From Lachnospiraceae bacterium (GTDB lineage: Bacteria; Bacillota; Clostridia; Lachnospirales; Lachnospiraceae): DNA of 64,000 nt. The DNA lies in contig JAFLTC010000004.1 in NCBI GenBank assembly GCA_022510615.1, positions 1 to 64,000 on the forward strand, read 5' to 3'. Below the pieces are notes generated by a model. The model had not been told where the DNA came from. It was given only the letters and a program-made list of their open reading frames with translations, and did no database searches. The translations under genes and the position numbers were made by a program. This document shows positions 1 through 64,000 of this stretch, one piece after another. Position 1 is the stretch's first letter, and each line of letters begins with the position of its first letter.

Positions 1-1520
1 GCCACATTTTGGTTGGAGCTGAACCAGTTGAATTCCTTTATGGTTGGCTTTTTCGGGGAGACAATCGTTGCCTTTAACTGTGCTTTGCGGTTGGCTCCAG
101 CCGTGAAGAGGGACAAAGTGGTTTTGTCCAGCTCAATTTCCTTTATTTCTTTTAGTTTCTTAACGACAGTTACCTTGATGGCTGCCTCTACTTTTTTATT
201 ATCCTTTGGTCGAATCGTAATCGTTGTCTTTCCGACCTCTTTTGCCTTGATTTTTCCCTTGGAAGAAACGGAGGCAATCGCTTCTTTACTGCTTTTGTAA
301 ACCAGGTTTTTGCTGGCAGATGCCGGGAATACACTGGTTTTCGTCTGGAACGTGCTTCCTTTTTGCAGCGTCAGGGTAGTGGCAACCTTTTTGCCCTTTT
401 CGCTAAACGGTGCGTTTACCTGGATTTTTGCAGCAGTTACAGTGACGCGGCATACAGCCATGGCACCCTGACCATCCGCAGAGGTGACCGTAATCTTAGC
501 AGTTCCTGCTTTTTTCGCTGTTACCAGACCGTGTTTATCTACGTCCGCCACATTTTTATTGGAGGTAAACCAGTTAAATTTCTTTGTGGTCGGCTTTTCC
601 GGAGAGACAATCGTTGCCTTTAGCTGTGCCGTGCGGTCGGTTCCAGACGTGAAAAGGGACAAAGTGGTTTTGTCCAGCTTAATTTCCTTTACTTCTTTTA
701 GTTTCTTAACGACAGTTACCTTGATGACTGCCTCTACGTTTTTATTACTGTCTGGTTGAATCGTAATCGTTGTTTTTCCAAGCTGCTTTGCCTTGATTTC
801 CCCCTTGGAAGAAACGGAGGCAATCGCTTTTTTACTGCTCTTGTAAATCAGTTTTTTGCTGGAAGATTCAGGGAACACTTTGGTTTGCACCTGGAACGTG
901 CTTCCTTTTTTCAGCATCAGGGTAGTGGTGACCTTTTTGCCCTTTGCGCTAAACGGTGCTTCTACCTGGATTTTTCCAGTATCTACAGTGACACTGCATA
1001 CAGCCCTGGCACCGCGGCCGTCCGCAGAGGTTACCGTAATCTTGGCGGTTCCTGCTTTTTTCGCTGTTACCCGACCTTTTTTATTTACGGTCGCTACATT
1101 TTTATTGGAGCTGAACCAGTTGAATTTCTTCGTGGTCGGCTTTTTCGGGGAGACAATCGTTGCCTTTAACTGTGCTTTGCGGTTGGCTCCAGACTTGGAA
1201 AGGGCCAAAGTAGTTTTATTCAGCTCAATTTTCTTTACTCTTTTTAATTTCTTAACGACAGTTACTTTGATGACTGCCTTTACTTTTTTATTTTTCTTAG
1301 ACCGGATCGTAATCGTTGTCTTTCCGACCTTTATTGCCTTGATTTTTCCCTTGGAAGAAACCGTGGCAATCGCTTCTTTACTACTTTTGTAAACCAGTTT
1401 TTTGCTGGCCGATACCGGGAACACCTTGGTTTTCAATCGGAAGGTGCTTCCCTTTTTCAGCGTCAGGGTAGTGGTGACCTTTTTACCCTTTGCGCTAAAC
1501 GGTGCTTTTATCTGGATACT
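1..1520. repeat. 546-bp tandem coding repeat (182-residue double Ig-like unit)
   Basis: Long near-identical blocks recur with an exact 546-bp period, for example the segments beginning at 1, 547 and 1093. About 2.8 units lie in the window and the array probably continues to the left. The period is a multiple of three, so unit gain or loss keeps the reading frame. Confidence 0.85.
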
Positions 1521-1625
1521 TGTCGGCTTACCCTTAGCATCCGCATCCGTTCCACTTTGCGGCAGTATGCCTGCCACAAGTGCCACAGAAAGCAGAACCG
1601 CTAATCCTCTCTTTCCTATTTTCAT
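1..1625 (-). CDS. Secreted Big2/Ig-like tandem-repeat surface protein, 3' end cut by window edge
   Basis: The minus strand is open from an ATG at 1625 to the left edge (541 codons, no stop), so the C-terminus is missing. AAAGGAG lies just upstream of the start. Residues 1-30 form a signal peptide (MKIGKRG, then a hydrophobic run, then a Gly/Asp/Ala-rich cleavage region). The rest is tandem Ig-like domains of Big2 type, with recurring motifs such as TLTLKKGSTF, VYKSSKEAIATVSSKGKI, VGKTTITI and GRVTAKKAGTAKITVTSADG. Two alternating domain types make a 182-residue (546-bp) unit: the equivalent 'GCNACATTTT' landmark recurs at 1, 547 and 1093. The protein is lysine-rich and very basic, as are the Ig-like modules on the enzymes elsewhere here. 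Its role is probably surface display or adhesion; no catalytic domain is visible in the part present. Confidence 0.85.
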   Translation of the reverse strand, partial: MKIGKRGLAVLLSVALVAGILPQSGTDADAKGKPTSIQIKAPFSAKGKKVTTTLTLKKGSTFRLKTKVFPVSASKKLVYKSSKEAIATVSSKGKIKAIKVGKTTITIRSKKNKKVKAVIKVTVVKKLKRVKKIELNKTTLALSKSGANRKAQLKATIVSPKKPTTKKFNWFSSNKNVATVNKKGRVTAKKAGTAKITVTSADGRGARAVCSVTVDTGKIQVEAPFSAKGKKVTTTLMLKKGSTFQVQTKVFPESSSKKLIYKSSKKAIASVSSKGEIKAKQLGKTTITIQPDSNKNVEAVIKVTVVKKLKEVKEIKLDKTTLSLFTSGTDRTAQLKATIVSPEKPTTKKFNWFTSNKNVADVDKHGLVTAKKAGTAKITVTSADGQGAMAVCRVTVTAAKIQVNAPFSEKGKKVATTLTLQKGSTFQTKTSVFPASASKNLVYKSSKEAIASVSSKGKIKAKEVGKTTITIRPKDNKKVEAAIKVTVVKKLKEIKEIELDKTTLSLFTAGANRKAQLKATIVSPKKPTIKEFNWFSSNQNV

Positions 1626-1724
1626 CCTTTTATCTCCTTTCGCATATCCATGCTTTTTATATAAATTTTGTGAGTTATGAGATTATATCAAAATCATAAG
1701 AATTTTTCAATATTTTTTCGGGGG

Positions 1725-1763
1725 CATCACTTAATCGACACTCCACATCACTTAATCGACACT
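1725..1763. repeat. Two direct copies of an 18-bp motif, period 21 bp
   Basis: CATCACTTAATCGACACT occurs at 1725-1742 and again at 1746-1763, separated by CCA. It lies between the repeat-protein gene reading left and the decayed gene reading right. It could be a regulator-binding pair or the residue of an insertion-sequence end, since some IS21-type elements carry iterated terminal motifs. The remainder of 1626-1944 shows no gene; a possible -10 (TATACT, 1882-1887) lies upstream of the decayed gene. Confidence 0.6.
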
Positions 1764-1944
1764 ATTTTTCAAAATACCACCTCCCAAAAGACACACACAT
1801 ATCAATTTTTCTTGCCTTCCAATTGTAACAATAAATGAATGATTTGTTAAAGATTCATAGCACAGACAGCCGGAATTATGTTATACTAATCTTAAGCATA
1901 TCTTTCAGTTCCGGATGCATAGGCAACGAAGGGGGAATTGATTT

Positions 1945-2199
1945 ATGAAAATTCTATCTCTTGTCCAATTGTAAATAACATTTCTGCCAAACGCATTGTA
2001 GCGGATATTGAGTCCGTTCCACTGCCTGGAAACACACAGATTGTAGAACGGTTCAGTCAGGCAGGGAAGCTGACAGGAAATGGGAATGGGATGCAGTTTT
2101 TCGTTTGAAACCGATGTGTCAAACGGACAATTCTATATTGTTTATTCTTGGGGAGATGGGATTTCACCATTTCAGGATTTTGATTTGAGAGGACATTGA
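1945..2199 (+). pseudogene. Decayed hypothetical gene with frameshifts and probable internal deletion
   Basis: An ATG at 1945 behind GGGGGAATTG gives only nine codons before a stop. The adjacent frame reads on as NNISAKRIVADIESVPLPG and then QAGKLTGNGNGMQF, hits a stop, and a third frame continues as SNGQFYIVYSWGDGISPFQD to a stop at 2197-2199. The three frames read as parts of one protein that has lost bases, and the central part appears deleted between GNGNGMQ and the last segment. From memory it resembles a small uncharacterised clostridial protein family; no function is assigned. It is probably non-functional. Confidence 0.6.
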
Positions 2200-2256
2200 T
2201 TGGATGCAATAAAATACGAATTTATAAATGTTTTGATGTGATGTGTGGAGGACAAA

Positions 2257-2751
2257 ATGGCAAAAGTGATTCTTATATGTGGGAAAATCTGCTGCGGTAA
2301 GAGTACCTATGCAGAGCAGCTGCGTCTTGAAAACAAGGCAGTTTTACTTTCGGTTGATGAAATAACGCTTGCTCTCTTTGAACAGCACATTGGCGATAAA
2401 CACGATGAGTATGTGGAAAAAACACAAAAATACCTGTTTGATAAATCAGTTGAAATTATTGAAACCGGAACCAATGTCATACTTGACTGGGGATTCTGGA
2501 TGAAAGAAGAAAGAGACTTTGCAAAGGAGTTTTATAGGTCCCGGAATATTGAATGCGAATTTCACTATATCGATATCAGCGATGAGACTTGGGCATTACG
2601 CCTACGCAAGAGAAACGATGCTATATTAGCTGAGGAAACCAGTGCTTATTTTGTCGATGATAACCTTGCCGCGAAATTCGGTGCGCTTTTTGAGATGCCG
2701 GATAAAGATGAAATTGATGTGTGGGTTAGCATAACGGCGCCGTTATGCTAG
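2257..2751 (+). CDS. Small P-loop ATPase/kinase (zeta-toxin or AAA_33-like)
   Basis: A 164-residue protein opens with a Walker A loop (ICGKICCGKST, about residues 6-16), followed by SVDEIT and an ILDWGFWMKEERDFAK segment. This is the arrangement of small nucleotide or phosphoryl-transfer kinases such as COG4639/AAA_33 and zeta-toxin relatives, which phosphorylate small molecules. The substrate cannot be told. ATG 2257 is preferred to GTG 2245 because GGAGGAC sits five bases before it. The last codons (SITAPLC) are encoded inside a 24-bp perfect palindrome at 2727-2750, so the natural C-terminus may have been replaced by a palindromic insertion. No antitoxin partner is seen, so a toxin role is not supported. 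Confidence 0.7.
   Translation: MAKVILICGKICCGKSTYAEQLRLENKAVLLSVDEITLALFEQHIGDKHDEYVEKTQKYLFDKSVEIIETGTNVILDWGFWMKEERDFAKEFYRSRNIECEFHYIDISDETWALRLRKRNDAILAEETSAYFVDDNLAAKFGALFEMPDKDEIDVWVSITAPLC
2727..2750. repeat. 24-bp perfect palindrome, full copy of the TAGCATAACGGC repeat
   Basis: TAGCATAACGGC is followed at once by its exact reverse complement. Related pieces occur at 31636-31645 (GCATAACGGC), at 41211-41244 (inverted arms with a loop) and at 42630-42641 (one arm). Here it overlaps the 3' end of the kinase gene. Confidence 0.8.
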
Positions 2752-2825
2752 ACAATGATTTGGCGAAGAAGATAAAAAGATATTTGACACCATTATGCGA
2801 GAAATCTGTAGAAAAGGAATACCAT

Positions 2826-3434
2826 ATGAAAATTTCCGTGAAAAAAATAAAGAAAAGATACTATGCCCTGATTCTTTTATTCATTATTATCGTGTACATA
2901 TTTTGGAATGCACTAAGCATATGGAATTATGCCGATGTAGATGAAACCCGTAAAGCGGATGTTGCTATTGTATTAGGTGCCGCCGCCTCGGATAGTGAAG
3001 TGTCCCCTGTGTTCAGAGAAAGAATGAATCAGGGTATCTTGCTATATCAGAATGGCTGGGTAAAAAAGATGATTATAACAGGCGGCTATGGAGAGGGGAA
3101 TCAACACTCCGATGCGTATATAGGGTACCAGTATGCGAAGGAACAGGGTATCCCAGAGGGGGATATTCTCATAGAGGAGAAATCAACCATTACGGAAGAA
3201 AATCTGGAAAATGCAAAGGCGATCATGGATGAAAGTCACTACAATAGTGCATTACTGGTAAGTGACCCGTTACATATGAAAAGGGCAATGCTGTTAGCAA
3301 GGGATAAAGGAATCGAAGCCTATTCTTCGCCAACCACCACCTCTATGTACCGGGGGACATGGGTTAAGTTAAAGTTTCTTGTGAGAGAAGTGTTTTTTTA
3401 TGTTGGATATAAAATAGTAAGTATTTGGAGGTAA
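2826..3434 (+). CDS. YdcF/SanA/ElyC-type membrane protein (DUF218)
   Basis: The 202-residue protein has an N-terminal membrane anchor (YYALILLFIIIVYIFWNAL, about residues 12-30) and then a DUF218 domain: AIVLGAA near residue 50, MIITGGYGEG, a SDAYIGYQYAKEQGIPEGDI stretch, EEKSTITEENLENA, and LLVSDPLHMKRA. Members (E. coli YdcF, SanA, ElyC) are envelope proteins linked to cell-envelope integrity; the biochemistry is not settled. ATG 2826 is preferred over upstream in-frame starts because AAAAGGAA lies just before it and the membrane segment then sits at the N-terminus as usual. The next gene follows after 7 bp, suggesting co-transcription with the S51 peptidase. Confidence 0.8.
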   Translation: MKISVKKIKKRYYALILLFIIIVYIFWNALSIWNYADVDETRKADVAIVLGAAASDSEVSPVFRERMNQGILLYQNGWVKKMIITGGYGEGNQHSDAYIGYQYAKEQGIPEGDILIEEKSTITEENLENAKAIMDESHYNSALLVSDPLHMKRAMLLARDKGIEAYSSPTTTSMYRGTWVKLKFLVREVFFYVGYKIVSIWR

Positions 3435-3441
3435 TGATACA

Positions 3442-4146
3442 ATGGGACGAGTCGTAGCTATAGCCGGAGGAGATTTACAATCCAGTTTTTCAATTAATAG
3501 GTATGCTGTAGCTTTAACGAAAAAAGAGCAGGCAAATGTACTATTTATTGGAACGGCAAGTAAAGATAATGTACTTTATATAAAAAATATAAAAGAGACA
3601 TTTAGAAATTTTCGCTGTGAGGTAAAGGATTTGTCACTGACAAGACGGGAATATACAGAGCAGGAACTGGATGCCCTTCTTAACTGGGCAGACCTGATTT
3701 ATATTGGCGGCGGTGATACCGTATATATGATGAACTGTTGGAAAAAGTGTGGTCTGGATATTAAATTAAAAAACATATACAGAAATGATTCAGCCGTATT
3801 AATGGGGATTAGTGCCGGAGCCATCTGTTGGTTTCATTGTGGCCTCAGTGACAGTGAAGAGGCTGAAAAACCGGAGGGTGTGGCATATGGCTGGGCAAAT
3901 GGGATGTTAAATTTATATCCGGCGGCGTTTTGTCCACATTATGATGAAAAGGATAGAGATATATTTGATACGATGCTGGCAACGAAAGGACTATCCGGCT
4001 TAGCGCTGGAAAGGGATACTGCCTTTGTGGAAGACGGGGGAGAATACTTTTTTATCAAATCTTGTGAAAGTGTGAAAGGGTATTATATGGTCTATGAAAA
4101 TAACACATTGAAAAAAACGGAATTGGAAATGCAGTTAATAGAATAA
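3442..4146 (+). CDS. S51-family peptidase / type 1 glutamine amidotransferase-like protein
   Basis: At 234 residues it matches PepE-like S51 serine peptidases (alpha-aspartyl dipeptidase/cyanophycinase fold). GGDTVYMM is followed by the nucleophile elbow GISAGAICW, where Ser is the presumed nucleophile, and then by ALERDTAFVEDGG towards the C-terminus. It is probably cytoplasmic, as no signal peptide is seen. GGAGG sits 11 bases before the ATG. It lies 7 bp after the YdcF-like gene. The family splits dipeptides with N-terminal Asp or related substrates; the precise substrate is inferred only at family level. Confidence 0.8.
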   Translation: MGRVVAIAGGDLQSSFSINRYAVALTKKEQANVLFIGTASKDNVLYIKNIKETFRNFRCEVKDLSLTRREYTEQELDALLNWADLIYIGGGDTVYMMNCWKKCGLDIKLKNIYRNDSAVLMGISAGAICWFHCGLSDSEEAEKPEGVAYGWANGMLNLYPAAFCPHYDEKDRDIFDTMLATKGLSGLALERDTAFVEDGGEYFFIKSCESVKGYYMVYENNTLKKTELEMQLIE

Positions 4147-4190
4147 TTCGGAAAAATTTTATATGGAACATGGGAAGGAGAAAGCAGAAC

Positions 4191-4770
4191 ATGAAACGAA
4201 GAATACTATCCATACTTATGATTTTTTGCATGTGTATGACCATACTGCCGCAGGGGTGGTGACTGTGTCTGCGGCAGAGGAGTCGGGGACGCCATATGAA
4301 GGTCAAACAGAGCAAGGCATTTATACAATTTCGGATGAAATGCAGCAGATGCAGACGGCTATCTGGTATATGTACAGTACTGCGGCAAGAAGTTTACGAG
4401 GAAGGCGACAAAGACCATCAAAAAATCTTCCACCACGAAAGTGAAGGTGGCGAAAATCGGTGGCAAGAAACTGAAGTTAAAGAAAAACTACAAATACACC
4501 AATGCAAAGAAAGTCAAAGTCACGAAAAGAGGGATTATCTTGAAGGTTGGAAAGAGTGCTAAGATCAAGGCAAAGACCGTTCGTGTGGAGAAGAAAAAGA
4601 AACTGCTTCCAAAGGGGCACGGCAGGAAGTACCGCTACAAATCCACTAATACTAACGTGGCAAAGGTGTCAAAGAGCGGAAAGATAACCGCCAAGGACAA
4701 GGGAAGTTGCAGCGTCTATGTATTTGCCCAGAATGGCTATGCAAAGAGAGTGAAGGTGACAGTGAAATAA
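4191..4770 (+). pseudogene. Frameshifted secreted Lys-rich Ig-like protein gene
   Basis: ATG 4191 encodes a good signal peptide (MKRRILSILMIFCMCMTILPQ) but meets a stop about 25 codons in. The next frame continues as VTVSAAEESG..IYTISD, and near 4336 reading passes to a third frame: NAADADGYLVYVQYCGKKFTRKATKTIKKS. That frame then gives a full basic Ig-like domain with KVAKIGGKKLKLKKNYKYTN, YRYKSTNTNVAKVSKSGKIT and a C-terminal KRVKVTVK. Two frame changes therefore separate the secretion signal from the domain. The module is the same lysine-rich type as on the xylanases. It is probably dead unless the sequence contains errors. Confidence 0.65.
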
Positions 4771-4787
4771 AAGGAATATAAACTTGT

Positions 4788-4825
4788 AAAACAACAGCCG
4801 GTTCGTCGGAACCGGCTGTTGTTTT
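4788..4825. terminator. Bidirectional terminator hairpin between converging genes
   Basis: A 17-bp perfect stem (core AACAGCCGGTTC) around a GTCG loop is flanked by A's on the left and T's on the right, so it can end transcription from both sides. The stop codon of the VanW gene overlaps its right edge. Confidence 0.85.
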
Positions 4826-6008
4826 AATCATAAGTATCCTTCGACAGAAAAATCGTCTTTTTCTTCTTTCCATTTTTATAAACATCCAGATAGGACTTCG
4901 CCTTTTTAGCGGATAGTTGCTCTGCTCGTGGCTTGTAACGGTATCCTTTCAGAGCATTTTTATAAGACTTAATATGGACATTCAAACGACCGCCTTTCGT
5001 TTTCGCCAGAACGAGAATCGGAACATCCAGTGTATTTTTTATTTGCAAATCTTTGCCGCCTACGGAAAGAGCAGAGTCCAGACCGAGAGGTGAATAGCTG
5101 ACAGGCATACTGTGGGGATAACGCTTGACCGGAATGATTCCGGCAATCAAAAAGGCGTCATAGGCGGTAGTAGATACCTGGCAGATACCACCACCCTCTG
5201 CCTGCACTACCTTTCCTTTAAAATAGGCGCCGGATTTTTTATAGGATTTTCCGTCTGAGTCATCGTATAAAATGTCCAGAAAGGAAATCGACTCGCCGGG
5301 CAGAAGAAATGTATTGTCCAGACGGGAGGCGGCTATGCGGATATTAGTACCCCTTGGTGTTGTAGCCCCGAAAGAGGTGGAGTAGCTGCTGATTACATGA
5401 GTTACCTTTTCGACTTTCTCCGTGGTCCACTCCGGCTCTGTGGTAGAGGTCCGGTAAGAGGCGGAATAGTGATCCGTTGTTTCCTGATTCAGATACGTCA
5501 TCAGTTCAGTATGTATCGTGGCAGTGTCCAGTGTATGCCCCAGCTCCGAGGGAGTAATGGCCCCCGAGGAATCAATCCGGGAGTTTTTAGGAGGGGTGTT
5601 ATAGGTGTCAGATAGTTTTTTCATAACAGTCTGTACTGCTTCTTCGTCTGCTGCACACTGAACCATGCCGGACAATTCGTCCTCTGTCACCGTATGTTTC
5701 CCATTAAAGATAAGCTCGGCAAGGGAGGCTTCTTCTCCCAGTTCATACGTAGTATTTTCATCATATTGATAATAAATATGTTCCCCTAACTGCTCCATGG
5801 TATAGGAATGGTTTTGTCCGTCAATCGTGAGGGAGACAGTGCGGTTTTGATAGCCGGCAGCAGCCAGAGAGAGTGTCTGTTGCACTCTCTGAATAAATTT
5901 ACTATCTTTTTCACTCCGGTATTCTATATACAAATAGCTGACACCAAGCACGCCGGCGGCAGCCAGCAGCATGAATAAGACAACAAGCAGTTTCTTACGT
6001 AATCCCAT
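4824..6008 (-). CDS. VanW family envelope protein
   Basis: The 394-residue protein begins with a membrane anchor (KKLLVVLFMLLAAAGVLGVSYLY, residues 5-27). A middle region of the kind found in PG-binding or 'YoaR-like' VanW proteins follows, and then the VanW domain from about residue 210: YSTSFG, NIRIAASRLDNTFLLPGESISF, a GGGICQVSTTAYDAFLIAG block and YPHSMPVSYSPLGLDSA. VanW domains occur in vancomycin clusters but most chromosomal copies lie outside them, and their chemistry is unproven. No van genes are nearby, so resistance should not be inferred. It faces outward and is monocistronic, ending at the shared terminator. Confidence 0.85.
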   Translation of the reverse strand: MGLRKKLLVVLFMLLAAAGVLGVSYLYIEYRSEKDSKFIQRVQQTLSLAAAGYQNRTVSLTIDGQNHSYTMEQLGEHIYYQYDENTTYELGEEASLAELIFNGKHTVTEDELSGMVQCAADEEAVQTVMKKLSDTYNTPPKNSRIDSSGAITPSELGHTLDTATIHTELMTYLNQETTDHYSASYRTSTTEPEWTTEKVEKVTHVISSYSTSFGATTPRGTNIRIAASRLDNTFLLPGESISFLDILYDDSDGKSYKKSGAYFKGKVVQAEGGGICQVSTTAYDAFLIAGIIPVKRYPHSMPVSYSPLGLDSALSVGGKDLQIKNTLDVPILVLAKTKGGRLNVHIKSYKNALKGYRYKPRAEQLSAKKAKSYLDVYKNGKKKKTIFLSKDTYD

Positions 6009-6125
6009 AGCACCTTTCCTTCCTACTTACTTTATAAAATTTCCTCACGGATTTGTAGCACGTATTACTTATATTGATATTATAGCATGGGGAAATAGGG
6101 ATTGCTACGTTTATTTTAAGCGGAG

Positions 6126-6175
6126 TTGACAAAGAAAAATACTTTGTCTATAATACTAACCTGATTAGAAATCAG
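6126..6175 (+). promoter_or_regulatory. SigA promoter with candidate operator for the MFS exporter
   Basis: TTGACA (6126-6131) and TATAAT (6149-6154) are 17 bp apart. An inverted repeat, GACAAAG-7-CTTTGTC (6128-6148), fills the spacer exactly, the typical place for a TetR/MarR-type repressor site. A second inverted repeat, CTGATT-AGA-AATCAG (6161-6175), follows the start region. No regulator gene is adjacent. Confidence 0.7.
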
Positions 6176-6198
6176 GAAAGAAAAGGGAGTCACAGATA

Positions 6199-7608
6199 AT
6201 GAATATAACAGATAAAAAACGAACGCTTATTTTTATAAACATCATTATAACCTGTATCGCCTCGTCCATGTTAGCAACGGCACTCAATACGGCACTGCCA
6301 AATATGATGAAAGAGCTTTCCATTGATATGGCAACGGGACAATGGTTGACAAGCGGGTACTCGCTGATTATGGGAATTATGATGCCTCTTACGGCATTTC
6401 TTATTACCCGATTTCCTACCAGAAAGCTGTACATATCCGCGGTTATCTGCTTTTTGCTGGGATTGGTACTGTGTGCGGCAGCCCCGGATTTTTCGGTGCT
6501 GATGAGCGGTAGGGCGTTACAGGCATGCGGAAATGGAATACTTACTTCCATGGCGCAGGTTATTATTCTTTCTATTTTTCCAAATGAAAAAAAGGGAACG
6601 GCAATGGGATGGTATGGGTTATCAGTAGGTGCGGCTCCCGTCATCGCTCCGACACTGGCGGGAATGATAGTGGATGTTTTCGGCTGGCGAATGATCTTTT
6701 ACATTGCGGCTGCTATTATGATACTCTCTCTCGTCTATGCAATTTGTGTGTTTGATAATGTTCTGGACACGATGAAAAAGAAATTCGATGTTTTGTCTTT
6801 TGTTATTAGTGCCATTGCCTTTGGCGGAATTACTCTGGGAATCGGAAATATCGGCAGCTACTCTTTTGTGAGTGTTCAGGTGCTTTGGTTATTGGGAATC
6901 GGTATTGTGGCGGCCGTGATATTTTCAATCCGACAGTTCCGGCTTACGGATCCGTTTCTTGAACTCCGTATTCTGAGTAATAAAGATTACACGCTGAGTG
7001 TGATTGGAAGTATGCTTCTTTATTTTGTTATGATGGGTTCTTCCCTTTTGCTGCCATTATATGTCCAGTCCATTATGGGACGCAGTGCTACCTTATCGGG
7101 AATTGTCATGCTGCCCGGCTCGCTGGCGATGGCTATCATCAGTCCTTTTGCCGGAAAAATTTATGACAGGCTGGGCATGAAGCTATTGTTTGTAATTGGT
7201 GCGGCGTGTATGATGTTTAGTAATGCGGCCATGATGTTCATCCATATGGATACGCCAATCTGGCTGGCCGGCGTATACAATACAATTCGCTGCATGGCAA
7301 TCGGATGTCTTATGATGCCGTTAGTTACCTGGGGAACCAGTGGTATTGAGCTGAAAAAGACAGCCCATGCGACAGCCCTTTTGACCTCCCTTCGGACCAT
7401 CGCGGGAGCGGTGGGACAGGCAATCTCTGTAGGGGTTATGACGGCTGTAGCGGCGGGAATTGCGGCAAATAACAGCTCCGCCATGCTCCGGGGCTTTAAT
7501 GCCAGTTTTCTGATGACCTCCGTCATTAGCCTGGTGCTTTTGCTGATATCCGTGTTTGGTGTAAAGAGGAATAAAACCAATAAAGTTTTATCGAGAGACT
7601 GCCGATAA
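6199..7608 (+). CDS. MFS drug:H+ antiporter, DHA2 type
   Basis: The 469-residue hydrophobic protein has about 14 predicted membrane segments. It carries the N-terminal TALNTALPNMMKELSIDMATGQW element, GRALQACGNGI, and the motif C-like block GLSVGAAPVIAPTLAGMI followed by GWRMIFYI, all typical of the EmrB/QacA branch of proton-driven multidrug exporters. No EmrA-type adaptor is next to it, as usual in Gram-positives. GGGAG lies before the ATG. A strong promoter with an inverted repeat suggests drug-inducible repression. The substrate cannot be predicted. Confidence 0.85.
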   Translation: MNITDKKRTLIFINIIITCIASSMLATALNTALPNMMKELSIDMATGQWLTSGYSLIMGIMMPLTAFLITRFPTRKLYISAVICFLLGLVLCAAAPDFSVLMSGRALQACGNGILTSMAQVIILSIFPNEKKGTAMGWYGLSVGAAPVIAPTLAGMIVDVFGWRMIFYIAAAIMILSLVYAICVFDNVLDTMKKKFDVLSFVISAIAFGGITLGIGNIGSYSFVSVQVLWLLGIGIVAAVIFSIRQFRLTDPFLELRILSNKDYTLSVIGSMLLYFVMMGSSLLLPLYVQSIMGRSATLSGIVMLPGSLAMAIISPFAGKIYDRLGMKLLFVIGAACMMFSNAAMMFIHMDTPIWLAGVYNTIRCMAIGCLMMPLVTWGTSGIELKKTAHATALLTSLRTIAGAVGQAISVGVMTAVAAGIAANNSSAMLRGFNASFLMTSVISLVLLLISVFGVKRNKTNKVLSRDCR

Positions 7609-7661
7609 CCATAATAGAGTAGTGGCGGCAAACGGATTTGCCGTGAGAAGGAGATGGTCAT

Positions 7662-8327
7662 ATGGATATGACAGTTCAAAATTCTACAGAAACGTCCCTG
7701 CAGGAATTAAAGAACCGGCTGGAGATGCAGAAAAAGGCAGTAGCCAAGGCGAAAACGAAAAAGAATGCGAAAACAAAAAAGAAAAAACTGGGCTATAGTC
7801 CAACGGATATTTCGATGCAGCTAATGCGTGCCACCCGTGCCGCCGGAGTATCGATGGTTTTACTACGGGCGAGAAGCAAGGTGGATCAGTTGCAGCGTTG
7901 TGCAGCCAGTGGGCAGTATGATGAGGCTGAGATAAAGGCGGCTTTGACTCATGCCAAACGGATTGTAAAGTGTGCAAAGAAAAAGCTTAGAAATATGGAA
8001 AACGAAGAAGCCATAGAAAGCAAGGGAAATAAAAAGGATACCACAAAGAATGTCAGGGAGGAAGAAAAGCTCCGTCAGATGATTCAGAGGGAGTTAAAGA
8101 AGCTGCGCCGGAAAAACCGGAGTGAAGAAAATAACGCAATTCAAAACGCGAATATGCGCTATCTGAAAGAAAAAATCAGGGAGCAGAAGAGGGAAGCGGT
8201 TATGGAACAAATGTCCATGGAAACAGAGATGTCTGAAATGCCGGTGGAAGCAGGAGAAGGTGCAGCCGCTGTACCGACCGGAGAAGCGGTGGAGGCCGTC
8301 CCTGTCTCTGTGGATGTTTTAATATAA
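7662..8327 (+). CDS. Charged coiled-coil hypothetical protein
   Basis: A 221-residue protein without signal peptide or membrane segment. Residues 12-45 are Lys/Ala-rich (KAKTKKNAKTKKKK). The middle (about 47-120) has a compact helical motif with RATRAAGVSMVLLRARSKVDQLQR and EAEIKAALTHAKRIVKCAKKK. Residues 125-190 are a Lys/Arg/Glu coiled coil and the tail is acidic and Ala/Val-rich. It is not a family I can name with certainty; similar proteins appear in Lachnospiraceae. It lies 53 bp downstream of the exporter gene and just upstream of the xylanase, with AAGGAG before its ATG. Function unknown. Confidence 0.7.
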   Translation: MDMTVQNSTETSLQELKNRLEMQKKAVAKAKTKKNAKTKKKKLGYSPTDISMQLMRATRAAGVSMVLLRARSKVDQLQRCAASGQYDEAEIKAALTHAKRIVKCAKKKLRNMENEEAIESKGNKKDTTKNVREEEKLRQMIQRELKKLRRKNRSEENNAIQNANMRYLKEKIREQKREAVMEQMSMETEMSEMPVEAGEGAAAVPTGEAVEAVPVSVDVLI

Positions 8328-8361
8328 TACTATTATTTAATACGGTAAAGGGAGGTTCATC

Positions 8362-9897
8362 ATGGGAAAAACAAGAAATCGTGTTGTGGCATTTTTTCTG
8401 GCGATGTGTATGCTACTTAGTGTAGGTGCTGTATTTGGCAGCCAGCCGGCAGAGGCAGCGAAAAAACCAAAACTTTCGGCGAAAAAGATGACCGTATATA
8501 TCGGCAAAACAAAGACGCTGAAGGTAAAAAAGAATGGTACGAAAACCATCGTAAAAACCAGTTGGAAAGTAAGCAATAAAAAGATTGTTACCCTGTCGAA
8601 GAAAAAGAAAACTTCGGTAAAGTTAAAGGGAAAAAAGACAGGAAGCACCAAGGTAAAGGCGGTTGTCCGCTATCGTAGAAAGGGGACAAAAAAGGTTTAT
8701 AAGACGACATTAACCTGTAAACTCAAAGCAGAGGTATATGTTTCCCCGGCGGCAAAGAAAAAGGCAAATGTTAAAAAAGCGACTACCCAGTATTCCTCAC
8801 TGGCAAAGCTTGCCGAAAAGCATGGTATGAAGTTGGGTACGGTAGTAAATTATGGATATATGTCGGATACAAATTACAAGAATCTTGTAAAGTATCATTT
8901 TAACAGTCTGACAGCGGGAAATGAGTTTAAAGCATATTCCCTGTTAGACCAGCAAAAGTCCGCGCAAAATAAGGATGGAATGCCGGTCATGAACTATGCC
9001 ATGGCAGATGCCATTATGGATTTTGCCAAAGCAAATGGAATTAAAATACGAGGGCACGTCCTTGTGTGGCATGCCTATATGTCGGACTGGTTCTTCCGCG
9101 AGGGCTATGACCAGGACAAAAAGTATGTGAGCAAGGCGGTTATGCAGAAACGTCTGAAATACTACATTCAGGATGTCATTACTCATTTTGAAAAGAAATA
9201 TCCGGGTGTAATTTATTGCTGGGATGTGGTAAATGAAGCAGTTGCCGACAGTTCTGTGGGGAACGATAAGAGAAATCTCAGAACCGACAATCAGTTTTAC
9301 CAGATACTCGGCAGCGATTATGTGGAGCAGACATTCCTGTATGCAAAGGATGTGGTGGAAGACTTAGGTGCAGATATCAAACTGTATTACAATGACTACA
9401 ATGCTTTCTTTGCTGCAAAGCGGGAGGAAATATGCAATCTGGCTACCAGCATTAATTCCTATGTCAAGGATGACTCCGGACAGTACCGCAAGCTTTGCGA
9501 TGGTATCGGCATGCAGGGTTATATCGGAGGCTATGGTACTCAGACGGGCTGTATGAATGAGGCGCAGATTCCTCTGATAAAGACAGCCATTGAGAAATAT
9601 GCGTCCCTTGGATTTGAGGTCCAGGTAACGGAAATGGCCGTACGGAATTATTCCGGCAGTACCAAAAATATGAAGACGCATGCGGAGTTTTATAAGAAGC
9701 TGTTCCAGATGTTTATCGGTATCAATACCGGTGAGGATAAGCCGTTAAAGGCAGTGAGCATCTGGGGGCTGTTTGATGACCCGACCCTGACACAGGGCTC
9801 TTATGGATATTCCATGAACGGTCCATACTGCGGTTTATTTGATGAGCTTTATGGAGTGAAAGATTCTTTCAAAAATGTATACAGTGTGTTGAAATAA
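8362..9897 (+). CDS. Secreted GH10 endo-beta-1,4-xylanase with N-terminal Lys-rich Ig-like module
   Basis: Of 511 residues, 1-33 are a signal peptide ending AEAA, about 34-120 are a basic Ig-like module (KKPKLSAKKMTVYIGKTKTL, SWKVSNKKIVTLSKKKKT), and about 145-511 are a GH10 barrel. Landmarks are GNEFKAYSLL, RGHVLVWH, WDVVNEA with the presumed acid/base Glu292, and VTEMAV with the presumed nucleophile Glu424, followed by SIWGLFDD. It cuts internal xylan linkages outside the cell. No carbohydrate-binding module or dockerin is seen. The Lys-rich module is probably what keeps it near the wall, by inference. GGGAGG precedes the ATG, and a strong terminator follows. Confidence 0.92.
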   Translation: MGKTRNRVVAFFLAMCMLLSVGAVFGSQPAEAAKKPKLSAKKMTVYIGKTKTLKVKKNGTKTIVKTSWKVSNKKIVTLSKKKKTSVKLKGKKTGSTKVKAVVRYRRKGTKKVYKTTLTCKLKAEVYVSPAAKKKANVKKATTQYSSLAKLAEKHGMKLGTVVNYGYMSDTNYKNLVKYHFNSLTAGNEFKAYSLLDQQKSAQNKDGMPVMNYAMADAIMDFAKANGIKIRGHVLVWHAYMSDWFFREGYDQDKKYVSKAVMQKRLKYYIQDVITHFEKKYPGVIYCWDVVNEAVADSSVGNDKRNLRTDNQFYQILGSDYVEQTFLYAKDVVEDLGADIKLYYNDYNAFFAAKREEICNLATSINSYVKDDSGQYRKLCDGIGMQGYIGGYGTQTGCMNEAQIPLIKTAIEKYASLGFEVQVTEMAVRNYSGSTKNMKTHAEFYKKLFQMFIGINTGEDKPLKAVSIWGLFDDPTLTQGSYGYSMNGPYCGLFDELYGVKDSFKNVYSVLK

Positions 9898-9919
9898 TAG
9901 CAGAGAAATAAAGAAAAAC

Positions 9920-9956
9920 AAAACAGGCAGTGTCACCTCACACTGCCTGTTTTTTA
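9920..9956 (+). terminator. Rho-independent terminator after the GH10 gene
   Basis: Stem AAACAGGCAGTGT (to 9933) pairs with ACACTGCCTGTTT from 9940, with a six-base loop and a T-run (9950-9955). Confidence 0.85.
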
Positions 9957-10000
9957 TCATATAGAAAAGTGGAGTAGCGTCGGATCTTCACGACACTTTT

Positions 10001-12520
10001 TTATCTGAGGCCACCGCCTGGGGTTCCACCGCCGCCCGGCCCCCAGCCTCCACCTGGGGTATTGCTATTGCTTCCGGCACTGACACTGGTGGAAGTAAAT
10101 GTAAATTTCGTATACTGTGTTAGAGAATTCAGAGATGTTCCATAATAAACCGTATAGGCTTCTCCCAATTTTAATGCCTCACAGGATAAGACGACAGACT
10201 GGAATTTTTTCTCCGGTTTTGCCGTCATAACAGTCTGACCGGCACTATTCTTTAATACTACATATGTGCCTGCTGCCTGTACCGTTTCAAATCTGACATT
10301 CACGGCAGGCTGGGAAGAGCCGCTGGTCGGTGCAACGTCCATTCCGACTGCACCTGCTGCAATCAGCGTACCACCTGAAATTTCGCAGACACAATTATGA
10401 TCTCCATAATCTAATGCTCCATTGCCCCCATTTTCCGGCCCGTTTACGGTAACGGTTCCACCCCGGAAGAAAATGTTTCCGTTAGAATCGATTCCGTCGC
10501 CCGAGGCGTAAACAGTAAGGGAGCCTCCATTGACAATAATCTGATAATTGGTCTGGGATGCCGACTCTCCTTTTGAAAAGTTATCTCCGGCGGAGGCATT
10601 GTTTCCGCCTGCAACATTGAGACCATCATCTTTTGCCGTCACTGTAATTGTGCCGCCATTTATTGTAATGTCACCACTTTCCAGCCCCTCGTAAGATTTC
10701 TTTATCTGAATATTTCCACCATTAATCTGTAATCCGGTATCGGAGTGGATGCCGTCATCTCCTGCCGAAAGTTCCAAAGTACCGCCATCAATACGAATGC
10801 TGCCGGAACAATGCAGGGCATCATCTGCCAATGGATCATTGGCATTTCGCTTTTCACGCTGTTCGCTATAAGTTGCTGTTGTATCTGCTGCTATTTTTCC
10901 TGCTGTAGCCGGGATACCAATACTAACTCCCGCTTTGATTCCCTTATAGCTGCTGCTCTCTGCAGAGTTGGACAGATTCTTAGTCGTAACTTCTAAGTCG
11001 GATGGATTCAGACGCAATGTCCGGAATACACTGATGCCATCCCCATTATCCGATACGATTCGGTAAACACCGCCATCCAGATCCATGTTACCGAGAGCTG
11101 CCAATGTTCCGTCCGTATCATCTGCCAAATCACTTTCGTCCAGCGTTGTCTTTAAAGCATCTCCGTCCGAATGAATATTTAATTCTGCCTGGTACACAGA
11201 AAGTTCTGTTTTTCCCGTAATTCCATTGTGTCCGGTGGCATTATTTTCAAGACCGCTGACGGAAATCTTTGTATTCAATATTTTCAGTGCATTGGTTGCC
11301 TTAATGCCATTTCCGTTCTCGGAAAAGATATTCAACGTTCCGGTGCCATTTATTGTAAGCGGAATTTTTTTACATACAATTCCTCCGGTATACGTAGTTG
11401 AAACACTATCATCCTTATCAATGCCTGTCTTACCGGTATCCATCAGAGTATTTACGCTGTCTTTTTTTACCGTAATGACAGCACGCGTCACCGATTTCTT
11501 AACGGTAATCAGTCCCGTATCGGAGTCCGGTTCCGTATTGTTAGATGATGTGAGATTCACTCCATCCAGAATAATATGTGCGGTTCCTGTTTCTCCACCG
11601 GAATAATCTACTTCAATCAGACCGTCTACAGCGGTATCTGTAGTTTCTGTGTGAATGAGATAGGTTCCCGGAGTGATAATAGTCAGTTTGTTTTTCTTGC
11701 TAATTTCATATGTGGTCTTAGTAATTTTCTGTGCCGGAGCTTTTGCCGGGATGGTAATTTCTACCACATCGTCAGGAATCTCTGTATTCCGGTCTGTTTC
11801 ATCATACTCGGCAACACTCGGTTCCACATATCCCTTCATGGAATCGTCTCCCTTATACTGACTGTCACCCGGTGGAGTTACCTTTGGAGAAGAAGTAGCA
11901 TTTGGTGTAGGTGTGCTGTCTGGTGTTCCCTTTTTTATCGTGTACAGGTAATCGGACCGAAGTTTACTTTTTTTCTCTGTCTTTCTCAGCTTTGCCGTTG
12001 TCATCTTTTTACCCTTCACCGGATACAGCTTTAAGGTTTTGGTAGAAGTAAAGGTAAAGGTTTTAGAGGATTTTGCCTTAATCTTCTTGGATTTTGAAAA
12101 CTTACCGGAAACGGTGTAGTATACCGTATATCCTTTTTTGGCCTTTACTTTTGTAGTTACAGAGCCTTTATAGGTGCCTGCTTTTTTACTAATCGTATAA
12201 CCAACCGGTTTCTTTACAGTAAGCTTTATCTTTTGTTTATTCTTTCCCATGCGAACCGTAATGGTCGCTTTTCCCTTTTTCTTCGCCGTAATCAGACCTT
12301 TAGCCGAAACTTTAGCAACAGACTGTTTGCTGGATGAAAATTTCAGGGAAGATGCCTTCCGGTTTGTTTTAATCTGAAACGTGCTTCCTACTGCCATTGT
12401 CTTTGTTTTTCCTGTATTTTTTAATCGAAGCGTTTTGGCAGATGCTTTTTGTGGAACCCCCACCACTGCCAATGCCAATATTAAAAATACAGATACCCAT
12501 TTTTTAAAGTTCTTTGTCAT
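10001..12520 (-). CDS. Secreted Cthe_2159-like polysaccharide-binding beta-helix protein with Lys-rich Ig-like module
   Basis: The 839-residue protein has a signal peptide (residues 1-28, ending ASA), a basic Big2-type module (about 29-105), a second basic domain (about 106-195), and a Thr/Pro linker (TPDSTPTPNATSSPK). The large C-terminal region (about 245-790) is built of parallel beta-helix-like repeats with acidic turns: GDGISVF, GDDGIHSD, KDDGLNVAGGNN, GDGIDSNG. This is the layout of Cthe_2159/PF14262 proteins, which bind acidic plant polysaccharide and calcium; no catalytic residues are evident. It ends in a Gly-rich tail (PGGGWGPGGGGTPGGG). It is transcribed leftward, 22 bp after the beta-helix lipoprotein gene, probably in one operon. 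Probable role: surface adhesion to plant material. Confidence 0.85.
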   Translation of the reverse strand: MTKNFKKWVSVFLILALAVVGVPQKASAKTLRLKNTGKTKTMAVGSTFQIKTNRKASSLKFSSSKQSVAKVSAKGLITAKKKGKATITVRMGKNKQKIKLTVKKPVGYTISKKAGTYKGSVTTKVKAKKGYTVYYTVSGKFSKSKKIKAKSSKTFTFTSTKTLKLYPVKGKKMTTAKLRKTEKKSKLRSDYLYTIKKGTPDSTPTPNATSSPKVTPPGDSQYKGDDSMKGYVEPSVAEYDETDRNTEIPDDVVEITIPAKAPAQKITKTTYEISKKNKLTIITPGTYLIHTETTDTAVDGLIEVDYSGGETGTAHIILDGVNLTSSNNTEPDSDTGLITVKKSVTRAVITVKKDSVNTLMDTGKTGIDKDDSVSTTYTGGIVCKKIPLTINGTGTLNIFSENGNGIKATNALKILNTKISVSGLENNATGHNGITGKTELSVYQAELNIHSDGDALKTTLDESDLADDTDGTLAALGNMDLDGGVYRIVSDNGDGISVFRTLRLNPSDLEVTTKNLSNSAESSSYKGIKAGVSIGIPATAGKIAADTTATYSEQREKRNANDPLADDALHCSGSIRIDGGTLELSAGDDGIHSDTGLQINGGNIQIKKSYEGLESGDITINGGTITVTAKDDGLNVAGGNNASAGDNFSKGESASQTNYQIIVNGGSLTVYASGDGIDSNGNIFFRGGTVTVNGPENGGNGALDYGDHNCVCEISGGTLIAAGAVGMDVAPTSGSSQPAVNVRFETVQAAGTYVVLKNSAGQTVMTAKPEKKFQSVVLSCEALKLGEAYTVYYGTSLNSLTQYTKFTFTSTSVSAGSNSNTPGGGWGPGGGGTPGGGLR

Positions 12521-12542
12521 ATTGTCCTCCTTTGTATTGTCA

Positions 12543-13889
12543 TTATTTATTTAAAACGGTTCCATCTGCAAGTGTAATGGTATAACCGTTAAAATTAATT
12601 ATACCATTGTTTGTCAGAGTAGTCACCTTACAATTTCCCGTCAGATTCCAGGTGCTTCCACTGTCAATGGTGATCACGGCATTATTTTCGACCGCTGAGC
12701 CGTTCTGTTCGTTGTCCAGAATATTGACTGCACCGGTATAAACACTGCCGTTTGTCAGAGTCATTGCCAGGGTGGATATGCTGTCAACAGCGATGTTTCC
12801 ATCAAGTGTCTGACCGTCTGCCGTAAATTCCACCTGTGCCCCATTTGCACCGGCGGCTCCCCAACCGTGGCTCGCGTCGTTGCCACTGGCCCGCAGGAAA
12901 TATCTGTCTCCGTTAGTGCCGGCAATCCCGACGCCGGACAATGTTATTTTACATTTTGTATTTGTCACAAAAAACATATCTCCATTATTGGAAGTAAGAT
13001 TTCCCCCTGTCATGGAAAAAACAGAAGTTCCCACATCCGCATCACCGGACATGGACTGATAAATCATGACATTGTGTACATTAATATCTGAACTGCTTCC
13101 CTTTGTGTCACTCATGTTACCAATCACAGTACAGTTTTCAAGAGCAATGGAATTTTTTCCTTCAATAACCAATGCTTCGGAATTATTTGCCGTAAGTGAG
13201 GCATTTTTTACGCTGATTTGTGCGGTGGAATATATGGCAGGAGAATTGTATCCGTTGCTGATATAACTGCCTCCGTCAACATTTACCGTGCCGCCACCAC
13301 GGTCAGAGCGAATCGCCGCAGAAGAGCTGCCGGACGTCGTCACCTGTAAATTACTTGCCTTAGTTGTAGCACCGCCGGTAGTCTGAATGCCCCCTGAATT
13401 ATCAGCTGTCGTTATAATGGCTGAATCTGAAATAGTTACTACGGTGCCCTCTCCGTAACTGAATACGCCGTTACCGTTTTGTGCCGAGGAATTTACCGCA
13501 GCCCCCTTGATGGTAACCTTTGCTCCATCCGTAGCAAGCAGAGCTGCATTCACACCGTAAAAGTCACCGTTTTCCGTGTTTGAGGAGGTGCCGGAGTTCT
13601 TATTGACTGTTATATTGTTTAACGAGGCGGTTGCACCGATTACGCGCAGGGCATTTTCATCATCACCCGTTGAAGTGTAGGATTCGTTGGAATAGGTGCC
13701 ATCGGTGTCAATGGTGTTTGCCGAGCTTCCCTGCGTTACTTCTCCGGAACCGCCGGGCTGACCGTTTGGCATGCCAATGGGAGGTGCCTTCTCCGGTACT
13801 GTCGTTGTTTTGGCGGTGTCCTGCCCCTGACAGCCAACAAGGCTAATGACAAGGACAAGGGTACAAATAATTGAAGTCAGTTTTTTCAT
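12543..13889 (-). CDS. Lipoprotein with right-handed beta-helix repeats
   Basis: 448 residues from ATG 13889. The N-terminus is a lipoprotein signal: MKKLTSIICTLVLVISLVGC, with lipobox LVGC and the lipid-bearing Cys20. A Pro/Gly linker precedes short repeats rich in Gly, Asn, Ser and Thr (NGDFYGVNAALLATDGAKVT, NSGGIQTTGGATTKASNLQV, NSEALVIEGKNSIALENCTV), predicted as a parallel beta-helix. The reading frame is also open further upstream, but there it overlaps the permease and lacks a signal. The start overlaps the permease stop by four bases (ATGA), so translation is coupled. No catalytic motif is recognised; a carbohydrate-binding or adhesive surface role is inferred from its downstream neighbour. 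Confidence 0.75.
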   Translation of the reverse strand: MKKLTSIICTLVLVISLVGCQGQDTAKTTTVPEKAPPIGMPNGQPGGSGEVTQGSSANTIDTDGTYSNESYTSTGDDENALRVIGATASLNNITVNKNSGTSSNTENGDFYGVNAALLATDGAKVTIKGAAVNSSAQNGNGVFSYGEGTVVTISDSAIITTADNSGGIQTTGGATTKASNLQVTTSGSSSAAIRSDRGGGTVNVDGGSYISNGYNSPAIYSTAQISVKNASLTANNSEALVIEGKNSIALENCTVIGNMSDTKGSSSDINVHNVMIYQSMSGDADVGTSVFSMTGGNLTSNNGDMFFVTNTKCKITLSGVGIAGTNGDRYFLRASGNDASHGWGAAGANGAQVEFTADGQTLDGNIAVDSISTLAMTLTNGSVYTGAVNILDNEQNGSAVENNAVITIDSGSTWNLTGNCKVTTLTNNGIINFNGYTITLADGTVLNK

Positions 13890-14779
13890 GTCTGTAACTC
13901 TCCTTTCGCTTTTGATTTCAAATTTAAAAGAATTAAGGCTGTCAGTACGAAAAAGATTCCAGCTAGGGAAGTTCCTGTCAGCGGTTCCTTCAGATAGAAT
14001 ACACTGACCAGTGTTCCGACAACCGGTTCTATGGCTGCCAGTATGGCGGCCTTTCCTGCCTCTACATGCGCCAGCCCGGCAGTATAAAAAATGTAGGGGA
14101 GCACGCTGCAAAGAATACTGGAAACTATAATCGGTACTGCCGCCCCGGGATGCTGGGAAAAAAGCTGAACAATGACTGGCGGGCGGCAAAAAGGAACAGT
14201 GACAATACTGGCAAATAAAAAGGTATACAGGGTAATGGTAAAGGGATGATATTTTTCTACAGCAAAATGGCCGAAAATACTGTAAAGAGCATATCCTAAC
14301 CCTGCTCCCAGACCACATAGGAGGGCAAAAGGAGTCAGATTCATGGAACCCTGTAACACACCGGTAATCAAAATACATCCGGCAAATGCCAATAGTAGTG
14401 CCGTTATTTTCCTTGGAGTAATGGCTTCCTGGAAAAGAACAGCCGACAGGATTGTTACAAAAATCGGCGAGGTATATAGTAAAATGACCGCCGTTGACAG
14501 AGAGGTCATCTCAATTGTCTGAAAATAGCAAAGGCTGAAAAATGCAATACTACATATACCGGTCCCTAAAAAAATCCAGACATCCTTTCGCTGGATGCGT
14601 AGCAGGGAACGATCATAAACTGCCAGAAAAAGTAACAGACAGAGAAAGGTCAGAATACAACGCAGGCAAGTAAGCTGCAAGGTGGAAAATCCGTAGCCGC
14701 AAATAACCCGGACAAAAGCACCGAGCATCCCCCAGAGGGAACCGGCCAGAATAATAGAGAGCGGAGCCATACGTTTCAT
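13886..14779 (-). CDS. EamA/DMT-family transporter
   Basis: 297 residues with about ten membrane helices in two five-helix halves: an N-terminal SIILAGSLWGMLGAFVR, a mid-protein GLGAGLGYALYSIFG, and an EAGKAAILAAIEPVVGTLVS segment near residue 240 that is typical of EamA proteins. These export or import small metabolites; the substrate cannot be inferred. It is the first gene of a leftward set with the beta-helix lipoprotein and the Cthe_2159-like protein. AAGGAAG precedes the ATG. AT-rich sequence 14820-14870 holds candidate promoter elements in both directions. Confidence 0.85.
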   Translation of the reverse strand: MKRMAPLSIILAGSLWGMLGAFVRVICGYGFSTLQLTCLRCILTFLCLLLFLAVYDRSLLRIQRKDVWIFLGTGICSIAFFSLCYFQTIEMTSLSTAVILLYTSPIFVTILSAVLFQEAITPRKITALLLAFAGCILITGVLQGSMNLTPFALLCGLGAGLGYALYSIFGHFAVEKYHPFTITLYTFLFASIVTVPFCRPPVIVQLFSQHPGAAVPIIVSSILCSVLPYIFYTAGLAHVEAGKAAILAAIEPVVGTLVSVFYLKEPLTGTSLAGIFFVLTALILLNLKSKAKGELQT

Positions 14780-15002
14780 GCTTGTTCTTCCTTTCGTATA
14801 AGAGATATATCCTTGACAAATAACAATCCTTAGAGCATAATACTATAATAATCCTAAAAAGAATTCTTAACAATACTTTTCTTTATTTATTTGGGATGTT
14901 CAATCTTTGTTATCTTTCCCTTTTGATAGTTTAATATATTTACCTAGGCAGCCGAAGGGTGCAACGCCACCGTTTCCGAGTTTTGTGAAAGGAGTGGTGA
15001 TT

Positions 15003-15083
15003 ATGAGTACATATGAAGAGTTTATTACAGACTCAAAAAATTTTTCAAACCTTGCACTAAAATACAAAACTGATTCGTGTTAG
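15003..15083 (+). CDS. Possible 26-residue leader peptide ahead of ECF sigma gene
   Basis: ATG 15003 follows AAAGGAGTGGTGATT, a good ribosome-binding site, and encodes MSTYEEFITDSKNFSN and ten more residues to TAG 15081-15083. Its stop is 21 bp before the sigma-factor start, so it could be a small translated leader. There is no homology to cite, and the hydrophilic sequence has no signal. The rest of 14780-15002 is AT-rich promoter-like sequence without a gene. Confidence 0.35.
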   Translation: MSTYEEFITDSKNFSNLALKYKTDSC

Positions 15084-15104
15084 TTAGTGAAAGGAGGTTA
15101 TATG

Positions 15105-15593
15105 ATGTACATCAAAACAGAAGAAGAATACAGTGAAGTTGTCGAACGGTTTTCTGACATGATATTTCGGATTGCCTATCAGAACCTATTGAATATCCAT
15201 GATGCGGAGGATGCGGTCCAGGATGTATTCTTAAAACTTCTGAAACAAAAAAATAAGTGCTTTCATGACGAGGAACATCTCAAGTCATGGCTCATCCGGA
15301 TAACAATTAATCAATGTCTGGACTACAAAAAAGCTTTCTTTCGAAAGAATACTGTTCCGTTAGAGGATTTGGAAATTCCCTATGAACAAAAAGAGCGGGA
15401 GCTTATGGAAGAATTATACCGACTGCCAAAGGAGTATCGCAATATTCTTTATTTACATTATTATGAAGGCTATACAATAAAGGAGATTGCAAAAATTCTT
15501 GGCAAAAAGCAAAATACGGTAAATTCAAAACTGACAAGGGGACGTAATCAGTTAAAAAAAATTATGGAGGTTGAAAATGAAGGCGAATTATAA
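15105..15593 (+). CDS. ECF RNA polymerase sigma factor
   Basis: A 162-residue sigma-70 family member. Region 2 is FSDMIFRIAYQNLLNIHDAEDAVQDVFLKLLK (quoted in parts: DAEDAVQDVFLKLL is the core), followed by LKSWLIRITINQCLDYKK. Region 4 has LPKEYRNILYLHYYEGYTIK, EIAKILGKKQNTVNSKLTRG and a C-terminal RNQLKKIM. AAGGAGG stands seven bases before ATG 15105 (ATG 15102 is also possible). The downstream membrane protein overlaps by 17 bp and is the likely anti-sigma partner. Target promoters are unknown. Confidence 0.9.
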   Translation: MYIKTEEEYSEVVERFSDMIFRIAYQNLLNIHDAEDAVQDVFLKLLKQKNKCFHDEEHLKSWLIRITINQCLDYKKAFFRKNTVPLEDLEIPYEQKERELMEELYRLPKEYRNILYLHYYEGYTIKEIAKILGKKQNTVNSKLTRGRNQLKKIMEVENEGEL

Positions 15594-16473
15594 AAATACA
15601 CTTAATAAAGTGAAATTAAGCGAATCGGAAAAAGAAAAAGCAAAAGCCTTATTTCACGAAGTAAACAATGAAAAGGAGAGCAAAATGGGAGTAAAAAGAG
15701 TATGGAAACCGGTTGCAGTAATGGCAGCCAGTCTGGCACTTGTATTATTTTTAAATGCAGTAATTCCAATGTTACAGAGAAAACAGAGTGATACCGTAGC
15801 GACAGCAACGGATAATTATTTTGTCGTTACGGCATATGCAAAGGAGCTGACGAAAACGGGAAAGGTTTTTCCGGATAAATATTCATCCTTAAGTGGTGCA
15901 GAGTGTGGAACGAAAGGAAAAGAAATTTCTTTTGCCTTTGGATTTCCATTGAAATGTAAGGGAAAAAATATTGACACCATCACCTATCAGATAAAGAATG
16001 GTGCTTTCCAGATTTCGAATCCGAAAGGAAAAAGTGTTGTCGTGGCAGGTGAAAAGGTCAAGAAAGGATTAAATGTTCCCGGTAGTTCTAAGGAAAGTGA
16101 GGAAAAAGAAAAGCTTACCTATGAATGGGAGCAGTATAAATCCTTTACCGTCAAGTATGATAACCAAATAAATAATAAGACCTGTATAGATGTAGTCGAT
16201 ACCTCTGATATATGGAGCGAAGAAAAACTGAGTCAGTATAAGTCTTTTAGGGATAGCATAATTGACCGGTCGCTGGAGGAAGATAAAAAAATACGTGATT
16301 TTCTTACGAAAGATATGGGTATTACCTGTACGGTGACATACAAGGACGGTTCCAAAGAGACAAAAAATATTGGTATTTTCAATGAGATTAAAAGACCGTC
16401 AGAGGTGTTAAGTGAAAAGGTTCCGGCGGAAAAGGATCAAAAAACGGTTATTACGTATTTCAATCTTCAGTAG
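15577..16473 (+). CDS. Probable membrane anti-sigma factor
   Basis: 298 residues. The short cytoplasmic part (1-45) is followed by one membrane span (PVAVMAASLALVLFLNAVIPML, about residues 44-65) and a long extracytoplasmic region with ISFAFGFPLKCKGKNIDTI and TYKDGSKETKNIGIF. There is no zinc-binding HxxxCxxC motif, so it is not a classical ZAS anti-sigma. The role is inferred from the 17-bp overlap with the sigma gene and from topology, as in other Lachnospiraceae sigma/membrane-partner pairs. GGAGG lies six bases before ATG 15577, preferred over TTG 15571. Confidence 0.7.
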   Translation: MKANYKNTLNKVKLSESEKEKAKALFHEVNNEKESKMGVKRVWKPVAVMAASLALVLFLNAVIPMLQRKQSDTVATATDNYFVVTAYAKELTKTGKVFPDKYSSLSGAECGTKGKEISFAFGFPLKCKGKNIDTITYQIKNGAFQISNPKGKSVVVAGEKVKKGLNVPGSSKESEEKEKLTYEWEQYKSFTVKYDNQINNKTCIDVVDTSDIWSEEKLSQYKSFRDSIIDRSLEEDKKIRDFLTKDMGITCTVTYKDGSKETKNIGIFNEIKRPSEVLSEKVPAEKDQKTVITYFNLQ

Positions 16474-16514
16474 TTCTGCATATATTAAAACAAAAAATTG
16501 ATATAGAGGGCGGA

Positions 16515-17051
16515 ATGGAACATTCGCAAAGACTGTTAGTGACGGCGCAGGAGGCCCGGGCATTGATATCGTTGCAGGAGCGGGATGAAAAGGGAAACTG
16601 GTGTCAGCGACTTTTTACCCGAGGCTGGATTGGAAAAAACGGTCTTGGCAAAGAGCGGGAGGGAGATAATAAAACACCGGTGGGGAGCTTAAAGTTTTTA
16701 TTTGCCTTTGGCAGTAAGGAAAATCCGGGAACGGTATTTCCCTATATAAAAGTAGATGAGAGACATTATCTGGTGGATGATGTCTCTTCTGCCTATTATA
16801 ATCAGCTGGTGGAGGAGGGGACGGTAGAAAGGGACTGGAACAGTGCAGAGCATCTGGTTTCCATGGGATGCGCCTACCACTATGCACTGGCAACAGATTA
16901 TAATAAAGATTGCGCGCCCGGCAAAGGGTCCGGCATTTTTCTTCACTGTGAACAGGGGCACCCGACAGCAGGCTGCATTTCTGTTCCGGAGCCTGTAATG
17001 AAAGCAATATTGCAGAGAGTTAGGCAGGATTGCATGATAGAAATCAGTTAA
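16515..17051 (+). CDS. YkuD-type L,D-transpeptidase-like protein
   Basis: 178 residues with NKTPVGSLKFLFAFG in the first half and the catalytic signature IFLHCEQGHPTAGCISVPE near residues 141-157, where Cys in TAGCIS is the presumed nucleophile and the earlier His its partner. Members form 3-3 crosslinks or act on peptidoglycan stems. No signal peptide is visible, so an N-terminal export route is unclear. It lies 41 bp after the anti-sigma-like gene, so it may be part of that envelope regulon. Confidence 0.8.
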   Translation: MEHSQRLLVTAQEARALISLQERDEKGNWCQRLFTRGWIGKNGLGKEREGDNKTPVGSLKFLFAFGSKENPGTVFPYIKVDERHYLVDDVSSAYYNQLVEEGTVERDWNSAEHLVSMGCAYHYALATDYNKDCAPGKGSGIFLHCEQGHPTAGCISVPEPVMKAILQRVRQDCMIEIS

Positions 17052-17099
17052 GACTTTCCATAAAAATTTTATAAATAACTACTTGAGATTTTATCAACC

Positions 17100-17121
17100 A
17101 AGTAATATAATTATATTACTT
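17100..17121. promoter_or_regulatory. 22-bp perfect palindrome upstream of the CE4 gene
   Basis: AAGTAATATAA is followed immediately by its exact reverse complement, 26 bp before the CE4 start. It is AT-only apart from one G and one C. It could be a dimeric regulator site over the promoter or a weak hairpin in the leader. Confidence 0.5.
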
Positions 17122-17147
17122 AAATTTATAATGATTGGGGGTCTTTT

Positions 17148-18764
17148 ATGAGACAAAATAAGAAGGTGCTGCTCAGTCTGATGCTTGTATTTTCACTGGT
17201 AGTGGGAATCGCTATGCCTCAGGTGAATGCGGCAAAGAAACTGAAACTGAACAAGAAAACGGTAACAGTCAGGGTTGGGAATAAAGCGACGATTACCGCA
17301 AAGAACACGAAGAAGAAGGTAAAATGGTCCATTAAAAAGGGCAAAAAGTACATTAAGATAACAAAAAAGAAAAAAACCAGTGTAACGATAAAGGGTAAAA
17401 AGGTTGGAAAGGCAGTCATTCTTGCCAAGGTGGGCAAGAAGAAGCTGACCTGTAAGGTAACCGTACAGAAGGCAGAGAAGCCGGTTGTAACGAAAAAACC
17501 GACTTCAACACCAACGAAAGCTCCTACGGCGACACCATCGGATAATGCTTCACCGACACCATCGGATAATACTTCGCCAACACCATCGGATAATGCTTCG
17601 CCAACACCAGATCCGACCTATGTGCCGGAACCGGTAAAGAATATTGTGATTGATTTGAGCAAGTATACCACTACTTTTACTGCCTCGGGCAAAATTGATT
17701 TCAGAGATCAGATTGAAAAACGTTTTGATTTAAGCCTGTTTAAATCGCTGAAGGTTACTTATAAATTGGTATTTGAAGATGATGATAAATCGGATTTTAA
17801 CATTGTAAAGTTTGCCGTGGCACAGGATAGTAGTACTCTAAACGGAACGGACGATGGTATTGCTTTTGCCTATGGTCAGGCAACCAGCACCACGGCGACG
17901 ATAGATTTGTCGGGAGAAACTATAGCCGGAACTGCAGTGGGAATTAACATTCAGCCAATGAACGCAAGCTGGAAATGGCCGGCTAAGCTGACCAGTATTA
18001 CCATAACAGGACTTGAGTTTGTGGCAAAATCCGGAGCCGTATATCCGGACCCGAGTGCACCGGTAGCTCCGACCCCGACACCGGGACCGACCTATCCACC
18101 GACAGAGTTTAACTATGCGGGAACCGATATAAACTGGATAGATACCAGTAAACCAATGGTAGCCTTTACTTTTGATGATGGTCCGGTAGGAAATGCCAGT
18201 GGAAGCAACAGCATGAAAATTCATGAGGCTTTAAAGAAGTATAATGCCCATGCTACCTTCTTCTATATTGGAAGCAGGATTAATAATGATGCCGCTAAGG
18301 CGGAAATTAAACAGGCGGACGAATACGGATTTGAGGTAGGAAACCACTCCTATGACTGGAACAGGATGGACACCATGGGTGAGGCGAAAGTGAAAGACTC
18401 TATTGAAAAGACCAATAAACTTCTGACCGAAATCACCGGATACAGTAACTTCCTGTTCCGAGCCCCGGAATTGAGAATAAGTACAATCATGCAGGGCTAT
18501 ATTAATGCTCCATTCATTGATTGCTCTGTAGACAGTAAAGACTGGGATGGAGCTACAACAGCAAAAATCATAGAAAACGTAGAGAAGGCGCAGGACGGTG
18601 ATATTGTCTTGATGCACGAGACGGAGGCAAATACTGTCGCAGCCATCGAGACATTGTTACAGTATTTCCAGGATAAGGGCTGGCAGGTTGTTTCGGTATC
18701 TGAGCTGTTTAAGGCAAAGGGTAAAAAGCTGATGACAGGAACGAAATACTCGAACGCAAGATAA
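17148..18764 (+). CDS. Secreted CE4 polysaccharide deacetylase with Lys-rich Ig-like and CBM-like modules
   Basis: 538 residues: signal peptide 1-28, basic Ig-like module 29-105, a Thr/Pro/Ser linker holding three TPSDNASP-type 8-residue repeats (24-bp units at 17532-17603), a beta-sandwich probably binding carbohydrate (about 165-290), a second Pro/Thr linker, and a NodB/CE4 domain (about 335-530). Motif 1 is TFDDGP with Asp343 (base) and Asp344 (metal). Motif 2 reads NHSYDWNR: the first metal His (400) is present but the usual second His position is Trp404. Motifs RAPE and VLMHE follow. A likely role is deacetylating xylan or another acetylated polymer, working with the GH10 enzymes. GGGGG precedes the ATG. 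Confidence 0.88.
   Translation: MRQNKKVLLSLMLVFSLVVGIAMPQVNAAKKLKLNKKTVTVRVGNKATITAKNTKKKVKWSIKKGKKYIKITKKKKTSVTIKGKKVGKAVILAKVGKKKLTCKVTVQKAEKPVVTKKPTSTPTKAPTATPSDNASPTPSDNTSPTPSDNASPTPDPTYVPEPVKNIVIDLSKYTTTFTASGKIDFRDQIEKRFDLSLFKSLKVTYKLVFEDDDKSDFNIVKFAVAQDSSTLNGTDDGIAFAYGQATSTTATIDLSGETIAGTAVGINIQPMNASWKWPAKLTSITITGLEFVAKSGAVYPDPSAPVAPTPTPGPTYPPTEFNYAGTDINWIDTSKPMVAFTFDDGPVGNASGSNSMKIHEALKKYNAHATFFYIGSRINNDAAKAEIKQADEYGFEVGNHSYDWNRMDTMGEAKVKDSIEKTNKLLTEITGYSNFLFRAPELRISTIMQGYINAPFIDCSVDSKDWDGATTAKIIENVEKAQDGDIVLMHETEANTVAAIETLLQYFQDKGWQVVSVSELFKAKGKKLMTGTKYSNAR
17532..17603 (+). repeat. 24-bp linker repeat, three copies
   Basis: ACACCATCGGATAATRCTTC plus four bases repeats three times in frame, encoding TPSDNASP/TPSDNTSP units of the CE4 protein linker. 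Confidence 0.8.
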
Positions 18765-18793
18765 AAGATTTTTAATCAAATAATGTTGTTTTC

Positions 18794-18830
18794 AAAAAGT
18801 ACGGAGTTGTATAAAGACTCCGTACTTTTT
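18794..18830 (+). terminator. Terminator after the CE4 gene
   Basis: AAAAAGTACGGAGT (18794-18807) pairs perfectly with ACTCCGTACTTTTT (18817-18830). Confidence 0.85.
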
Positions 18831-18930
18831 CTTGTGCACCCGCTTGGCGGACATCTGTGTCCGCCATATTGCCATGAAAAGCGGAATGTGATAGAATGGT
18901 AAATATATTAGCAGGGAAAGGAGTCAGAAC

Positions 18931-19773
18931 GTGACAGGAATTGTTTTGGAAGGCGGTACATTCCGTCCGATGTTTAGTTCAGGGGTTATGGATGCCCTGT
19001 TATCAGAAAATATTTTACTTCCGTATTGTATCGGTGTTTCGGCGGGGATATCGAATGGTGTTTCCTATATTTCGAAACAGCCTCAGAGAAATCTGGAGAT
19101 TATGCAGAAGTACCGCAATGATAAGCGTTATATGAGCAGAAGTAACTGGAGAAAAAACAAGAGCATTTTTGGTCTGGATTTTGTCTTTGGTGAAATACCA
19201 AATCAATTGATTCCTTTCGACAGAGAAACTTTTTTCAGCTACGAGGGAAAATGTCTGGTGGGAGTGACGAATGCCGCTACCGGTCAGGCAGAATATAAAG
19301 ATGCCATGGAGATGGATGATAAGTATACGATGCTCCGTGCCACCTGCGCGTTGCCGATGTTTTTCCCGGCGATTGAATTGGATGGAAATAAATATTACGA
19401 CGGGGGACTGAGTGACCCGATTCCGGTCAAAAAGGCCCTTGAAGATGGATGTGATAAGCTTCTGATTGTATTAACACAACCCCGCGGTTACGTGAAGCAC
19501 ATCGGGAAATATGACAAAATGGGTGCCCGTATGCTGGGACGCCGCTACCCGGAAATCAAGCGTGCGATTTTAGGACGTCCGGAGCGTTATAACGAGGCAG
19601 TCAAGTTTTGCAATGAACTGGTCAAAGAGGGTAAGGCACTGATACTACGCCCGAACCATCTTCTGAACAGTTTTGAAAGTGATGTACGGCGACTGGAAAT
19701 GTCATATTGGCATGGCTACCGTATGACAAAGGAGAAGATGGGGAAAATCAAGCGTTTTTTGGAAATTGAATAG
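18931..19773 (+). CDS. Patatin-like phospholipase (RssA type)
   Basis: 280 residues. The oxyanion loop GGTFRPMFSSGVMDAL comes first, then the GXSXG nucleophile elbow IGVSAGIS (Ser about residue 38), and the catalytic dyad Asp in YDGGLSDPIPVKKA near residue 155. This is the standard order for bacterial patatins, which hydrolyse acyl esters of lipids at the membrane. No signal peptide is present, so it is cytoplasmic. The start is GTG 18931, ten bases after AAAGGAG. It is monocistronic. Confidence 0.85.
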   Translation: MTGIVLEGGTFRPMFSSGVMDALLSENILLPYCIGVSAGISNGVSYISKQPQRNLEIMQKYRNDKRYMSRSNWRKNKSIFGLDFVFGEIPNQLIPFDRETFFSYEGKCLVGVTNAATGQAEYKDAMEMDDKYTMLRATCALPMFFPAIELDGNKYYDGGLSDPIPVKKALEDGCDKLLIVLTQPRGYVKHIGKYDKMGARMLGRRYPEIKRAILGRPERYNEAVKFCNELVKEGKALILRPNHLLNSFESDVRRLEMSYWHGYRMTKEKMGKIKRFLEIE

Positions 19774-19810
19774 AAAAAGGAAGAAGGAGTTTATTGCCTG
19801 TTATCAGGGA

Positions 19811-19840
19811 TTGACATAGAGGCGGACTGTCTGCTATAAT
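19811..19840 (+). promoter_or_regulatory. Strong SigA promoter for tRNA-Leu
   Basis: TTGACA (19811-19816), 18-bp spacer, TATAAT (19835-19840), 11 bp before the tRNA 5' end. Confidence 0.8.
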
Positions 19841-19851
19841 GTACCATGTTT

Positions 19852-19934
19852 GCGGATATGGCGGAATTGGCAGACGCGCTAGATTTAGGTTCTAGTGGGC
19901 AACCCCCGTGCAGGTTCAAGTCCTGTTATCCGCA
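19852..19934 (+). tRNA. tRNA-Leu (anticodon UAG)
   Basis: Acceptor arms GCGGATA (19852-19858) and TATCCGC (19927-19933) pair. The anticodon stem CTAGA/TCTAG encloses TTTAGGT, giving anticodon UAG, which reads CUA. The long variable arm (GTGGGCAACCCCCGT region) and the GGTTCAAGTCC T-arm fit a class II leucine tRNA. CCA is not encoded after discriminator A19934. Confidence 0.93.
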
Positions 19935-19935
19935 T

Positions 19936-19975
19936 AAAGAAGGGGACTATACCGTCAGGTGTAGTCCCCTTCTTT
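19936..19975 (+). terminator. Terminator after tRNA-Leu
   Basis: AAAGAAGGGGACTA (19936-19949) pairs perfectly with TAGTCCCCTTCTTT (19962-19975). Confidence 0.85.
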
Positions 19976-20053
19976 ATCTGAAAAATAGTATGCGAAGAAT
20001 CTACGCAAGTTGCGATAGGAAATAGAAAATAGGAAAGTTCTCTTTTGCGGAGT

Positions 20054-20082
20054 GGGGCGCGGTTTTCGGTCGCCCCTTTTTT
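20054..20082 (+). terminator. Second, orphan terminator hairpin
   Basis: GGGGCG (20054-20059) and CGCCCC (20071-20076) with an 11-base loop and TTTTTT. No gene lies between it and the tRNA terminator, so it may be a backup terminator or a trace of a lost gene in 19980-20050. Confidence 0.6.
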
Positions 20083-20150
20083 ATGACGGAATGTGTTGTA
20101 TCGGATCATAAATGGGTACTTATATGTATGAAGGGAGGAGATAGTAGATT

Positions 20151-20708
20151 ATGGACGATGAGGAAATCCTCCGTCTTTTTTTTGAACGTTCAGAACAAGC
20201 AATTACGGAAACAGAGAAAAAGTACGGAAAGTTATGCAGGCAGATTGCCTTTCGCATATTAGGTAATAAGGAAGATGGAGAGGAGTGTGTCAGTGACGCC
20301 TGTCTGGCTGCATGGAACAGTATTCCGCCGCTCCGACCTCACTCGCTGCGGGCATGGTTGTGCCGGACCACCCGGAATCTGGCGTTGAAAGTCTGGCGGG
20401 ATAATCATGCCGGAAAGCGTTACAGCGAATACACTCGGTCTTTAGAGGAACTGAAAGAATGTATTCCGGCGAGGGAAACCGTAGAGGGAGTAATACTGGC
20501 GCAGGAGCTGACGGAGATAATTGAAAAATTTCTGGAAACATTGGATGCGGAGAAAAGAAATCTGTTCATGCGTCGGTACTGGTTGGCAGAGCCGGTAAAG
20601 GAGATAGCAATTTCCCGTGGTATATCCCAGCGAAATGCTGCTATGCAGTTAATGCGGATACGAAAGAAATTGTATCAATATCTGTTGGAACAGGGGGTGT
20701 TAGTGTGA
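20151..20708 (+). CDS. ECF RNA polymerase sigma factor
   Basis: 185 residues. Region 2 has KYGKLCRQIAFRILGNKEDG, EECVSDACLAAWNSIPP and SLRAWLCRTTRNLALKVWRD; region 4 has FLETLDAEKRNLFMRRYWLA, EPVKEIAISRGISQ and RNAAMQLMRIRKKL. This is the type common in Lachnospiraceae with an adjacent membrane partner. GGGAGGAG precedes the ATG. Its stop codon lies inside the first hairpin of the folded element at 20703-20847. Confidence 0.88.
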   Translation: MDDEEILRLFFERSEQAITETEKKYGKLCRQIAFRILGNKEDGEECVSDACLAAWNSIPPLRPHSLRAWLCRTTRNLALKVWRDNHAGKRYSEYTRSLEELKECIPARETVEGVILAQELTEIIEKFLETLDAEKRNLFMRRYWLAEPVKEIAISRGISQRNAAMQLMRIRKKLYQYLLEQGVLV

Positions 20709-20850
20709 AAAATATGCTCGATAGCATATTTTTCGCACCACTATTTGTGCCGGAGCGTCACAAATAGTATTGATGCACAGCCGAGGAAAATAAAGAACTA
20801 AAGTTCTTCGCATCTTTCTCGGCGTGCTTCCTACGCTGACGCTCCGGAAT
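20703..20850 (+). promoter_or_regulatory. Nested-hairpin element between sigma and partner gene
   Basis: Four pairings are visible. (1) 20703-20718 with 20723-20738: 16 bp, one wobble, loop CGAT. (2) ACTATTTGTG 20740-20749 with CACAAATAGT 20759-20768. (3) GCAC-A-GCCGAG from 20775 with CTCGGCGTGC 20818-20827, containing AAGAAC/GTTCTT (20793-20808). (4) CCGGAGCGTCA 20750-20760 with TGACGCTCCGG 20837-20847, perfect. Pairing 4 uses the loop of hairpin 2 and ends three bases before the GGAGG of the next gene, so 2 and 4 could form a pseudoknot or alternative folds controlling its translation. It could equally be a MITE-like insert. Confidence 0.65.
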
Positions 20851-20860
20851 GGAGGTTCTT

Positions 20861-22309
20861 ATGAAGGAAGAAAAATTATCCGAGGCAATCGGTGAGGTAG
20901 AGGAGCGGTTTGTCGAAGAGATGTTTAACTTTGACAACAGAAAGCTCCGGCGCAGACGGAAATGGCGGCATGTGGCAAAGGCGGCAGCCTGTCTGCTTGT
21001 GGTGGGAGTAGTTTTGACAGTGGCAGTCGTAGGGGAATATAGCAACACGCCTCCGACTACAGTGAAATCAATGGAAAAGCGGGTAAAGGAAACGGTGGAA
21101 GAATTAAATCAAAAATTAGAATCCGGGGAATTAGAAGACAGTATGTTATCCATCTGGTCCGATTTTTACCACTATAGAAATACGGAATATTATCGCAGGT
21201 TAGTGGGGCTTGGCATAGAGGCTCTGCCCTATATTTCAAACGAAATTGAAAAAAACGAGTTAGGGGGAATCGTGGGATACCTGATGGCATCGGCGGTGGA
21301 GGAGATTTTACACTGTGATTTAAGTGCGATTACCGGAAAATCATGGGCATATCCGGAGGAATTCAGTCAGTTATGGAAGAGTGAGAGAAACCAAGTTTAT
21401 GCAGATGTCAGAGATGTTATACACGGCAATATGGAAACGGCAAAAAAAGAAAAAAAACTGAAAAATTTCGGACTGCTTATTTTGCCCTATCTTTATGAAG
21501 AGGCCATGGCGGTGGCAGCAGGGAAGGAACCGGATTTAAAGGCATTCCCAGAGGATATTCAGTCCTTTTGCCGTGATTTTCTAAAGAAAAATGTTGTAAC
21601 AGAGGCAGAACTGGAGTCTATTCGCAATTTAATCTATCCGAATAGTGAAGCTTTTTCAGCAGAAAAGGAGTTGTTTGGATATAACCAATATGCTGCGTAT
21701 GTGGGAATGCTTACCGAGAAAAAAGAATTGTCGGTAAAGCTGTTGGCAGATGACAAGGGTAAAAATGTGCTTGCCCTGGTAAATGGCATTCAGGTAGATT
21801 TGCGGAAAAAGTCGGAGTTTATCGCCTTTGAGCACTGTGATATTACTACTGTGGACTGGGATAATGACGGAACGCAGGAAATTTTAATGGTTTTCCGGGA
21901 CAATAAGGTTCTGGATTTGCGGCTATTGAAACTGGGCAGTCAGGGGAAGTGGGAAGTGCTACGGCTCCCGAAAGGCTATCGTGACCGCAGTATAAATCTG
22001 ACAGCGATGAAAGGCGGGCAGGCGAAGCCAGCAATTATAAAGCCGACGTGGACGAATTTTGAAACTCTGATATCTCTTCCGAAAATAGATCAAGCGAACC
22101 GTGAGTGGCTGAAGAAGGACGAAGAAATCTCTGTGAAATACGAAGAGGATTATAAGATAAAGCATCGTAAAAATACTCTTGAGATCTCTCAGTTTCTCTA
22201 CCTGGGAGAGGATGGAGAGTGTACCGGGGTGATATGGCAGGAATTTAAGTTAAATAAGAAAGGGACGGCGCTACGATACGGGAAGATTGGTTATCGAGAG
22301 AGTGCCTGA
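20861..22309 (+). CDS. Membrane partner of the ECF sigma factor (probable anti-sigma), unknown extracytoplasmic domain
   Basis: 482 residues from ATG 20861, chosen over 20849 because GGAGG (20851-20855) precedes it. The N-terminal 45 residues (LSEAIGEVEERFVEEMFNFD, then RRRRKWRHV) are cytoplasmic. One membrane span follows (AAACLLVVGVVLTVAVVG, about 46-65), then a large outside region with no family I recognise. That region includes MLSIWSDFYHYRN, a CDITTVDWDNDGTQEILMVF segment like the metal-binding loops of FG-GAP/VCBS repeats, and ITLE-type strands at the end. It probably restrains the upstream sigma factor and senses an envelope signal, by inference from position and topology. Confidence 0.65.
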   Translation: MKEEKLSEAIGEVEERFVEEMFNFDNRKLRRRRKWRHVAKAAACLLVVGVVLTVAVVGEYSNTPPTTVKSMEKRVKETVEELNQKLESGELEDSMLSIWSDFYHYRNTEYYRRLVGLGIEALPYISNEIEKNELGGIVGYLMASAVEEILHCDLSAITGKSWAYPEEFSQLWKSERNQVYADVRDVIHGNMETAKKEKKLKNFGLLILPYLYEEAMAVAAGKEPDLKAFPEDIQSFCRDFLKKNVVTEAELESIRNLIYPNSEAFSAEKELFGYNQYAAYVGMLTEKKELSVKLLADDKGKNVLALVNGIQVDLRKKSEFIAFEHCDITTVDWDNDGTQEILMVFRDNKVLDLRLLKLGSQGKWEVLRLPKGYRDRSINLTAMKGGQAKPAIIKPTWTNFETLISLPKIDQANREWLKKDEEISVKYEEDYKIKHRKNTLEISQFLYLGEDGECTGVIWQEFKLNKKGTALRYGKIGYRESA

Positions 22310-22345
22310 AAATTAGTTATTTTGTAGGGGTAAAATATATCTGTG

Positions 22346-22386
22346 AAAGTGGTTTGCTTGGGATTAGTGGGCAAATCACTTTTCTT
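22346..22386 (+). terminator. Terminator after the sigma-partner gene
   Basis: AAAGTGGTTTGC (from 22346) pairs with GCAAATCACTTT (22371-22382) with one wobble, then TCTTTT. Confidence 0.7.
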
Positions 22387-22415
22387 TTATGAGAAAAAGG
22401 TTAAACAGGGCATTC

Positions 22416-22478
22416 TACCCTTGTATTTGGGTATTTAAAGGGGGTAAACGTTGACATAAAAAAACCTTTTAGTAAAAT
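22416..22478 (+). promoter_or_regulatory. Promoter and possible operator of the LytTR gene
   Basis: TTGACA (22451-22456), 16-bp spacer, TAAAAT (22473-22478). Upstream, TACCC-8-GGGTA (22416-22433) forms an inverted repeat that could be an autoregulatory site. Confidence 0.55.
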
Positions 22479-22524
22479 GATTTCATAGAAAGGGCTTTTT
22501 AAAAAAGAAGGGAGGTATTGTTTT

Positions 22525-22965
22525 GTGAAAGTAAAAATAAAAGTGCAACCGGATATAGCGGAGACGGAAGTGGATATTTTGTGTCAGGAAGCAGATATGA
22601 AAATAAAGAGACTTGCATCCTATATCCAGCAATTTTCCAAAAGTATATCCTGCTATCAGGATAATCGAAAATTTCAGATTCCGCTGCATCAGATATTATA
22701 TTTGGAAACTATAGATGGAAAAACCTTTCTTTATACAAAAGAGGAGGTTTATCAATGCAAAGGAAATTTTGTATCATTGGAGGCATTTTTTCAAAAAAGT
22801 TGCTTTACACGGATTTCCAGAAATGTAATTGTAAACGTAAAAAGAATCCAGTATGTAGAGCCTTATGAAAATCATCGCCTAGTAGTTATGATGAGTAACG
22901 GAGAAAAAATTTTAGCCGGTCGAACGTATATCAGAAAATTAAAGGAAATGCTTTATCAGCTATAA
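22525..22965 (+). CDS. LytTR-domain DNA-binding regulator
   Basis: 146 residues without a receiver domain. The C-terminal half (about 50-146) is a LytTR domain: FQIPLHQILYLETIDGKTFL, CFTRISRNVIVNVKRIQYVE and MSNGEKILAGRTYIRKLKEM. These stand-alone LytTR proteins are usually co-transcribed with a DUF3021 membrane protein that modulates them, exactly as here. The start is GTG 22525, behind GGGAGG. Probably cytoplasmic, binding direct repeats at its own and other promoters. Confidence 0.88.
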   Translation: MKVKIKVQPDIAETEVDILCQEADMKIKRLASYIQQFSKSISCYQDNRKFQIPLHQILYLETIDGKTFLYTKEEVYQCKGNFVSLEAFFQKSCFTRISRNVIVNVKRIQYVEPYENHRLVVMMSNGEKILAGRTYIRKLKEMLYQL

Positions 22966-22978
22966 AAGGAGGATGACA

Positions 22979-23392
22979 ATGAAAAATATATTTCAGTATG
23001 TAATTCCCTACACCTGCATGGGGGTGACGGCGGTACTTATTACAACTAGTGCTTTTAATATTTTTGCGGGAGAGAATACCTGGTATTATATGGAGTGGCT
23101 ACTTATGGCAGCAGTCATATTTATATTGTATAGTATACAATTTGGAGTGCTGGAGCACATTGAATTTAAAACAACAGGCGGATATTACACGGCAGAATTT
23201 TTATTCTGGTATATTGGCTTTGGAGTTTTTCTCTTTGGTACAGGCTGGACAGGTTTTTGCGGAAAAAATGTCTTGATTTATACAGGTATTGTAATGGCAG
23301 TTTCCATAGCCCTTCACATGTACAGTAAAATTTATCTTAGAATTCAGGCAGATGAAATCAATCGGTTACTGGAGGATTATCGAAAAGGGTAA
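22979..23392 (+). CDS. DUF3021 family membrane protein
   Basis: 137 residues with four membrane spans (YVIPYTCMGVTAVLITTSAF; WLLMAAVIFILYSIQ; FLFWYIGFGVFLFGTGW; LIYTGIVMAVSIALHMY) and a short charged tail. Fits DUF3021, the habitual partner of LytTR regulators. ATG 22979 is preferred because AAAGGAGG ends at 22972, directly against the alternative ATG 22973. It is 13 bp after the regulator gene. Confidence 0.85.
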   Translation: MKNIFQYVIPYTCMGVTAVLITTSAFNIFAGENTWYYMEWLLMAAVIFILYSIQFGVLEHIEFKTTGGYYTAEFLFWYIGFGVFLFGTGWTGFCGKNVLIYTGIVMAVSIALHMYSKIYLRIQADEINRLLEDYRKG

Positions 23393-23408
23393 AAGGTATA
23401 AAAAAATA

Positions 23409-23443
23409 TCCCCTTTCTACAGGTATTGCTTCCGTAGAAAGGG
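23409..23443 (-). terminator. Terminator of the PD-(D/E)XK gene
   Basis: CCCCTTTCTAC (23409-23419) pairs perfectly with GTAGAAAGGGG (23433-23443). The T-run follows on the minus strand, so it serves the leftward gene; it may also stop the LytTR operon. Confidence 0.75.
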
Positions 23444-23458
23444 GATGTTACTATGGTT

Positions 23459-24292
23459 CTACTGCTCCTTCTGTGTCTGGTAATTACCTTGTTCGTGTAC
23501 CGACTGCAGCATTTCCTGTTCAATCTCCCGGACATATTCTACAGATTGTAGTGTGTAGCGGCTGATTAATTCCGGTTCCACATGTTCCTTTAACATATTG
23601 CGGATAATAATGTTTTTCTGCTCTTTCATGCCCTCCTCAAAAAATTCTTCTGAACTGTAATATTTCATACTTTCGTTCCCCTTTCTGCATTCATTTACAC
23701 TTTTTACAATGTTCCCAAATCGTGCATCTTCATTTTCCGGTACTGTATGTCGGATGTATCGGAGAAGACATGCCAGTTCGCTGTTATCCTTTATTGGCAC
23801 TTCCAGATTAATATATAATTCATGGATACCATTAGCTACCGCGACACTACCTGCAAAATTGTTATTATTTTTAACACTGCGTTCAATTTCATACAGGGCT
23901 TTCCCTCCTTTGAGAAAGTCATTTACGCTGATAAAAATGTGGTAAATATCCGGTAGCTCCCGGTATTTCTGACCGGGAAGCAGTGTATGTGTGTCAATAC
24001 AGGCGGTGCAATAACGTACCCGGCGCAGGTGGTCATCATTATCGGTAATCTGAAATTCAATATGTACCTGTTTACCATTTTTAGTCTCTGCAAGTATATC
24101 CAGTACCACAGAATGAAATTGTAGATTTGTTATATCTTTCTGGGTAGTGACAGAGGTAACAGTAAAATCATCTCCCAGAACAATACGGATTAAGTCCTGA
24201 CAGGCGTTTATGTCACTGAATACTACCCGGGAAAACAAATCGCTGATGAGATTTGTCTCCTGATTTAAGTTTTCAAATATAGCATTTGCCAT
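23459..24292 (-). CDS. PD-(D/E)XK nuclease family transposase-like protein (Rpn-like)
   Basis: 277 residues. DLFSRVVFSDINACQDLIRI leads to the nuclease core: VVLDILAETKNGKQVHIEFQ, with Asp and Glu-x-Gln as presumed metal ligands, followed by RVRYCTACIDTHTLLPGQKY and ELPDIYHIFI. This is the PF12784-type family, annotated as transposase or Rpn recombination-promoting nuclease. The C-terminus has EEFFEEGMKEQKNIIIRNML, typical of the family's helical tail. No terminal inverted repeats define an element. Such genes occur in many diverse copies in Lachnospiraceae and their real function is uncertain. Confidence 0.85.
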   Translation of the reverse strand: MANAIFENLNQETNLISDLFSRVVFSDINACQDLIRIVLGDDFTVTSVTTQKDITNLQFHSVVLDILAETKNGKQVHIEFQITDNDDHLRRVRYCTACIDTHTLLPGQKYRELPDIYHIFISVNDFLKGGKALYEIERSVKNNNNFAGSVAVANGIHELYINLEVPIKDNSELACLLRYIRHTVPENEDARFGNIVKSVNECRKGNESMKYYSSEEFFEEGMKEQKNIIIRNMLKEHVEPELISRYTLQSVEYVREIEQEMLQSVHEQGNYQTQKEQ

Positions 24293-24323
24293 GCACTCCC
24301 TCCCTTTTCAGTAAATGATTGTT

Positions 24324-24374
24324 GCAGGAAGTGCGTAATCAATTATAGACAATTATTTTACTAAAACTTCCTGC
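24324..24374 (-). promoter_or_regulatory. Inverted repeat around the -10 region of the PD-(D/E)XK gene
   Basis: GCAGGAAGT (24324-24332) and ACTTCCTGC (24366-24374) are perfect inverted repeats centred on a minus-strand TATAAT (24347-24342). This could be an operator or the ends of a small inserted element. The rest of 24293-24586 has one more hairpin (24516-24546) and no gene. Confidence 0.45.
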
Positions 24375-24515
24375 CCTGTTATGTTTTGTATTTGTTTCAT
24401 TGGATAAAGCAAGAGTTTTTCGGTAATAAAATAACAGACTATTAGATTCTATTGAGACTATTGCTTTTTGAAACCTCATCAATAGTATATAAAATAACGT
24501 GAGATAAGTCAAGTA

Positions 24516-24546
24516 TCGTTTTGCGCCACTTTTCAGCGCAAAACGA
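24516..24546. repeat. 11-bp inverted repeat downstream of prmA
   Basis: TCGTTTTGCGC (24516-24526) and GCGCAAAACGA (24536-24546) with a nine-base loop. It lies about 40 bp past the prmA stop without a T-run. It may still reduce read-through or protect the 3' end. Confidence 0.55.
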
Positions 24547-24586
24547 CATAGAATAGCTGTAGACAATAAGAATTATAGGGCCCCCC

Positions 24587-25537
24587 CTATTTAGCCACAA
24601 AGCAGCACCATTCCTTCATGTGCTCCACTCCGACAATTTCAAATCCGTTTTTGGTAAGAGCCTCTCTGACCTCCGCCTCCTTCATATCAATGATACCGGA
24701 GGTAATGTAGAGTCCGCCTTGCTTCAGATGTGGGCGGATAATCCCGGTAAGGGGAATGATAACATCCGCTAAGATATTTGCCACCACAATATCATGTCCT
24801 GTGCCGGCCCGCACCTTTAAGTACGGATTGGTAATCAGATCGCCGTCAAACAGGGTATATTGGGAAGAAGCGATTCGGTTTACCGCCATGTTTTCCCCGG
24901 CGACCTGAACGGCAACCTTATCAATGTCAATGGCGGTAGCATGTCCGGCGCCGAGCTTTAATGCGGCAATGGACAAAATACCGCTGCCACAGCCCACATC
25001 CAGAATAGAATCACCGGGCTTCACATACTTGTCCAATGCCTGAATACAGAGTTTGGTGGTTTCATGGGAACCGGTGCCAAAGGCGATGCCCGGATCGATT
25101 TCAATTAGAATATCTTCGTCTCGCTCCTTTTCATATTCCTCCCAGGTCGGCTTAATAACAATATCCTCCGCCGCCCGGAAAGGCTTAAAAAAGGTTTTCC
25201 AGTTATTGATCCAGTCCTTATCCTCTGTTTCGGAAAGAGAAACGGTTCCCTTTCCGATGTTACAAAACTCTTTTATTTCCTGAAAAATATCCTGAACCTG
25301 AAGCATTACTTTTTCCGGATTACACTGCTCCGGTTCCATGTAAAAATGAACCTTGGCACTTCCGTCATTGTCCTCCGGGTCAGGAAGAATATCCACAAAC
25401 ATTTTCTTTTTATCCTCTTCACTTAACGGTACGTGATCTTCAATTTCGATTCCCTCTACGCCGATTTCATCCAGCATATAGCTTAGCATGTCCACGGCAT
25501 CGGTATGAGTATCCAGGGTAAAACGAATCCATTTCAT
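24587..25537 (-). CDS. prmA: Ribosomal protein L11 methyltransferase
   Basis: 316 residues, the usual length. The N-terminal domain (MKWIRFTLDTHTDAVDMLSY) recognises L11. The methyltransferase domain begins near residue 150 with DPGIAFGTGSHETTKLCIQAL and the SAM-binding motif ILDVGCGSGILSIAALKLGA. The catalytic-region VVANILADVIIPL and ITSGIIDMKEAEVREAL follow. It trimethylates ribosomal protein L11 in the cytoplasm. GGAGTG precedes the ATG. No operon partner is evident in the window. Confidence 0.95.
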   Translation of the reverse strand: MKWIRFTLDTHTDAVDMLSYMLDEIGVEGIEIEDHVPLSEEDKKKMFVDILPDPEDNDGSAKVHFYMEPEQCNPEKVMLQVQDIFQEIKEFCNIGKGTVSLSETEDKDWINNWKTFFKPFRAAEDIVIKPTWEEYEKERDEDILIEIDPGIAFGTGSHETTKLCIQALDKYVKPGDSILDVGCGSGILSIAALKLGAGHATAIDIDKVAVQVAGENMAVNRIASSQYTLFDGDLITNPYLKVRAGTGHDIVVANILADVIIPLTGIIRPHLKQGGLYITSGIIDMKEAEVREALTKNGFEIVGVEHMKEWCCFVAK

Positions 25538-25699
25538 TGGGAAAACACTCCTTTATGGGCTTGATATGTCTATTGTAGCGGGAAGCGGTGAGAAAATCAA
25601 GGGCAGTGCGGATTTTCATAATGTCTTTTGGTAAGGGGTGGAAAAATCTTATGAAATCCGCTATACTAAAAGAAAATGACGGGGAAAGGAGATGCAGAT

Positions 25700-27409
25700 A
25701 TGCGGTGGATAATACGACTGTTTCGCGTGCTGTCTGAATATGTCAATGGCTGGGTGTTAGCGGTGGTGGCAGCAATTATTCTTCTGATTGCTTTCTTTGT
25801 ATGGGTCGATAAAAAAACAAAGGTACGCCGGGCAGGGGAATACCGGGTCAAAACACCGGAGGGCTCTGTCTTAATTTGTCACTGCTTTGACAGAGAGCAC
25901 TATGAGGTGGCCGGGCTGAAAAAACAGAGGCGAATCCTCACCATTCCCCGGACGGTGGACGGCGTGCATGAGATAACAAGGTTGGGACTAAACGAGTATA
26001 ATGGAGAGAAAGCCTTTAAAAAAGTAAAACATATTAAACTTCCGGTCTCCCTGGTGGATGTGAACGAAAAGGCAATGTTTGGGAATAATTATTCTTACCA
26101 CATGAATGCCTTTGGCTATTTTCCGAATCTGAAAACCATAACCGTGGAGGAGGGGAATCCGAAATTCCGGGCAGAGGGCGCTATGCTTTATAAAGGGAAG
26201 TCGAAACTGATGGCAGTGGCTCCGGGACATTTTGGTGCCGTGATGATAGGAAAAGAGATTACGAAAATTGCCGCCAGTGCGTTGTTAGATTTAAAATACG
26301 CGACGGCTTTTGAGGTGGAGGAAGGAAACCCCAAATATAAGTCCATAGAGGGAGTTATCTATTCGTTAAACGGCAAAAAGCTTCTGCGGTATCCGATTTT
26401 AAAGCTTGGTTCGAAATTTGCAGTGCCGGAGGGAGTGAAAAAAATCCAGGCAGAGGCATTTTTCAGACAACGTTATTTGCAGAGAATTGAGATGCCGGAA
26501 TCTCTCCGGGAAATCGGGTGTGCAGCCTTTTGCGAAAGTCGCCTGCTACGGCAGGTTATTTTAAATGACAAACTGCGAATCTTGGGACTGGAGGCCTTTG
26601 CACGCACGAAGGTCCGGGAACTTGTGCTGCCGGAAGGACTGCGGGAGGCTGAGATTGGCTCCATTCCGGTCAAGGAATTAGTCATTCCCGAAAAACTGGG
26701 AATGGTGACAGTATATGAAAGGGATGAGGGGGAGGGATTTTTATGGGCCGATAAATTAATCATTGAAAATCCTGCTCTGGATTTAGAGGCACTGGAAAAT
26801 GAAGAGGGAAAGGACAGTCTTTTTACCTGTAAAAAAATCTATGCCTATGAGGGTTCACTTCCATATCGGCAGATGGATAAAGTCAAGGATACCTATGTCA
26901 TTGATTTATTTGCCCTGCCGGGGAAAAAGTATGATGAGCCGCCGCAGCATATCGGTCCCACGGATACCGGGTGGTACTCGTTGGATAAGGAAGAGTTCCA
27001 CATTTCCACTCCGGCAGAGCTTGCGGGTCTGTCGAAACTGTTAGAGGAAGAGGAGTTCGAAGGGGAGACCACGATTATTTATCTGGATGCGGATTTAGAT
27101 ATGAGCCAATACCCGAATTTTAAGCCGATTCCGGAGTTTGAGGATATCTTTGACGGCGGCGGTCACACCATATCCAATCTGCATATTTACCGTCCGACAG
27201 AAAATAGGGTAGGGCTTTTTCGCTCCCTTGGCTTCTATGGAAGAGTAAAGAACCTCCATGTACAGGGTGAGGTGACCGGCGGTAACTGCACGGGGGGAAT
27301 TGTAGGCGAGCTGGGCTTTGGAACACTGGAAAATTCCAGCTTTGAAGGTAAGGTAGAGGGCTACGGCTATTTCGGGAAAAAGTATGGTCTCAAGGGCTTT
27401 CACTACTGA
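25700..27409 (+). CDS. Membrane-anchored leucine-rich-repeat (BspA-type) protein with GLUG-like C-terminus
   Basis: 569 residues from ATG 25700, behind AAAGGA; an earlier in-frame ATG at 25676 lacks a site. Residues 14-36 are a membrane span (VNGWVLAVVAAIILLIAFFV). About 90-350 are LRR_5/BspA-like repeats, quoted as FPNLKTITVEEGNPKF, IPVKELVIPEKL and FAVPEGVKKIQAEAFF. About 445-569 resemble the start of GLUG-type repeats (IFDGGGHTISNLHIYRPTEN, VGLFRSLGFYGRVKNLHVQG). The protein ends soon after that, so the GLUG region is short compared with typical arrays. Surface binding is a plausible role but unproven. Confidence 0.75.
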   Translation: MRWIIRLFRVLSEYVNGWVLAVVAAIILLIAFFVWVDKKTKVRRAGEYRVKTPEGSVLICHCFDREHYEVAGLKKQRRILTIPRTVDGVHEITRLGLNEYNGEKAFKKVKHIKLPVSLVDVNEKAMFGNNYSYHMNAFGYFPNLKTITVEEGNPKFRAEGAMLYKGKSKLMAVAPGHFGAVMIGKEITKIAASALLDLKYATAFEVEEGNPKYKSIEGVIYSLNGKKLLRYPILKLGSKFAVPEGVKKIQAEAFFRQRYLQRIEMPESLREIGCAAFCESRLLRQVILNDKLRILGLEAFARTKVRELVLPEGLREAEIGSIPVKELVIPEKLGMVTVYERDEGEGFLWADKLIIENPALDLEALENEEGKDSLFTCKKIYAYEGSLPYRQMDKVKDTYVIDLFALPGKKYDEPPQHIGPTDTGWYSLDKEEFHISTPAELAGLSKLLEEEEFEGETTIIYLDADLDMSQYPNFKPIPEFEDIFDGGGHTISNLHIYRPTENRVGLFRSLGFYGRVKNLHVQGEVTGGNCTGGIVGELGFGTLENSSFEGKVEGYGYFGKKYGLKGFHY

Positions 27410-27498
27410 TTTTATCTTTCGTACTGATATCGGGAATAACCAGAGCAGAGAAAAAAGCAGAGCCAGGAAAAGAACCAGAGAGGGGAAAGGAACCGGGA

Positions 27499-29256
27499 AT
27501 GCGGGAAAAATGGATACTGGAGACAAAAAAGGGAGATTTTGAAGGACTTGCCAAGGAGTTAGGGGTGACTCCGCTGTTGGCACGCTGCATGATAAACCGG
27601 GGGTTGTCAGAGGTCAGTGAGATGAAACAATATCTTTATGGGACACTGGAGGATTTACATAATCCACGGCTTTTGAAGGATATGGATGTGGCGGTGGAGC
27701 TCCTTCTAGAGGCGAGGGAAAAGAAAAAACACATTGCCATTGCCTCGGATTTTGACTGTGATGGAATTTTTTCCGGGTACATATTGTGGAAAGGCTTTAC
27801 CAGGCTGGGGATAGACAGCCGGATTTATACGCCGGACCGGGTGCAGGAAGGGTATGGACTGAATGAGAGAATTGTGGAGCAGGCACTGGCAGAGAACAGA
27901 ACGGTTTTAGTAACCTGTGATAACGGCATTGCGGCAAATCCCCAGATAGAGTATGCGAAGGAAAAGGGAATGACAGTAATTGTCACAGACCATCATGAAG
28001 TACAGACAGAATTGCCGGCGGCGGATGCGGTAATCGACCCGAAAAGAGAGGAGGATACCTATCCCTTTGACGGATTATGCGGTGGCGGTGTTGCCTATAA
28101 GCTGGTCTGTGCACTATATGATGCCTGCGGTATTCCGGAAGAGGAGATGAAAGAGTTTCTGGAATATGTGGCTATTGCTACGGTAGCGGATGTGATGGAG
28201 CTGCGGGAGGAAAACCGGATTCTTGTAAAATATGGACTCGCGGCGTTATCACGCACAAAAAATATAGGACTGCGGGCGTTACTGGAAGTACAGGGGCTGA
28301 CCGGTAAAAAAATCAATGCCGGGCATATCGGATTTATACTGGGCCCCTGCTTTAATGCGGCGGGACGTATCGCCACAGTGGAGGAATCCTTTTCCCTCCT
28401 AATGGAAACAGATTGGGAAAGGGCGCTGCAAAAGGCGGAGCAGTTAAAGAAAATTAATGAATCCCGAAAAGCAATGACAGAGGAGGGGGCAAAGCAGGCC
28501 CTTGCTCTGCTGGAAGCGCGAAAAGAAAAAGAAGGAAGGCTCCCATCTGTATGTATTTTACTTTTGCCGGATACCCATGAAAGTCTGGTGGGGATTATTG
28601 CCGGGCGAATAAAGGAGCGGTATGGACACCCGGTTATTGTCTTTACAAGAGCCGGAGATGGTCTGGTAAAGGGCTCCGGGCGTTCCATTGAGGCGTATCA
28701 CATGTTTGATGAGCTGATGAAGTGCAAAGATTTAATGGAGCGATTCGGGGGACATAAAATGGCGGCAGGCATGACTCTTCCGGAGGAAAAACTGGAAGAA
28801 CTGGAGCGGCGGCTGAATGAGAATGCGGTGCTGACAGAGGAGGATTTCCGTCCGGTTATCCGTATTGATGCCCCGATGCCCATCGGTTATGTCACGGAAC
28901 GGCTGATCGAGGAATTTGAAAAAATGGAACCTTTCGGGGTGGGAAATCCCAAACCGGTCTTTGCGGAGCAGCATTTTCATATTTTGCGGGGACAAAGGCT
29001 GGGAAAGGAAAAAAATGTGCTAAAGCTGCGGGTGGAAAACGAGAAGGGAAGCCAGTGTGATGCTCTGTGTTTTGGGCAGGCAGAAGAATTTGAGGAGTTT
29101 GTAAAGAAACAGTGGGGAGAGCAGGAATTAAACCGGATGTATGAGGGCAGAGAAAATAAGCTGGATGTGGCATTGACGTATTTCCCGTCCGTGAATGAAT
29201 ATCAGGGGATGCGTTCGATACAAATACAGATTACGGGCTTTTGCCGGATACAATAA
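27499..29256 (+). CDS. recJ: Single-stranded-DNA-specific exonuclease RecJ
   Basis: 585 residues with the DHH phosphoesterase signature: SDFDCDG (Asp84, 86, 88), VTCDNG, TDHHEV (Asp164, His165, His166) and IDPKREEDTYPFDGLCGGGV. The DHHA1-type motif GSGRSIEAYHMFDELMKCKD and FGGHKMAAGM and an OB-fold C-terminus follow. RecJ degrades single-stranded DNA 5' to 3' in recombination and repair. All metal ligands expected for activity are present. Nine bp separate it from the glycosyltransferase gene. Confidence 0.95.
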   Translation: MREKWILETKKGDFEGLAKELGVTPLLARCMINRGLSEVSEMKQYLYGTLEDLHNPRLLKDMDVAVELLLEAREKKKHIAIASDFDCDGIFSGYILWKGFTRLGIDSRIYTPDRVQEGYGLNERIVEQALAENRTVLVTCDNGIAANPQIEYAKEKGMTVIVTDHHEVQTELPAADAVIDPKREEDTYPFDGLCGGGVAYKLVCALYDACGIPEEEMKEFLEYVAIATVADVMELREENRILVKYGLAALSRTKNIGLRALLEVQGLTGKKINAGHIGFILGPCFNAAGRIATVEESFSLLMETDWERALQKAEQLKKINESRKAMTEEGAKQALALLEARKEKEGRLPSVCILLLPDTHESLVGIIAGRIKERYGHPVIVFTRAGDGLVKGSGRSIEAYHMFDELMKCKDLMERFGGHKMAAGMTLPEEKLEELERRLNENAVLTEEDFRPVIRIDAPMPIGYVTERLIEEFEKMEPFGVGNPKPVFAEQHFHILRGQRLGKEKNVLKLRVENEKGSQCDALCFGQAEEFEEFVKKQWGEQELNRMYEGRENKLDVALTYFPSVNEYQGMRSIQIQITGFCRIQ

Positions 29257-29265
29257 GGAGGACTT

Positions 29266-30234
29266 ATGATAGAGATTAGTTTATGCATGATTGTGAAAGA
29301 TGAGGAAAAAATATTGGCGCGGTGTCTGGACAGTGTGGCGGATTTGATGGAGGAAATCATTATTGTGGATACCGGCTCTACTGACCGCACAAAGGAAATT
29401 GCCCGGAAATATACCGACAAAATATATGATTTTGAGTGGATTGATGATTTTTCTGCGGCGAGAAATTTTGCTTTTTCCAAGGCGACAAAGGATTATATTT
29501 ATTCAGCCGATGCCGATGAGGTTTTAAATGAGGAAAATCGGAAGAAATTCCGGGAGTTGAAGGAAATTTTACTGCCTGAGATTGATATTGTACAGATGAA
29601 ATACGGAAACCAGCTCGCCCATGGGACGGCGTATAATTTTGATGAGGAGTACCGCCCGAAGTTGTTTAAGCGACTGAGGGAATTTGTCTGGATTGAGCCG
29701 GTCCACGAAACGGTGCGTTTAGAGCCGGTTGTTTACGATTCGGAAATTGTCATTGAGCACCGGCCGGAAAACAATCACTCTAAGAGAGACTTTTTTACGT
29801 TCCAAAAGCATATTAAAAAGGGACTCCGCTTGTCAAAGCGGCTGCATCACATGTATGCTATGGAGCTGTATATTTCCGGGGAGGCAGAGGATTTTTGGGA
29901 GGCGGAGGAGTTTTTTACCGCCACGGCACAGGACCCGGAGCGAAGCATGGATGAGGTAAAAGAGGCAGCCTGCGTGGTCTGCCGGGGAGCGAGACTGCGG
30001 GATGACAGCCGGACTCTTTTGAAAATGTGTCTGAAGGATTTACTCACCGAGGGCTCATCGGAAATGTGTTATGAGCTGGGAGAGTATTTCTTTTCCCATG
30101 AGGATTACGGGGAGGCGGCAATGTGGTATTATAACGCCATCCACGAAACCGAGAGCATTTTAAATATTCATACCTCCACGGACTGGGCGGAAAATCGCCT
30201 GAAGGAATGCGAACAAATTTTACAAAAAAGTTGA
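29266..30234 (+). CDS. Family 2 glycosyltransferase with TPR-like tail (SunS/WaaE type)
   Basis: 322 residues. The GT-A domain opens with ISLCMIVKDEEKILARCLDS and has VDTGSTDRTKEIA and the DxD-like YSADADEVLN (Asp residues bind the metal/nucleotide sugar). LFKRLREFVWIEPVHETV follows. The C-terminal third (about 215-322) is helical and TPR-like. Similar proteins glycosylate peptides, proteins or lipid carriers; the acceptor is not predictable. AAGGAGG precedes the ATG, 9 bp after recJ. Confidence 0.85.
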   Translation: MIEISLCMIVKDEEKILARCLDSVADLMEEIIIVDTGSTDRTKEIARKYTDKIYDFEWIDDFSAARNFAFSKATKDYIYSADADEVLNEENRKKFRELKEILLPEIDIVQMKYGNQLAHGTAYNFDEEYRPKLFKRLREFVWIEPVHETVRLEPVVYDSEIVIEHRPENNHSKRDFFTFQKHIKKGLRLSKRLHHMYAMELYISGEAEDFWEAEEFFTATAQDPERSMDEVKEAACVVCRGARLRDDSRTLLKMCLKDLLTEGSSEMCYELGEYFFSHEDYGEAAMWYYNAIHETESILNIHTSTDWAENRLKECEQILQKS

Positions 30235-30259
30235 AGAACGCTTAAGGTTCGTGTATAAT
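30231..30259 (+). promoter_or_regulatory. Promoter of purA
   Basis: TTGAAG (30231-30236) and TATAAT (30254-30259), 17 bp apart. The -35 element overlaps the stop codon of the glycosyltransferase gene. Confidence 0.6.
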
Positions 30260-30329
30260 AGTAACGCACGTGTTTTTTTGATGCAAAATAACGATGTCTC
30301 ATGGGATGAGATTGTTAGGAGGAATGGCT

Positions 30330-31604
30330 ATGGTATCAGCTGTGGTAGGAGCCAACTGGGGTGACGAAGGAAAAGGTAAAATTACCGATATGTTGGGAGA
30401 GGAGTCCGATATTATTGTACGCTTTCAGGGAGGAAGCAATGCCGGACACACAATCGTAAATGATTATGGTAAGTTTGCCCTGCATATTTTACCGTCAGGC
30501 GTGTTTTATGACCACACGACGAGTATTATCGGTAATGGAGTTGCCCTGAATATTCCGGATTTATTTGATGAAATTAAGGGAATTGTGGACAGAGGTGTCC
30601 CGATGCCAAAGATTAAAGTTTCTGACCGTGCCCAGATTGTTATGCCGTATCATATTTTATTTGACCAGTATGAGGAGGAGCGTCTGGCAGGAAAGTCCTT
30701 TGGCTCGACAAAGTCCGGCATTGCACCATTCTATTCCGATAAATATGGGAAAACCGGTATTCAGGTATCGGAGCTTTTTGACGAGGACGCCCTGAGAGAA
30801 AAGGTTCAGGGAATCTGTGAGCAGAAAAATGTGCTTTTAGAGCATCTTTATCATAAGCCGGTGCTGGATGTAGAAGAGTTAATGGCAACACTGAAAGAGT
30901 ATCGGAAAATGGTGGAGCCATATGTATGCGATGTGTCAGCTTATCTCTTTGAGGCGAGGCAGCAGGGCAAAAATATTCTGTTAGAGGGGCAGTTAGGCTC
31001 TCTGAAGGACCCGGATCACGGTATTTATCCGATGGTTACCTCATCTTCTACTCTGGCAGGCTATGGCGCAGTAGGTGCCGGTGTTCCGCCATATGAGATT
31101 AAGAGAATTGTAACGGTAGTGAAGGCTTATTCCAGTGCGGTAGGTGCCGGAGAGTTTGTCAGCGAGATTTTCGGAGAAGAGGCAGATGAGTTACGACGAC
31201 GCGGCGGAGACGGCGGTGAGTATGGTGCTACTACAGGGCGTCCACGTCGTATGGGCTGGTTTGATGCTGTGGCAAGTCGCTATGGCTGCCGTGTACAGGG
31301 AGCTACGGAAGTGGCCCTGACGGTTTTAGATGTACTGGGATATCTGGATGAGCTGCCAATCTGTGTCGGCTATGAAATTGACGGAACGATAACAAAGGAT
31401 TTCCCTACTACCAGCCAGTTAAAGAAAGCAAAACCGGTTTATGAAGTGCTTCCGGGATGGAAAACGGATATCCGTGGTATTACAGAGTATGATAAATTGC
31501 CGGAGAATTGCCGGAAATATATCGAATTTATAGAAAAAGAGCTGGGAGTTCCGGTAAAGATGATTTCCAATGGACCGGGACGTCATGAGATTATCCATAG
31601 GTAA
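30330..31604 (+). CDS. purA: Adenylosuccinate synthetase
   Basis: 424 residues from ATG 30330, chosen because TAGGAGG lies seven bases upstream and the protein then begins MVSAVVGANWGDEGKGKI as in the family. GDEGKGK and QGGSNAGHTI form the GTP/IMP site. YGATTGRPRRMGWFDAV and the FPTTSQ loop region follow. It converts IMP, aspartate and GTP to adenylosuccinate in AMP synthesis. All core motifs are intact. Confidence 0.96.
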   Translation: MVSAVVGANWGDEGKGKITDMLGEESDIIVRFQGGSNAGHTIVNDYGKFALHILPSGVFYDHTTSIIGNGVALNIPDLFDEIKGIVDRGVPMPKIKVSDRAQIVMPYHILFDQYEEERLAGKSFGSTKSGIAPFYSDKYGKTGIQVSELFDEDALREKVQGICEQKNVLLEHLYHKPVLDVEELMATLKEYRKMVEPYVCDVSAYLFEARQQGKNILLEGQLGSLKDPDHGIYPMVTSSSTLAGYGAVGAGVPPYEIKRIVTVVKAYSSAVGAGEFVSEIFGEEADELRRRGGDGGEYGATTGRPRRMGWFDAVASRYGCRVQGATEVALTVLDVLGYLDELPICVGYEIDGTITKDFPTTSQLKKAKPVYEVLPGWKTDIRGITEYDKLPENCRKYIEFIEKELGVPVKMISNGPGRHEIIHR

Positions 31605-31635
31605 GATATGTTCCTAGGCTGGAGCCATCGTGCTG

Positions 31636-31645
31636 GCATAACGGC
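31636..31645. repeat. Partial TAGCATAACGGC-family repeat
   Basis: GCATAACGGC lies in a 42-bp gap between converging purA and the aminotransferase gene. CATCGTGCT occurs on each side of it with a 21-bp period. Confidence 0.4.
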
Positions 31646-31646
31646 A

Positions 31647-32741
31647 TCATCGTGCTAATCCAAGTAACACCTTTAGTAATGCGTCATTCTGTTCCGGCAT
31701 CATAAAGCAGAGACGGATATATTTATTGTTTAAAAACGGGAAAGTCGAGCAGTCCCGTATCATCAGATTTTGGCGGATTGCGGCATCAAAAACGTCAGAA
31801 GAAGTAAAATTTTGATTTAATATTTTGACCAAAACAAAGTTGGCGTGGGCCTGGAAAGTTTTAAAGTCAGGACTGGCCTCCAGCGCCTGGCAGACCCTTG
31901 TTCGCTCGGCGGAAATCAGTTGTCTTGTTTCTTTTATATAATCTTCATCCGTGAACATAATTTCCCCTGCAATGGCGGCAAGGGAATTTATCGTCCACGG
32001 ATTTTTTCTTTGGTTAATTTCCTTTAGTAAATCGTGATTGCCACAGACGGCATAGCCAAGGCGCAGTCCCGGTGCGGCAAAAAACTTGGAGATTCCCCTA
32101 AGAATAATGATGTTGTTATAATATTCCGTCAGGGGAATAGCGGTAACCTCCTCCGGATCCTCGGTAAACTCCACATAGGTTTCATCCACAAGGACGGTAA
32201 TGGATTTTCGTTTACAGTAATCCAGAATATCCCGCATCTGTTCCCGTTTGATAACGGAGGAAGTGGGATTGTTTGGATTACACAAAATTAATAGATCCAC
32301 ATCCTGGGACAGTTCATCTGTTAAGGCGGAGGTGTCCAGCCTGAACTCACCGGCCTCTGTCAGACTAAAATAGTGGGAACGGCCGCCACCCATGGCAACC
32401 TCCCTTTCATATTCCGAATAGGTAGGCCCCACAATAAAAGCCTTTTTTGGGTGAGTAATCTGGATAAACAGGGAAATTAATTCGGTGGAACCATTTCCCA
32501 CTACAATATTGTTAATGTCAGAATGAACATACCCGGCGATACATTTTCGCAGGGAAGTATATTCCCTGTCCGGATATGTGGTGATGGCATTAATGTGTTC
32601 TGTCAGGGTTTCCCTTAACCGAAAGGATACCCCTAGAGGATTGACATTGGCGGAAAAACTGATGATGTTTTCCCTTTTTATGCCATAAATCTGTTCGATT
32701 TTTTCTAAATCACTACCGTGAAAATGTTCTTTTGGCTTCAT
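31647..32741 (-). CDS. Class I/II PLP aminotransferase (HisC/CobD-like)
   Basis: 364 residues of fold-type I PLP enzyme. The N-terminal FSANVNPLGVSFRLRETL and TYPDREYTSLRKCIAGYVHS are typical of the histidinol-phosphate aminotransferase/L-threonine-O-3-phosphate decarboxylase group. GNGSTELISL binds the cofactor phosphate, LCNPNNPTSSVI and DETYVEFTED hold the pyridine ring, and RGISKFFAAPGLRLGYAV carries the Schiff-base Lys. No cobalamin or histidine genes are adjacent, so which reaction it catalyses is open. The N-terminal wording favours CobD-like. Confidence 0.8.
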   Translation of the reverse strand: MKPKEHFHGSDLEKIEQIYGIKRENIISFSANVNPLGVSFRLRETLTEHINAITTYPDREYTSLRKCIAGYVHSDINNIVVGNGSTELISLFIQITHPKKAFIVGPTYSEYEREVAMGGGRSHYFSLTEAGEFRLDTSALTDELSQDVDLLILCNPNNPTSSVIKREQMRDILDYCKRKSITVLVDETYVEFTEDPEEVTAIPLTEYYNNIIILRGISKFFAAPGLRLGYAVCGNHDLLKEINQRKNPWTINSLAAIAGEIMFTDEDYIKETRQLISAERTRVCQALEASPDFKTFQAHANFVLVKILNQNFTSSDVFDAAIRQNLMIRDCSTFPFLNNKYIRLCFMMPEQNDALLKVLLGLAR

Positions 32742-32904
32742 GCGGGCAATTCTCCCTTCTATTTCTTTCCCCTATTATAGCTTTGCGGAGCTTTTTCGTC
32801 AAATAACTATTTCAATATGTAAGAAAAAATGGTATACTATAGAATTGGAATAGACATTAATGCGACATTAATGGTTCGGGATAAAACGTAAGGTGAGGTT
32901 GCAA

Positions 32905-35900
32905 ATGAAAGAAAAGGTCTTGTCACTGGCAAAAGGAAATTTCATATTTGAGGCACCCGGTCTTATTCTGACCCCGGAAAAGCTTGAGTTTACCGTAACA
33001 GCGGGAGAAAAAAGAACAGAAAGCTTTTTGCTTGAAAATGAGAGAGGGACAAAGATAAAAGGCTTCGGTTCTGCCTGGGAAACGGAAATGGAGTTTCTTC
33101 CTGTATTTCACAGCGAGGAAAACAAGCTGGAGGTTACCGTAAATGCGGAGGAGCTTGTGCCGGGAGAACATATCCGGGGGGAACTTGTTCTGGTAACGGA
33201 CTGCGGCGAGTGTCAGCTTCCTTATGACGTTACCGTGGTGGCACCGAAGCTTTCCGATGACAAGGGAACTGTGGACGATTATTTTATGCTGCAGGAAAGA
33301 ATTCAGGAAAATCCGGAAAACGGGGCCAGATTATTCCATGACCCGAACTTTAAAGAGATCTTTTTGTACCGCGATGAGGCGGGAAAAGTTTTATATGAGC
33401 ATCTGCAAAAGAAAAATACGAAAATCCACAGTATGGAAGAGTTTCTTGTGGCAATGGGAAAAAAGCAGGAAATTCGTTTTGAAGTATTGGATGACAAAAA
33501 AAAGCCGGTACGTGAGCTTTATTATGAGTTAAACGGAATCGATATACAGGGCAGTTTGCAAATCCGGGTAAATACATGGGGCAGCACAGGAATCCGTGTG
33601 CACGCTACCGCAGACTTTATCCAGCCGGAGATGCATATTTTGTGGACGGATGAATTTATGGACGGCGGGGATATTCTGGAATTTAGCATCCTGGCAGATA
33701 AGGTTGCCACCGGGAGGAGATATGGCAGCCTGATACTGGAAACCCCTTACCAGAAGCTGGAGATTCCGGTTTGTGCCCATAACCAGTTTGAAAAAAAGGA
33801 ACGCCGGGTGGAACGGGCGAAGAAGGCGGCCTTTCTTACCTTATACCGGACTTATCTCGCCTATGCCGAAGAACGGCTGGACAAGACTGAGTTTCAGGAT
33901 ATGCTGCGAAAAAACCAGAGTGTAATCGAGCGTATTACGCCATATCCTCTGCCGATGATGGGGTATATTCAGGTGATACTCCGGGAGGAAAAAGCGATTC
34001 TGGAATTTTACCAGCAGACGGAATCCGTAGATGCTCCTGTAGTGGGGGCAGAACTGTGGGAGATAGAAAATTATATCCTGATTGAATATATTAAATATTT
34101 ATATAGTAGGCGGGAGGAACAGCAGCTGCGGCTGTTTAGTCTGCTGGAGCAATATAGTGAAAACGGCTATAGCAGTGTGTTGTTGTTTTATCTGAAATTA
34201 ATGCTGGATGACCGGTATGAGTCCGTCCGACTGAGGGAGAAGGATATTAAAGAGCAGTTACGGGCAGGAGAAAACAGTCCTCTTTTGTATTCGGAGCTGA
34301 TGAAGATATACTGCGAGGAGCCGGCACTGATAACGGAGCTGGATGAATATACATTGGCAACAATAAACTATGGATTAAAGGCTGATTTAATAAATGAAGA
34401 ACATGCCGTAGCCATAAGCTTTCTGGCAGAACGGCTGGTTCCGCCAAGACAACTGCCGTTAGTTTTGTCCGTGTTGAAGCGGTTATATGCAAAATTTACT
34501 TTAGAAGATACACTGTGGGCTATTTGTAGTCTCCTTATCCGTAATGAAATTCGGCAGGAGAAATATTTCCCGTGGTTTGAAAAGGGAGTGGAAGAACATC
34601 TGCGTCTGACCGATCTTTATGAATACTATATGTATACGATGGACCGTGCTAACACCTTTTTGCTTCCGGATTCTGTACTGTCCTATTTCCAATATGAAAA
34701 CCATCTGAATGAAACCTGTAAAGCATTTTTATATGCTTATATTGTAAGGCGAAAAGAGGAGCAGCCGGGGGATTTCCATATGTATGGAAACCACATACGG
34801 GAATTTGCCTTAAAACAGCTGGCGGGACACCGAATTAGTGAGGATGTCGGAGTAATCTATGAGGGGCTGTTTCAGGAGGGGAATATACAGGATTTTGTGG
34901 CACAGGAATTGCCATTTGTTATGTTTACCGAGCAGCTAACCTGCCATAATGATAAAATGGAGGGCGTGCTGGTAGTGCACACGGAAACGAAAGAGGAAAC
35001 TTATTATCCATTTACGGAAGGGCAGGCAAAAATCCAGATTTATACCCCGAATTACCAACTGTATTTTGTGGACGGCGAGGGGAATTACTATACCGGAACG
35101 GTAGATTACACGCTAAAAAAGCTTCTGAATCTGGACAAGTTTTCGATATACTGTTACGAAAATGGAGCGGAGCACCCGCATCTTCTGGCCCATCTGGCAG
35201 TGGAGGCAGAGCGGGGTGCCAGATTGACAGAAAAGCAGGCATTGATTTTACAGCAGGCAGTAAAAATGGATTTATTCCGCCCTTATACCCGCGGAAAAAT
35301 GTTACTGCGGTTGTATGACTATTACAACGAAACGAAGGATACGGCTATGCTCCTCGGCGTATTGGATGCCATTTCTCCGGAAGAAATCAAGAGAGAGCGT
35401 CTGGGCGAGGTGGCGACAGACTGCATTTATCATGGGATGTATGATAAGGCGGAGAAAATGCTTTCCCGGTATGGTGTCCGTGGCTGTGGGAAAAAGGCCC
35501 TTGCCATGCTCGTGACGGAAAAAATTCAGGAAAAGAAAAATGAATTTTCCCCGATGCTTGTGAAATGGGCACTGTATTTGTACCGGGAGAACTGCTTTGA
35601 GCGGGGGCTGATGAACTATCTTCTGCAATATTACATGGGGCAGACAAAGACGTTGACTGCCATTTACAACAAATGTCTGGAAATTCCCCAGCTGGTTATC
35701 GATGACGGCTCCAAGGAGCGATTGCTGGGACAGGTGGTATTTACCGGGGAAAACCCGGAACCTTACGAAAAACTGTTTTTAGAATATTACGAAAAGGGAA
35801 ATAACCGTGTGTTGGTGAAGGCATTTTTATCTGTCTTTGCCTATGAGTTTATTGTGGGAAGGTGTACACTTTCTGAGGAAGTATTCCAAAAAATTGAGAA

Positions 35901-36456
35901 GGAAGCCTTTTATGAAAAAGAGAAAGTAATGGTTCTGTCGGCATTGAAATATTACAGTCAGAAGAAGGAATTTTCTAAAAAGCAAAAAGAATTCATTGAG
36001 CTTACTCTGGAGAGCTATGCCAGCGACGGACTGATACTGACCTTTATGAAAGACTTCATCGGCAGGGTGGCGGTGCCTTATGAGATTGAAAATGCCGTGC
36101 TGATTCAGTATAACAGCGGCACGTCAAAGGGGGTATTCCTCTTTGTAAAAAATGAGGAAGGGCAGTTTGTAAGCCAGCCTATGAAGCAGGTGTTTGATGG
36201 TATTTACACCAGTGAGCTGCTGCTCTTTGCCGGGGAAGAAAAAACCTGCTACATCTACGAGGAGGAAACCGATACCCGAAGCGAGGAAATGGTTGTGACA
36301 AGGCCGGAGAATGGGGGAAGCCCGGCGGGCTTTTTCCGGATGGTAAACCAGATGATTGAGGCAAAAGAGGCAGGAGAGGATGAAAAATACTTACAGCTTC
36401 GCAGAGATTATGAGGAAGCGAAGTATATGGCGGGGAAATTGTTTGAGATATTGTAG
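32905..36456 (+). CDS. Large protein of unknown function, DUF5717-like
   Basis: 1183 residues from ATG 32905 (AGGTGAGG upstream). The N-terminal 300 residues look like two beta-sandwich domains (LEFTVTAGEKRTESFLLENE; GEHIRGELVLVTDCGECQLP; RRYGSLILETPYQKLEIPV). A long helical region (about 300-1040) carries TPR-like helices rich in Tyr, Leu and Glu, and the C-terminal part is again beta-rich (NAVLIQYNSGTSKGVFLFVK). No signal peptide or membrane span is seen. From memory it matches Lachnospiraceae proteins catalogued as DUF5717. It heads an operon with a degenerate Hsp70/actin-like protein (12 bp on), so it may be a scaffold or substrate of that protein. Confidence 0.75.
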   Translation: MKEKVLSLAKGNFIFEAPGLILTPEKLEFTVTAGEKRTESFLLENERGTKIKGFGSAWETEMEFLPVFHSEENKLEVTVNAEELVPGEHIRGELVLVTDCGECQLPYDVTVVAPKLSDDKGTVDDYFMLQERIQENPENGARLFHDPNFKEIFLYRDEAGKVLYEHLQKKNTKIHSMEEFLVAMGKKQEIRFEVLDDKKKPVRELYYELNGIDIQGSLQIRVNTWGSTGIRVHATADFIQPEMHILWTDEFMDGGDILEFSILADKVATGRRYGSLILETPYQKLEIPVCAHNQFEKKERRVERAKKAAFLTLYRTYLAYAEERLDKTEFQDMLRKNQSVIERITPYPLPMMGYIQVILREEKAILEFYQQTESVDAPVVGAELWEIENYILIEYIKYLYSRREEQQLRLFSLLEQYSENGYSSVLLFYLKLMLDDRYESVRLREKDIKEQLRAGENSPLLYSELMKIYCEEPALITELDEYTLATINYGLKADLINEEHAVAISFLAERLVPPRQLPLVLSVLKRLYAKFTLEDTLWAICSLLIRNEIRQEKYFPWFEKGVEEHLRLTDLYEYYMYTMDRANTFLLPDSVLSYFQYENHLNETCKAFLYAYIVRRKEEQPGDFHMYGNHIREFALKQLAGHRISEDVGVIYEGLFQEGNIQDFVAQELPFVMFTEQLTCHNDKMEGVLVVHTETKEETYYPFTEGQAKIQIYTPNYQLYFVDGEGNYYTGTVDYTLKKLLNLDKFSIYCYENGAEHPHLLAHLAVEAERGARLTEKQALILQQAVKMDLFRPYTRGKMLLRLYDYYNETKDTAMLLGVLDAISPEEIKRERLGEVATDCIYHGMYDKAEKMLSRYGVRGCGKKALAMLVTEKIQEKKNEFSPMLVKWALYLYRENCFERGLMNYLLQYYMGQTKTLTAIYNKCLEIPQLVIDDGSKERLLGQVVFTGENPEPYEKLFLEYYEKGNNRVLVKAFLSVFAYEFIVGRCTLSEEVFQKIEKEAFYEKEKVMVLSALKYYSQKKEFSKKQKEFIELTLESYASDGLILTFMKDFIGRVAVPYEIENAVLIQYNSGTSKGVFLFVKNEEGQFVSQPMKQVFDGIYTSELLLFAGEEKTCYIYEEETDTRSEEMVVTRPENGGSPAGFFRMVNQMIEAKEAGEDEKYLQLRRDYEEAKYMAGKLFEIL

Positions 36457-36468
36457 AGGGAGGTAAAC

Positions 36469-37665
36469 ATGGGCGAAAGGACATTGCTGTTAGGATACGA
36501 CCTTTGTGATGACAAGACACAGCTTGCCGTCTACAGCCGGGAAAAACTGGAACCGGAACTGGTGGGACAGACGGATGAAAACCCGGATGCACTGTTTGAT
36601 ACGGAAATTATTCTGGAAGATACGGAGGTGCTGACCGGTTTTTTGCCACGGATTCGCCGGGGTGAGGATATTATTGTCAATGGGAAGCGTTCCAATCCGG
36701 TTAATGTACTGGCCTATTATTTTCGGAAAACTTTGTCTATGACAAGACAGGCCTATCCCTCTGAAACCATTAAGCAGTTAGTTATTACCGTCCCGGAGCA
36801 GACGCCGGAATTTACGCTCCTCATCTATGAGGCGTTAGAGATGCTTGGCATAGGGAAGGAGCGGGCGAGAATCATCAGCCACAAACAGAGCTTTCTGTAT
36901 TATATGCTGTACCAGAAAAAGGAGCTCTGGGTCAACGATGTGGGCATGTTTGATTATGATGGCGAACATCTTCATTATTACCAGATGCAGGTGGATAGAC
37001 GAAAAACGCCGATACTTGTCGGTGTGACAGAAAAAGATTTCAGCGAGGGAATGAAGGCGACAGAGGAGGAACAGCGAAAAGGCGTTATCTTTGAGGATAT
37101 TGTATATGGAGCGATTCACAAACAGATTTTGTCTGCCCTGTATATGACCGGTGCCGGTTTCGCCGAGGAATGGTCGGATGAGGTATTCCAGAAGCTCTGT
37201 GTAGGAAGAAGACTGTTTAAGGGGCGTAACCTCTATGTCAGCGGTGCCTGCTACGCGGCAAAGGAGTTGGGTGAGACGGCGAAGCTGGATGATTATCTTT
37301 TGCTTGACGAAGATATGATTTCTTCCCATATATCGCTTCCGATTTATACCGATGCGAAGGAGCAGGAAGTTGTTCTGGTGAAGGCGGGCACGCCTTGGTA
37401 TCAGATTAATCAAGAGTGGGAGCTGATACCCGATGGTGAAAATGAACTGGGTCTGACGGTAAAAAATATTTTTTCCAAGGAAGAGAAAAACCTTATGGTA
37501 GATTTGGAACCGGTGTCCGGGAGGGTGGAACGAAGATGTCGGATTCGTCTTGGGATTCGGTTTGAGGATGTTCATACCTGTACGGTTACGATAAAGGACA
37601 TGGGATTTGGCGAATTGTTTCCGACATCGAACCGTATCTGGGAAAAAACTTTGACGGTAGATTAA
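36469..37665 (+). CDS. Degenerate Hsp70/actin-fold protein, DUF5716-like
   Basis: 398 residues that follow the order of Hsp70/actin ATPase motifs with key residues changed. LLGYDLCDDKTQLAVYS stands at the phosphate-1 position. IKQLVITVPEQTPEFTLLIY matches the 'VITVPAYF' block. IISHKQSFLYYML takes the 'EPTAAALAY' position. NDVGMFDYDGEHLHYYQM lies where DLGGGT is expected, so the Gly-rich phosphate-2 loop is lost. NLYVSGACYAAKELG matches the adenosine motif. ATP hydrolysis is therefore doubtful. GGGAGG precedes the ATG; the next gene begins 14 bp after its stop. From memory the family is DUF5716. Cytoplasmic; function unknown. Confidence 0.72.
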   Translation: MGERTLLLGYDLCDDKTQLAVYSREKLEPELVGQTDENPDALFDTEIILEDTEVLTGFLPRIRRGEDIIVNGKRSNPVNVLAYYFRKTLSMTRQAYPSETIKQLVITVPEQTPEFTLLIYEALEMLGIGKERARIISHKQSFLYYMLYQKKELWVNDVGMFDYDGEHLHYYQMQVDRRKTPILVGVTEKDFSEGMKATEEEQRKGVIFEDIVYGAIHKQILSALYMTGAGFAEEWSDEVFQKLCVGRRLFKGRNLYVSGACYAAKELGETAKLDDYLLLDEDMISSHISLPIYTDAKEQEVVLVKAGTPWYQINQEWELIPDGENELGLTVKNIFSKEEKNLMVDLEPVSGRVERRCRIRLGIRFEDVHTCTVTIKDMGFGELFPTSNRIWEKTLTVD

Positions 37666-37679
37666 AAGGAGGTGCCGGC

Positions 37680-38447
37680 GTGTTTATTTTGTGCAAGGGA
37701 AAGGTGGCAAGAGAACCCTATGAAATGCCCTATACCGGGCAGAAGGTGTATTCTCTGGAGGAACTCTGCTACTATATCTACCACAATATTTACAGCATTA
37801 CGGAGGATTTTTTCGAGGAATCTCTGGCCGTGTGGCTGAAGGAAGAGACGGAGAATACCTTGCTGGCAAAGAAAATAGAGGAAATGCTTGCCGGGAATAA
37901 AAACCTGAAGGATTTAGTCGTAACCATCCTATGTGGCTGCGACTATTACAAGGAAAAGGAAATCCGGGAAATCATTTCAATAATTGACGGCATCGAGAAT
38001 CTTCCGTTGTACCGGAAAAAGAAAATTAAGGCAGATAACTATCTGCGGGCGGGGTACTACGGAAAAAGTCTCCTTGCTTACCGGAAACTCCTTCATGGCA
38101 GTTTTGCCGTGAATTTTACCACGGAGGAATACGGGGATATTTTGCATAATCAGGGAATTGCCCATTTTTATACTTCGTCTTTTGCTGAGGCGGAGACTGA
38201 TTTTAAAGAAGCCTATGTCAGAAACAATAAAAAGGAATCCCTGCTGCATTATTTATGGGTGTTAATGATGCAGAAAAAGGTAAAACTTTTTGAGACCGAG
38301 GCAGTTGCCTTTGGCATGTCACTGGAAGAAATACTGGTGGCAAAGGAGACTTATCAGAAGGCTCTTTCCGGCTGGCGGCTTCCGGAGGAAAGAGAGGACG
38401 ACATTAAGCGATATAAGGAGCAGTTAAAAACGGCATTTTCATGCTAG
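37680..38447 (+). CDS. TPR-like protein of the DUF5716/5717 operon
   Basis: 255 residues starting at GTG 37680 behind AAAAGGAGG. The first 110 residues (MFILCKGKVAREPYEMPYTG, VYSLEELCYYIYHNIYSITE) form a helical N-domain. About 130-215 have TPR-like helix pairs (ADNYLRAGYYGKSLLAYRKL; ILHNQGIAHFYTSSFAEAE; DFKEAYVRNNKKESLLHYLW). It has no membrane span. It overlaps the next gene by seven bases, which implies coupled translation. Probably an assembly or scaffolding partner of the Hsp70-like protein; no family name is certain. Confidence 0.65.
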   Translation: MFILCKGKVAREPYEMPYTGQKVYSLEELCYYIYHNIYSITEDFFEESLAVWLKEETENTLLAKKIEEMLAGNKNLKDLVVTILCGCDYYKEKEIREIISIIDGIENLPLYRKKKIKADNYLRAGYYGKSLLAYRKLLHGSFAVNFTTEEYGDILHNQGIAHFYTSSFAEAETDFKEAYVRNNKKESLLHYLWVLMMQKKVKLFETEAVAFGMSLEEILVAKETYQKALSGWRLPEEREDDIKRYKEQLKTAFSC

Positions 38448-39676
38448 AAAGAGAGGCGGCAGGGTTGCAGTTTCGTTTATTCAGGAAAAAAGATATGGAT
38501 ACCCCACCGGAGACTGTGTCGGAGGAACCGGAGGTAACCGTTGAGCAGTTAGTCAACGAGCCGGTAAAGGTAGAAAAAGAAAAGGTGGATATCAGCAATG
38601 ACCGTGCCAGAATTGAATATCTGGGGCGGCTCCATGACGGTATTCTGGAGGCAAAGAGACAGTGCGGGGAAATCAAATTTGAATATGGACAGGTTACCTC
38701 TTATCTGAAGGATATCCAGTTAATCGATCAGGCGCCGGCGGAGGAAAAAACAGAGATGTATGCGGCGGCAAGGCGTATTGTGGAGCTGACAGAGGAGCGT
38801 CTGCATTTGCAGCGGCAGAAATATAAAATGACAGATGCCCAGAAGCGTGCCATGGAAAATTATGAGCCTACGGTGCGGGAAGATATTCAGAAACTGCTGG
38901 AGTACGAGGATTATCAGGTAAAAATAAAGAATGATTTACGACAGTTAAGCAGTGAGAAAAGCCTTTTACTTGCGGATAAACGGGATATTATCCGTGGACA
39001 GCGCACCTTAAAGACCATCGGAAAATGTCTGGCGGCAATTTTAATTGCCCTTGGTACGATGCTGCTAGCCTTAGCCTTTTGCTTTAAAGTAGACATTACC
39101 TTTCCTTTTGTGGCGACGGTGGCCTTTGGGTTTGTCATTGCTGCCATTATACTGAATGAGGCCAGAAAAAACCGGATTGACATGGTTATTACGGAGAAAA
39201 AATGTAACCGTGCCATATTTTTAACGAACCGTGTCAAAATCAAATATGTCAATAACGTGAGGACATTAGATTATCTCTATCAGAAATATCAGGTGAGAAA
39301 TGCCACGGAGTTAGATTTTGTATACGGGCAATACAGAAAGGCAAAGAGAGAGTGGGCAAGGCAGCGGGAGAGTACGATACAGATTAATGAAAATAACCAA
39401 ATACTGATGCAGGAATTACAGCGGCTTGGTGTAAAAGACAGAGATATCTGGTTTGCTCAGGCAAAGGCACTCATAGAGCCGAAGGAAATGGTAGAGGTGC
39501 GCCACGATTTGAATGTGCGGCGACAGAAGCTGAGAGAGCAGTTGGATTATAATACCGGTGTCATGGAAGAATGTCTGGAAGAGATGGAAAAAATCCGGGA
39601 TAAAAAACCAGAATATGCAGTAGAAGTGGAGCGAATACTGAGTCAGGAGATGAAAGTAAATGAAGCCGGAAATTGA
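38441..39676 (+). CDS. Coiled-coil membrane protein of the DUF5716/5717 operon
   Basis: 411 residues. After an acidic N-terminus a long coiled coil runs to about residue 180 (RARIEYLGRLHDGILEAKRQ; RIVELTEERLHLQRQKYKMT). Two membrane spans close together follow (CLAAILIALGTMLLALAFCF; ITFPFVATVAFGFVIAAIIL, about 190-235), then a second coiled coil to the end. The hairpin anchor leaves both coils on the cytoplasmic side. This makes it the likely membrane anchor for the soluble partners. It starts seven bases before the previous stop, and thiE begins 17 bases before its own stop. Confidence 0.68.
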   Translation: MLEREAAGLQFRLFRKKDMDTPPETVSEEPEVTVEQLVNEPVKVEKEKVDISNDRARIEYLGRLHDGILEAKRQCGEIKFEYGQVTSYLKDIQLIDQAPAEEKTEMYAAARRIVELTEERLHLQRQKYKMTDAQKRAMENYEPTVREDIQKLLEYEDYQVKIKNDLRQLSSEKSLLLADKRDIIRGQRTLKTIGKCLAAILIALGTMLLALAFCFKVDITFPFVATVAFGFVIAAIILNEARKNRIDMVITEKKCNRAIFLTNRVKIKYVNNVRTLDYLYQKYQVRNATELDFVYGQYRKAKREWARQRESTIQINENNQILMQELQRLGVKDRDIWFAQAKALIEPKEMVEVRHDLNVRRQKLREQLDYNTGVMEECLEEMEKIRDKKPEYAVEVERILSQEMKVNEAGN

Positions 39677-40289
39677 TTATACCCTGTATCTGTGTACCGA
39701 CAGGGAACTTATGACGACAGATACGATAGAGGAATCGGTGGAGCTTGCCATAAAGGGAGGCATTACTGTTGTGCAACTCAGGGAAAAAAACAGCACCTCC
39801 AGAGAGTTTTATAAACTGGCACATGGTGTGAAGGAAATTACGGATGCCTATGAAATTCCTCTGATCATTAATGACCGTATTGATATTGCTATGGCGGTGG
39901 GGGCAGATGGAGTTCATCTGGGTCAAAAGGATATGCCGATACAGGCGGCGAGAAATCTTCTGGGATCGGATAAGATCGTGGGAGCTACGGCAAATACAGT
40001 GGAAGCTGCGGTAGAAGCGTGGAAAAACGGTGCCGATTACCTCGGTGTGGGGGATGTGTTTGGCACGAGTACAAAGGCAGATACCACCCACATTACTCTG
40101 GAAGAACTAAAAAAAATCCGCCTGGCGGTACAGATACCGGTAGTGGCAATAGGCGGAGTAAATGCAGAAAATATATCCCTGTTACGGGAAACCGGCGTTG
40201 AGGGAGCTGCCGTTATCTCTGCCATCGTAGGTCAGAAGGATATTACGGCAGCAGCGGAAACACTTATCGCAAATTTTCGAGGAGCATAA
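39660..40289 (+). CDS. thiE: Thiamine phosphate synthase
   Basis: 209 residues of TIM-barrel ThiE. YLCTDRELM, VQLREKNSTSREFY, LIINDRIDIAMAVGADGVHL with GQKDMP, GATANTVEAA, ADYLGVGDVFGTSTKAD, and VAIGGVN with the phosphate-binding AAVISAIV are all in order. It joins HMP-pyrophosphate with thiazole phosphate. No other thiamine genes are near; it is co-directional and overlaps the coiled-coil gene. Its 3' end overlaps the converging PHP gene by 26 bp. Confidence 0.93.
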   Translation: MKPEIDYTLYLCTDRELMTTDTIEESVELAIKGGITVVQLREKNSTSREFYKLAHGVKEITDAYEIPLIINDRIDIAMAVGADGVHLGQKDMPIQAARNLLGSDKIVGATANTVEAAVEAWKNGADYLGVGDVFGTSTKADTTHITLEELKKIRLAVQIPVVAIGGVNAENISLLRETGVEGAAVISAIVGQKDITAAAETLIANFRGA

Positions 40290-41109
40290 CCGGAATCCGG
40301 AGGGGCCCCTCGCCTCTGCCCATTTCCAAGTCCGGCTTATTTGCACCGTGAAAGTCCGTTCCGCCAGTAATGAAGAGATCAAAATCCTGTGCCAGTTTCC
40401 GGACAAAGGCCTCATCCGTTCCCCGGTTACGGGAGTACATGGCTTCGATTCCCTTCAGACCGTATCCCTTTAACTCTGTCAGAAGATTGTGAAGTTCCGT
40501 CACAGAAAGCTTATAGAGCATAGGATGGGCTAAAACCGGAATACCACCGGCTTTCTGAATCAGTTCAATGCCTTCTTTCGGCGTCAGATACCTGCGGGCA
40601 ACAAAATAAGGACCATTTTCTGCCAGAATCTTTTTAAAGGCAGAGTCAATACTCGGAATTGCTCCTTTTTCCAGCAAAAAGCGGGCGAAATGCGCTCTGG
40701 TAAGAATTGTACTGCCAAAGTGCGCTGTCAGGGATTCATAGTCAATCGGATAGCCCGCATCCGAGAGATTTTCGCACATTTTCCGATTGCGGTTATCCCG
40801 TTCCTCCGCAACTTCCTGTAAAGCATTCAGTAAATCTTTTTGCTTATAATCAATGTTGTAACCCAATATATGAATTTCTTTTTTTTTCTCCGGCGACACC
40901 TGATACTCACAGGAAAGCTCTATGCCGGGAATTATCTCAATTTTTTTATCTTTAGCAGCGGCAACAGCTCGTTCCACACCGTCCACCGTGTCGTGATCAG
41001 TAAGTGCAAATGCCACCAAACGATTATCTGCGGCAAGATCAACCAATTCTTCCGGCGTGCAGGTTCCGTCCGAACAGTTGGAGTGTACATGTAAATCGAT
41101 ATACTGCAT
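40264..41109 (-). CDS. PHP-domain phosphoesterase (YciV/RNase AM type)
   Basis: 281 residues from ATG 41109, since GAAAGGAC lies upstream and the metal-binding DLHVHSNCSDGT then opens the protein. Further PHP ligands are ALTDHDTVDG, IPGIELSCEY, HILGYNID, LAHPMLYKL and TGGTDFHGANKPD. The family includes 3',5'-nucleoside bisphosphate phosphatase and 5' to 3' RNase AM. It would act on pAp or short RNA in the cytoplasm, by family inference. Confidence 0.88.
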   Translation of the reverse strand: MQYIDLHVHSNCSDGTCTPEELVDLAADNRLVAFALTDHDTVDGVERAVAAAKDKKIEIIPGIELSCEYQVSPEKKKEIHILGYNIDYKQKDLLNALQEVAEERDNRNRKMCENLSDAGYPIDYESLTAHFGSTILTRAHFARFLLEKGAIPSIDSAFKKILAENGPYFVARRYLTPKEGIELIQKAGGIPVLAHPMLYKLSVTELHNLLTELKGYGLKGIEAMYSRNRGTDEAFVRKLAQDFDLFITGGTDFHGANKPDLEMGRGEGPLRIPVMLLENLR

Positions 41110-41210
41110 AGTAGTCTGTCCTTTCATTTTCTCATCATTATCTATGATAGCATAGTTATATTTTTTTGAAAAGCATCATATTTTTTCTTAGAACGGATTG
41201 AAAGCAGTGT

Positions 41211-41244
41211 TAGCATAACGGTTCAAATTAGCGCTGTTATGCTA
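41211..41244. repeat. Looped copy of the TAGCATAACGGC repeat
   Basis: TAGCATAAC (41211-41219) and GTTATGCTA (41236-41244) are perfect inverted arms with about 16 bases between. It lies 22 bp upstream of the TIGR04086 gene, opposite another half-copy at 42630. Confidence 0.6.
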
Positions 41245-41266
41245 TAGGCTGCAGAATGGAGGAAAT

Positions 41267-41638
41267 ATGAAAACAGGAGCCATTGTACAGGTAATCAAGG
41301 GTGTTGTGCTGGCCTATGGCATATCCGCAGTTCTTCTTGTGATATTGGCATTTTTAATGTTTCAATGGGATATTTCGGAGGGGGTTGTCCGGGGCGGTAT
41401 TATTTTTGCCTATGTATTTTCCTGCTTTATCAGCGGTATGGTAGTGAGCAGTCATCACACCGGACGAAAATATTTGTGGGGGCTTTTAATGGGAGCAATT
41501 TATTATATCATACTTCTCATTACGTCTATGATTTGCAACCGTGCCCTGTTTATGAATATTCCCGGAATACTGCCGGCACTTTTTTTGTGTCTGTTTGGGG
41601 GAATGTTAGGAGGCATGCTTCAGGCAGGGAGAAAGTAG
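41267..41638 (+). CDS. TIGR04086 family membrane protein
   Basis: 123 residues with four membrane spans (IKGVVLAYGISAVLLVILAF; GGIIFAYVFSCFISGMVVS; LWGLLMGAIYYIILLITSM; ALFLCLFGGMLGGML). It matches the length and layout of the TIGR04086 proteins of clostridia, which are of unknown function and often near yajC/secDF or queuosine genes. Here it stands alone. GGAGG precedes the ATG. Confidence 0.82.
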   Translation: MKTGAIVQVIKGVVLAYGISAVLLVILAFLMFQWDISEGVVRGGIIFAYVFSCFISGMVVSSHHTGRKYLWGLLMGAIYYIILLITSMICNRALFMNIPGILPALFLCLFGGMLGGMLQAGRK

Positions 41639-41719
41639 AAGTAAAATTTTACTTTGAAAAATAAAAAAGTTGTGGTATCTTATTTCACAAAGAATGCAAT
41701 GTACCAAAGGAAAGATACG

Positions 41720-42623
41720 ATGAATAAGGACGAAGGAATCCGGCTGAATGCCGAGGAAGTGCTAAAAGAATATTCCAATATGGTCTTCCGCCTTGCTTTT
41801 GCCAGGGTGGGAAATGTCAGTGATGCACAGGATGTTATGCAGGAGGTATTTCTCAAATACATGCAATATAAGAAAACCTTCAAGGATAAGGAGCAACTCA
41901 AGGCGTGGCTGATTCGCGTAACGATTAATACAGCCCCAAATATGGTCACCTCTGCCTGGCACCGTCATACTACCGGACTGGAAGAAGCGGATGCCGCTGA
42001 ATTACCGGCTTCTCTGACAACGGCAACCAATACAACGGCTACTGTAACATGGAACATTGCAAAGGCGCAGGAAGCGGTAAATTACTATGGTAGAACCTTA
42101 GTTGGCTTTCGTCTGAGTTACTGGTCATTGGAACAAAATAAGGATGTGGTAGTGACTACGGTAGCTCCTACGGTAAATACATACACTTTCCGTAAAATGG
42201 CAGGGTTATTCCAATGTAAGCGGGTATCAGGCAAACCTATATAACCGCAAGGGAAAACTGGTTGAATCAAAAACCATTTCCAACCAGTATATCAATTACT
42301 GTACCTTCAGTAAGGCAAACACAAAAAACGTATATTTTGTAAAGGTACGCATGTACTATACATATGGCGGTGTGACAACCTGGTCCAAGTGGTCGGCAAA
42401 CTTTAATGCCGTACCACAGGCAAAAATTAAGGCTAAGAAAAAATGGACGAAGGTAAAGACATTGAAGGCAAAATCCGGCAGCTATACTTTTACCAAATTG
42501 AAAAAGAAAAGAATCACAGTAAATGCAGTCGGTTATGACTTGCAAGTAAGAACAACCGGCAAAGTAAATGGTAAAAAGATGAATTCTACTTCGTACTATT
42601 ACACAAATTACTATTTAATTTAG
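41720..42623 (+). pseudogene. Chimera: 5' part of an ECF sigma gene fused to the 3' part of a secreted fibronectin-like protein
   Basis: ATG 41720 (AAAGGAAAG upstream) begins a normal ECF region 2: EYSNMVFRLAFARVGNVSDA, QDVMQEVFLKYMQ and LKAWLIRVTINT. At about 41937 the sequence changes abruptly to a beta-rich secreted-protein sequence (HTTGLEEADAAELPASLTTA; VTWNIAKAQEAVNYYGRTLV) in the same frame, and region 4 is missing. Around 42200 a frameshift stops this frame, while another continues as GYSNVSGYQANLYNRKGK, VYFVKVRMYYTYGGVTTWSK and a Lys-rich Ig/Fn3-like end to 42623. A deletion joined two genes, then a frameshift followed. It is probably non-functional, though region 2 alone may still be made. 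Confidence 0.75.
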
Positions 42624-42629
42624 ATTGAC

Positions 42630-42641
42630 GCCGTTATGCTA
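42630..42641. repeat. Single arm of the TAGCATAACGGC repeat
   Basis: GCCGTTATGCTA is exactly one arm of the palindrome at 2727-2750. It lies just past the chimeric pseudogene; its partner-like copy is at 41211. Confidence 0.6.
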
Positions 42642-42664
42642 GGGCAAAATAGAAATTGAAAGAA

Positions 42665-42748
42665 AAAGGAGATACCGTCCAATCGGGCTCGAACCGGTAA
42701 CGCTTTGCGTAAAGGTTTCCGTTGATTGGATGGTGTCCCTTTTTTTAT
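42665..42748 (+). terminator. Tiered stem-loop terminator
   Basis: An outer stem (AGGAGATACCGTCCAATC with GATTGGATGGTGTCCCT, two mismatches) encloses an inner AACC..ACGC-TTT-GCGT..GGTT stack, and TTTTTTT follows. It is larger than usual and stands alone after the pseudogene, so it may be the end of a lost transcript. The rest of 42749-42906 is AT-rich leader. Confidence 0.7.
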
Positions 42749-42906
42749 TAATTTTTTCGCCAAGAATTTCTGATTTGTAATCTTCTGCTAAATATGGTAA
42801 AATATGTAGAATAAGTAAAATGGAACAAAAAGGAAGGTATTGGGAGTAAAAAATTAGGTTTTCGTCGGGTGGAGAATATCAATAATTGTACGAAGGGGAG
42901 ACGGAA

Positions 42907-43518
42907 ATGTTACTATTTATAAGTATGTTGGATGGTCCTGATGAGGTAAACCAATTTACTAGGCTATACAATTATTATAATAAGCTTGCTTTCTGGGTAG
43001 CAAATCGGATTTTGCAGGATGCTTTCCTGGCGGAGGATGCAGTACAGGAAGCTTTTTTGCGAATTGCCAGAAATTTTTCTAAAATTTCTATAAAAGATTC
43101 GCTTGAATGTAGCAAAACCAAGAACTTTGTCGTTATAATAGTCGAAAGAGCGGCAATCGACATTTATCGAAAAAGAAAGAAGCTTATAGAAAGGGAAATA
43201 CCTGCGGAAGCTTTGGAGGAGACGGCATATGCCATGGAAAATCCTGAGAATGATGAAGATAACGAAATTTTCAGGGCCATACGTTCTCTTCCAAAGAGAT
43301 ACAGTGAGGTACTTCTGCTACGCTATGTAAATGGACTTAACAATAATGAGATTGCCAGCCTATTAAATATGAAAGAGAGTACAGTACGAACCAATCTGAC
43401 CAGAGGACGGAAGCGTCTGGCGGGGATGATAGATGAAAGGCTTTCAAAATCAAAGAAATTAAAGGATGTGAATGAAGCAGCAGCAACAAAAGAAGAAGAG
43501 AAAGGAGATGCCGACTAA
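42907..43518 (+). CDS. ECF RNA polymerase sigma factor
   Basis: 203 residues from ATG 42907, preferred over upstream starts because GGGGAG lies before it. Region 2 has RLYNYYNKLAFWVANRILQD, AFLAEDAVQEAFLRIARNF and FVVIIVERAAIDIYRKRKK. Region 4 has AIRSLPKRYSEVLLLRYVNG, LNNNEIASLLNMKESTVRTN and LTRGRKRLA. A Lys/Glu-rich tail follows. The stop overlaps the start of the DUF4367 gene by one base (TAATG), so the two are coupled. Confidence 0.9.
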   Translation: MLLFISMLDGPDEVNQFTRLYNYYNKLAFWVANRILQDAFLAEDAVQEAFLRIARNFSKISIKDSLECSKTKNFVVIIVERAAIDIYRKRKKLIEREIPAEALEETAYAMENPENDEDNEIFRAIRSLPKRYSEVLLLRYVNGLNNNEIASLLNMKESTVRTNLTRGRKRLAGMIDERLSKSKKLKDVNEAAATKEEEKGDAD

Positions 43519-44225
43519 TGGAACGAGAGTATTTGCAAAAGATACTGGAAGACTTTTCAGAATCGCGAATGAACACGGTCTATTCAGAGGAAAATTATAA
43601 AGACGAAAAAATCGAATTTTCCAAGCGGCATCAGAAGAAAATCAAACGGCTGCTCTGGAATGAAAAATATTTCGGCACCCACATCCGTGCGGGCTATGTT
43701 GTGCGCCGTGTGGCAATGGTTGGTGTTGTTATCCTGTCTTTGGTGGCGGCTAACACAGTCAGCGCCAAAGTATTTGGCTTTGATCCTTGGAATACGGTAA
43801 TTCGTTCGCTGGGAGATGTTTATGAGGTGAAATATGAGGGGCCAAAGGAGGATGCCGAGGAGAAAGAAACTCTGGGAAAGAGGACAGAGCCGGTGCCGGT
43901 TTATGTGCCTGAAGGGTATGAGTTGGTGGAAAAGGATGGGGAAATGGGAGAGGATGTGATAGCATTCTGGGAGAAGGGGGAAAAAGGCGTTATTGCATAC
44001 TTAGGAAATTTTATACAGAAAAACATGAATGTATTAACTGATGCAGAATATGATTCAAGGAAAAAGATAACAGTGGCTGGATATGAAGCTTATTTAGTTA
44101 TAGATGGGGAAGATATGCGTATAATATGGGATGATTTAAAATATCAGAATACTTTACAAGCCAATGCAGTATCAGAGGAGGAATTGATTCAAATGGCGGA
44201 GAGTTTTTATGATATAGTGCAATAA
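43518..44225 (+). CDS. DUF4367-type membrane protein, probable anti-sigma factor
   Basis: 235 residues. A cytoplasmic N-terminus (residues 1-60) precedes one membrane span (VVRRVAMVGVVILSLVAANT, about 60-80) and an outside domain with VYVPEGYELVEKDGEMGEDV, AFWEKGEKGVIAYLG, VAGYEAYLVIDGEDMRIIW and a closing EELIQMAESFYDI. This matches DUF4367, commonly paired with ECF sigma factors. It probably holds the sigma factor at the membrane until an envelope signal arrives. Confidence 0.82.
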   Translation: MEREYLQKILEDFSESRMNTVYSEENYKDEKIEFSKRHQKKIKRLLWNEKYFGTHIRAGYVVRRVAMVGVVILSLVAANTVSAKVFGFDPWNTVIRSLGDVYEVKYEGPKEDAEEKETLGKRTEPVPVYVPEGYELVEKDGEMGEDVIAFWEKGEKGVIAYLGNFIQKNMNVLTDAEYDSRKKITVAGYEAYLVIDGEDMRIIWDDLKYQNTLQANAVSEEELIQMAESFYDIVQ

Positions 44226-44292
44226 ACTCCAACGATATATTAATAAAATATAAAGAAAATATTAATAAAAAATTAACAAAACACAAAAACGA

Positions 44293-44315
44293 AACAAATT
44301 GCCTCTTTTTTACGT
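44293..44315 (+). promoter_or_regulatory. Candidate ECF-type promoter before the small secreted gene
   Basis: AAC (44293-44295, in GAAAC) and CGT (44313-44315) are 17 bp apart, resembling the AAC/CGT hallmark of many ECF promoters. It is short and could be chance. Confidence 0.3.
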
Positions 44316-44342
44316 TATTACAGATGAAAGGAGGTGATTGTT

Positions 44343-44750
44343 ATTAAGGTAAAAAGAATATTTTTTTGTTTGTTTTTAATGGGATGTCTGTCATTAAATA
44401 TTCTTTCCGGTTATCAAGGCAGAGGACAAATAGCTTATGCGGCTGAACTTTTGGCGGGTCAAAAATCTGGGCTAAGTATTAGTAAAGGGGTAGCAACAAT
44501 GACTTTGACTGCAATGGGGGGAACGGGTGTAACGGAAATGAATGCTGTTTATAAGCTGCAAAGATATTCGGATAAGGAATGGGTTAATGTAAAGTCATGG
44601 TCTGCAACAAAAAAAGGTTTATTATTTAAGAAAACAAAAGAATATTCACTAACGAAAACAGGAAAATACCGGGTAAAATTTACAGTTACATATTATAAAG
44701 GATCACAAACAGAAAAAAAGACAGTTTACTCTACAACAGCAACATACTAA
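44343..44750 (+). CDS. Small secreted beta-sandwich protein, unknown function
   Basis: About 135 residues. A signal peptide (KRIFFCLFLMGCLSLNILSG, cleavage near AYAAE) precedes a domain of repeated beta strands (KSGLSISKGVATMTLTAMGG; MNAVYKLQRYSDKEWVNVKS; GKYRVKFTVTYYKGSQTEKK). It may be the DUF6147 type, from memory. The start is unusual: AAAGGAGG (44327-44334) fits only ATT 44343, eight bases on; GTG 44334 lies inside the ribosome-binding site. It follows the DUF4367 gene and may be regulated by that sigma factor. Confidence 0.7.
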   Translation: MKVKRIFFCLFLMGCLSLNILSGYQGRGQIAYAAELLAGQKSGLSISKGVATMTLTAMGGTGVTEMNAVYKLQRYSDKEWVNVKSWSATKKGLLFKKTKEYSLTKTGKYRVKFTVTYYKGSQTEKKTVYSTTATY

Positions 44751-44781
44751 ACTGATAATATATATAGATAAAACACCCACG

Positions 44782-44813
44782 GGGAACCGGCGGACAAGCC
44801 GGTTCCCTTTTTT
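44782..44813 (+). terminator. Terminator after the small secreted gene
   Basis: GGGAACCGGC (44782-44791) and GCCGGTTCCC (44798-44807), then TTTTTT. Confidence 0.85.
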
Positions 44814-44817
44814 CATC

Positions 44818-44846
44818 TTGAAAAAACTCCCCACCTATGCTACAAT
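44818..44846 (+). promoter_or_regulatory. Promoter of the SCIFF locus
   Basis: TTGAAA (44818-44823) and TACAAT (44841-44846), 17 bp apart. An inverted repeat TGGTGT-7-ACACCA (44863-44881) lies in the leader. Confidence 0.6.
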
Positions 44847-44918
44847 AACAATAACTATCGAGTGGTGTCTGTATCACACCATTCTCAAGGCGGTTAATGC
44901 CAGAACGGAGGATATGAC

Positions 44919-45059
44919 ATGAAAAGAATTAAGACTTTGACGACTAAGAATTTAAAGGAGTCTATGAAAAAAGGCGGATGCGGTGAGTGCCAGACATCCT
45001 GCCAGTCCGCATGCAAGACTTCCTGCACCGTGGGAAATCAGAGCTGCGAAAACAAATAA
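44919..45059 (+). CDS. scfA: SCIFF precursor peptide (six Cys in about forty-five residues)
   Basis: 46 residues beginning MKRIKTLTTKNLKESMKKGG and ending VGNQSCENK. Six Cys lie at 21, 24, 28, 32, 36 and 43, in the spacing of the SCIFF family (TIGR03973). Its N-terminus serves as recognition leader and Cys sulfurs become thioether-linked to neighbouring residues by the radical-SAM maturase. CGGAGGA precedes the ATG. The maturase gene is 158 bp downstream. The locus is nearly universal in clostridia but the product's role is unknown. Confidence 0.95.
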   Translation: MKRIKTLTTKNLKESMKKGGCGECQTSCQSACKTSCTVGNQSCENK

Positions 45060-45139
45060 GGAATGGAATACATAAAAAGGGGCGACTGAGAAACGCACCC
45101 ACTCTGCACAGGGAGACCTAATTATGTAAAGTAAGAAGC

Positions 45140-45187
45140 AATGGAGGGCTGATTGGAAGTACGCTTCCGGTCTGGTCCTCGTTCCAT
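45140..45187 (+). promoter_or_regulatory. Hairpin in the leader of the SCIFF maturase gene
   Basis: GGAAG (45155-45159) and CTTCC (45164-45168) close a TACG loop, and ATGGA (45141-45145) with TCCAT (45183-45187) could form an outer stem. It may set the ratio of peptide to maturase. The gap 45060-45217 has no other gene. Confidence 0.4.
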
Positions 45188-45217
45188 GTTAGAGAGTGTT
45201 TTGGAATGGAGACAGAG

Positions 45218-46624
45218 ATGATACATCAGTATAAAAATAACGGCTATAATATTGTATTAGATGTAAACAGCGGCTCGATTCATGTTGTTGATGATGTGGT
45301 ATACGACACACTGGCAATGATGAAGGAAGACGATGAAGATAGATACGGGAAAGAAAATTTCCGGGAAATTTCCCGGCAGATTATAAAAAAATATTTCGAT
45401 GAAAATATTACCGAAGAAGATATGCGGGATATTTTTTCGGATTTGCAGGAGTTAGAGAATAATGGAACCCTCTTTGCAGAGGATGTATATAAAGACGGCG
45501 TCATTGATTTTAAGAAACGCCAGACTGTTGTGAAGGCACTCTGCCTGCACATTGCCCACGACTGTAACCTTGCCTGCCGCTACTGCTTCGCCGGGGAGGG
45601 CGAATATCAGGGGGACCGCTCCCTGATGAGTCTGGAAGTGGGAAAAAAGGCGCTGGATTTTCTGGTGGAAAATTCCGGAAACCGGAGAAACCTTGAGGTT
45701 GACTTTTTTGGCGGCGAGCCGCTGATGAATTTCGATGTGGTGAAAGAGCTGGTTGCCTACGGCCGGGAGCTGGAAAAGAAAAAGGACAAGCATTTTCGAT
45801 TTACCCTGACTACCAACGGTGTCCTGCTAACGGATGAAATCATCGAATTTGCCAACCGGGAAATGGATAACATTGTGCTCAGTATCGACGGGCGAAAGTC
45901 TGTCCATGATTATATGCGTCCCTTCAAAAACGGAAATGGCAGCTATGATTTGATCCTGGATAAATTTAAAAAGGTGGCGGAATCGCGAAAACAGACGAAA
46001 TATTATGTAAGGGGAACGTTTACTCACCACAACCTGGATTTCGTAAAGGATGTTCTGCATCTGGCTGACGAGGGCTTTGAGCAGATATCCGTGGAGCCGG
46101 TAGTGGCAGATCCGAAGGAATCTTACGCCATTCGCGAAGAAGACATTCCTGAGATTTGTCGGGGATACGATGAGCTGGCAAAGGAAATGCTAAAACGGAA
46201 AAAAGAGGGACGGGGATTTCATTTTTTCCATTATATGATTGATTTGAGTGGAGGCCCCTGTGTTTACAAACGACTGTCTGGCTGTGGCTCGGGAACCGAA
46301 TACCTTGCGGTAACCCCCTGGGGCGACTTATATCCCTGTCATCAGTTTGTGGGGGAAGAGAAATTCTGCCTGGGAAATGTAGACGAGGGCATTAAAAACC
46401 CGGATATGCGGGATACTTTTAAGCTCTGCAACGTATATGCAAAAGAAGAGTGCAGAAACTGCTTTGCCAAATTTTACTGCAGCGGCGGGTGTGCGGCAAA
46501 TGCCTACCATTGCCATGGAGATATTAATAAACCCTATGAGATTGGCTGTGAACTCCAGCGAAAACGTGTGGAATGTGCGATAATGCTTCAAGCGGCCGAT
46601 GCGGAAGATGCCGAAAAAGGATGA
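45218..46624 (+). CDS. scfB: SCIFF radical SAM maturase
   Basis: 468 residues from ATG 45218; the protein then begins MIHQYKNNGYNIVLDVNSGS, the usual start, with a peptide-binding (RRE-like) domain over about 1-90. The radical SAM core has HDCNLACRYCFAG with the CxxxCxxC iron-sulfur ligands, then DFFGGEPLMNFDVVKELVA. The C-terminal SPASM region binds two auxiliary clusters: GPCVYKRLSGCGSGTEYLAV, DLYPCHQFVGEEKFCLGN, ECRNCFAKFYCSGGCAANAY and IGCELQRKRVECA. It makes Cys-to-residue thioethers in the ScfA peptide (TIGR03974). Confidence 0.95.
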   Translation: MIHQYKNNGYNIVLDVNSGSIHVVDDVVYDTLAMMKEDDEDRYGKENFREISRQIIKKYFDENITEEDMRDIFSDLQELENNGTLFAEDVYKDGVIDFKKRQTVVKALCLHIAHDCNLACRYCFAGEGEYQGDRSLMSLEVGKKALDFLVENSGNRRNLEVDFFGGEPLMNFDVVKELVAYGRELEKKKDKHFRFTLTTNGVLLTDEIIEFANREMDNIVLSIDGRKSVHDYMRPFKNGNGSYDLILDKFKKVAESRKQTKYYVRGTFTHHNLDFVKDVLHLADEGFEQISVEPVVADPKESYAIREEDIPEICRGYDELAKEMLKRKKEGRGFHFFHYMIDLSGGPCVYKRLSGCGSGTEYLAVTPWGDLYPCHQFVGEEKFCLGNVDEGIKNPDMRDTFKLCNVYAKEECRNCFAKFYCSGGCAANAYHCHGDINKPYEIGCELQRKRVECAIMLQAADAEDAEKG

Positions 46625-46670
46625 AATTTTTCAGAAGTATGAAATAAATGTTAATTTTTCCAAAAAGGAT

Positions 46671-46698
46671 TTGAATTATTTTGAAATGGGTTTATAAT
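46671..46698 (+). promoter_or_regulatory. Candidate mbl promoter
   Basis: TTGAAT (46671-46676) and TATAAT (46693-46698), 16 bp apart, with GAAAGGAGAG further on before the start. Confidence 0.5.
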
Positions 46699-46759
46699 AA
46701 GATTATGTATGTGTAAAATGGGAATAATATACAGGAGATAGTGAAAGGAGAGTTTTATC

Positions 46760-47764
46760 GTGGCGTTTGATATTGGGATAGATTTAGGAACCGCCAGTAT
46801 TCTGGTTTATGTGAGGGGCAAGGGAGTTGTTTTAAAAGAGCCCAGTGTGGTTGCTTTTGACCGCGATACAAACAGAATTAAAGCTATTGGTGAGGAAGCA
46901 CGTCTGATGTTAGGACGTACCCCGGGAAACATTGTAGCTGTTCGTCCTCTCCGCCAAGGTGTTATTTCAGATTATACCGTAACGGAGAAGATGTTAAAAT
47001 ATTTTATTCAGAAGGCAGTGGGCAAGCAGAGATTCCGCAAGCCTCTGATCAGTATCTGTGTGCCGAGCCAGGTTACCGAAGTGGAGAGAAAAGCTGTAGA
47101 GGATGCGGCGTTTCAGGCAGGTGCCAGAGACGTAAAGATTATCGAAGAGCCGATTGCGGCGGCGATAGGTGCCGGCATTGACATTGCCAGACCATGTGGA
47201 AACATGATTGTCGACATCGGCGGTGGTACATCGGATATCGCCGTGATTTCTCTCGGTGGAACGGTTGTCAGCACTTCCATTAAAATTGCGGGAGATGACT
47301 TTGATGATGCCATTGTCCGTTATATGAGGAAAAAGCATAATCTGTTGATTGGTGAGAGAACTGCCGAGGATATTAAAATCCGTATTGGTTCCGCTTTCCC
47401 ACGGCCGGAAAGCGTATCGGTGGACGTCAGGGGGCGTAACCTTGTGACAGGACTTCCTAAGACGATTACCGTTACTTCCGAGGAAACGGAAGAGGCCCTA
47501 AAGGATACAACAGCACAGATTGTGGAAGCTGTACACAGTGTATTGGAAAAAACTCCGCCGGAGTTGGCTGCGGACATCGCAGACAGAGGTATTGTACTGA
47601 CAGGAGGCGGAAGTTTATTATATGGTCTGGAGGAGTTAATTGAATCCAAGACCGGAATCACGACAATGACCGCAGAGGAGCCTATGACGGCGGTTGCCAT
47701 TGGTACCGGAAAATATGTTGAATTTTTAAGTGGCAATACCGGTACCGGTAACGAAGAATCATAA
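46760..47764 (+). CDS. mbl: Rod-shape determining actin homologue Mbl/MreB
   Basis: 334 residues with complete actin-fold motifs: DIGIDLGTASILVYVRGKGV (phosphate 1), CVPSQVTEVERKAVEDAA, IIEEPIAAAIGAGI, MIVDIGGGTSDIAVISLGG (phosphate 2), and GIVLTGGGSLLYGLEELI (adenosine). It polymerises on the membrane to direct sidewall synthesis. The start is GTG 46760 behind AAAGGAG. The order with flhO-flhP-like genes after it matches the B. subtilis mbl-flhO-flhP group, hence Mbl is chosen over MreB. Confidence 0.93.
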   Translation: MAFDIGIDLGTASILVYVRGKGVVLKEPSVVAFDRDTNRIKAIGEEARLMLGRTPGNIVAVRPLRQGVISDYTVTEKMLKYFIQKAVGKQRFRKPLISICVPSQVTEVERKAVEDAAFQAGARDVKIIEEPIAAAIGAGIDIARPCGNMIVDIGGGTSDIAVISLGGTVVSTSIKIAGDDFDDAIVRYMRKKHNLLIGERTAEDIKIRIGSAFPRPESVSVDVRGRNLVTGLPKTITVTSEETEEALKDTTAQIVEAVHSVLEKTPPELAADIADRGIVLTGGGSLLYGLEELIESKTGITTMTAEEPMTAVAIGTGKYVEFLSGNTGTGNEES

Positions 47765-47800
47765 TGGCATGGCGGTAACAGTTATAAAGGAGGTTAACAT

Positions 47801-48580
47801 ATGCTGCGAGGTCTTTATACTGCTTGGACAGGGATGGTAAACGAGCAGAAGCGGCTGGATGTTGTTTCACACAACATGGCGAATTCCAACACCATCGGAT
47901 ATAAGGATGAGCGGGTAACCAGTCAGGCATTTGATCAGGTGCTTGGAATAAAAATACGAGACGGATCTCAGGCGTATCATAATCAGGCAATCGGACACTT
48001 GAGCCTGGGAGTGAAAATCGGTGAGGTTTATACCGATTATTCTCAGGGTTCGATCCGACAGACGAGTGGTACATACGATTTAGCATTAAGCGGCAGTGGA
48101 TTTTTCACGGTGAATGTAACGAACAGAAATGGAGAGGTTCATACCCGTTACACAAGAAGTGGAAAATTTATGCTGACCAAGGAGGGGTTGTTAGTTGATA
48201 CAGACGGCAATCCTGTCCAGGGAGAGGGCGGAAATATTATGATTAATACTTCTGCCAAAACAGTCAGTATTTCCCGTGACGGTGTGGTTACCGCCGACGG
48301 GGAAGTAATTGACACACTGAAGATAGTCGATTTTGCGGACTATGACTATCTGGTAAAACATGGAGATACGATGTATGAACCAGTGGATGGAGCCACAATG
48401 ATAGACCCTACTGCTGAAATTTTACAGGGATATACTGAGCAATCTAATGTTAATGTTGTGAAGGAAATGGTCGATATGATTACTATAACGAGAGCTTATG
48501 AAGCAAATCAGAAAGTCATCCGTTCCTATGACAGTATGTTAGATCGTTCCGTAAACCAGGTAGGCAGGTTGCAGGGATAA
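47801..48580 (+). CDS. flhO: Flagellar hook-basal body protein, FlgF/FlhO type
   Basis: 259 residues. The N-terminal MLRGLYTAWTGMVNEQKRLD, VVSHNMANSNTIGYKDERV is the rod-protein signature of FlgF/FlgG proteins. A central DLALSGSGFFTVNV and a C-terminal EQSNVNVVKEMVDMITITRA, YEANQKVIRSYD close it. It builds the distal rod and is exported by the flagellar type III apparatus. AAAGGAGG precedes the ATG. It sits between mbl and the second rod gene as in Bacillus. Confidence 0.88.
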   Translation: MLRGLYTAWTGMVNEQKRLDVVSHNMANSNTIGYKDERVTSQAFDQVLGIKIRDGSQAYHNQAIGHLSLGVKIGEVYTDYSQGSIRQTSGTYDLALSGSGFFTVNVTNRNGEVHTRYTRSGKFMLTKEGLLVDTDGNPVQGEGGNIMINTSAKTVSISRDGVVTADGEVIDTLKIVDFADYDYLVKHGDTMYEPVDGATMIDPTAEILQGYTEQSNVNVVKEMVDMITITRAYEANQKVIRSYDSMLDRSVNQVGRLQG

Positions 48581-48626
48581 TAAGGACGTAGTTTCTGACT
48601 AAAAAAGAATTGTGGAGGTAATGCTT

Positions 48627-49436
48627 ATGATGCGTTCATTGTGGACAGCGGCAAGCGGAATGATTGGTCAGCAGAGCAATCTGGATGTCATTGCCAATAA
48701 CCTGTCCAATATCAGTACAACAGGATACAAAACACAGGCAGCTAATTTTAAATCATTGATATATCAGAATTTACAGAGGAATTCCACCACTACTACTGGA
48801 GAACCAAAACCGGTAGGTGCCCAGGTAGGTCTCGGTACGAGAGTGGCATCCATCACTTCGGATTTTACCCAGGGACCGTTGCTTGCCTCGAATGGAGCCT
48901 TTGATTATGCGATTCAGGGTCAGGGCTTTTTCATGGTTCAGTTGGAAGACGGAACCACAGCCTACACCCGGAACGGACATTTTATCATGGCAGTTACGGA
49001 TGATGGTCTTGAGCTGACGGACAGTAACGGACGCCCGGTATTGGATACGGCAGGCAGACCGATTACGCTGGCAAGCACATACCGTGCATACAACATAGGA
49101 GTGGATCAGAATGGAAATCTGACCTATCCGGATGAGCGGAATAACCCACAGTATATCGGGATACAGATTGGTCTGGCTATTTTCCCGAATGCTTCGGGAC
49201 TGGATAAGGGTACAGAATCCAATTATCTGGAGTCTGCGGCTTCCGGTGTGCCGACCATTCACACGGCATCCGATTTGAATTCTAAAATTGTTTCCGGTCG
49301 TCTGGAGGGTTCGAATGTGCAGGCAGCAGACGAAATGGTTAATATGATTATTGCACAGCGTGCTTATGAAATGAACTCCAAGGCAATTATTGCTTCCGAT
49401 GAGATGTTGCAGCAGGCGAACAATCTCCGCTCATAA
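48627..49436 (+). CDS. flhP: Flagellar rod protein FlgG/FlhP type
   Basis: 269 residues from ATG 48627, chosen because GGAGG (48614-48618) is eight bases before it. MMRSLWTAASGMIGQQSNLD, VIANNLSNISTTGYKTQAAN is the FlgG N-terminus. FDYAIQGQGFFMVQLEDG lies centrally, and GSNVQAADEMVNMIIAQRAY with EMNSKAIIASDEMLQ forms the C-terminal helix. It is a second rod or basal-body component paired with the upstream FlhO-type protein. Confidence 0.9.
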   Translation: MMRSLWTAASGMIGQQSNLDVIANNLSNISTTGYKTQAANFKSLIYQNLQRNSTTTTGEPKPVGAQVGLGTRVASITSDFTQGPLLASNGAFDYAIQGQGFFMVQLEDGTTAYTRNGHFIMAVTDDGLELTDSNGRPVLDTAGRPITLASTYRAYNIGVDQNGNLTYPDERNNPQYIGIQIGLAIFPNASGLDKGTESNYLESAASGVPTIHTASDLNSKIVSGRLEGSNVQAADEMVNMIIAQRAYEMNSKAIIASDEMLQQANNLRS

Positions 49437-49496
49437 TAAGCAGCGATAATTTTTAGGTAAACGATAATTTAGAAATTTTTAAAGGGAGGAAATAAT

Positions 49497-49838
49497 ATGG
49501 CAATATCAGTTGATAATACCTATATCACCCCATATTCGACAGATGCGGTAGATTTTTCCGCGGATAAAGTGTCAGCCCAGATTCAGCAGGCAGAGACAGA
49601 TGAGGAAACATTAGATGCCTGCCGTCAGTTTGAGGCTTATATGATTCAGCAGATGTATAAAAATATGGAACGTACTGCTAAGGTATTCTCCGATGATGAT
49701 GACGACAGCAGCAATCAGTATATTGAAATGTTTTCTGACACTTATTTAGAAGACATTGCCAACAAGATGGTGTATAACGGACAGGGTTTGGGAATTGCCG
49801 AGCAGTTGTATGATTCCATCAAAAAGCAGAATTCATAG
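49497..49838 (+). CDS. FlgJ-type rod-binding protein (no muramidase domain)
   Basis: 113 residues. CRQFEAYMIQQMYKNMERTA, FSDTYLEDIANKMVYNGQG and LGIAEQLYDSIKKQ form the rod-binding core of FlgJ (PF10135). The peptidoglycan-cutting domain of proteobacterial FlgJ is absent, as common in Firmicutes. GGGAGG precedes the ATG. It ends the mbl-flhO-flhP set before a terminator. Confidence 0.85.
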   Translation: MAISVDNTYITPYSTDAVDFSADKVSAQIQQAETDEETLDACRQFEAYMIQQMYKNMERTAKVFSDDDDDSSNQYIEMFSDTYLEDIANKMVYNGQGLGIAEQLYDSIKKQNS

Positions 49839-49887
49839 AATTTCTCAAAAGATATGTAGATTTTATGACTGCTAAATATGAAATGAT

Positions 49888-49920
49888 AAAGTCAGGACTG
49901 TTAAAGGTCCTGACTTTTTT
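49888..49920 (+). terminator. Terminator after the flagellar rod genes
   Basis: AAAGTCAGGAC (49888-49898) and GTCCTGACTTT (49907-49917), eight-base loop, followed by TTT. Confidence 0.85.
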
Positions 49921-49981
49921 GGTTGCAGTATTGCCCGAAAATGCTTATAATAGAAAAAGAACGGAAGAAACAGGTGATACG

Positions 49982-52237
49982 ATGGAAGAACGGAAGGGAT
50001 ATGTGTCCCACATTGTATTTCGCAATGCCGAGAACGGTTATACCGTATTTGAACTGGAAACCACGGAGGGAGAGGAAGAAACCTGTGTGGGAAATTTTCC
50101 TTTTATCAATGAAGGGGAATACATCTGTGTACGGGGAGAAATGGTAACCCATCCTGTTTATATGGAGCAGTTGAAGATAGAATCCTATGAGGTTCAGGAC
50201 CCGGATGACAAAATAGCTATGCTGCGTTATCTGGCTTCGGGAGCGATAGCCGGCATCCGTGGAGGACTGGCAAAAAGGATTGTCGATAAATTTGGCGATA
50301 AAACCTTTGAGATTATTGAGAACGAGCCGGAGCGTCTGGCAGAGGTAAAGGGAATCAGTGAGAAAAAGGCACGGGGAATTTCCGAGCAGTTTGAGGAAAA
50401 ACGGGAAATGCGCAGTGCCATGATATTTTTGCAGCAGTACGGAATATCCAATCAGCTGGCAGTGAAAATTTATAAGGAATATGGTACAGAGTTATACGGT
50501 ATTGTAAAGGAAAATCCATACCAGCTGGCAGAGGATATCAGCGGTGTAGGCTTTAAAATAGCAGACGATATAGCCAGAAAGAGCGGATTTTCCATGAATT
50601 CAGCCGAGAGAATCCGTGCGGGCATTTACTATGTGCTGAATATGGGAACCCAGGAGGGATATGTATATATGCCGGAAAAAATGCTTCTTCAGGAGGCGGT
50701 ATACCGGCTGGACATAGAGTGGGAACAGATTCTGGATGTACTAGAGCGGATGGAAGTAGAAAAAGCGGTTATCGCAGAAGAAACCGAAGAGGGGAAAAAC
50801 ATATATCTGCCGACACTGTACTATGCGGAAATGAACTGTGCCAGAATGCTTTTTGACTTAAACATTCCTATGCGGGGAAAATTAAAAGCTCAGGAAGAAA
50901 CGATACGGCGACTGGAGCAAAGTGAAAATCTGGAATTAGATGCAGGGCAGCGCACTGCCATTATGGAAGCCATGAACAGTGGTTTGCTGATTATCACAGG
51001 CGGACCTGGTACAGGGAAGACGACTACAATAAATATGATTATCAAATCACTGCGGGAGGAAGGCCTAAACATTCTTTTGGCAGCTCCGACCGGAAGGGCA
51101 GCGAAGCGGATGAGTGAAGCCGCCGGTTATGAGGCTCAGACGATACACCGTTTGTTGGAATACAATGGTTCTCTACTGGAAAATGAGAATCAGGAAGAAA
51201 AAAACCAGTCGGGGCTTTTCGGGCGCAATGAATGGAATCCGTTAGAAACCGATGTGCTCATTATCGATGAGATGTCCATGGTGGATATTTATCTTTTCCA
51301 CAGCCTTCTAAAAGCGGTGGCAGTGGGAACCCGTCTCATATTAGTAGGGGATGTAAACCAGCTTCCCAGTGTGGGACCGGGCAATGTGCTAAAGGACATC
51401 ATTCAGTCCCATTGCTTTAATGTGGTAAAGCTTTCTCACATTTTCCGGCAGGCGGCGGAGAGTGATATTATCGTCAATGCCCACCGGATTAATGACGGCG
51501 AAGAAATTACACTGGACAATCAGAGTAAAGACTTTTTCTGCCTGAAACGGGACGACAGCCATGGCGTGCTGGAAGTCATGCTCTGGCTCGTGCGGGATAA
51601 GATGCCGAAATATACAAATTGCACCCCCTTTGATGTACAGGTGCTGACCCCAATGAAAAAGGGAGAACTAGGGGTGCACCGCTGCAATGAAGTATTGCAG
51701 AAATACCTGAATCCGGAGAGCCCACGGAAAAATCAGATAGAAAGTCATGGCACACTGTTTCGGGAAGGCGACAAAGTCATGCAGATGAAAAATAATTATC
51801 AGATTAAGTGGGAAATCCGGGGTTACCAGAACATGGTAATTGAAGAGGGAGCCGGTGTTTTTAATGGAGACTGTGGCATTGTGACAGAAATTAATAACTT
51901 GGATAAAGAAATGACAGTCTGCTTTGATGACGAAAAATATGTCACCTATGCTCAGGGAAATTTAGAAGAGCTGGAACTGGCCTATGCCATCACAATACAT
52001 AAATCCCAGGGAAGTGAATATCCGGCAGTGGTGCTGCCGCTGTTAGCAGGGCCAAAACCCCTTATGAACCGAAATATTTTGTATACGGCGGTGACGAGGG
52101 GAAAACAGTGTGTCACCATTGTGGGAAGCCGTGAAACAGTAAAAAATATGATTCGCAGCAAGCCGGAGCAGCTTAGATATTCATCTTTAGACAAACAAAT
52201 TCGAGAAATTGAAAAGAAAGAGATGCAAAAATTATAA
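49982..52237 (+). CDS. recD2: RecD-like SF1B DNA helicase
   Basis: 751 residues from ATG 49982; upstream in-frame codons would run through the rod-gene terminator, so they are not used. The N-terminal part (MEERKGYVSHIVFRNAENGY) and helix-hairpin-helix motifs (AEVKGISEKKARGISEQF; EDISGVGFKIADDIARKSGF) are typical of RecD2. The helicase has GGPGTGKTTTINM (Walker A, about residue 340), VLIIDEMSMVD (Walker B) and ITIHKSQGSEYPAVVLPLL (motif VI region). It unwinds DNA 5' to 3' in repair. It is separate from RecBC. A weak AGGTG precedes the start. Confidence 0.92.
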   Translation: MEERKGYVSHIVFRNAENGYTVFELETTEGEEETCVGNFPFINEGEYICVRGEMVTHPVYMEQLKIESYEVQDPDDKIAMLRYLASGAIAGIRGGLAKRIVDKFGDKTFEIIENEPERLAEVKGISEKKARGISEQFEEKREMRSAMIFLQQYGISNQLAVKIYKEYGTELYGIVKENPYQLAEDISGVGFKIADDIARKSGFSMNSAERIRAGIYYVLNMGTQEGYVYMPEKMLLQEAVYRLDIEWEQILDVLERMEVEKAVIAEETEEGKNIYLPTLYYAEMNCARMLFDLNIPMRGKLKAQEETIRRLEQSENLELDAGQRTAIMEAMNSGLLIITGGPGTGKTTTINMIIKSLREEGLNILLAAPTGRAAKRMSEAAGYEAQTIHRLLEYNGSLLENENQEEKNQSGLFGRNEWNPLETDVLIIDEMSMVDIYLFHSLLKAVAVGTRLILVGDVNQLPSVGPGNVLKDIIQSHCFNVVKLSHIFRQAAESDIIVNAHRINDGEEITLDNQSKDFFCLKRDDSHGVLEVMLWLVRDKMPKYTNCTPFDVQVLTPMKKGELGVHRCNEVLQKYLNPESPRKNQIESHGTLFREGDKVMQMKNNYQIKWEIRGYQNMVIEEGAGVFNGDCGIVTEINNLDKEMTVCFDDEKYVTYAQGNLEELELAYAITIHKSQGSEYPAVVLPLLAGPKPLMNRNILYTAVTRGKQCVTIVGSRETVKNMIRSKPEQLRYSSLDKQIREIEKKEMQKL

Positions 52238-52282
52238 TTTTTTGGTATGATAGTATATAGAAGTATAGGGGGAGGAGTTTTT

Positions 52283-53008
52283 TTGAGGGTACTGGATTTA
52301 TTGTTCCCGGAAAAATGTCCGTTCTGCGATGAAATTTTAAACCGGAAGGAAGAAGGTGTCTGCGGTGTCTGTCGAAAAAATCTGCCGGTTGTGACAGAGC
52401 CTTCCTGCAAGCGGTGCGGCAAGCCCATTTCTTCTGTGGAAGAGGAGTATTGTACCGACTGCCGGGGAAAAGACAGTCCACTTTCTCAGGGGACTGCGTT
52501 GTGGATTTATACGGAACAGGTAAAAAAGGCTATGGCAGATTTTAAATATGAGGGCTGTTATACCGAAGGGACCTTTTATGCCAGGGAGCTATATCATTAC
52601 CGGGGCGCTAAGATTCTAAACTGGGACCCGGATTTGATTATACCGGTGCCGCTGTACTGGCGAAAGCGGTGGTTTCGGGGATTTAATCAGGCGGCGTGCA
52701 TAGCATCGGAACTGGGAAGGCTGCTGAACATACCGGTATTAGAAGGGGCACTTGTCCGTAGCCGGCACACAAAACCCCAGAAGGGTCTGGATGATAAGCA
52801 ACGGCGGAACAATTTAAAGGGTGCCATTCAGGTAAATGAAAAATATGAGGATGAGATATGCCGGAGCCGTCGGGTTCTTTTGGTGGATGATATCTACACA
52901 ACAGGCTCCACGATGAGGGAATGTGCCAGTGTTCTTCGGAAAAAAGGCGTAAAAAACGTATATTTTTCCTGCCTTTGTATAGGCAGGGATGATGAATACA
53001 GGAGGTAG
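52283..53008 (+). CDS. comF: ComF family phosphoribosyltransferase-like protein
   Basis: 241 residues from TTG 52283, chosen because GGGGAGGAG lies just upstream and earlier in-frame codons have no site. An N-terminal zinc-finger region has EKCPFCDEILNRKEEGVCGV and CKRCGKPI...YCTDC. The phosphoribosyltransferase domain has PVPLYWRKRWFRGFNQA and the PRPP loop RRVLLVDDIYTTGSTMRECA. ComF is required for DNA uptake in competent Bacillus. Here it neighbours recD2 and yvyF as in other Firmicutes. Confidence 0.9.
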   Translation: MRVLDLLFPEKCPFCDEILNRKEEGVCGVCRKNLPVVTEPSCKRCGKPISSVEEEYCTDCRGKDSPLSQGTALWIYTEQVKKAMADFKYEGCYTEGTFYARELYHYRGAKILNWDPDLIIPVPLYWRKRWFRGFNQAACIASELGRLLNIPVLEGALVRSRHTKPQKGLDDKQRRNNLKGAIQVNEKYEDEICRSRRVLLVDDIYTTGSTMRECASVLRKKGVKNVYFSCLCIGRDDEYRR

Positions 53009-53013
53009 AAAAA

Positions 53014-53421
53014 ATGGAAATAGTAATGTGTAAAAACTGCGGGAAATTATTTAACCATATTTCGGGGGAACGTATATGTCCTGCATGCCAGAAGGAAATA
53101 GAACAAAAGTTTTTCGAAGTGAAAAAGTATGTGCGTGAAAATCCCGATATAGGAATTCAGGCTTTGTCAAAGGAAATGGATGTCAGCGTGGCTCAGATTA
53201 AGCGCTGGATTCGCGAGGAGCGCCTGATATTTTCACCGGATTCTCCCGTGGGAATTCCTTGCGAAAGCTGTGGAAAAACCATTAAGACGGGAAGATACTG
53301 TGAGGCCTGTAAAGCCACACTGGCAAATGAAATTCAAAATGTATCCGCAGTGAACAAACCAAAGCCGCAACCTTCGATTAAAAGGAGTACAGAAAATAAA
53401 ATGCGTTTTCTGGATAATTGA
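53014..53421 (+). CDS. yvyF: YvyF/TIGR03826 flagellar operon protein
   Basis: 135 residues. CKNCGKLFNHISGERICPAC is a zinc ribbon, then a helix-turn-helix-like stretch ALSKEMDVSVAQIKRWIREE, and a second finger CESCGKTIKTGRYCEACKAT. This is the YvyF layout, usually found at the head of flagellar operons and next to comF. It may regulate flagellar genes, by family inference. AGGAGG precedes its ATG, six bases after the comF stop. Confidence 0.85.
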   Translation: MEIVMCKNCGKLFNHISGERICPACQKEIEQKFFEVKKYVRENPDIGIQALSKEMDVSVAQIKRWIREERLIFSPDSPVGIPCESCGKTIKTGRYCEACKATLANEIQNVSAVNKPKPQPSIKRSTENKMRFLDN

Positions 53422-53430
53422 TTTCAACCA

Positions 53431-53451
53431 ATATGACACACATATGACACA
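53431..53451. repeat. Two tandem ATATGACACA motifs beside the integrase
   Basis: ATATGACACA at 53431-53440 and 53442-53451, 11 bp apart. The same motif is at 54612-54621 on the other side of the integrase gene, in the same direction. They are candidate att or arm-binding sites. Confidence 0.6.
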
Positions 53452-53452
53452 G

Positions 53453-53480
53453 AGCCACCGGCTATGCCAGTGGCTTTTTG
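53453..53480 (+). terminator. Terminator of comF-yvyF
   Basis: AGCCAC (53453-53458) and GTGGCT (53470-53475) with an inner CGG/CC stack, followed by TTTTG. Confidence 0.7.
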
Positions 53481-53489
53481 TGTGAAACA

Positions 53490-54539
53490 TCATATGCGAT
53501 TAATGGCATCGATTAGTTCCTGCAATTCAAAATGGGTATAGACGACCTCCGTAAGATTTTGCCCTTTGTGCCCGATGATTTTTTTAATTAACTTGTCGTC
53601 GACACCGGCAGTGGCCATCATACTGACACAGGTGTGTCGGGTATCATGGGGACGATGCTGCATATTGAGTGATTTCATCAGTGGTTTCCAGTAGGTATCA
53701 TAGTAGTTTCGGTACAAAAGATGCTGCTTTTTTACGCTGCTAATTAAGTATGGACAGTCATTCAGATGATACCATTGTTCAAAAAACGGATACACCTTCT
53801 CGGAAATCGGCACAAACCGTACGCCGGCATCGGTCTTTGCCTCTTCAATATAAAACCATCTTTCTTCCAGATTCACATTTGTTTTCTTCAAATCCAACAG
53901 CTCACTGATGCGGCACCCACTGTAAATCAGCATAAGGACAATAGTAGAATAGCGGTCACTGTTCTTTAGATTCCATAATTGCGCAATCTCTTCCTGATTA
54001 AAAGGAATCCTCTCGTAGGAATTCGGATTACGCCCTTTGTATTGGTTAATATCCAGAAATTTCGAATAATCCTTTTCGCACAAATCATTTTGCATCGCAA
54101 ACTTATATAGCTGGCTGAAAAGTATCTTCAGTTTTTTCAGTGACGGATAATTCTTTCCGCAGCTGTCTATAATGTGCTGCATATGTGTTCTTCGTAGTTC
54201 GGTGAAACACATGTTATAGAGAGGATGGCAGATGGAATACGCGGTTGCATACCCCTGTATATTTTTCTTTGAAATCTTGCGGAAATGTTCTTTGGACCAT
54301 TTGTTATAAATATCTTCAAACGTAATATCAGGGTCGTTAAGTTCATAGGGATTTTGCCTATAATTCGCGAGGGCAATAATCCCTTCTTCTCTTGTCTCAT
54401 AATATCCAATCGTTTTAAATTGCTGATGCCTCTTTCCGGTATCATCCATATTGTATCCAATGGTAAGCCTTGCGCGGTAAGGCTTTCTTCTGTTTCCAGG
54501 TAATCTTGAAACGTTTCCAAATCCATTTGGCAGACGCAT
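53490..54539 (-). CDS. Tyrosine recombinase/integrase
   Basis: 349 residues from ATG 54539, behind GAAAGGA at a better distance than the ATG at 54548. The N-terminus RLPNGFGNVSRLPGNRRKPY is an AP2-like arm-binding domain seen in integrases of Lachnospiraceae. Catalytic residues are present: SGCRISELL (Arg about 210), RPHDTRHTC (His-x-x-Arg), GHKG (His) and VYTHFE (Tyr nucleophile). No excisionase or other element genes are adjacent, so it may be an orphan of a mostly lost element. It reads towards yvyF. Confidence 0.9.
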   Translation of the reverse strand: MRLPNGFGNVSRLPGNRRKPYRARLTIGYNMDDTGKRHQQFKTIGYYETREEGIIALANYRQNPYELNDPDITFEDIYNKWSKEHFRKISKKNIQGYATAYSICHPLYNMCFTELRRTHMQHIIDSCGKNYPSLKKLKILFSQLYKFAMQNDLCEKDYSKFLDINQYKGRNPNSYERIPFNQEEIAQLWNLKNSDRYSTIVLMLIYSGCRISELLDLKKTNVNLEERWFYIEEAKTDAGVRFVPISEKVYPFFEQWYHLNDCPYLISSVKKQHLLYRNYYDTYWKPLMKSLNMQHRPHDTRHTCVSMMATAGVDDKLIKKIIGHKGQNLTEVVYTHFELQELIDAINRI

Positions 54540-54611
54540 CTTTATCATTCCTTTCTGTAAGGTATTTTACTCATAATACTACACCATTGTACTACATTAA
54601 TTATTACACGT

Positions 54612-54621
54612 ATATGACACA
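54612..54621. repeat. Third ATATGACACA motif
   Basis: Same direction and sequence as the two copies at 53431-53451, on the upstream side of the integrase. Confidence 0.55.
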
Positions 54622-54674
54622 TTTACATATTTTCCTGATAAATAAGGCAAAAAACATATACCTGTAAGATAAGT

Positions 54675-56561
54675 GTGAAGTTTTCACCAAAGAAACCTTC
54701 TTACAAGTCCATGAAGTGGAGTACCAAAAACGGCTCGATTGTTTACGTTACCCCGAACGGCGTTATCTCCCCGAGAAAGGCCGGAACGGCAACGGTTATC
54801 GGTAAAACAAAAGACGGTACAAACAAATCTGTAAAAATCAAGGTTACCGTAACACAGAGTGGCGTAGGGCCGACGGCGACCCCGCTTTATGAAGTGGAAA
54901 CCCGTAAGGGAACCATAATGGAAGACTTTGAAGATTACGATATCGGCGAAAAATGGGATGCCCAGACAAAGGGTAAGGAGTATGTCAATGCAAACTGCGG
55001 TGACATGACAGTGGTACAGGACCCTGAAAATCCTGACAACAAGGTTCTGAGAATCCGCTATACCGGAAATACCCAGGCATACGACTTTGCTCCGGTATTT
55101 AGCCTGAACTTAAAAACAAAGACACTGGAGAACTACTCTGCGGTACGTCTGAAATCCAGAGTGGTGGGAACGGCATCGGACGTTACTTACAAAGCGGTAT
55201 ACTGCTACTTTGCAAAATCGAAGTCCATTACAAAGGATTACTATTTTGCCACTTCCATGAAGTTAGCAGATGCGGAAAAGAAGGCGAAGGATTCCACCAG
55301 TGCCCTCTACGGCATGACGACAGACCAGTTGAAAGAGCTGCTGAAGTTTGATGTGGAAAAACCGATGGCAGAGGGAAGTAAGACCGAATACACGGCAAAG
55401 GACGGATACAGTGCCGGAAAGAAATACATTAATAAGTACTTCCCGATGTTCTACTCTAAGTATGAAAAGGGAGATAAAAATGATGTTTCCGCCGGATTCA
55501 AAGACAGTGAGACCGGCAAGGTAGGTTTCCAGAGCAACAAGCTGGAATTTAATGCGACAAGAATCAAGGAAGCAGAGGGTGATCTGCTGAAGCAGAACAA
55601 ACTGGATATGGTAATTGGTTCTACTTACTCCGCAAAATACAGCAATGGACAGTTCATCACTTTGTATATTGATGACATTGAGTTCTTGGAGGGAGATATT
55701 CCTCTGACCAAGCTGGAATTGAAGCCGGAATATACAACCACCATTGCAGAGGGTATGTATGTAAAGATTAGTCCGGTACTGACACCGGAAAATTCCACCT
55801 TCTCCGAAATGACGTGGAAATCCAGCAATCCGGAAGTTGCCACCGTGGATGCCTACGGCAAGGTAACCGGTGTGAAAGCAGGTAAGGCGGATATTACGGC
55901 AACCTGTGTGAAGGATCCGAAATTCACAAAAACTGTCACTATTACGGTTGTGGCAACGACACCGGCATCCTCAGATTTGGAATTGGATTTAACTACCTTT
56001 ACGGCAAAGAAACCGGAAAAAGATCTGACAGATGAGCAGGCAGCTCATGGTTCCGATGTGCAGGCAACGGTAGCGGCAAAGGGAATTGACCTTCCGTTCA
56101 CAAAAGGAAACCAGTCCGTCATCATCAAGCTGGCACAGCCGATTGATATGACCCAGTATCAGGGTGTATCCATTACCGGTCTGAGTGATTACCAGATTGC
56201 ACTGGAGTTCTATGACAGCAGTTTTGATACAAGATACAGTGAAGCATCGGATAACGAATATGGCGACGACTTTAAAAAGTACAACTGGTGGGACCGCTAT
56301 CAGTGGAGCACATATCCATTCTTCGAGGGCTCCAATATAGGAAGAGCAGACGATGGAACACCAACCGGAAATATTGGCATAGAGACCTGTTACTATAGCT
56401 GGAACGGAGATAACGATACAAGCAGTACACTTCGGGGAAGCCTGCAGGCTGTACAGTATATTGTATTGAAGTCCAACCAGTACAAGGAAGGCGGAAAGTG
56501 TAATGTCCAGAGCATCAAGCTTCTGAAGGATAAGGTGACAAAGAAATTTGATAATCCGTGA
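54675..56561 (+). CDS. 5'-truncated secreted Big2/CBM-like protein
   Basis: 628 residues from GTG 54675, with no ribosome-binding site and no signal peptide. It opens inside an Ig-like domain (KFSPKKPSYKSMKWSTKNGS; NGVISPRKAGTATVIGKTKD). A beta-sandwich of carbohydrate-binding type follows (FEDYDIGEKWDA; LRIRYTGNTQAYDFAPVF; LYIDDIEFLEG), then a complete Big2 domain about 350-430 (KLELKPEYTTTIAEGMYVKI; MTWKSSNPEVATVDAYGKV) and a C-terminal beta-sandwich. The first Ig-like domain is cut at its beginning, next to the integrase, so the 5' end was probably lost by integration or deletion. Unlikely to be secreted as is. Confidence 0.75.
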   Translation: MKFSPKKPSYKSMKWSTKNGSIVYVTPNGVISPRKAGTATVIGKTKDGTNKSVKIKVTVTQSGVGPTATPLYEVETRKGTIMEDFEDYDIGEKWDAQTKGKEYVNANCGDMTVVQDPENPDNKVLRIRYTGNTQAYDFAPVFSLNLKTKTLENYSAVRLKSRVVGTASDVTYKAVYCYFAKSKSITKDYYFATSMKLADAEKKAKDSTSALYGMTTDQLKELLKFDVEKPMAEGSKTEYTAKDGYSAGKKYINKYFPMFYSKYEKGDKNDVSAGFKDSETGKVGFQSNKLEFNATRIKEAEGDLLKQNKLDMVIGSTYSAKYSNGQFITLYIDDIEFLEGDIPLTKLELKPEYTTTIAEGMYVKISPVLTPENSTFSEMTWKSSNPEVATVDAYGKVTGVKAGKADITATCVKDPKFTKTVTITVVATTPASSDLELDLTTFTAKKPEKDLTDEQAAHGSDVQATVAAKGIDLPFTKGNQSVIIKLAQPIDMTQYQGVSITGLSDYQIALEFYDSSFDTRYSEASDNEYGDDFKKYNWWDRYQWSTYPFFEGSNIGRADDGTPTGNIGIETCYYSWNGDNDTSSTLRGSLQAVQYIVLKSNQYKEGGKCNVQSIKLLKDKVTKKFDNP

Positions 56562-56601
56562 TCATTCATGGACCATCACACGATAAGTTTCGTTAATATA
56601 T

Positions 56602-56629
56602 CCGGCCGCCTGTGAAGGCGGGCGGCCGG
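56602..56629 (+). promoter_or_regulatory. GC-only hairpin upstream of the 979-residue protein gene
   Basis: CCGGCCGCC (56602-56610) pairs perfectly with GGCGGCCGG (56621-56629). There is no T-run, so it may be a weak terminator of the truncated gene or an element of the next leader. Confidence 0.5.
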
Positions 56630-56666
56630 TGTATTATAAATCAACAAAAAACAGGAGGTAAGAGTT

Positions 56667-59606
56667 TTGAAAAAGAATCTCAAGAAGACGCTTGCAAAGG
56701 CTACAGCCCTTGCCATGGCATTGGCCATGACAGTATCCGTAGTACCGGCAAGCAGCGCAGATGCGAAAGCAAAGAAACCGAAGCTCGCTAAGAAGAGCGT
56801 GACAGTAACTGTCAAACAGACCAAAAAAGTCAAAATCAAAAATACAAAAAAGATTAAGAAGACAAAATGGTCTGTAGACAAAAAGGGCAAAAAGTTTGTA
56901 AAACTGTCCAAGAAGAAAAAGACATATGTAAAAGTTAAAGGACAGAAAGTCGGAACGGCAACGGTAACAGCAAAGGTTACGCTGAAAGGCAAGAAAAAAG
57001 CCACGAAGCTGAAACTGAAGGTTACGGTTAAGAAGGCGACAACACCAACGAAAAAGCCATCAACTAAACCAAACACCCCGAAACCGACGACAAAACCGAC
57101 AACAAAACCGCAAAACACCCCTACTCCAGTACCGACACCGGATAAAATTGGTGGTGTTGATGTAGATACCAAGGAGACGGTACACATCCCGGTAACTATG
57201 TTAAACGAGACAAGCATTACCTGTGATGAAAAACGTGCAGAAGACTATCAGGATAATGGTCATGTGGGTGCTGAGGTTACCAAAAAGGGCTTTACCTTTA
57301 CAACAAAGGAAGCATATAACTCTATGGCTATGTTCTATCTGGATCCAGTCACCAGCGAGGCTGATTTGATGGATGCACCAGAGGGAGCAAACTGGAATGG
57401 AAGAGTCTTAAAGGTACCAGTAGCAGAAAAAGGTAAAAAGATTGACATCGGTGACTATGATTATATCCGTGTAACACTGAAGGATACTCCGAGAGAGACA
57501 AACCTTCGTCTGTACAATGACTTGGATCAGTTCTTAGTAGATGGTGCAGGCTTGGTAGGTACACAGTTTGATTTCTATGGCTTGGATAGCGTAGGACGTG
57601 GTGACTATGTGAAAAAAGAGCCGGTTGAAGCAGGCTCCAGCAATACAGCAAACGCATACTACGACAAAAATGGTAAAGAGCTTGGTGATGGTTATTCGAT
57701 TCTTGCGGTAAAAGATGCTGTTAAGAAAGCTAAGACATCCGAATTTATAGCAATTGCAGTCGGTGGACAGTTCAAAGGACAGGAAATCACCATTGCTGAC
57801 ATTGAGCTTTTGAAGGTTAAGGATTCTGTTCCTGCAACAGACCCTGCTTCTGTAGTAATTTCCGCAGAAGATGGCAAAAAAGCAATTCTTCAGGGGGCTA
57901 CTCTTCAGCTTTCCGCAGAGGTTCTGAATAAGAACGGTGTGAAGATTGAAGACACTGTAACGTGGAGTGTAGCAGGAGATGCTGCTACAATCAGTGAGGA
58001 AGGTCTTTTGACCGCAGCAGATGACAAGACAGGAGAGGTTACCGTTACAGCAGCTTCCGTAAAGAATCCGGAAGTAAAAGATACTTATAAAGTAAAAATT
58101 GCTGATGAGGCATCCGTTATGTCTCTGGCATTCACAAATAAGTATACGACTTATACAACGGAAGAAACAAAAGACGGTGTAGAGATTGCAGCTAAGGCGC
58201 TGAATGGTGCCGGTGAACCAGTTTCTGATCAGCCGGAAATCACAGTAACATCCAAAGATGCAACAAGTGGTATCACTTATGAAGACGGTAAAGTAAAAGG
58301 AACTGTTGCCGGTTCTATTACCCTGACAGCAACCTATGATGTCTTCAACGCTGAAGTGACAATCACAGTTGTAGATGGTAAGAGAATTGAACTGACAGAG
58401 TCAAATACCGGATGGGTAGAAAACTATCAAAGTGGTGACACATCTGCTGGCGGTTCAAAATCTTCTGTAAGCGATGGTGTTCTGACTTATACAAGTGGTA
58501 ACTGGAACGGTGGTGCTGCAATAAAGGTTGACACAGGAGATAAAACAATTGCCAACATTGCTGGCCTTATGTACACCTATCAGAATGATGATAGTTCAAA
58601 TAATGACAATGCGCAGATGGTAGTAATTCGCTATGGTGATCCGACACAGAGAAGCCAGACAGCTACCGGTCAGGGTGGTGCCGAGACTGTTCTTTATAAG
58701 ACGGATGAAAATCCATATACTAAAGAGCAATATAAAGAGGGTGTAGAGATAAAGGCTACCTTTGACTGGAATTTCCTTTATGGTGATGACGGCAGAGATG
58801 TTACAGTAGATACCAGTGGCACAGAAATCTGGTTTACTGTTGGAAAGAACGGACCGTCTGCTCAGGTTCATAACATCTCCAACGTTATTGTACTTTGGGG
58901 TCAAAAACAGGAAATGCCGGCACTTAAGAGTGTAGAGATTTCTGAGGGAACCGGACAGACGACTGTTCCGAAAAACAGAACAATGCAGTTAAAGGCAACA
59001 GCGGTATATGCAAATAATAAGACAAAGACAGTAACAGATACTGCTGAATGGAAATCAAGTGATGATGAAACTGCTACTGTAAGCAAGGGTCTGGTTACTC
59101 CTGTTAAGGAGGGAACTGTAGAAATCACAGCTAAGGTTGACACAATTACTTCCGCAGCATATTCAATTACTGTTGAGCAGGATAAAGTAGTTGAGCCGGT
59201 GACACTGACATACGCTACCCCAATTTCGGATCCGGATCATGGTAAAGTAGCATTTAGTGATTGTACAGGTTATGTTGCAGATACATTTAATGTTACTGAC
59301 TTTGCAAAGGTGACTTATAAGGTAAAGGCTTATAAAACGGGCGACGAACTTATTACAAGTACGGGCGACTTGGATAATACAAAGGTATGTGTAAACTGCT
59401 CATCAGATGGCAGCAGATATAATTATGGCTATGGTGACGGATTTGGTAAGAATATGTTAAAAGACGGCTCCATGGGTGAGGAGGGTGTAATAACACTTAC
59501 ATGTTCAAAGTTATCAGACGGCCCTAGTGTGGCAGATTGCCTTAGCTATCAGCTGGATGGTGGCACGGTAACAAAACTTGAAATCATAGAAATTAAATTC
59601 GAGTAA
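56667..59606 (+). CDS. Large secreted Big2/carbohydrate-binding-like surface protein
   Basis: 979 residues from TTG 56667, behind ACAGGAGG. It has a signal peptide (LAMALAMTVSVVPASSADAK), the basic Ig-like module (about 35-120, KLAKKSVTVTVKQTKKVKIK), a Thr/Pro/Lys linker (PTKKPSTKPNTPKPTTKPTT), a beta-sandwich (about 165-385), then Big2-type domains (SVVISAEDGKKAILQGATLQ; SVEISEGTGQTTVPKNRTMQ) and other beta-sandwiches, one of which (GWVENYQSG) starts near 590. No glycoside-hydrolase signature is recognised. It probably binds polysaccharide at the surface. Ninety bp of its module are 86/90 identical to the same part of the downstream xylanase gene. Confidence 0.85.
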   Translation: MKKNLKKTLAKATALAMALAMTVSVVPASSADAKAKKPKLAKKSVTVTVKQTKKVKIKNTKKIKKTKWSVDKKGKKFVKLSKKKKTYVKVKGQKVGTATVTAKVTLKGKKKATKLKLKVTVKKATTPTKKPSTKPNTPKPTTKPTTKPQNTPTPVPTPDKIGGVDVDTKETVHIPVTMLNETSITCDEKRAEDYQDNGHVGAEVTKKGFTFTTKEAYNSMAMFYLDPVTSEADLMDAPEGANWNGRVLKVPVAEKGKKIDIGDYDYIRVTLKDTPRETNLRLYNDLDQFLVDGAGLVGTQFDFYGLDSVGRGDYVKKEPVEAGSSNTANAYYDKNGKELGDGYSILAVKDAVKKAKTSEFIAIAVGGQFKGQEITIADIELLKVKDSVPATDPASVVISAEDGKKAILQGATLQLSAEVLNKNGVKIEDTVTWSVAGDAATISEEGLLTAADDKTGEVTVTAASVKNPEVKDTYKVKIADEASVMSLAFTNKYTTYTTEETKDGVEIAAKALNGAGEPVSDQPEITVTSKDATSGITYEDGKVKGTVAGSITLTATYDVFNAEVTITVVDGKRIELTESNTGWVENYQSGDTSAGGSKSSVSDGVLTYTSGNWNGGAAIKVDTGDKTIANIAGLMYTYQNDDSSNNDNAQMVVIRYGDPTQRSQTATGQGGAETVLYKTDENPYTKEQYKEGVEIKATFDWNFLYGDDGRDVTVDTSGTEIWFTVGKNGPSAQVHNISNVIVLWGQKQEMPALKSVEISEGTGQTTVPKNRTMQLKATAVYANNKTKTVTDTAEWKSSDDETATVSKGLVTPVKEGTVEITAKVDTITSAAYSITVEQDKVVEPVTLTYATPISDPDHGKVAFSDCTGYVADTFNVTDFAKVTYKVKAYKTGDELITSTGDLDNTKVCVNCSSDGSRYNYGYGDGFGKNMLKDGSMGEEGVITLTCSKLSDGPSVADCLSYQLDGGTVTKLEIIEIKFE

Positions 59607-59650
59607 TTTCAAGTAAAAGTTAATTTCAAATTAAAATGATGTAACAAAAG

Positions 59651-59682
59651 AAGGGTGCATGCGCGCGTGTGCACCCTTTTTT
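59651..59682 (+). terminator. Terminator before the GH10 gene
   Basis: GGGTGCA (59653-59659) and TGCACCC (59670-59676) with a TGCGCGCGTG loop, then TTTTTT. It is 22 bp from the next ATG, so it could also act as a leader hairpin. Confidence 0.75.
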
Positions 59683-59704
59683 GAAACTAATAAGGAGGTA
59701 TAAC

Positions 59705-62065
59705 ATGAAACTTCGCAAAGTGATGGCAGGTACACTGGCACTGGCTTTAGTGACAGCAAGCCTTGGCGTGACAGCTCCGGATAGTGCTGCCGCTGCGAAA
59801 AAGCCGAAGCTCGCTAAGAAGAGCGTGGCAGTAACTGTCAAAAAGACCCAAAAAGTCAAAATCAAAAATACAAAGAAGATTAAGAAGACAAAATGGTCCG
59901 TAAAGAGCAAAAAGATTGCTACACTGTCCAAGAAGAAAAAGACATATGTAGTAATCAAGGGAAAGAAGGCAGGTAATACAAAGGTGACAGCAAAGGTGAC
60001 ACTGAAGGGTAAGAAAAAACCTTTGAAGCTGACACTGAAGGTTACGGTTGAGAAGGCGGCAACACCGACTCCAAAAGCGACAGTAAAACCAACACCGAAA
60101 AAAACGAATACACCTAAGAATACACCGACTCCGGATCCGACGGTAGCACCGGTACCGGATGACGAAATCAAGACTGTCACAGTGGATCCGATTGAAAAAT
60201 CCAATCCGACAGCCACCTCTGTACCGGATGGGGTATTGGATGGTGTTGGAAATTTAACGGCAACCTTTGACTCCTATACGACCGGAGCATCCATTGGGTT
60301 CGGAAGCTATGATGAAGCAAATAATAAAGATATTGTGATAAAAGAAAATCTTTCCGATGACCAGAATACAATAGACGGTTTTTCCTACCGCAGAACCGGT
60401 GTGGATAACTCAAAGAAACTGAAAGTGTCTGTTGTTGATGCAGGAAGAAACGGTAAATGTCTGGAAGTATCCGGACGTCTTTCCACTGCACAGGGTGCCC
60501 TTTTAGACCTGACAGAGATTGCCGTACCGGGTGCCACCTATGAGTTCAAGGCATATGTGAAAACCGGTGCAAATGTCATGAATGGCGCTACCCTTGTATG
60601 CTCTACGGAGACAAAGGCAACTGCAGCGGGTAAGGAGACCTATGCCAATATTGCCACCTTCAATAAAAATCTGACCGACTGGCAGGAAGTGACGGCGACG
60701 GTATATATCCCGGATGATATGGCACATTTCGGTTTTTATATTGAGACATGGAATGATTCCACCACAAACATCTATATTGATGATGTTACCTTTACCCAGA
60801 TTCAGAAACCAAATCCGGTAGAGAATCTGCGTTCCCTGAAGGATCTCTACACCGGATACTTTGATTATTTTGGTCTTGGTGTCGGCTATGATTCCTTTAT
60901 GGGTGAAAGCGGTATGAACTTTATTAAGAAACAGTTTAATTCCGTAACCTTTGGGAATGAAATGAAGCCGGAATCCATCATGACGGCACAAAAGAAAGCC
61001 GATGGCAGTGAAGGTCCGACCACCATTTCCCTTGCAGAAGCAAAGGAACTTGGCTATTATATTCCGGAAGGATATGAGACAGACGAAGCTAATATGAAAA
61101 AGGGCGAAGTTGTCGTACCGTATCTGGACTTCACGAACGTGGATGCTATGTTAAAGCAGGCACAGGATAACGGCATCAAGATTCGCGGTCATGTACTGAC
61201 ATGGCATCAGCAGACCCCTGTCTATTTCTTCCAGCAGGAGTATAAAACAACTGCAACGACGAAATACAATGTTTCCCAGGAGACCATGGACAAACGACTG
61301 GAGTTCTATATCCGTTCTGTGATGAACCATGTTCTGGAAAGTGACTATGCGGATGTGATTTACTCATGGGATGTTACCAATGAGTACCTGCATACGAAGA
61401 ATGGTAATGACGGTAACTACTGGCATACCATTTACGGCACCGAGGATAAGACCTACAGTACCCAGAGTAACATGGTACTGAATCCGCTCCATGTAAAGAA
61501 GGCATTCCAGATTGCCCATGATGTGCTGGTTCAGAAAAAACGTACCGACATCACTCTGATGTACAACGATTACAACACCTATGATGTATCCAATGATATC
61601 ATCAAGATGCTCCGCTGGATTAATACAAAGGACAGCATCAATACCTATGGACAGATTTGTGACGGTATCGGTATGCAGGCTCATCTGGATATCACCGACA
61701 ATGGTGCAAATCCGACTGTGGACAGATTTGCAGAGACAATGGAAAAATTCCGTGTGAATCTGCCGGGACTGGAGATTGCCATTACGGAGTTAGATGTAAC
61801 CCTTGGCTTCAATGGAACAGCAGATACACTCACAGACTTAGACCAGGCTTCCTACTATGAAGACATCATGCGCTCCATCCTTGCCTGCAAGAAGAGAGGG
61901 GCAAAGATTGACAGTGTGACTCTGTGGTCCATCTATGATGGATTATCATGGCGTGACAAACAGAGACCTTGTGTATTCAAGGGCCTGAATCAGCCAAAGG
62001 CAGCATTCTATGCGCTGATTGATGCAGTGGAAACCTATTTCCCAGAGCCTTTTATAACAAAGTAA
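59705..62065 (+). CDS. Secreted CBM22-GH10 xylanase with Lys-rich Ig-like module
   Basis: 786 residues from ATG 59705 (AAGGAGG upstream). Signal peptide to about 32 (ending AAAA), basic Ig-like module to about 118, Thr/Pro/Lys linker to about 150, CBM22/CBM4_9-type domain about 175-355 (SYRRTGVDNSKKLKVSVVDA; YEFKAYVKTGANVMNGATLV; INIYIDDVTF-like end), then the GH10 barrel about 365-785. GNEMKPESI, RGHVLTWHQQTP, WDVTNEY with acid/base Glu560, and ITELDVT with nucleophile Glu695 are present, followed by LWSIYDGLSW. It cuts xylan outside the cell, and the CBM aids binding. With the GH10 at 8362 and the CE4 protein it forms a xylan-degrading set sharing one display module. Confidence 0.93.
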   Translation: MKLRKVMAGTLALALVTASLGVTAPDSAAAAKKPKLAKKSVAVTVKKTQKVKIKNTKKIKKTKWSVKSKKIATLSKKKKTYVVIKGKKAGNTKVTAKVTLKGKKKPLKLTLKVTVEKAATPTPKATVKPTPKKTNTPKNTPTPDPTVAPVPDDEIKTVTVDPIEKSNPTATSVPDGVLDGVGNLTATFDSYTTGASIGFGSYDEANNKDIVIKENLSDDQNTIDGFSYRRTGVDNSKKLKVSVVDAGRNGKCLEVSGRLSTAQGALLDLTEIAVPGATYEFKAYVKTGANVMNGATLVCSTETKATAAGKETYANIATFNKNLTDWQEVTATVYIPDDMAHFGFYIETWNDSTTNIYIDDVTFTQIQKPNPVENLRSLKDLYTGYFDYFGLGVGYDSFMGESGMNFIKKQFNSVTFGNEMKPESIMTAQKKADGSEGPTTISLAEAKELGYYIPEGYETDEANMKKGEVVVPYLDFTNVDAMLKQAQDNGIKIRGHVLTWHQQTPVYFFQQEYKTTATTKYNVSQETMDKRLEFYIRSVMNHVLESDYADVIYSWDVTNEYLHTKNGNDGNYWHTIYGTEDKTYSTQSNMVLNPLHVKKAFQIAHDVLVQKKRTDITLMYNDYNTYDVSNDIIKMLRWINTKDSINTYGQICDGIGMQAHLDITDNGANPTVDRFAETMEKFRVNLPGLEIAITELDVTLGFNGTADTLTDLDQASYYEDIMRSILACKKRGAKIDSVTLWSIYDGLSWRDKQRPCVFKGLNQPKAAFYALIDAVETYFPEPFITK

Positions 62066-62086
62066 TAGTAAAAGAAAAAGAATAAT

Positions 62087-62122
62087 AAAAACCTCCGGCT
62101 TACTAAAGCTGGAGGTTTTTTT
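62087..62122 (+). terminator. Terminator after the CBM22-GH10 gene
   Basis: AAAACCTCCGGCT and AGCTGGAGGTTTT pair with one mismatch (from 62087 to 62119), then more T's. Confidence 0.85.
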
Positions 62123-62198
62123 CGTGTAAAACTTTTCAAATAACCGGGAATCATGTATAATAACAAAAACAGGAATTTTAGTAGAAGAGGAAATATCA

Positions 62199-63965
62199 AT
62201 GAATAAAAAGTCTGAGATAGGAGCATGGATATGGCTCCCGGTTATTCTGGCGGTGGCAGTTGCACCGCTAATAACGGTAATCCACGCATATGACTGTGGG
62301 CTGGAGAACAATCTCTGGTTTTCCACCGGAGGAGTTGTATACGATTTCTTTTTATACTATAAATCCCGCCTGCTTATGCTTGCCGGGGTGCTGGCGGCAG
62401 TTGTTCTAGGCCTCCTGATTTTGCAGAGGGAAAAGGGAAATCTGGCGAAAAAAAAAGCATGGATGCCACTGATTCCGGTGGGGGTCTTTCTACTGTTTTC
62501 CTTTCTTTCCGCTCTTTTTTCCGAAGACAGGCAAGCTGCTTTTTTCGGTGGCTATGAGCAGTTTGAGGGGCTTTTGGTACTGGTGACGTATGTCCTGTGC
62601 TTTTCTCTCGTGTATTGCTATGTAAATAACGAAAAGAGTGCAAAAATAATATTGTATGCGCTTCTTGTGGGGGCGTTGTTAGTGGGGACTCTGGGGGTCT
62701 TTCAGGCACTTGGCTATGACTATGATTATATGAACTCTAGCTGGGGAAAGGCACTGGTTACCAGTATAGAGGCAGCCACAAGAAAATTTAATTTTAAGCT
62801 GAATTTTGAAGAGGGGATAGCATACTCCACCTTATACAACCCGAATTATATCGGTTCTTATGTCGGGCTCGTCCTGCCGGTAACGGCATCTTTTATTGTT
62901 TGGAAAGGAAATGTGTATGGAAAAATCTTTGCGGGTATCGCCACACTGTTTCAGGTCATTATGTTAATTGCCTCCCGTTCCTTAGCCGGTATCATTGGCG
63001 TTATCTGTGCTGTTATCACAGCGGTTGTTTTTCTGGTGCCATATATCATAAAAAAGCGTCTGCTTACCGTAATTGCAGGGGGTGTTCTGGCGGTGGGAAT
63101 TGTGGCATTTATCATAGCATGTCCGAATATTTTTGAAAACTTGTTTGCAGATAACTATGCGGGAAAGGCTTCCATTACCTCCATTACCACGGAGAAAAAC
63201 ACGTTCCGGTTAGAAACGGCCTCCGGACGAATCATCACGGGAACAGTGGAAAATGGGACGGGGATTTATCAGGCGGTATTACAGGATGATTTGGGAAATA
63301 CAGTCATAGGAAGCTATGAAAACATTCAGTTTTCACCTTCTCAGATGACTCTCCAAAACCCGGAACAAACGGTGGATACTCTGGAGATAAAGGCGGACGG
63401 AAAAACCTTCTCCCTTGTCATGGTGGGAAAAAACATCCGCTATGTAAATTTATTTGGTCGTGTGGATGCATTGAGGGAGATTGACAAATTTGGCTTTGAG
63501 GGTCACTATGGCTTTGCTACGAAAAGAGGCTATATCTGGTCCCGGACGCTGCCGCTTTTAAAAGACACGCTCTTTCTTGGGAAAGGAGCGGACAATTTTA
63601 CTCACGCTTTTCCGAATGATGATTACGTGGGAAAAATATATATGAATTATGACGGGGCGGTGGTGACGAAGCCTCATAATATGTATATGCAAATCTGGGT
63701 GCAGGATGGGATGTTCGCATGTCTGGCACTGATTGTGTTGTTTTTTCTATATGTGGTGGATACTTTCCGGACCTGTTTTGGCGGAGGGGAAAAGAGTTTC
63801 CGGCAAAAAACGGCGATTGCCATACTCTGCGGAGTCGTGGGCTATATGGTGGCAGGTCTTGCCAATGACTCAACAATCTGTGTAGCCCCGGTATTCTGGG
63901 TACTGTTTGGACTTGGATTTGCCATGAATGTATTGGAACGAGTAAAGGAGAGGGCGAGAGTTTGA
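62199..63965 (+). CDS. O-antigen-ligase-like membrane protein
   Basis: 588 residues with about ten membrane spans (WIWLPVILAVAVAPLITVIH; LLMLAGVLAAVVLGLLIL; WMPLIPVGVFLLFSFLSALF and more). TLYNPNYIGSYVGLVLPVTA and LIASRSLAGIIG match the Wzy/WaaL O-antigen ligase family. A large loop (about residues 320-455) lies between late spans, and TKPHNMYMQIWVQDGMFACL holds the His of the loop motif 'HN'. Members ligate or polymerise surface glycans, teichoic acids or glycoprotein sugars. Which polymer cannot be said. A following gene begins at 63962 with a four-base overlap. Confidence 0.82.
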   Translation: MNKKSEIGAWIWLPVILAVAVAPLITVIHAYDCGLENNLWFSTGGVVYDFFLYYKSRLLMLAGVLAAVVLGLLILQREKGNLAKKKAWMPLIPVGVFLLFSFLSALFSEDRQAAFFGGYEQFEGLLVLVTYVLCFSLVYCYVNNEKSAKIILYALLVGALLVGTLGVFQALGYDYDYMNSSWGKALVTSIEAATRKFNFKLNFEEGIAYSTLYNPNYIGSYVGLVLPVTASFIVWKGNVYGKIFAGIATLFQVIMLIASRSLAGIIGVICAVITAVVFLVPYIIKKRLLTVIAGGVLAVGIVAFIIACPNIFENLFADNYAGKASITSITTEKNTFRLETASGRIITGTVENGTGIYQAVLQDDLGNTVIGSYENIQFSPSQMTLQNPEQTVDTLEIKADGKTFSLVMVGKNIRYVNLFGRVDALREIDKFGFEGHYGFATKRGYIWSRTLPLLKDTLFLGKGADNFTHAFPNDDYVGKIYMNYDGAVVTKPHNMYMQIWVQDGMFACLALIVLFFLYVVDTFRTCFGGGEKSFRQKTAIAILCGVVGYMVAGLANDSTICVAPVFWVLFGLGFAMNVLERVKERARV

Positions 63966-64000
63966 ATCAAGTGAAAAAAATCATGGCTACACTCCCTGTA
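63962..64000 (+). CDS. Start of a further gene, cut by the window edge
   Basis: TTG 63962 overlaps the previous stop (TTGA), with AAAGGAGAGG about nine bases upstream. Thirteen codons (MNQVKKIMATLPV) are open to the edge. Only the position and the coupling support it. Confidence 0.4.
   Translation, partial: MNQVKKIMATLPV

Follow-up and report, generated by a model that had tools for sequence, protein, structure and literature searches.

A conserved four-gene operon of Lachnospiraceae probably specifies a scaffold centred on an Hsp70 that is no longer able to work as an ATPase. Since only a dead Hsp70 and its partner proteins remain in this operon, its product is probably a protein-binding scaffold and not an ATP-driven chaperone. 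Judged from gene content and trees, the operon looks like a reduced form of a larger operon with four Hsp70-type genes, found in sister families of the same order.

Layout and conservation of the four-gene operon

The window analysed is a stretch of 64,000 nt (contig JAFLTC010000004.1, positions 1–64,000), and all four operon genes, with the features described below, lie on its + strand. The open frames are at 32893–36456 (GTG start), 36469–37665 (398 aa), 37680–38447 (255 aa) and 38441–39676 (411 aa). They are as tightly spaced as first described, with gaps of 12 and 14 bp followed by a 7-bp overlap. Counted from an ATG at 32905, with the ribosome-binding site aaggtgag in front (32890..32897, read in the sequence), gene 1 (32905..36456) has its reported length of 1183 aa. 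A thiE gene (39660–40289) shares 17 bp with gene 4 and is perhaps transcribed together with the operon.

Genes 1 and 2 exceed the curated Pfam cut-offs for DUF5716/DUF5717 (PF18980, PF18983, PF18984), names that the original prediction had given correctly: gene 1 matches DUF5717_N (E 1.8e-203) and DUF5717 (E 1.9e-56), and gene 2 matches DUF5716_C (E 3.3e-103). Pfam assigns no function to these families. TPR matches of gene 3 in the family search were weak, and gene 4 had no significant match in the Pfam search. In the Pfam/NCBIfam search, genes 1–4 gave no DnaK/HSP70, GrpE or J-domain family match.

Named loci of the window's family point to Lachnospiraceae. By subtraction, gene 1 is present in 219 of the 220 genomes sampled in this family, and such near-universal retention suggests a housekeeping role. 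The gene neighbourhood is also conserved, as predicted: genes 1, 2 and 3 are adjacent and on one strand in 124 of the 125 Lachnospiraceae-type loci that hold all three (120/121 after dropping four loci fetched twice). In the sole exception, locus L172, genes 2 and 3 are fused in frame; this is a single case in a MAG and may reflect an error of assembly or sequencing.

The distribution also bears on whether the operon belongs to sporulation or the flagellum, which we consider extremely improbable. In other families, flagellin was found in 24 of 25 genomes with the operon versus 13 of 19 without it, but this contrast is confounded by ancestry, and SpoIVA (21/25 with the operon, 16/19 without) does not separate the groups. 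Among 35 Lachnospiraceae genomes with the operon, SpoIVA was found in 21 and flagellin in 22, and one genome (G660) has gene 1 but neither of the two. Operon-bearing genomes that lack SpoIVA or flagellin largely refute such a role for the Lachnospiraceae form.

A longer operon in sister families

An operon of eight or nine genes, with the fixed arrangement A-B-C-D-E-F-G-H-(I), occurs in other families of the order; we found no description of it in the literature searched. No permutation was seen among 40 loci with hits outside Lachnospiraceae, and A–H were all present in 22 of these, some loci being cut at the end. Besides A and B, its genes specify three Hsp70s whose ATPase residues are intact (C, F and G), a pseudo-Hsp70 (E), a GrpE-domain protein (D), a TPR protein (H) and a coiled-coil protein (I). 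Equivalents of all five DnaK ATPase residues are kept in 31/31 C, 32/32 F and 27/27 G proteins. None of 34 E proteins keeps all five; one or more are found in nine, and K70 in none. The E protein of locus L033 matches both HSP70 (E 1.9e-16) and DUF5716_C (E 1.8e-25). The GrpE domain of D is above the Pfam cut-off in all 11 proteins scanned (L033 and ten others). G ends in a VWA domain, in which the DxSxS metal-site motif is found in 0/27 proteins, the corresponding site reading DTT[GS]SM in 27/27. I turned up less often in long operons than A–H did (seven sequences were used for its profile), which makes its ancestral status less sure.

Profile–profile comparison pairs genes 1–4 as orthologues with A+B, E, H and I, respectively. 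Gene 1 aligned with A (hhalign E 6e-44, columns 12–304) and with B (E 3e-88; a few proteins in the B set were A-B fusions). In L033, A by itself matches DUF5717_N at 8–305, and B matches it at 303–872 and also matches DUF5717. By these alignments, gene 1 is A and B fused, with the A-derived part, which would hold the beta-sandwich proposed in the original prediction, at approximately residues 1–300 (32905..33804); DUF5717_N, a single unit of 875 positions in Pfam, is divided between two genes in other families. The gene 1 profile gave two weak matches to solved structures (0.02 and 0.27). Gene 2 (36469..37665) aligned with E (E 4e-55), gene 3 (37680..38447), a short orthologue with the N-terminal signature VYSLEEL (37746-37766), with H (99.9%, E 2.5e-33), and gene 4 (38441..39676) with I (100%, E 9.6e-43). 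Outside these pairs and those of gene 2 with the other Hsp70s, no profile pair exceeded 33.3%.

In a pattern search, valS was found downstream of the operon in 18 of 126 Lachnospiraceae loci, at distances of 3–3507 bp. It lies 88 bp downstream in a long-operon locus of family f4 (L034) and was also seen, by eye, in L033; given that the pattern was absent from the other long-operon loci, this no more than hints at a shared location. Run against the class, the long-type B profile matched 28 of 393 genomes, 20 of them in Lachnospiraceae; among the matches listed, no long-operon family beyond Lachnospiraceae served as a positive control. The eight matches elsewhere (61–161 columns in frames of 225–354 aa, E 1.1e-9 to 3.8e-4) are read as generic TPR likeness. 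At that sensitivity, the operon is therefore not established outside the order.

The composition of the long operon recalls conflict systems. In the portion of Kaur et al. 2020 considered here (PMC7159879), FNIII-TPR proteins and a further HSP70 accompany HSP70 and GrpE in conflict loci. GAP1-N2 systems, like the long operon, cluster HSP70, GrpE, TPR and, in related themes, vWA components, with possible membrane association (same portion, PMC7159879). We nevertheless consider a role in anti-phage defence or conflict, as a system of this GAP1-N2/HSP70-GrpE kind, highly improbable. As described there, GAP1-N2 systems are centred on a GTPase/GAP1 and read as conflict systems (PMC7159879), whereas the long operon, with four Hsp70-type genes, has no GTPase that we could find, and both an HSP70 ATPase and GrpE are absent from the operon in the window. 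Pfam/NCBIfam searches gave no GTPase or GAP1 match in genes 1–4 or in A–I of L033, and a Walker A (P-loop) pattern occurs in only 1 of 28 B proteins. PADLOC models gave no convincing match: F, G and C matched PDC-M61B partially, over their Hsp70 parts (5.5e-9, for F, to 4e-5), I matched JetC (4.7e-5) and gene 3 a Cas6 model (0.0023) weakly, and genes 1, 2 and 4 had no match. Moreover, the operon is near-universal and vertically inherited in the family, in contrast to the patchy spread expected of defence. Multiple Hsp70 paralogues also occur together in Myxococcus xanthus; the opening of the abstract describing that set mentions no such operon (PMC8265645).

Gene 2 as a degenerate Hsp70

The gene 2 profile aligns with that of DnaK/Hsp70 (PF00012) over 384 columns spanning the NBD and SBD-beta (hhalign 95.1%, E 3e-8), indicating common ancestry, and also aligns with F (99.7%, E 1e-25) and with C and G (95–96%). 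Of the original label "Hsp70/actin-like", the Hsp70 half stands (95–100% against DnaK, C, G, F and E). MreB-type actin kinship does not, as comparison with six MreB sequences gave a probability of 5.5% over 83 columns. The SBD-beta-like domain (37315..37662, placed by the DnaK alignment, which runs to profile column 472) aligns less well than the other half. Across the gene-2 family there is no conservation of the hydrophobic DnaK linker LLLDV, although the window protein reads LLLDE. A profile search of gene 2 against solved structures returned one chance-level match; the E protein of L033 finds DnaK at 4e-10.

Alignment to DnaK places a degenerate phosphate-1 loop, GYDLCDDKT, at 36493..36519 (DnaK GIDLGTTNS) and the adenosine-motif equivalent, TGAGF, at 37147..37161 (DnaK VGGST). 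The phosphate-2 loop is degenerate, as had been proposed, but not in the register proposed: because the profile alignment with DnaK sets the register, the true equivalent is DYDGEHLH (residues 162–169, 36952..36975; DnaK DLGGGTFD) and not DVGMFDYDG. The claim that gene 2 is a pseudo-ATPase was borne out by its relatives, since none of 124 distinct gene-2 proteins (three of them short frames) has an intact P1 (GxDxGTT) or P2 (DxGG[GSA]T) loop. In none of 44 gene-2 proteins are the equivalents of DnaK T11, T12, K70, E171 and T199 all kept; seven have any of the five, with T12 retained in four, T199 in three, and T11, K70 and E171 in none.

The spacing between the phosphate-2 loop and the adenosine motif is 143 in DnaK and a median of 143.5 in E, versus 71 (range 59–77) in all 44 gene-2 proteins. 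The gap falls mainly in DnaK profile columns 205–281 (205–245 and 252–281), which we take to be NBD subdomain IIB; the approximate site of the ~72 missing residues is 37036..37086. After the adenosine motif there is a median of 171 residues in gene 2 compared with 305.5 in DnaK and, by this length, gene 2 is predicted to have no helical lid after SBD-beta. We conclude that gene 2 is, by computation, an Hsp70 derivative that comprises the NBD and SBD-beta and, unlike DnaK, lacks the catalytic residues, subdomain IIB and the lid, in an operon with no GrpE or J-domain match.

Some positions of the former active site are nonetheless conserved. In a 75-row alignment of gene-2 proteins, G9 is invariant, D11 and H138 (at the place of DnaK E171) are nearly invariant, and the phosphate-2 Asp is retained in 29 of 44 proteins. 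These positions would fit a divergent ATPase with a rebuilt site at which nucleotide is bound and slowly turned over; we consider this very unlikely, given the near-complete loss of the five catalytic residues, the lack of any intact loop and the missing subdomain IIB. Even so, nucleotide might bind at the pseudo-site by a changed chemistry.

Ancestry and probable gene loss

In rooted trees, gene 2 is monophyletic and sister to E of family f4 (100*; second tree 100/100*), with family f22 as the next branch (96*; second tree 93/88), all nested inside E; in the second tree, E and gene 2 together are sister to F (100/100*). A long stem leads to E and gene 2, and several of the rows are long as well; in the second tree, where two long branches of f22 come together, the f22 fork is not starred. 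With gene 2 nested within E, the tree is most simply explained by loss of C, D, F and G in Lachnospiraceae, which we regard as probable. Among 18 Lachnospiraceae genomes censused, none had a C/F/G-like match, judged by extent. A further reduction is seen in genome G051 of family f16, in which locus L041 has only A, B and E of the operon and PF00012 matches are to DnaK, two MreB-size proteins and E. This reduction is independent of that in Lachnospiraceae; with the genome at 96% completeness in 150 contigs, the apparent absence of a gene could reflect a gap in the assembly.

DnaK is the sole full-length Hsp70 in 11 of the 18 censused genomes, beside short MreB/EutJ-size matches. Gene 2 might be a co-chaperone or nucleotide-exchange-like partner of ordinary DnaK, similar to Hsp110, that substitutes DnaK for the lost C, F and G, with genes 1, 3 and 4 localising DnaK to the membrane. 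Consistent with this, E adjoins dedicated Hsp70 ATPases in sister families and the operon holds a TPR-type protein. However, none of genes 1–4 has a DnaK, GrpE or J-domain family match. Hsp70–Hsp110 pairs use surfaces of subdomain IIB and the linker, and gene 2 has lost IIB and the linker pattern. We therefore consider a partnership with DnaK unlikely, and favour a scaffold that acts without an Hsp70 ATPase.

A predicted membrane hairpin in gene 4

Gene 4 was described as a coiled coil with a two-helix hairpin, and hydropathy supports a central predicted transmembrane hairpin at residues 190–242 (39008..39166; helices 190–221 and 222–242). The gene was not found in many relatives, however: it was present in 89 of 125 Lachnospiraceae-type loci holding genes 1–3, with no match in 36 (some loci are cut by contig ends), and in 24 of 48 loci of a second set, most with long flanks. 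Membrane tethering therefore cannot be a universal part of the system.

Discussion

The absence of a described function, noted in the original prediction, holds for the operon in the literature searched. What is new here is the long multi-Hsp70 operon of sister families and its relation to the four-gene form. In the full operon, we propose that E would be a non-cycling Hsp70 subunit holding clients or partners for the three ATPases C, F and G, for which D would be the exchange factor; A and B would form a scaffold, H a TPR adaptor and I a membrane anchor. In Lachnospiraceae, the cycling part would be gone, and gene 2 would bind a peptide or partner constitutively through its putative SBD-beta, arranged by gene 1 and the TPR-like gene 3 and, in genomes that have gene 4, anchored by it to the membrane. 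The gene products may form a complex, an idea helped by the one in-frame fusion of genes 2 and 3.

A broader reading has, in our estimate, an even chance of being correct: that the order has a dedicated multi-Hsp70 machine (three ATPases, a pseudo-Hsp70, GrpE, VWA, TPR and membrane parts) with the pseudo-Hsp70 as its indispensable heart, and that Lachnospiraceae, and once family f16, shed every ATPase, leaving an ATP-free peptide-binding scaffold that nearly the whole family needs.

The sister families offer a natural dissection of the system, with a full four-Hsp70 operon, an A-B-E form and the four-gene form. This makes testable both the long-term retention of an Hsp70 fold without an ATPase cycle and the contribution of a pseudo-Hsp70 inside an Hsp70 assembly. 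Subdomain IIB and the gene for the GrpE-domain protein were lost in the same lineage, which offers a convenient example of possible co-evolution. Lachnospiraceae count among the bacteria that dominate the human gut and, if the proposed reading is true, they would carry a chaperone system turned structural.

Layout and conservation of the four-gene operon

Genes 1 (32905-36456), 2 (36469-37665), 3 (37680-38447) and 4 (38441-39676) all lie on the + strand. Re-reading of the frames returned the layout as originally described: spacers of 12 and 14 bp, then a 7-bp overlap. A family scan confirmed the domain names, DUF5717_N and DUF5717 in gene 1 and DUF5716_C in gene 2. Downstream, thiE overlaps gene 4 by 17 bp. 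Since the upstream aminotransferase gene (31647-32741, from frames and the family scan) is divergent, transcription of the operon most likely starts between that gene and gene 1. Elsewhere in the window, the frame at 41654-42244 has an ECF sigma factor-like start and, by eye, a fibronectin-III-like end, and looks chimeric (a deletion or an assembly join).

PF18984 was found in 5/398 genomes sampled over the phylum, all from the window's family (f1), and in 279/393 genomes sampled within the order, with 60 matches in other families and, by subtraction, 219 in f1. Taking genome G797, the sole f1 member among the no-match rows listed (which look sorted by kinship), as the only exception, the shares by subtraction are 219/220 for f1 and 60/173 for other families. 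PF18980 occurs in the window's own genome and in 34/36 others from its genus, the two misses being genomes of 68% and 87% completeness; in other families it was found in 11/24 genomes. The best 80 of 98 loci confirmed from 140 pattern matches include Anaerocolumna, Herbinix hemicellulosilytica, [Clostridium] polysaccharolyticum, Velocimicrobium porci and Anaeromicropila populeti; many are labelled Lachnospiraceae, others loosely Clostridiales or Eubacterium, and one MAG Anaerolineaceae. Because of these organisms, we read f1 as Lachnospiraceae.

Genes 1, 2 and 3 are adjacent in 124/125 f1-type loci that hold all three (120/121 distinct). The exception, in a MAG (L172, 5163-7289), is an in-frame fusion of genes 2 and 3 of 708 aa, with the gene 2 part at 1-420 and the gene 3 part at 433-708. 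Gene 4 was found in only 89/125 of these loci, some others being cut by contig ends, and in 24/48 loci of a set with mostly long flanks. In the survey of gene order across relatives, the expected neighbourhood holds for genes 1-3 but less generally for gene 4. All 24 gene 4 proteins carry, mid-protein, one long or two adjoining hydrophobic stretches, fitting the two-helix hairpin anchor predicted for this coiled-coil protein. In the window's gene 4 product, the two arms show modest hydrophobic periodicity (shuffle p 0.018 and 0.064).

A longer form of the operon outside f1

Other families of the order carry this neighbourhood in an extended form. In locus L033, A matches DUF5717_N positions 8-305, B matches DUF5717_N positions 303-872 and DUF5717, C matches HSP70 (1.8e-77) and D contains a GrpE domain (1.4e-14). 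E is matched by DUF5716_C as well as by HSP70, F by HSP70 (2.5e-57), and G by HSP70 (2.5e-95) with a VWA domain behind it. H is of the TPR type, while no Pfam family passes its cut-off in I, which resembles a coiled coil. In 10/10 further D proteins, GrpE was likewise over the cut-off. We ran profiles built from the long-operon families on 41 stretches outside f1; a single stretch, L122 (a continuation of L092), gave no match. None of the remaining 40 departs from the order A-B-C-D-E-F-G-H-I, and A to H are complete and in order in 22, some stretches being cut at an end. The genes are scattered over contigs in some genomes (G040, G457, G478 and G513), and in one f19 genome about 5 kb separates D and E (L101, 9820-14968), most other loci being tight.

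The VWA part of G keeps the metal-site motif DTT[GS]SM in 27/27 proteins. A pattern search found the J-domain motif HPD in 10/32 F and 1/23 H proteins and nowhere else, and the DnaJ family was absent from the matches listed for all nine L033 proteins. A P-loop pattern was found in 1/28 B proteins; the other families tested have none. In 12 of 31 C tails printed, a recurrent sequence like TELSVDELY follows the substrate-binding domain (e.g. L033, 4676-6355); this is possibly a docking motif.

To relate the two operons, profiles of the f1 proteins, each from 44 aligned sequences or, in the case of gene 4, from 24, were compared with those of the long-operon families, DnaK (10 sequences) and MreB (6). 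With E-values referring to single comparisons, gene 1 matched A (6e-44) and also B (3e-88), whose set included a few fused A-B proteins; gene 2 matched E (4e-55), gene 3 matched H (2.5e-33) and gene 4 matched I (1e-42). Gene 2 also matched F (1e-25) and, at 95-96%, C, G and DnaK, whereas MreB reached only 5.5%; no other pair scored above 33.3%, the value for gene 1 against H. Of the proposed Hsp70/actin-like character of gene 2, the kinship with Hsp70 therefore stands and that with MreB is not supported. The genome has an MreB-like gene of its own at window positions 46760-47764, and a second HSP70 match of MreB size on contig C97. Three f1 genera (L112-L114) have short gene 1 proteins of 876-926 aa, lacking roughly DUF5717_N positions 186-521.

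Loss of Hsp70 features in gene 2

In a joint alignment, the equivalents of DnaK T11, T12, K70, E171, the phosphate-2 Asp and GGGT are kept in every C (31), F (32) and G (27) row. T11, T12, K70, E171 and T199 occur together in 0/34 E and 0/44 gene 2 proteins; at least one of the five is kept in 9/34 and 7/44, respectively, and K70 in none of either. Because E equally lacks the full set, the predicted pseudo-ATPase state is older than the Lachnospiraceae. The degenerate phosphate-2 loop first seen in the window proved general: neither an intact phosphate-1 nor an intact phosphate-2 pattern was found in 128 gene 2 proteins from f1-type loci, of which 124 are distinct, three short frames included.

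All 44 aligned gene 2 proteins also lack about 72 residues between phosphate-2 and the adenosine motif, the gaps being DnaK profile columns 205-245 and 252-281. If the phosphate-2 Asp at column 174 is E. coli D194, as we assume, the gap spans approximately residues 225-301, that is, subdomain IIB. This lobe contacts GrpE, and the gene 2 lineage also lacks the GrpE-domain gene D. Judged by length, gene 2 has no lid, as is the case for C, E and F.

How the two operons are related

We built a quick and a careful tree, both rooted on DnaK and both with long rows flagged; the careful tree carried a warning that two long f22 branches meet. Gene 2 proteins form one clade (support 99 in the quick tree; 100/99 in the careful tree), whose sister is E of the f4 locus L034 (100; 100/100). 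E of f22 is next outward (96; 93/88), the whole group is nested in E, and E with gene 2 is sister to F (careful tree, 100/100). In L034 itself, G and H each lie in two frames (5205-8384), which may reflect decay or sequencing error.

Judged from these comparisons, the window operon derives from the long operon. The simplest account is a single loss of C, D, F and G in Lachnospiraceae, since f4, f22 and the other long-operon families carry them. A census of HSP70 matches in 18 f1 genomes, including G797, showed none of the C/F/G type, the classes being assigned from extent and frame length rather than from a tree. In 11 of these genomes the only matches are DnaK and short ones of MreB/EutJ size; the other 7 show additional matches of different make-up. 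The f16 genome G051 has only A, B and E (L041, 4817-9916), its HSP70 matches being DnaK, two of MreB size and E; A to H are present in the related genomes G472 and G491. From the gene content of f1 and G051, we infer two apparently independent reductions, in each of which A/B and the pseudo-Hsp70 remained while the ATPases were lost.

Possible function

In the open-licence literature searched, a single paper uses the term DUF5716, and its title points to an unrelated subject; for clustered Hsp70/GrpE/VWA systems and Lachnospiraceae signature proteins, the portion of that literature consulted held one relevant paper, Kaur et al. 2020 (PMC7159879).

Among f1 genomes with the operon, SpoIVA is present in 21/35 and flagellin in 22/35, and G660 has neither. 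Given that each is missing from many operon-bearing genomes, we conclude that the operon is not part of the sporulation or flagellar apparatus in f1. In other families, flagellin is more frequent in genomes that carry the operon (24/25) than in those lacking it (13/19), whereas SpoIVA is not (21/25 versus 16/19). A search with defence-system models gave partial matches only, and the operon's distribution disfavours a role in anti-phage defence. The best account is that the operon encodes an Hsp70-derived scaffold that would act independently of ATP, linked to the membrane where gene 4 is present, and of housekeeping importance.
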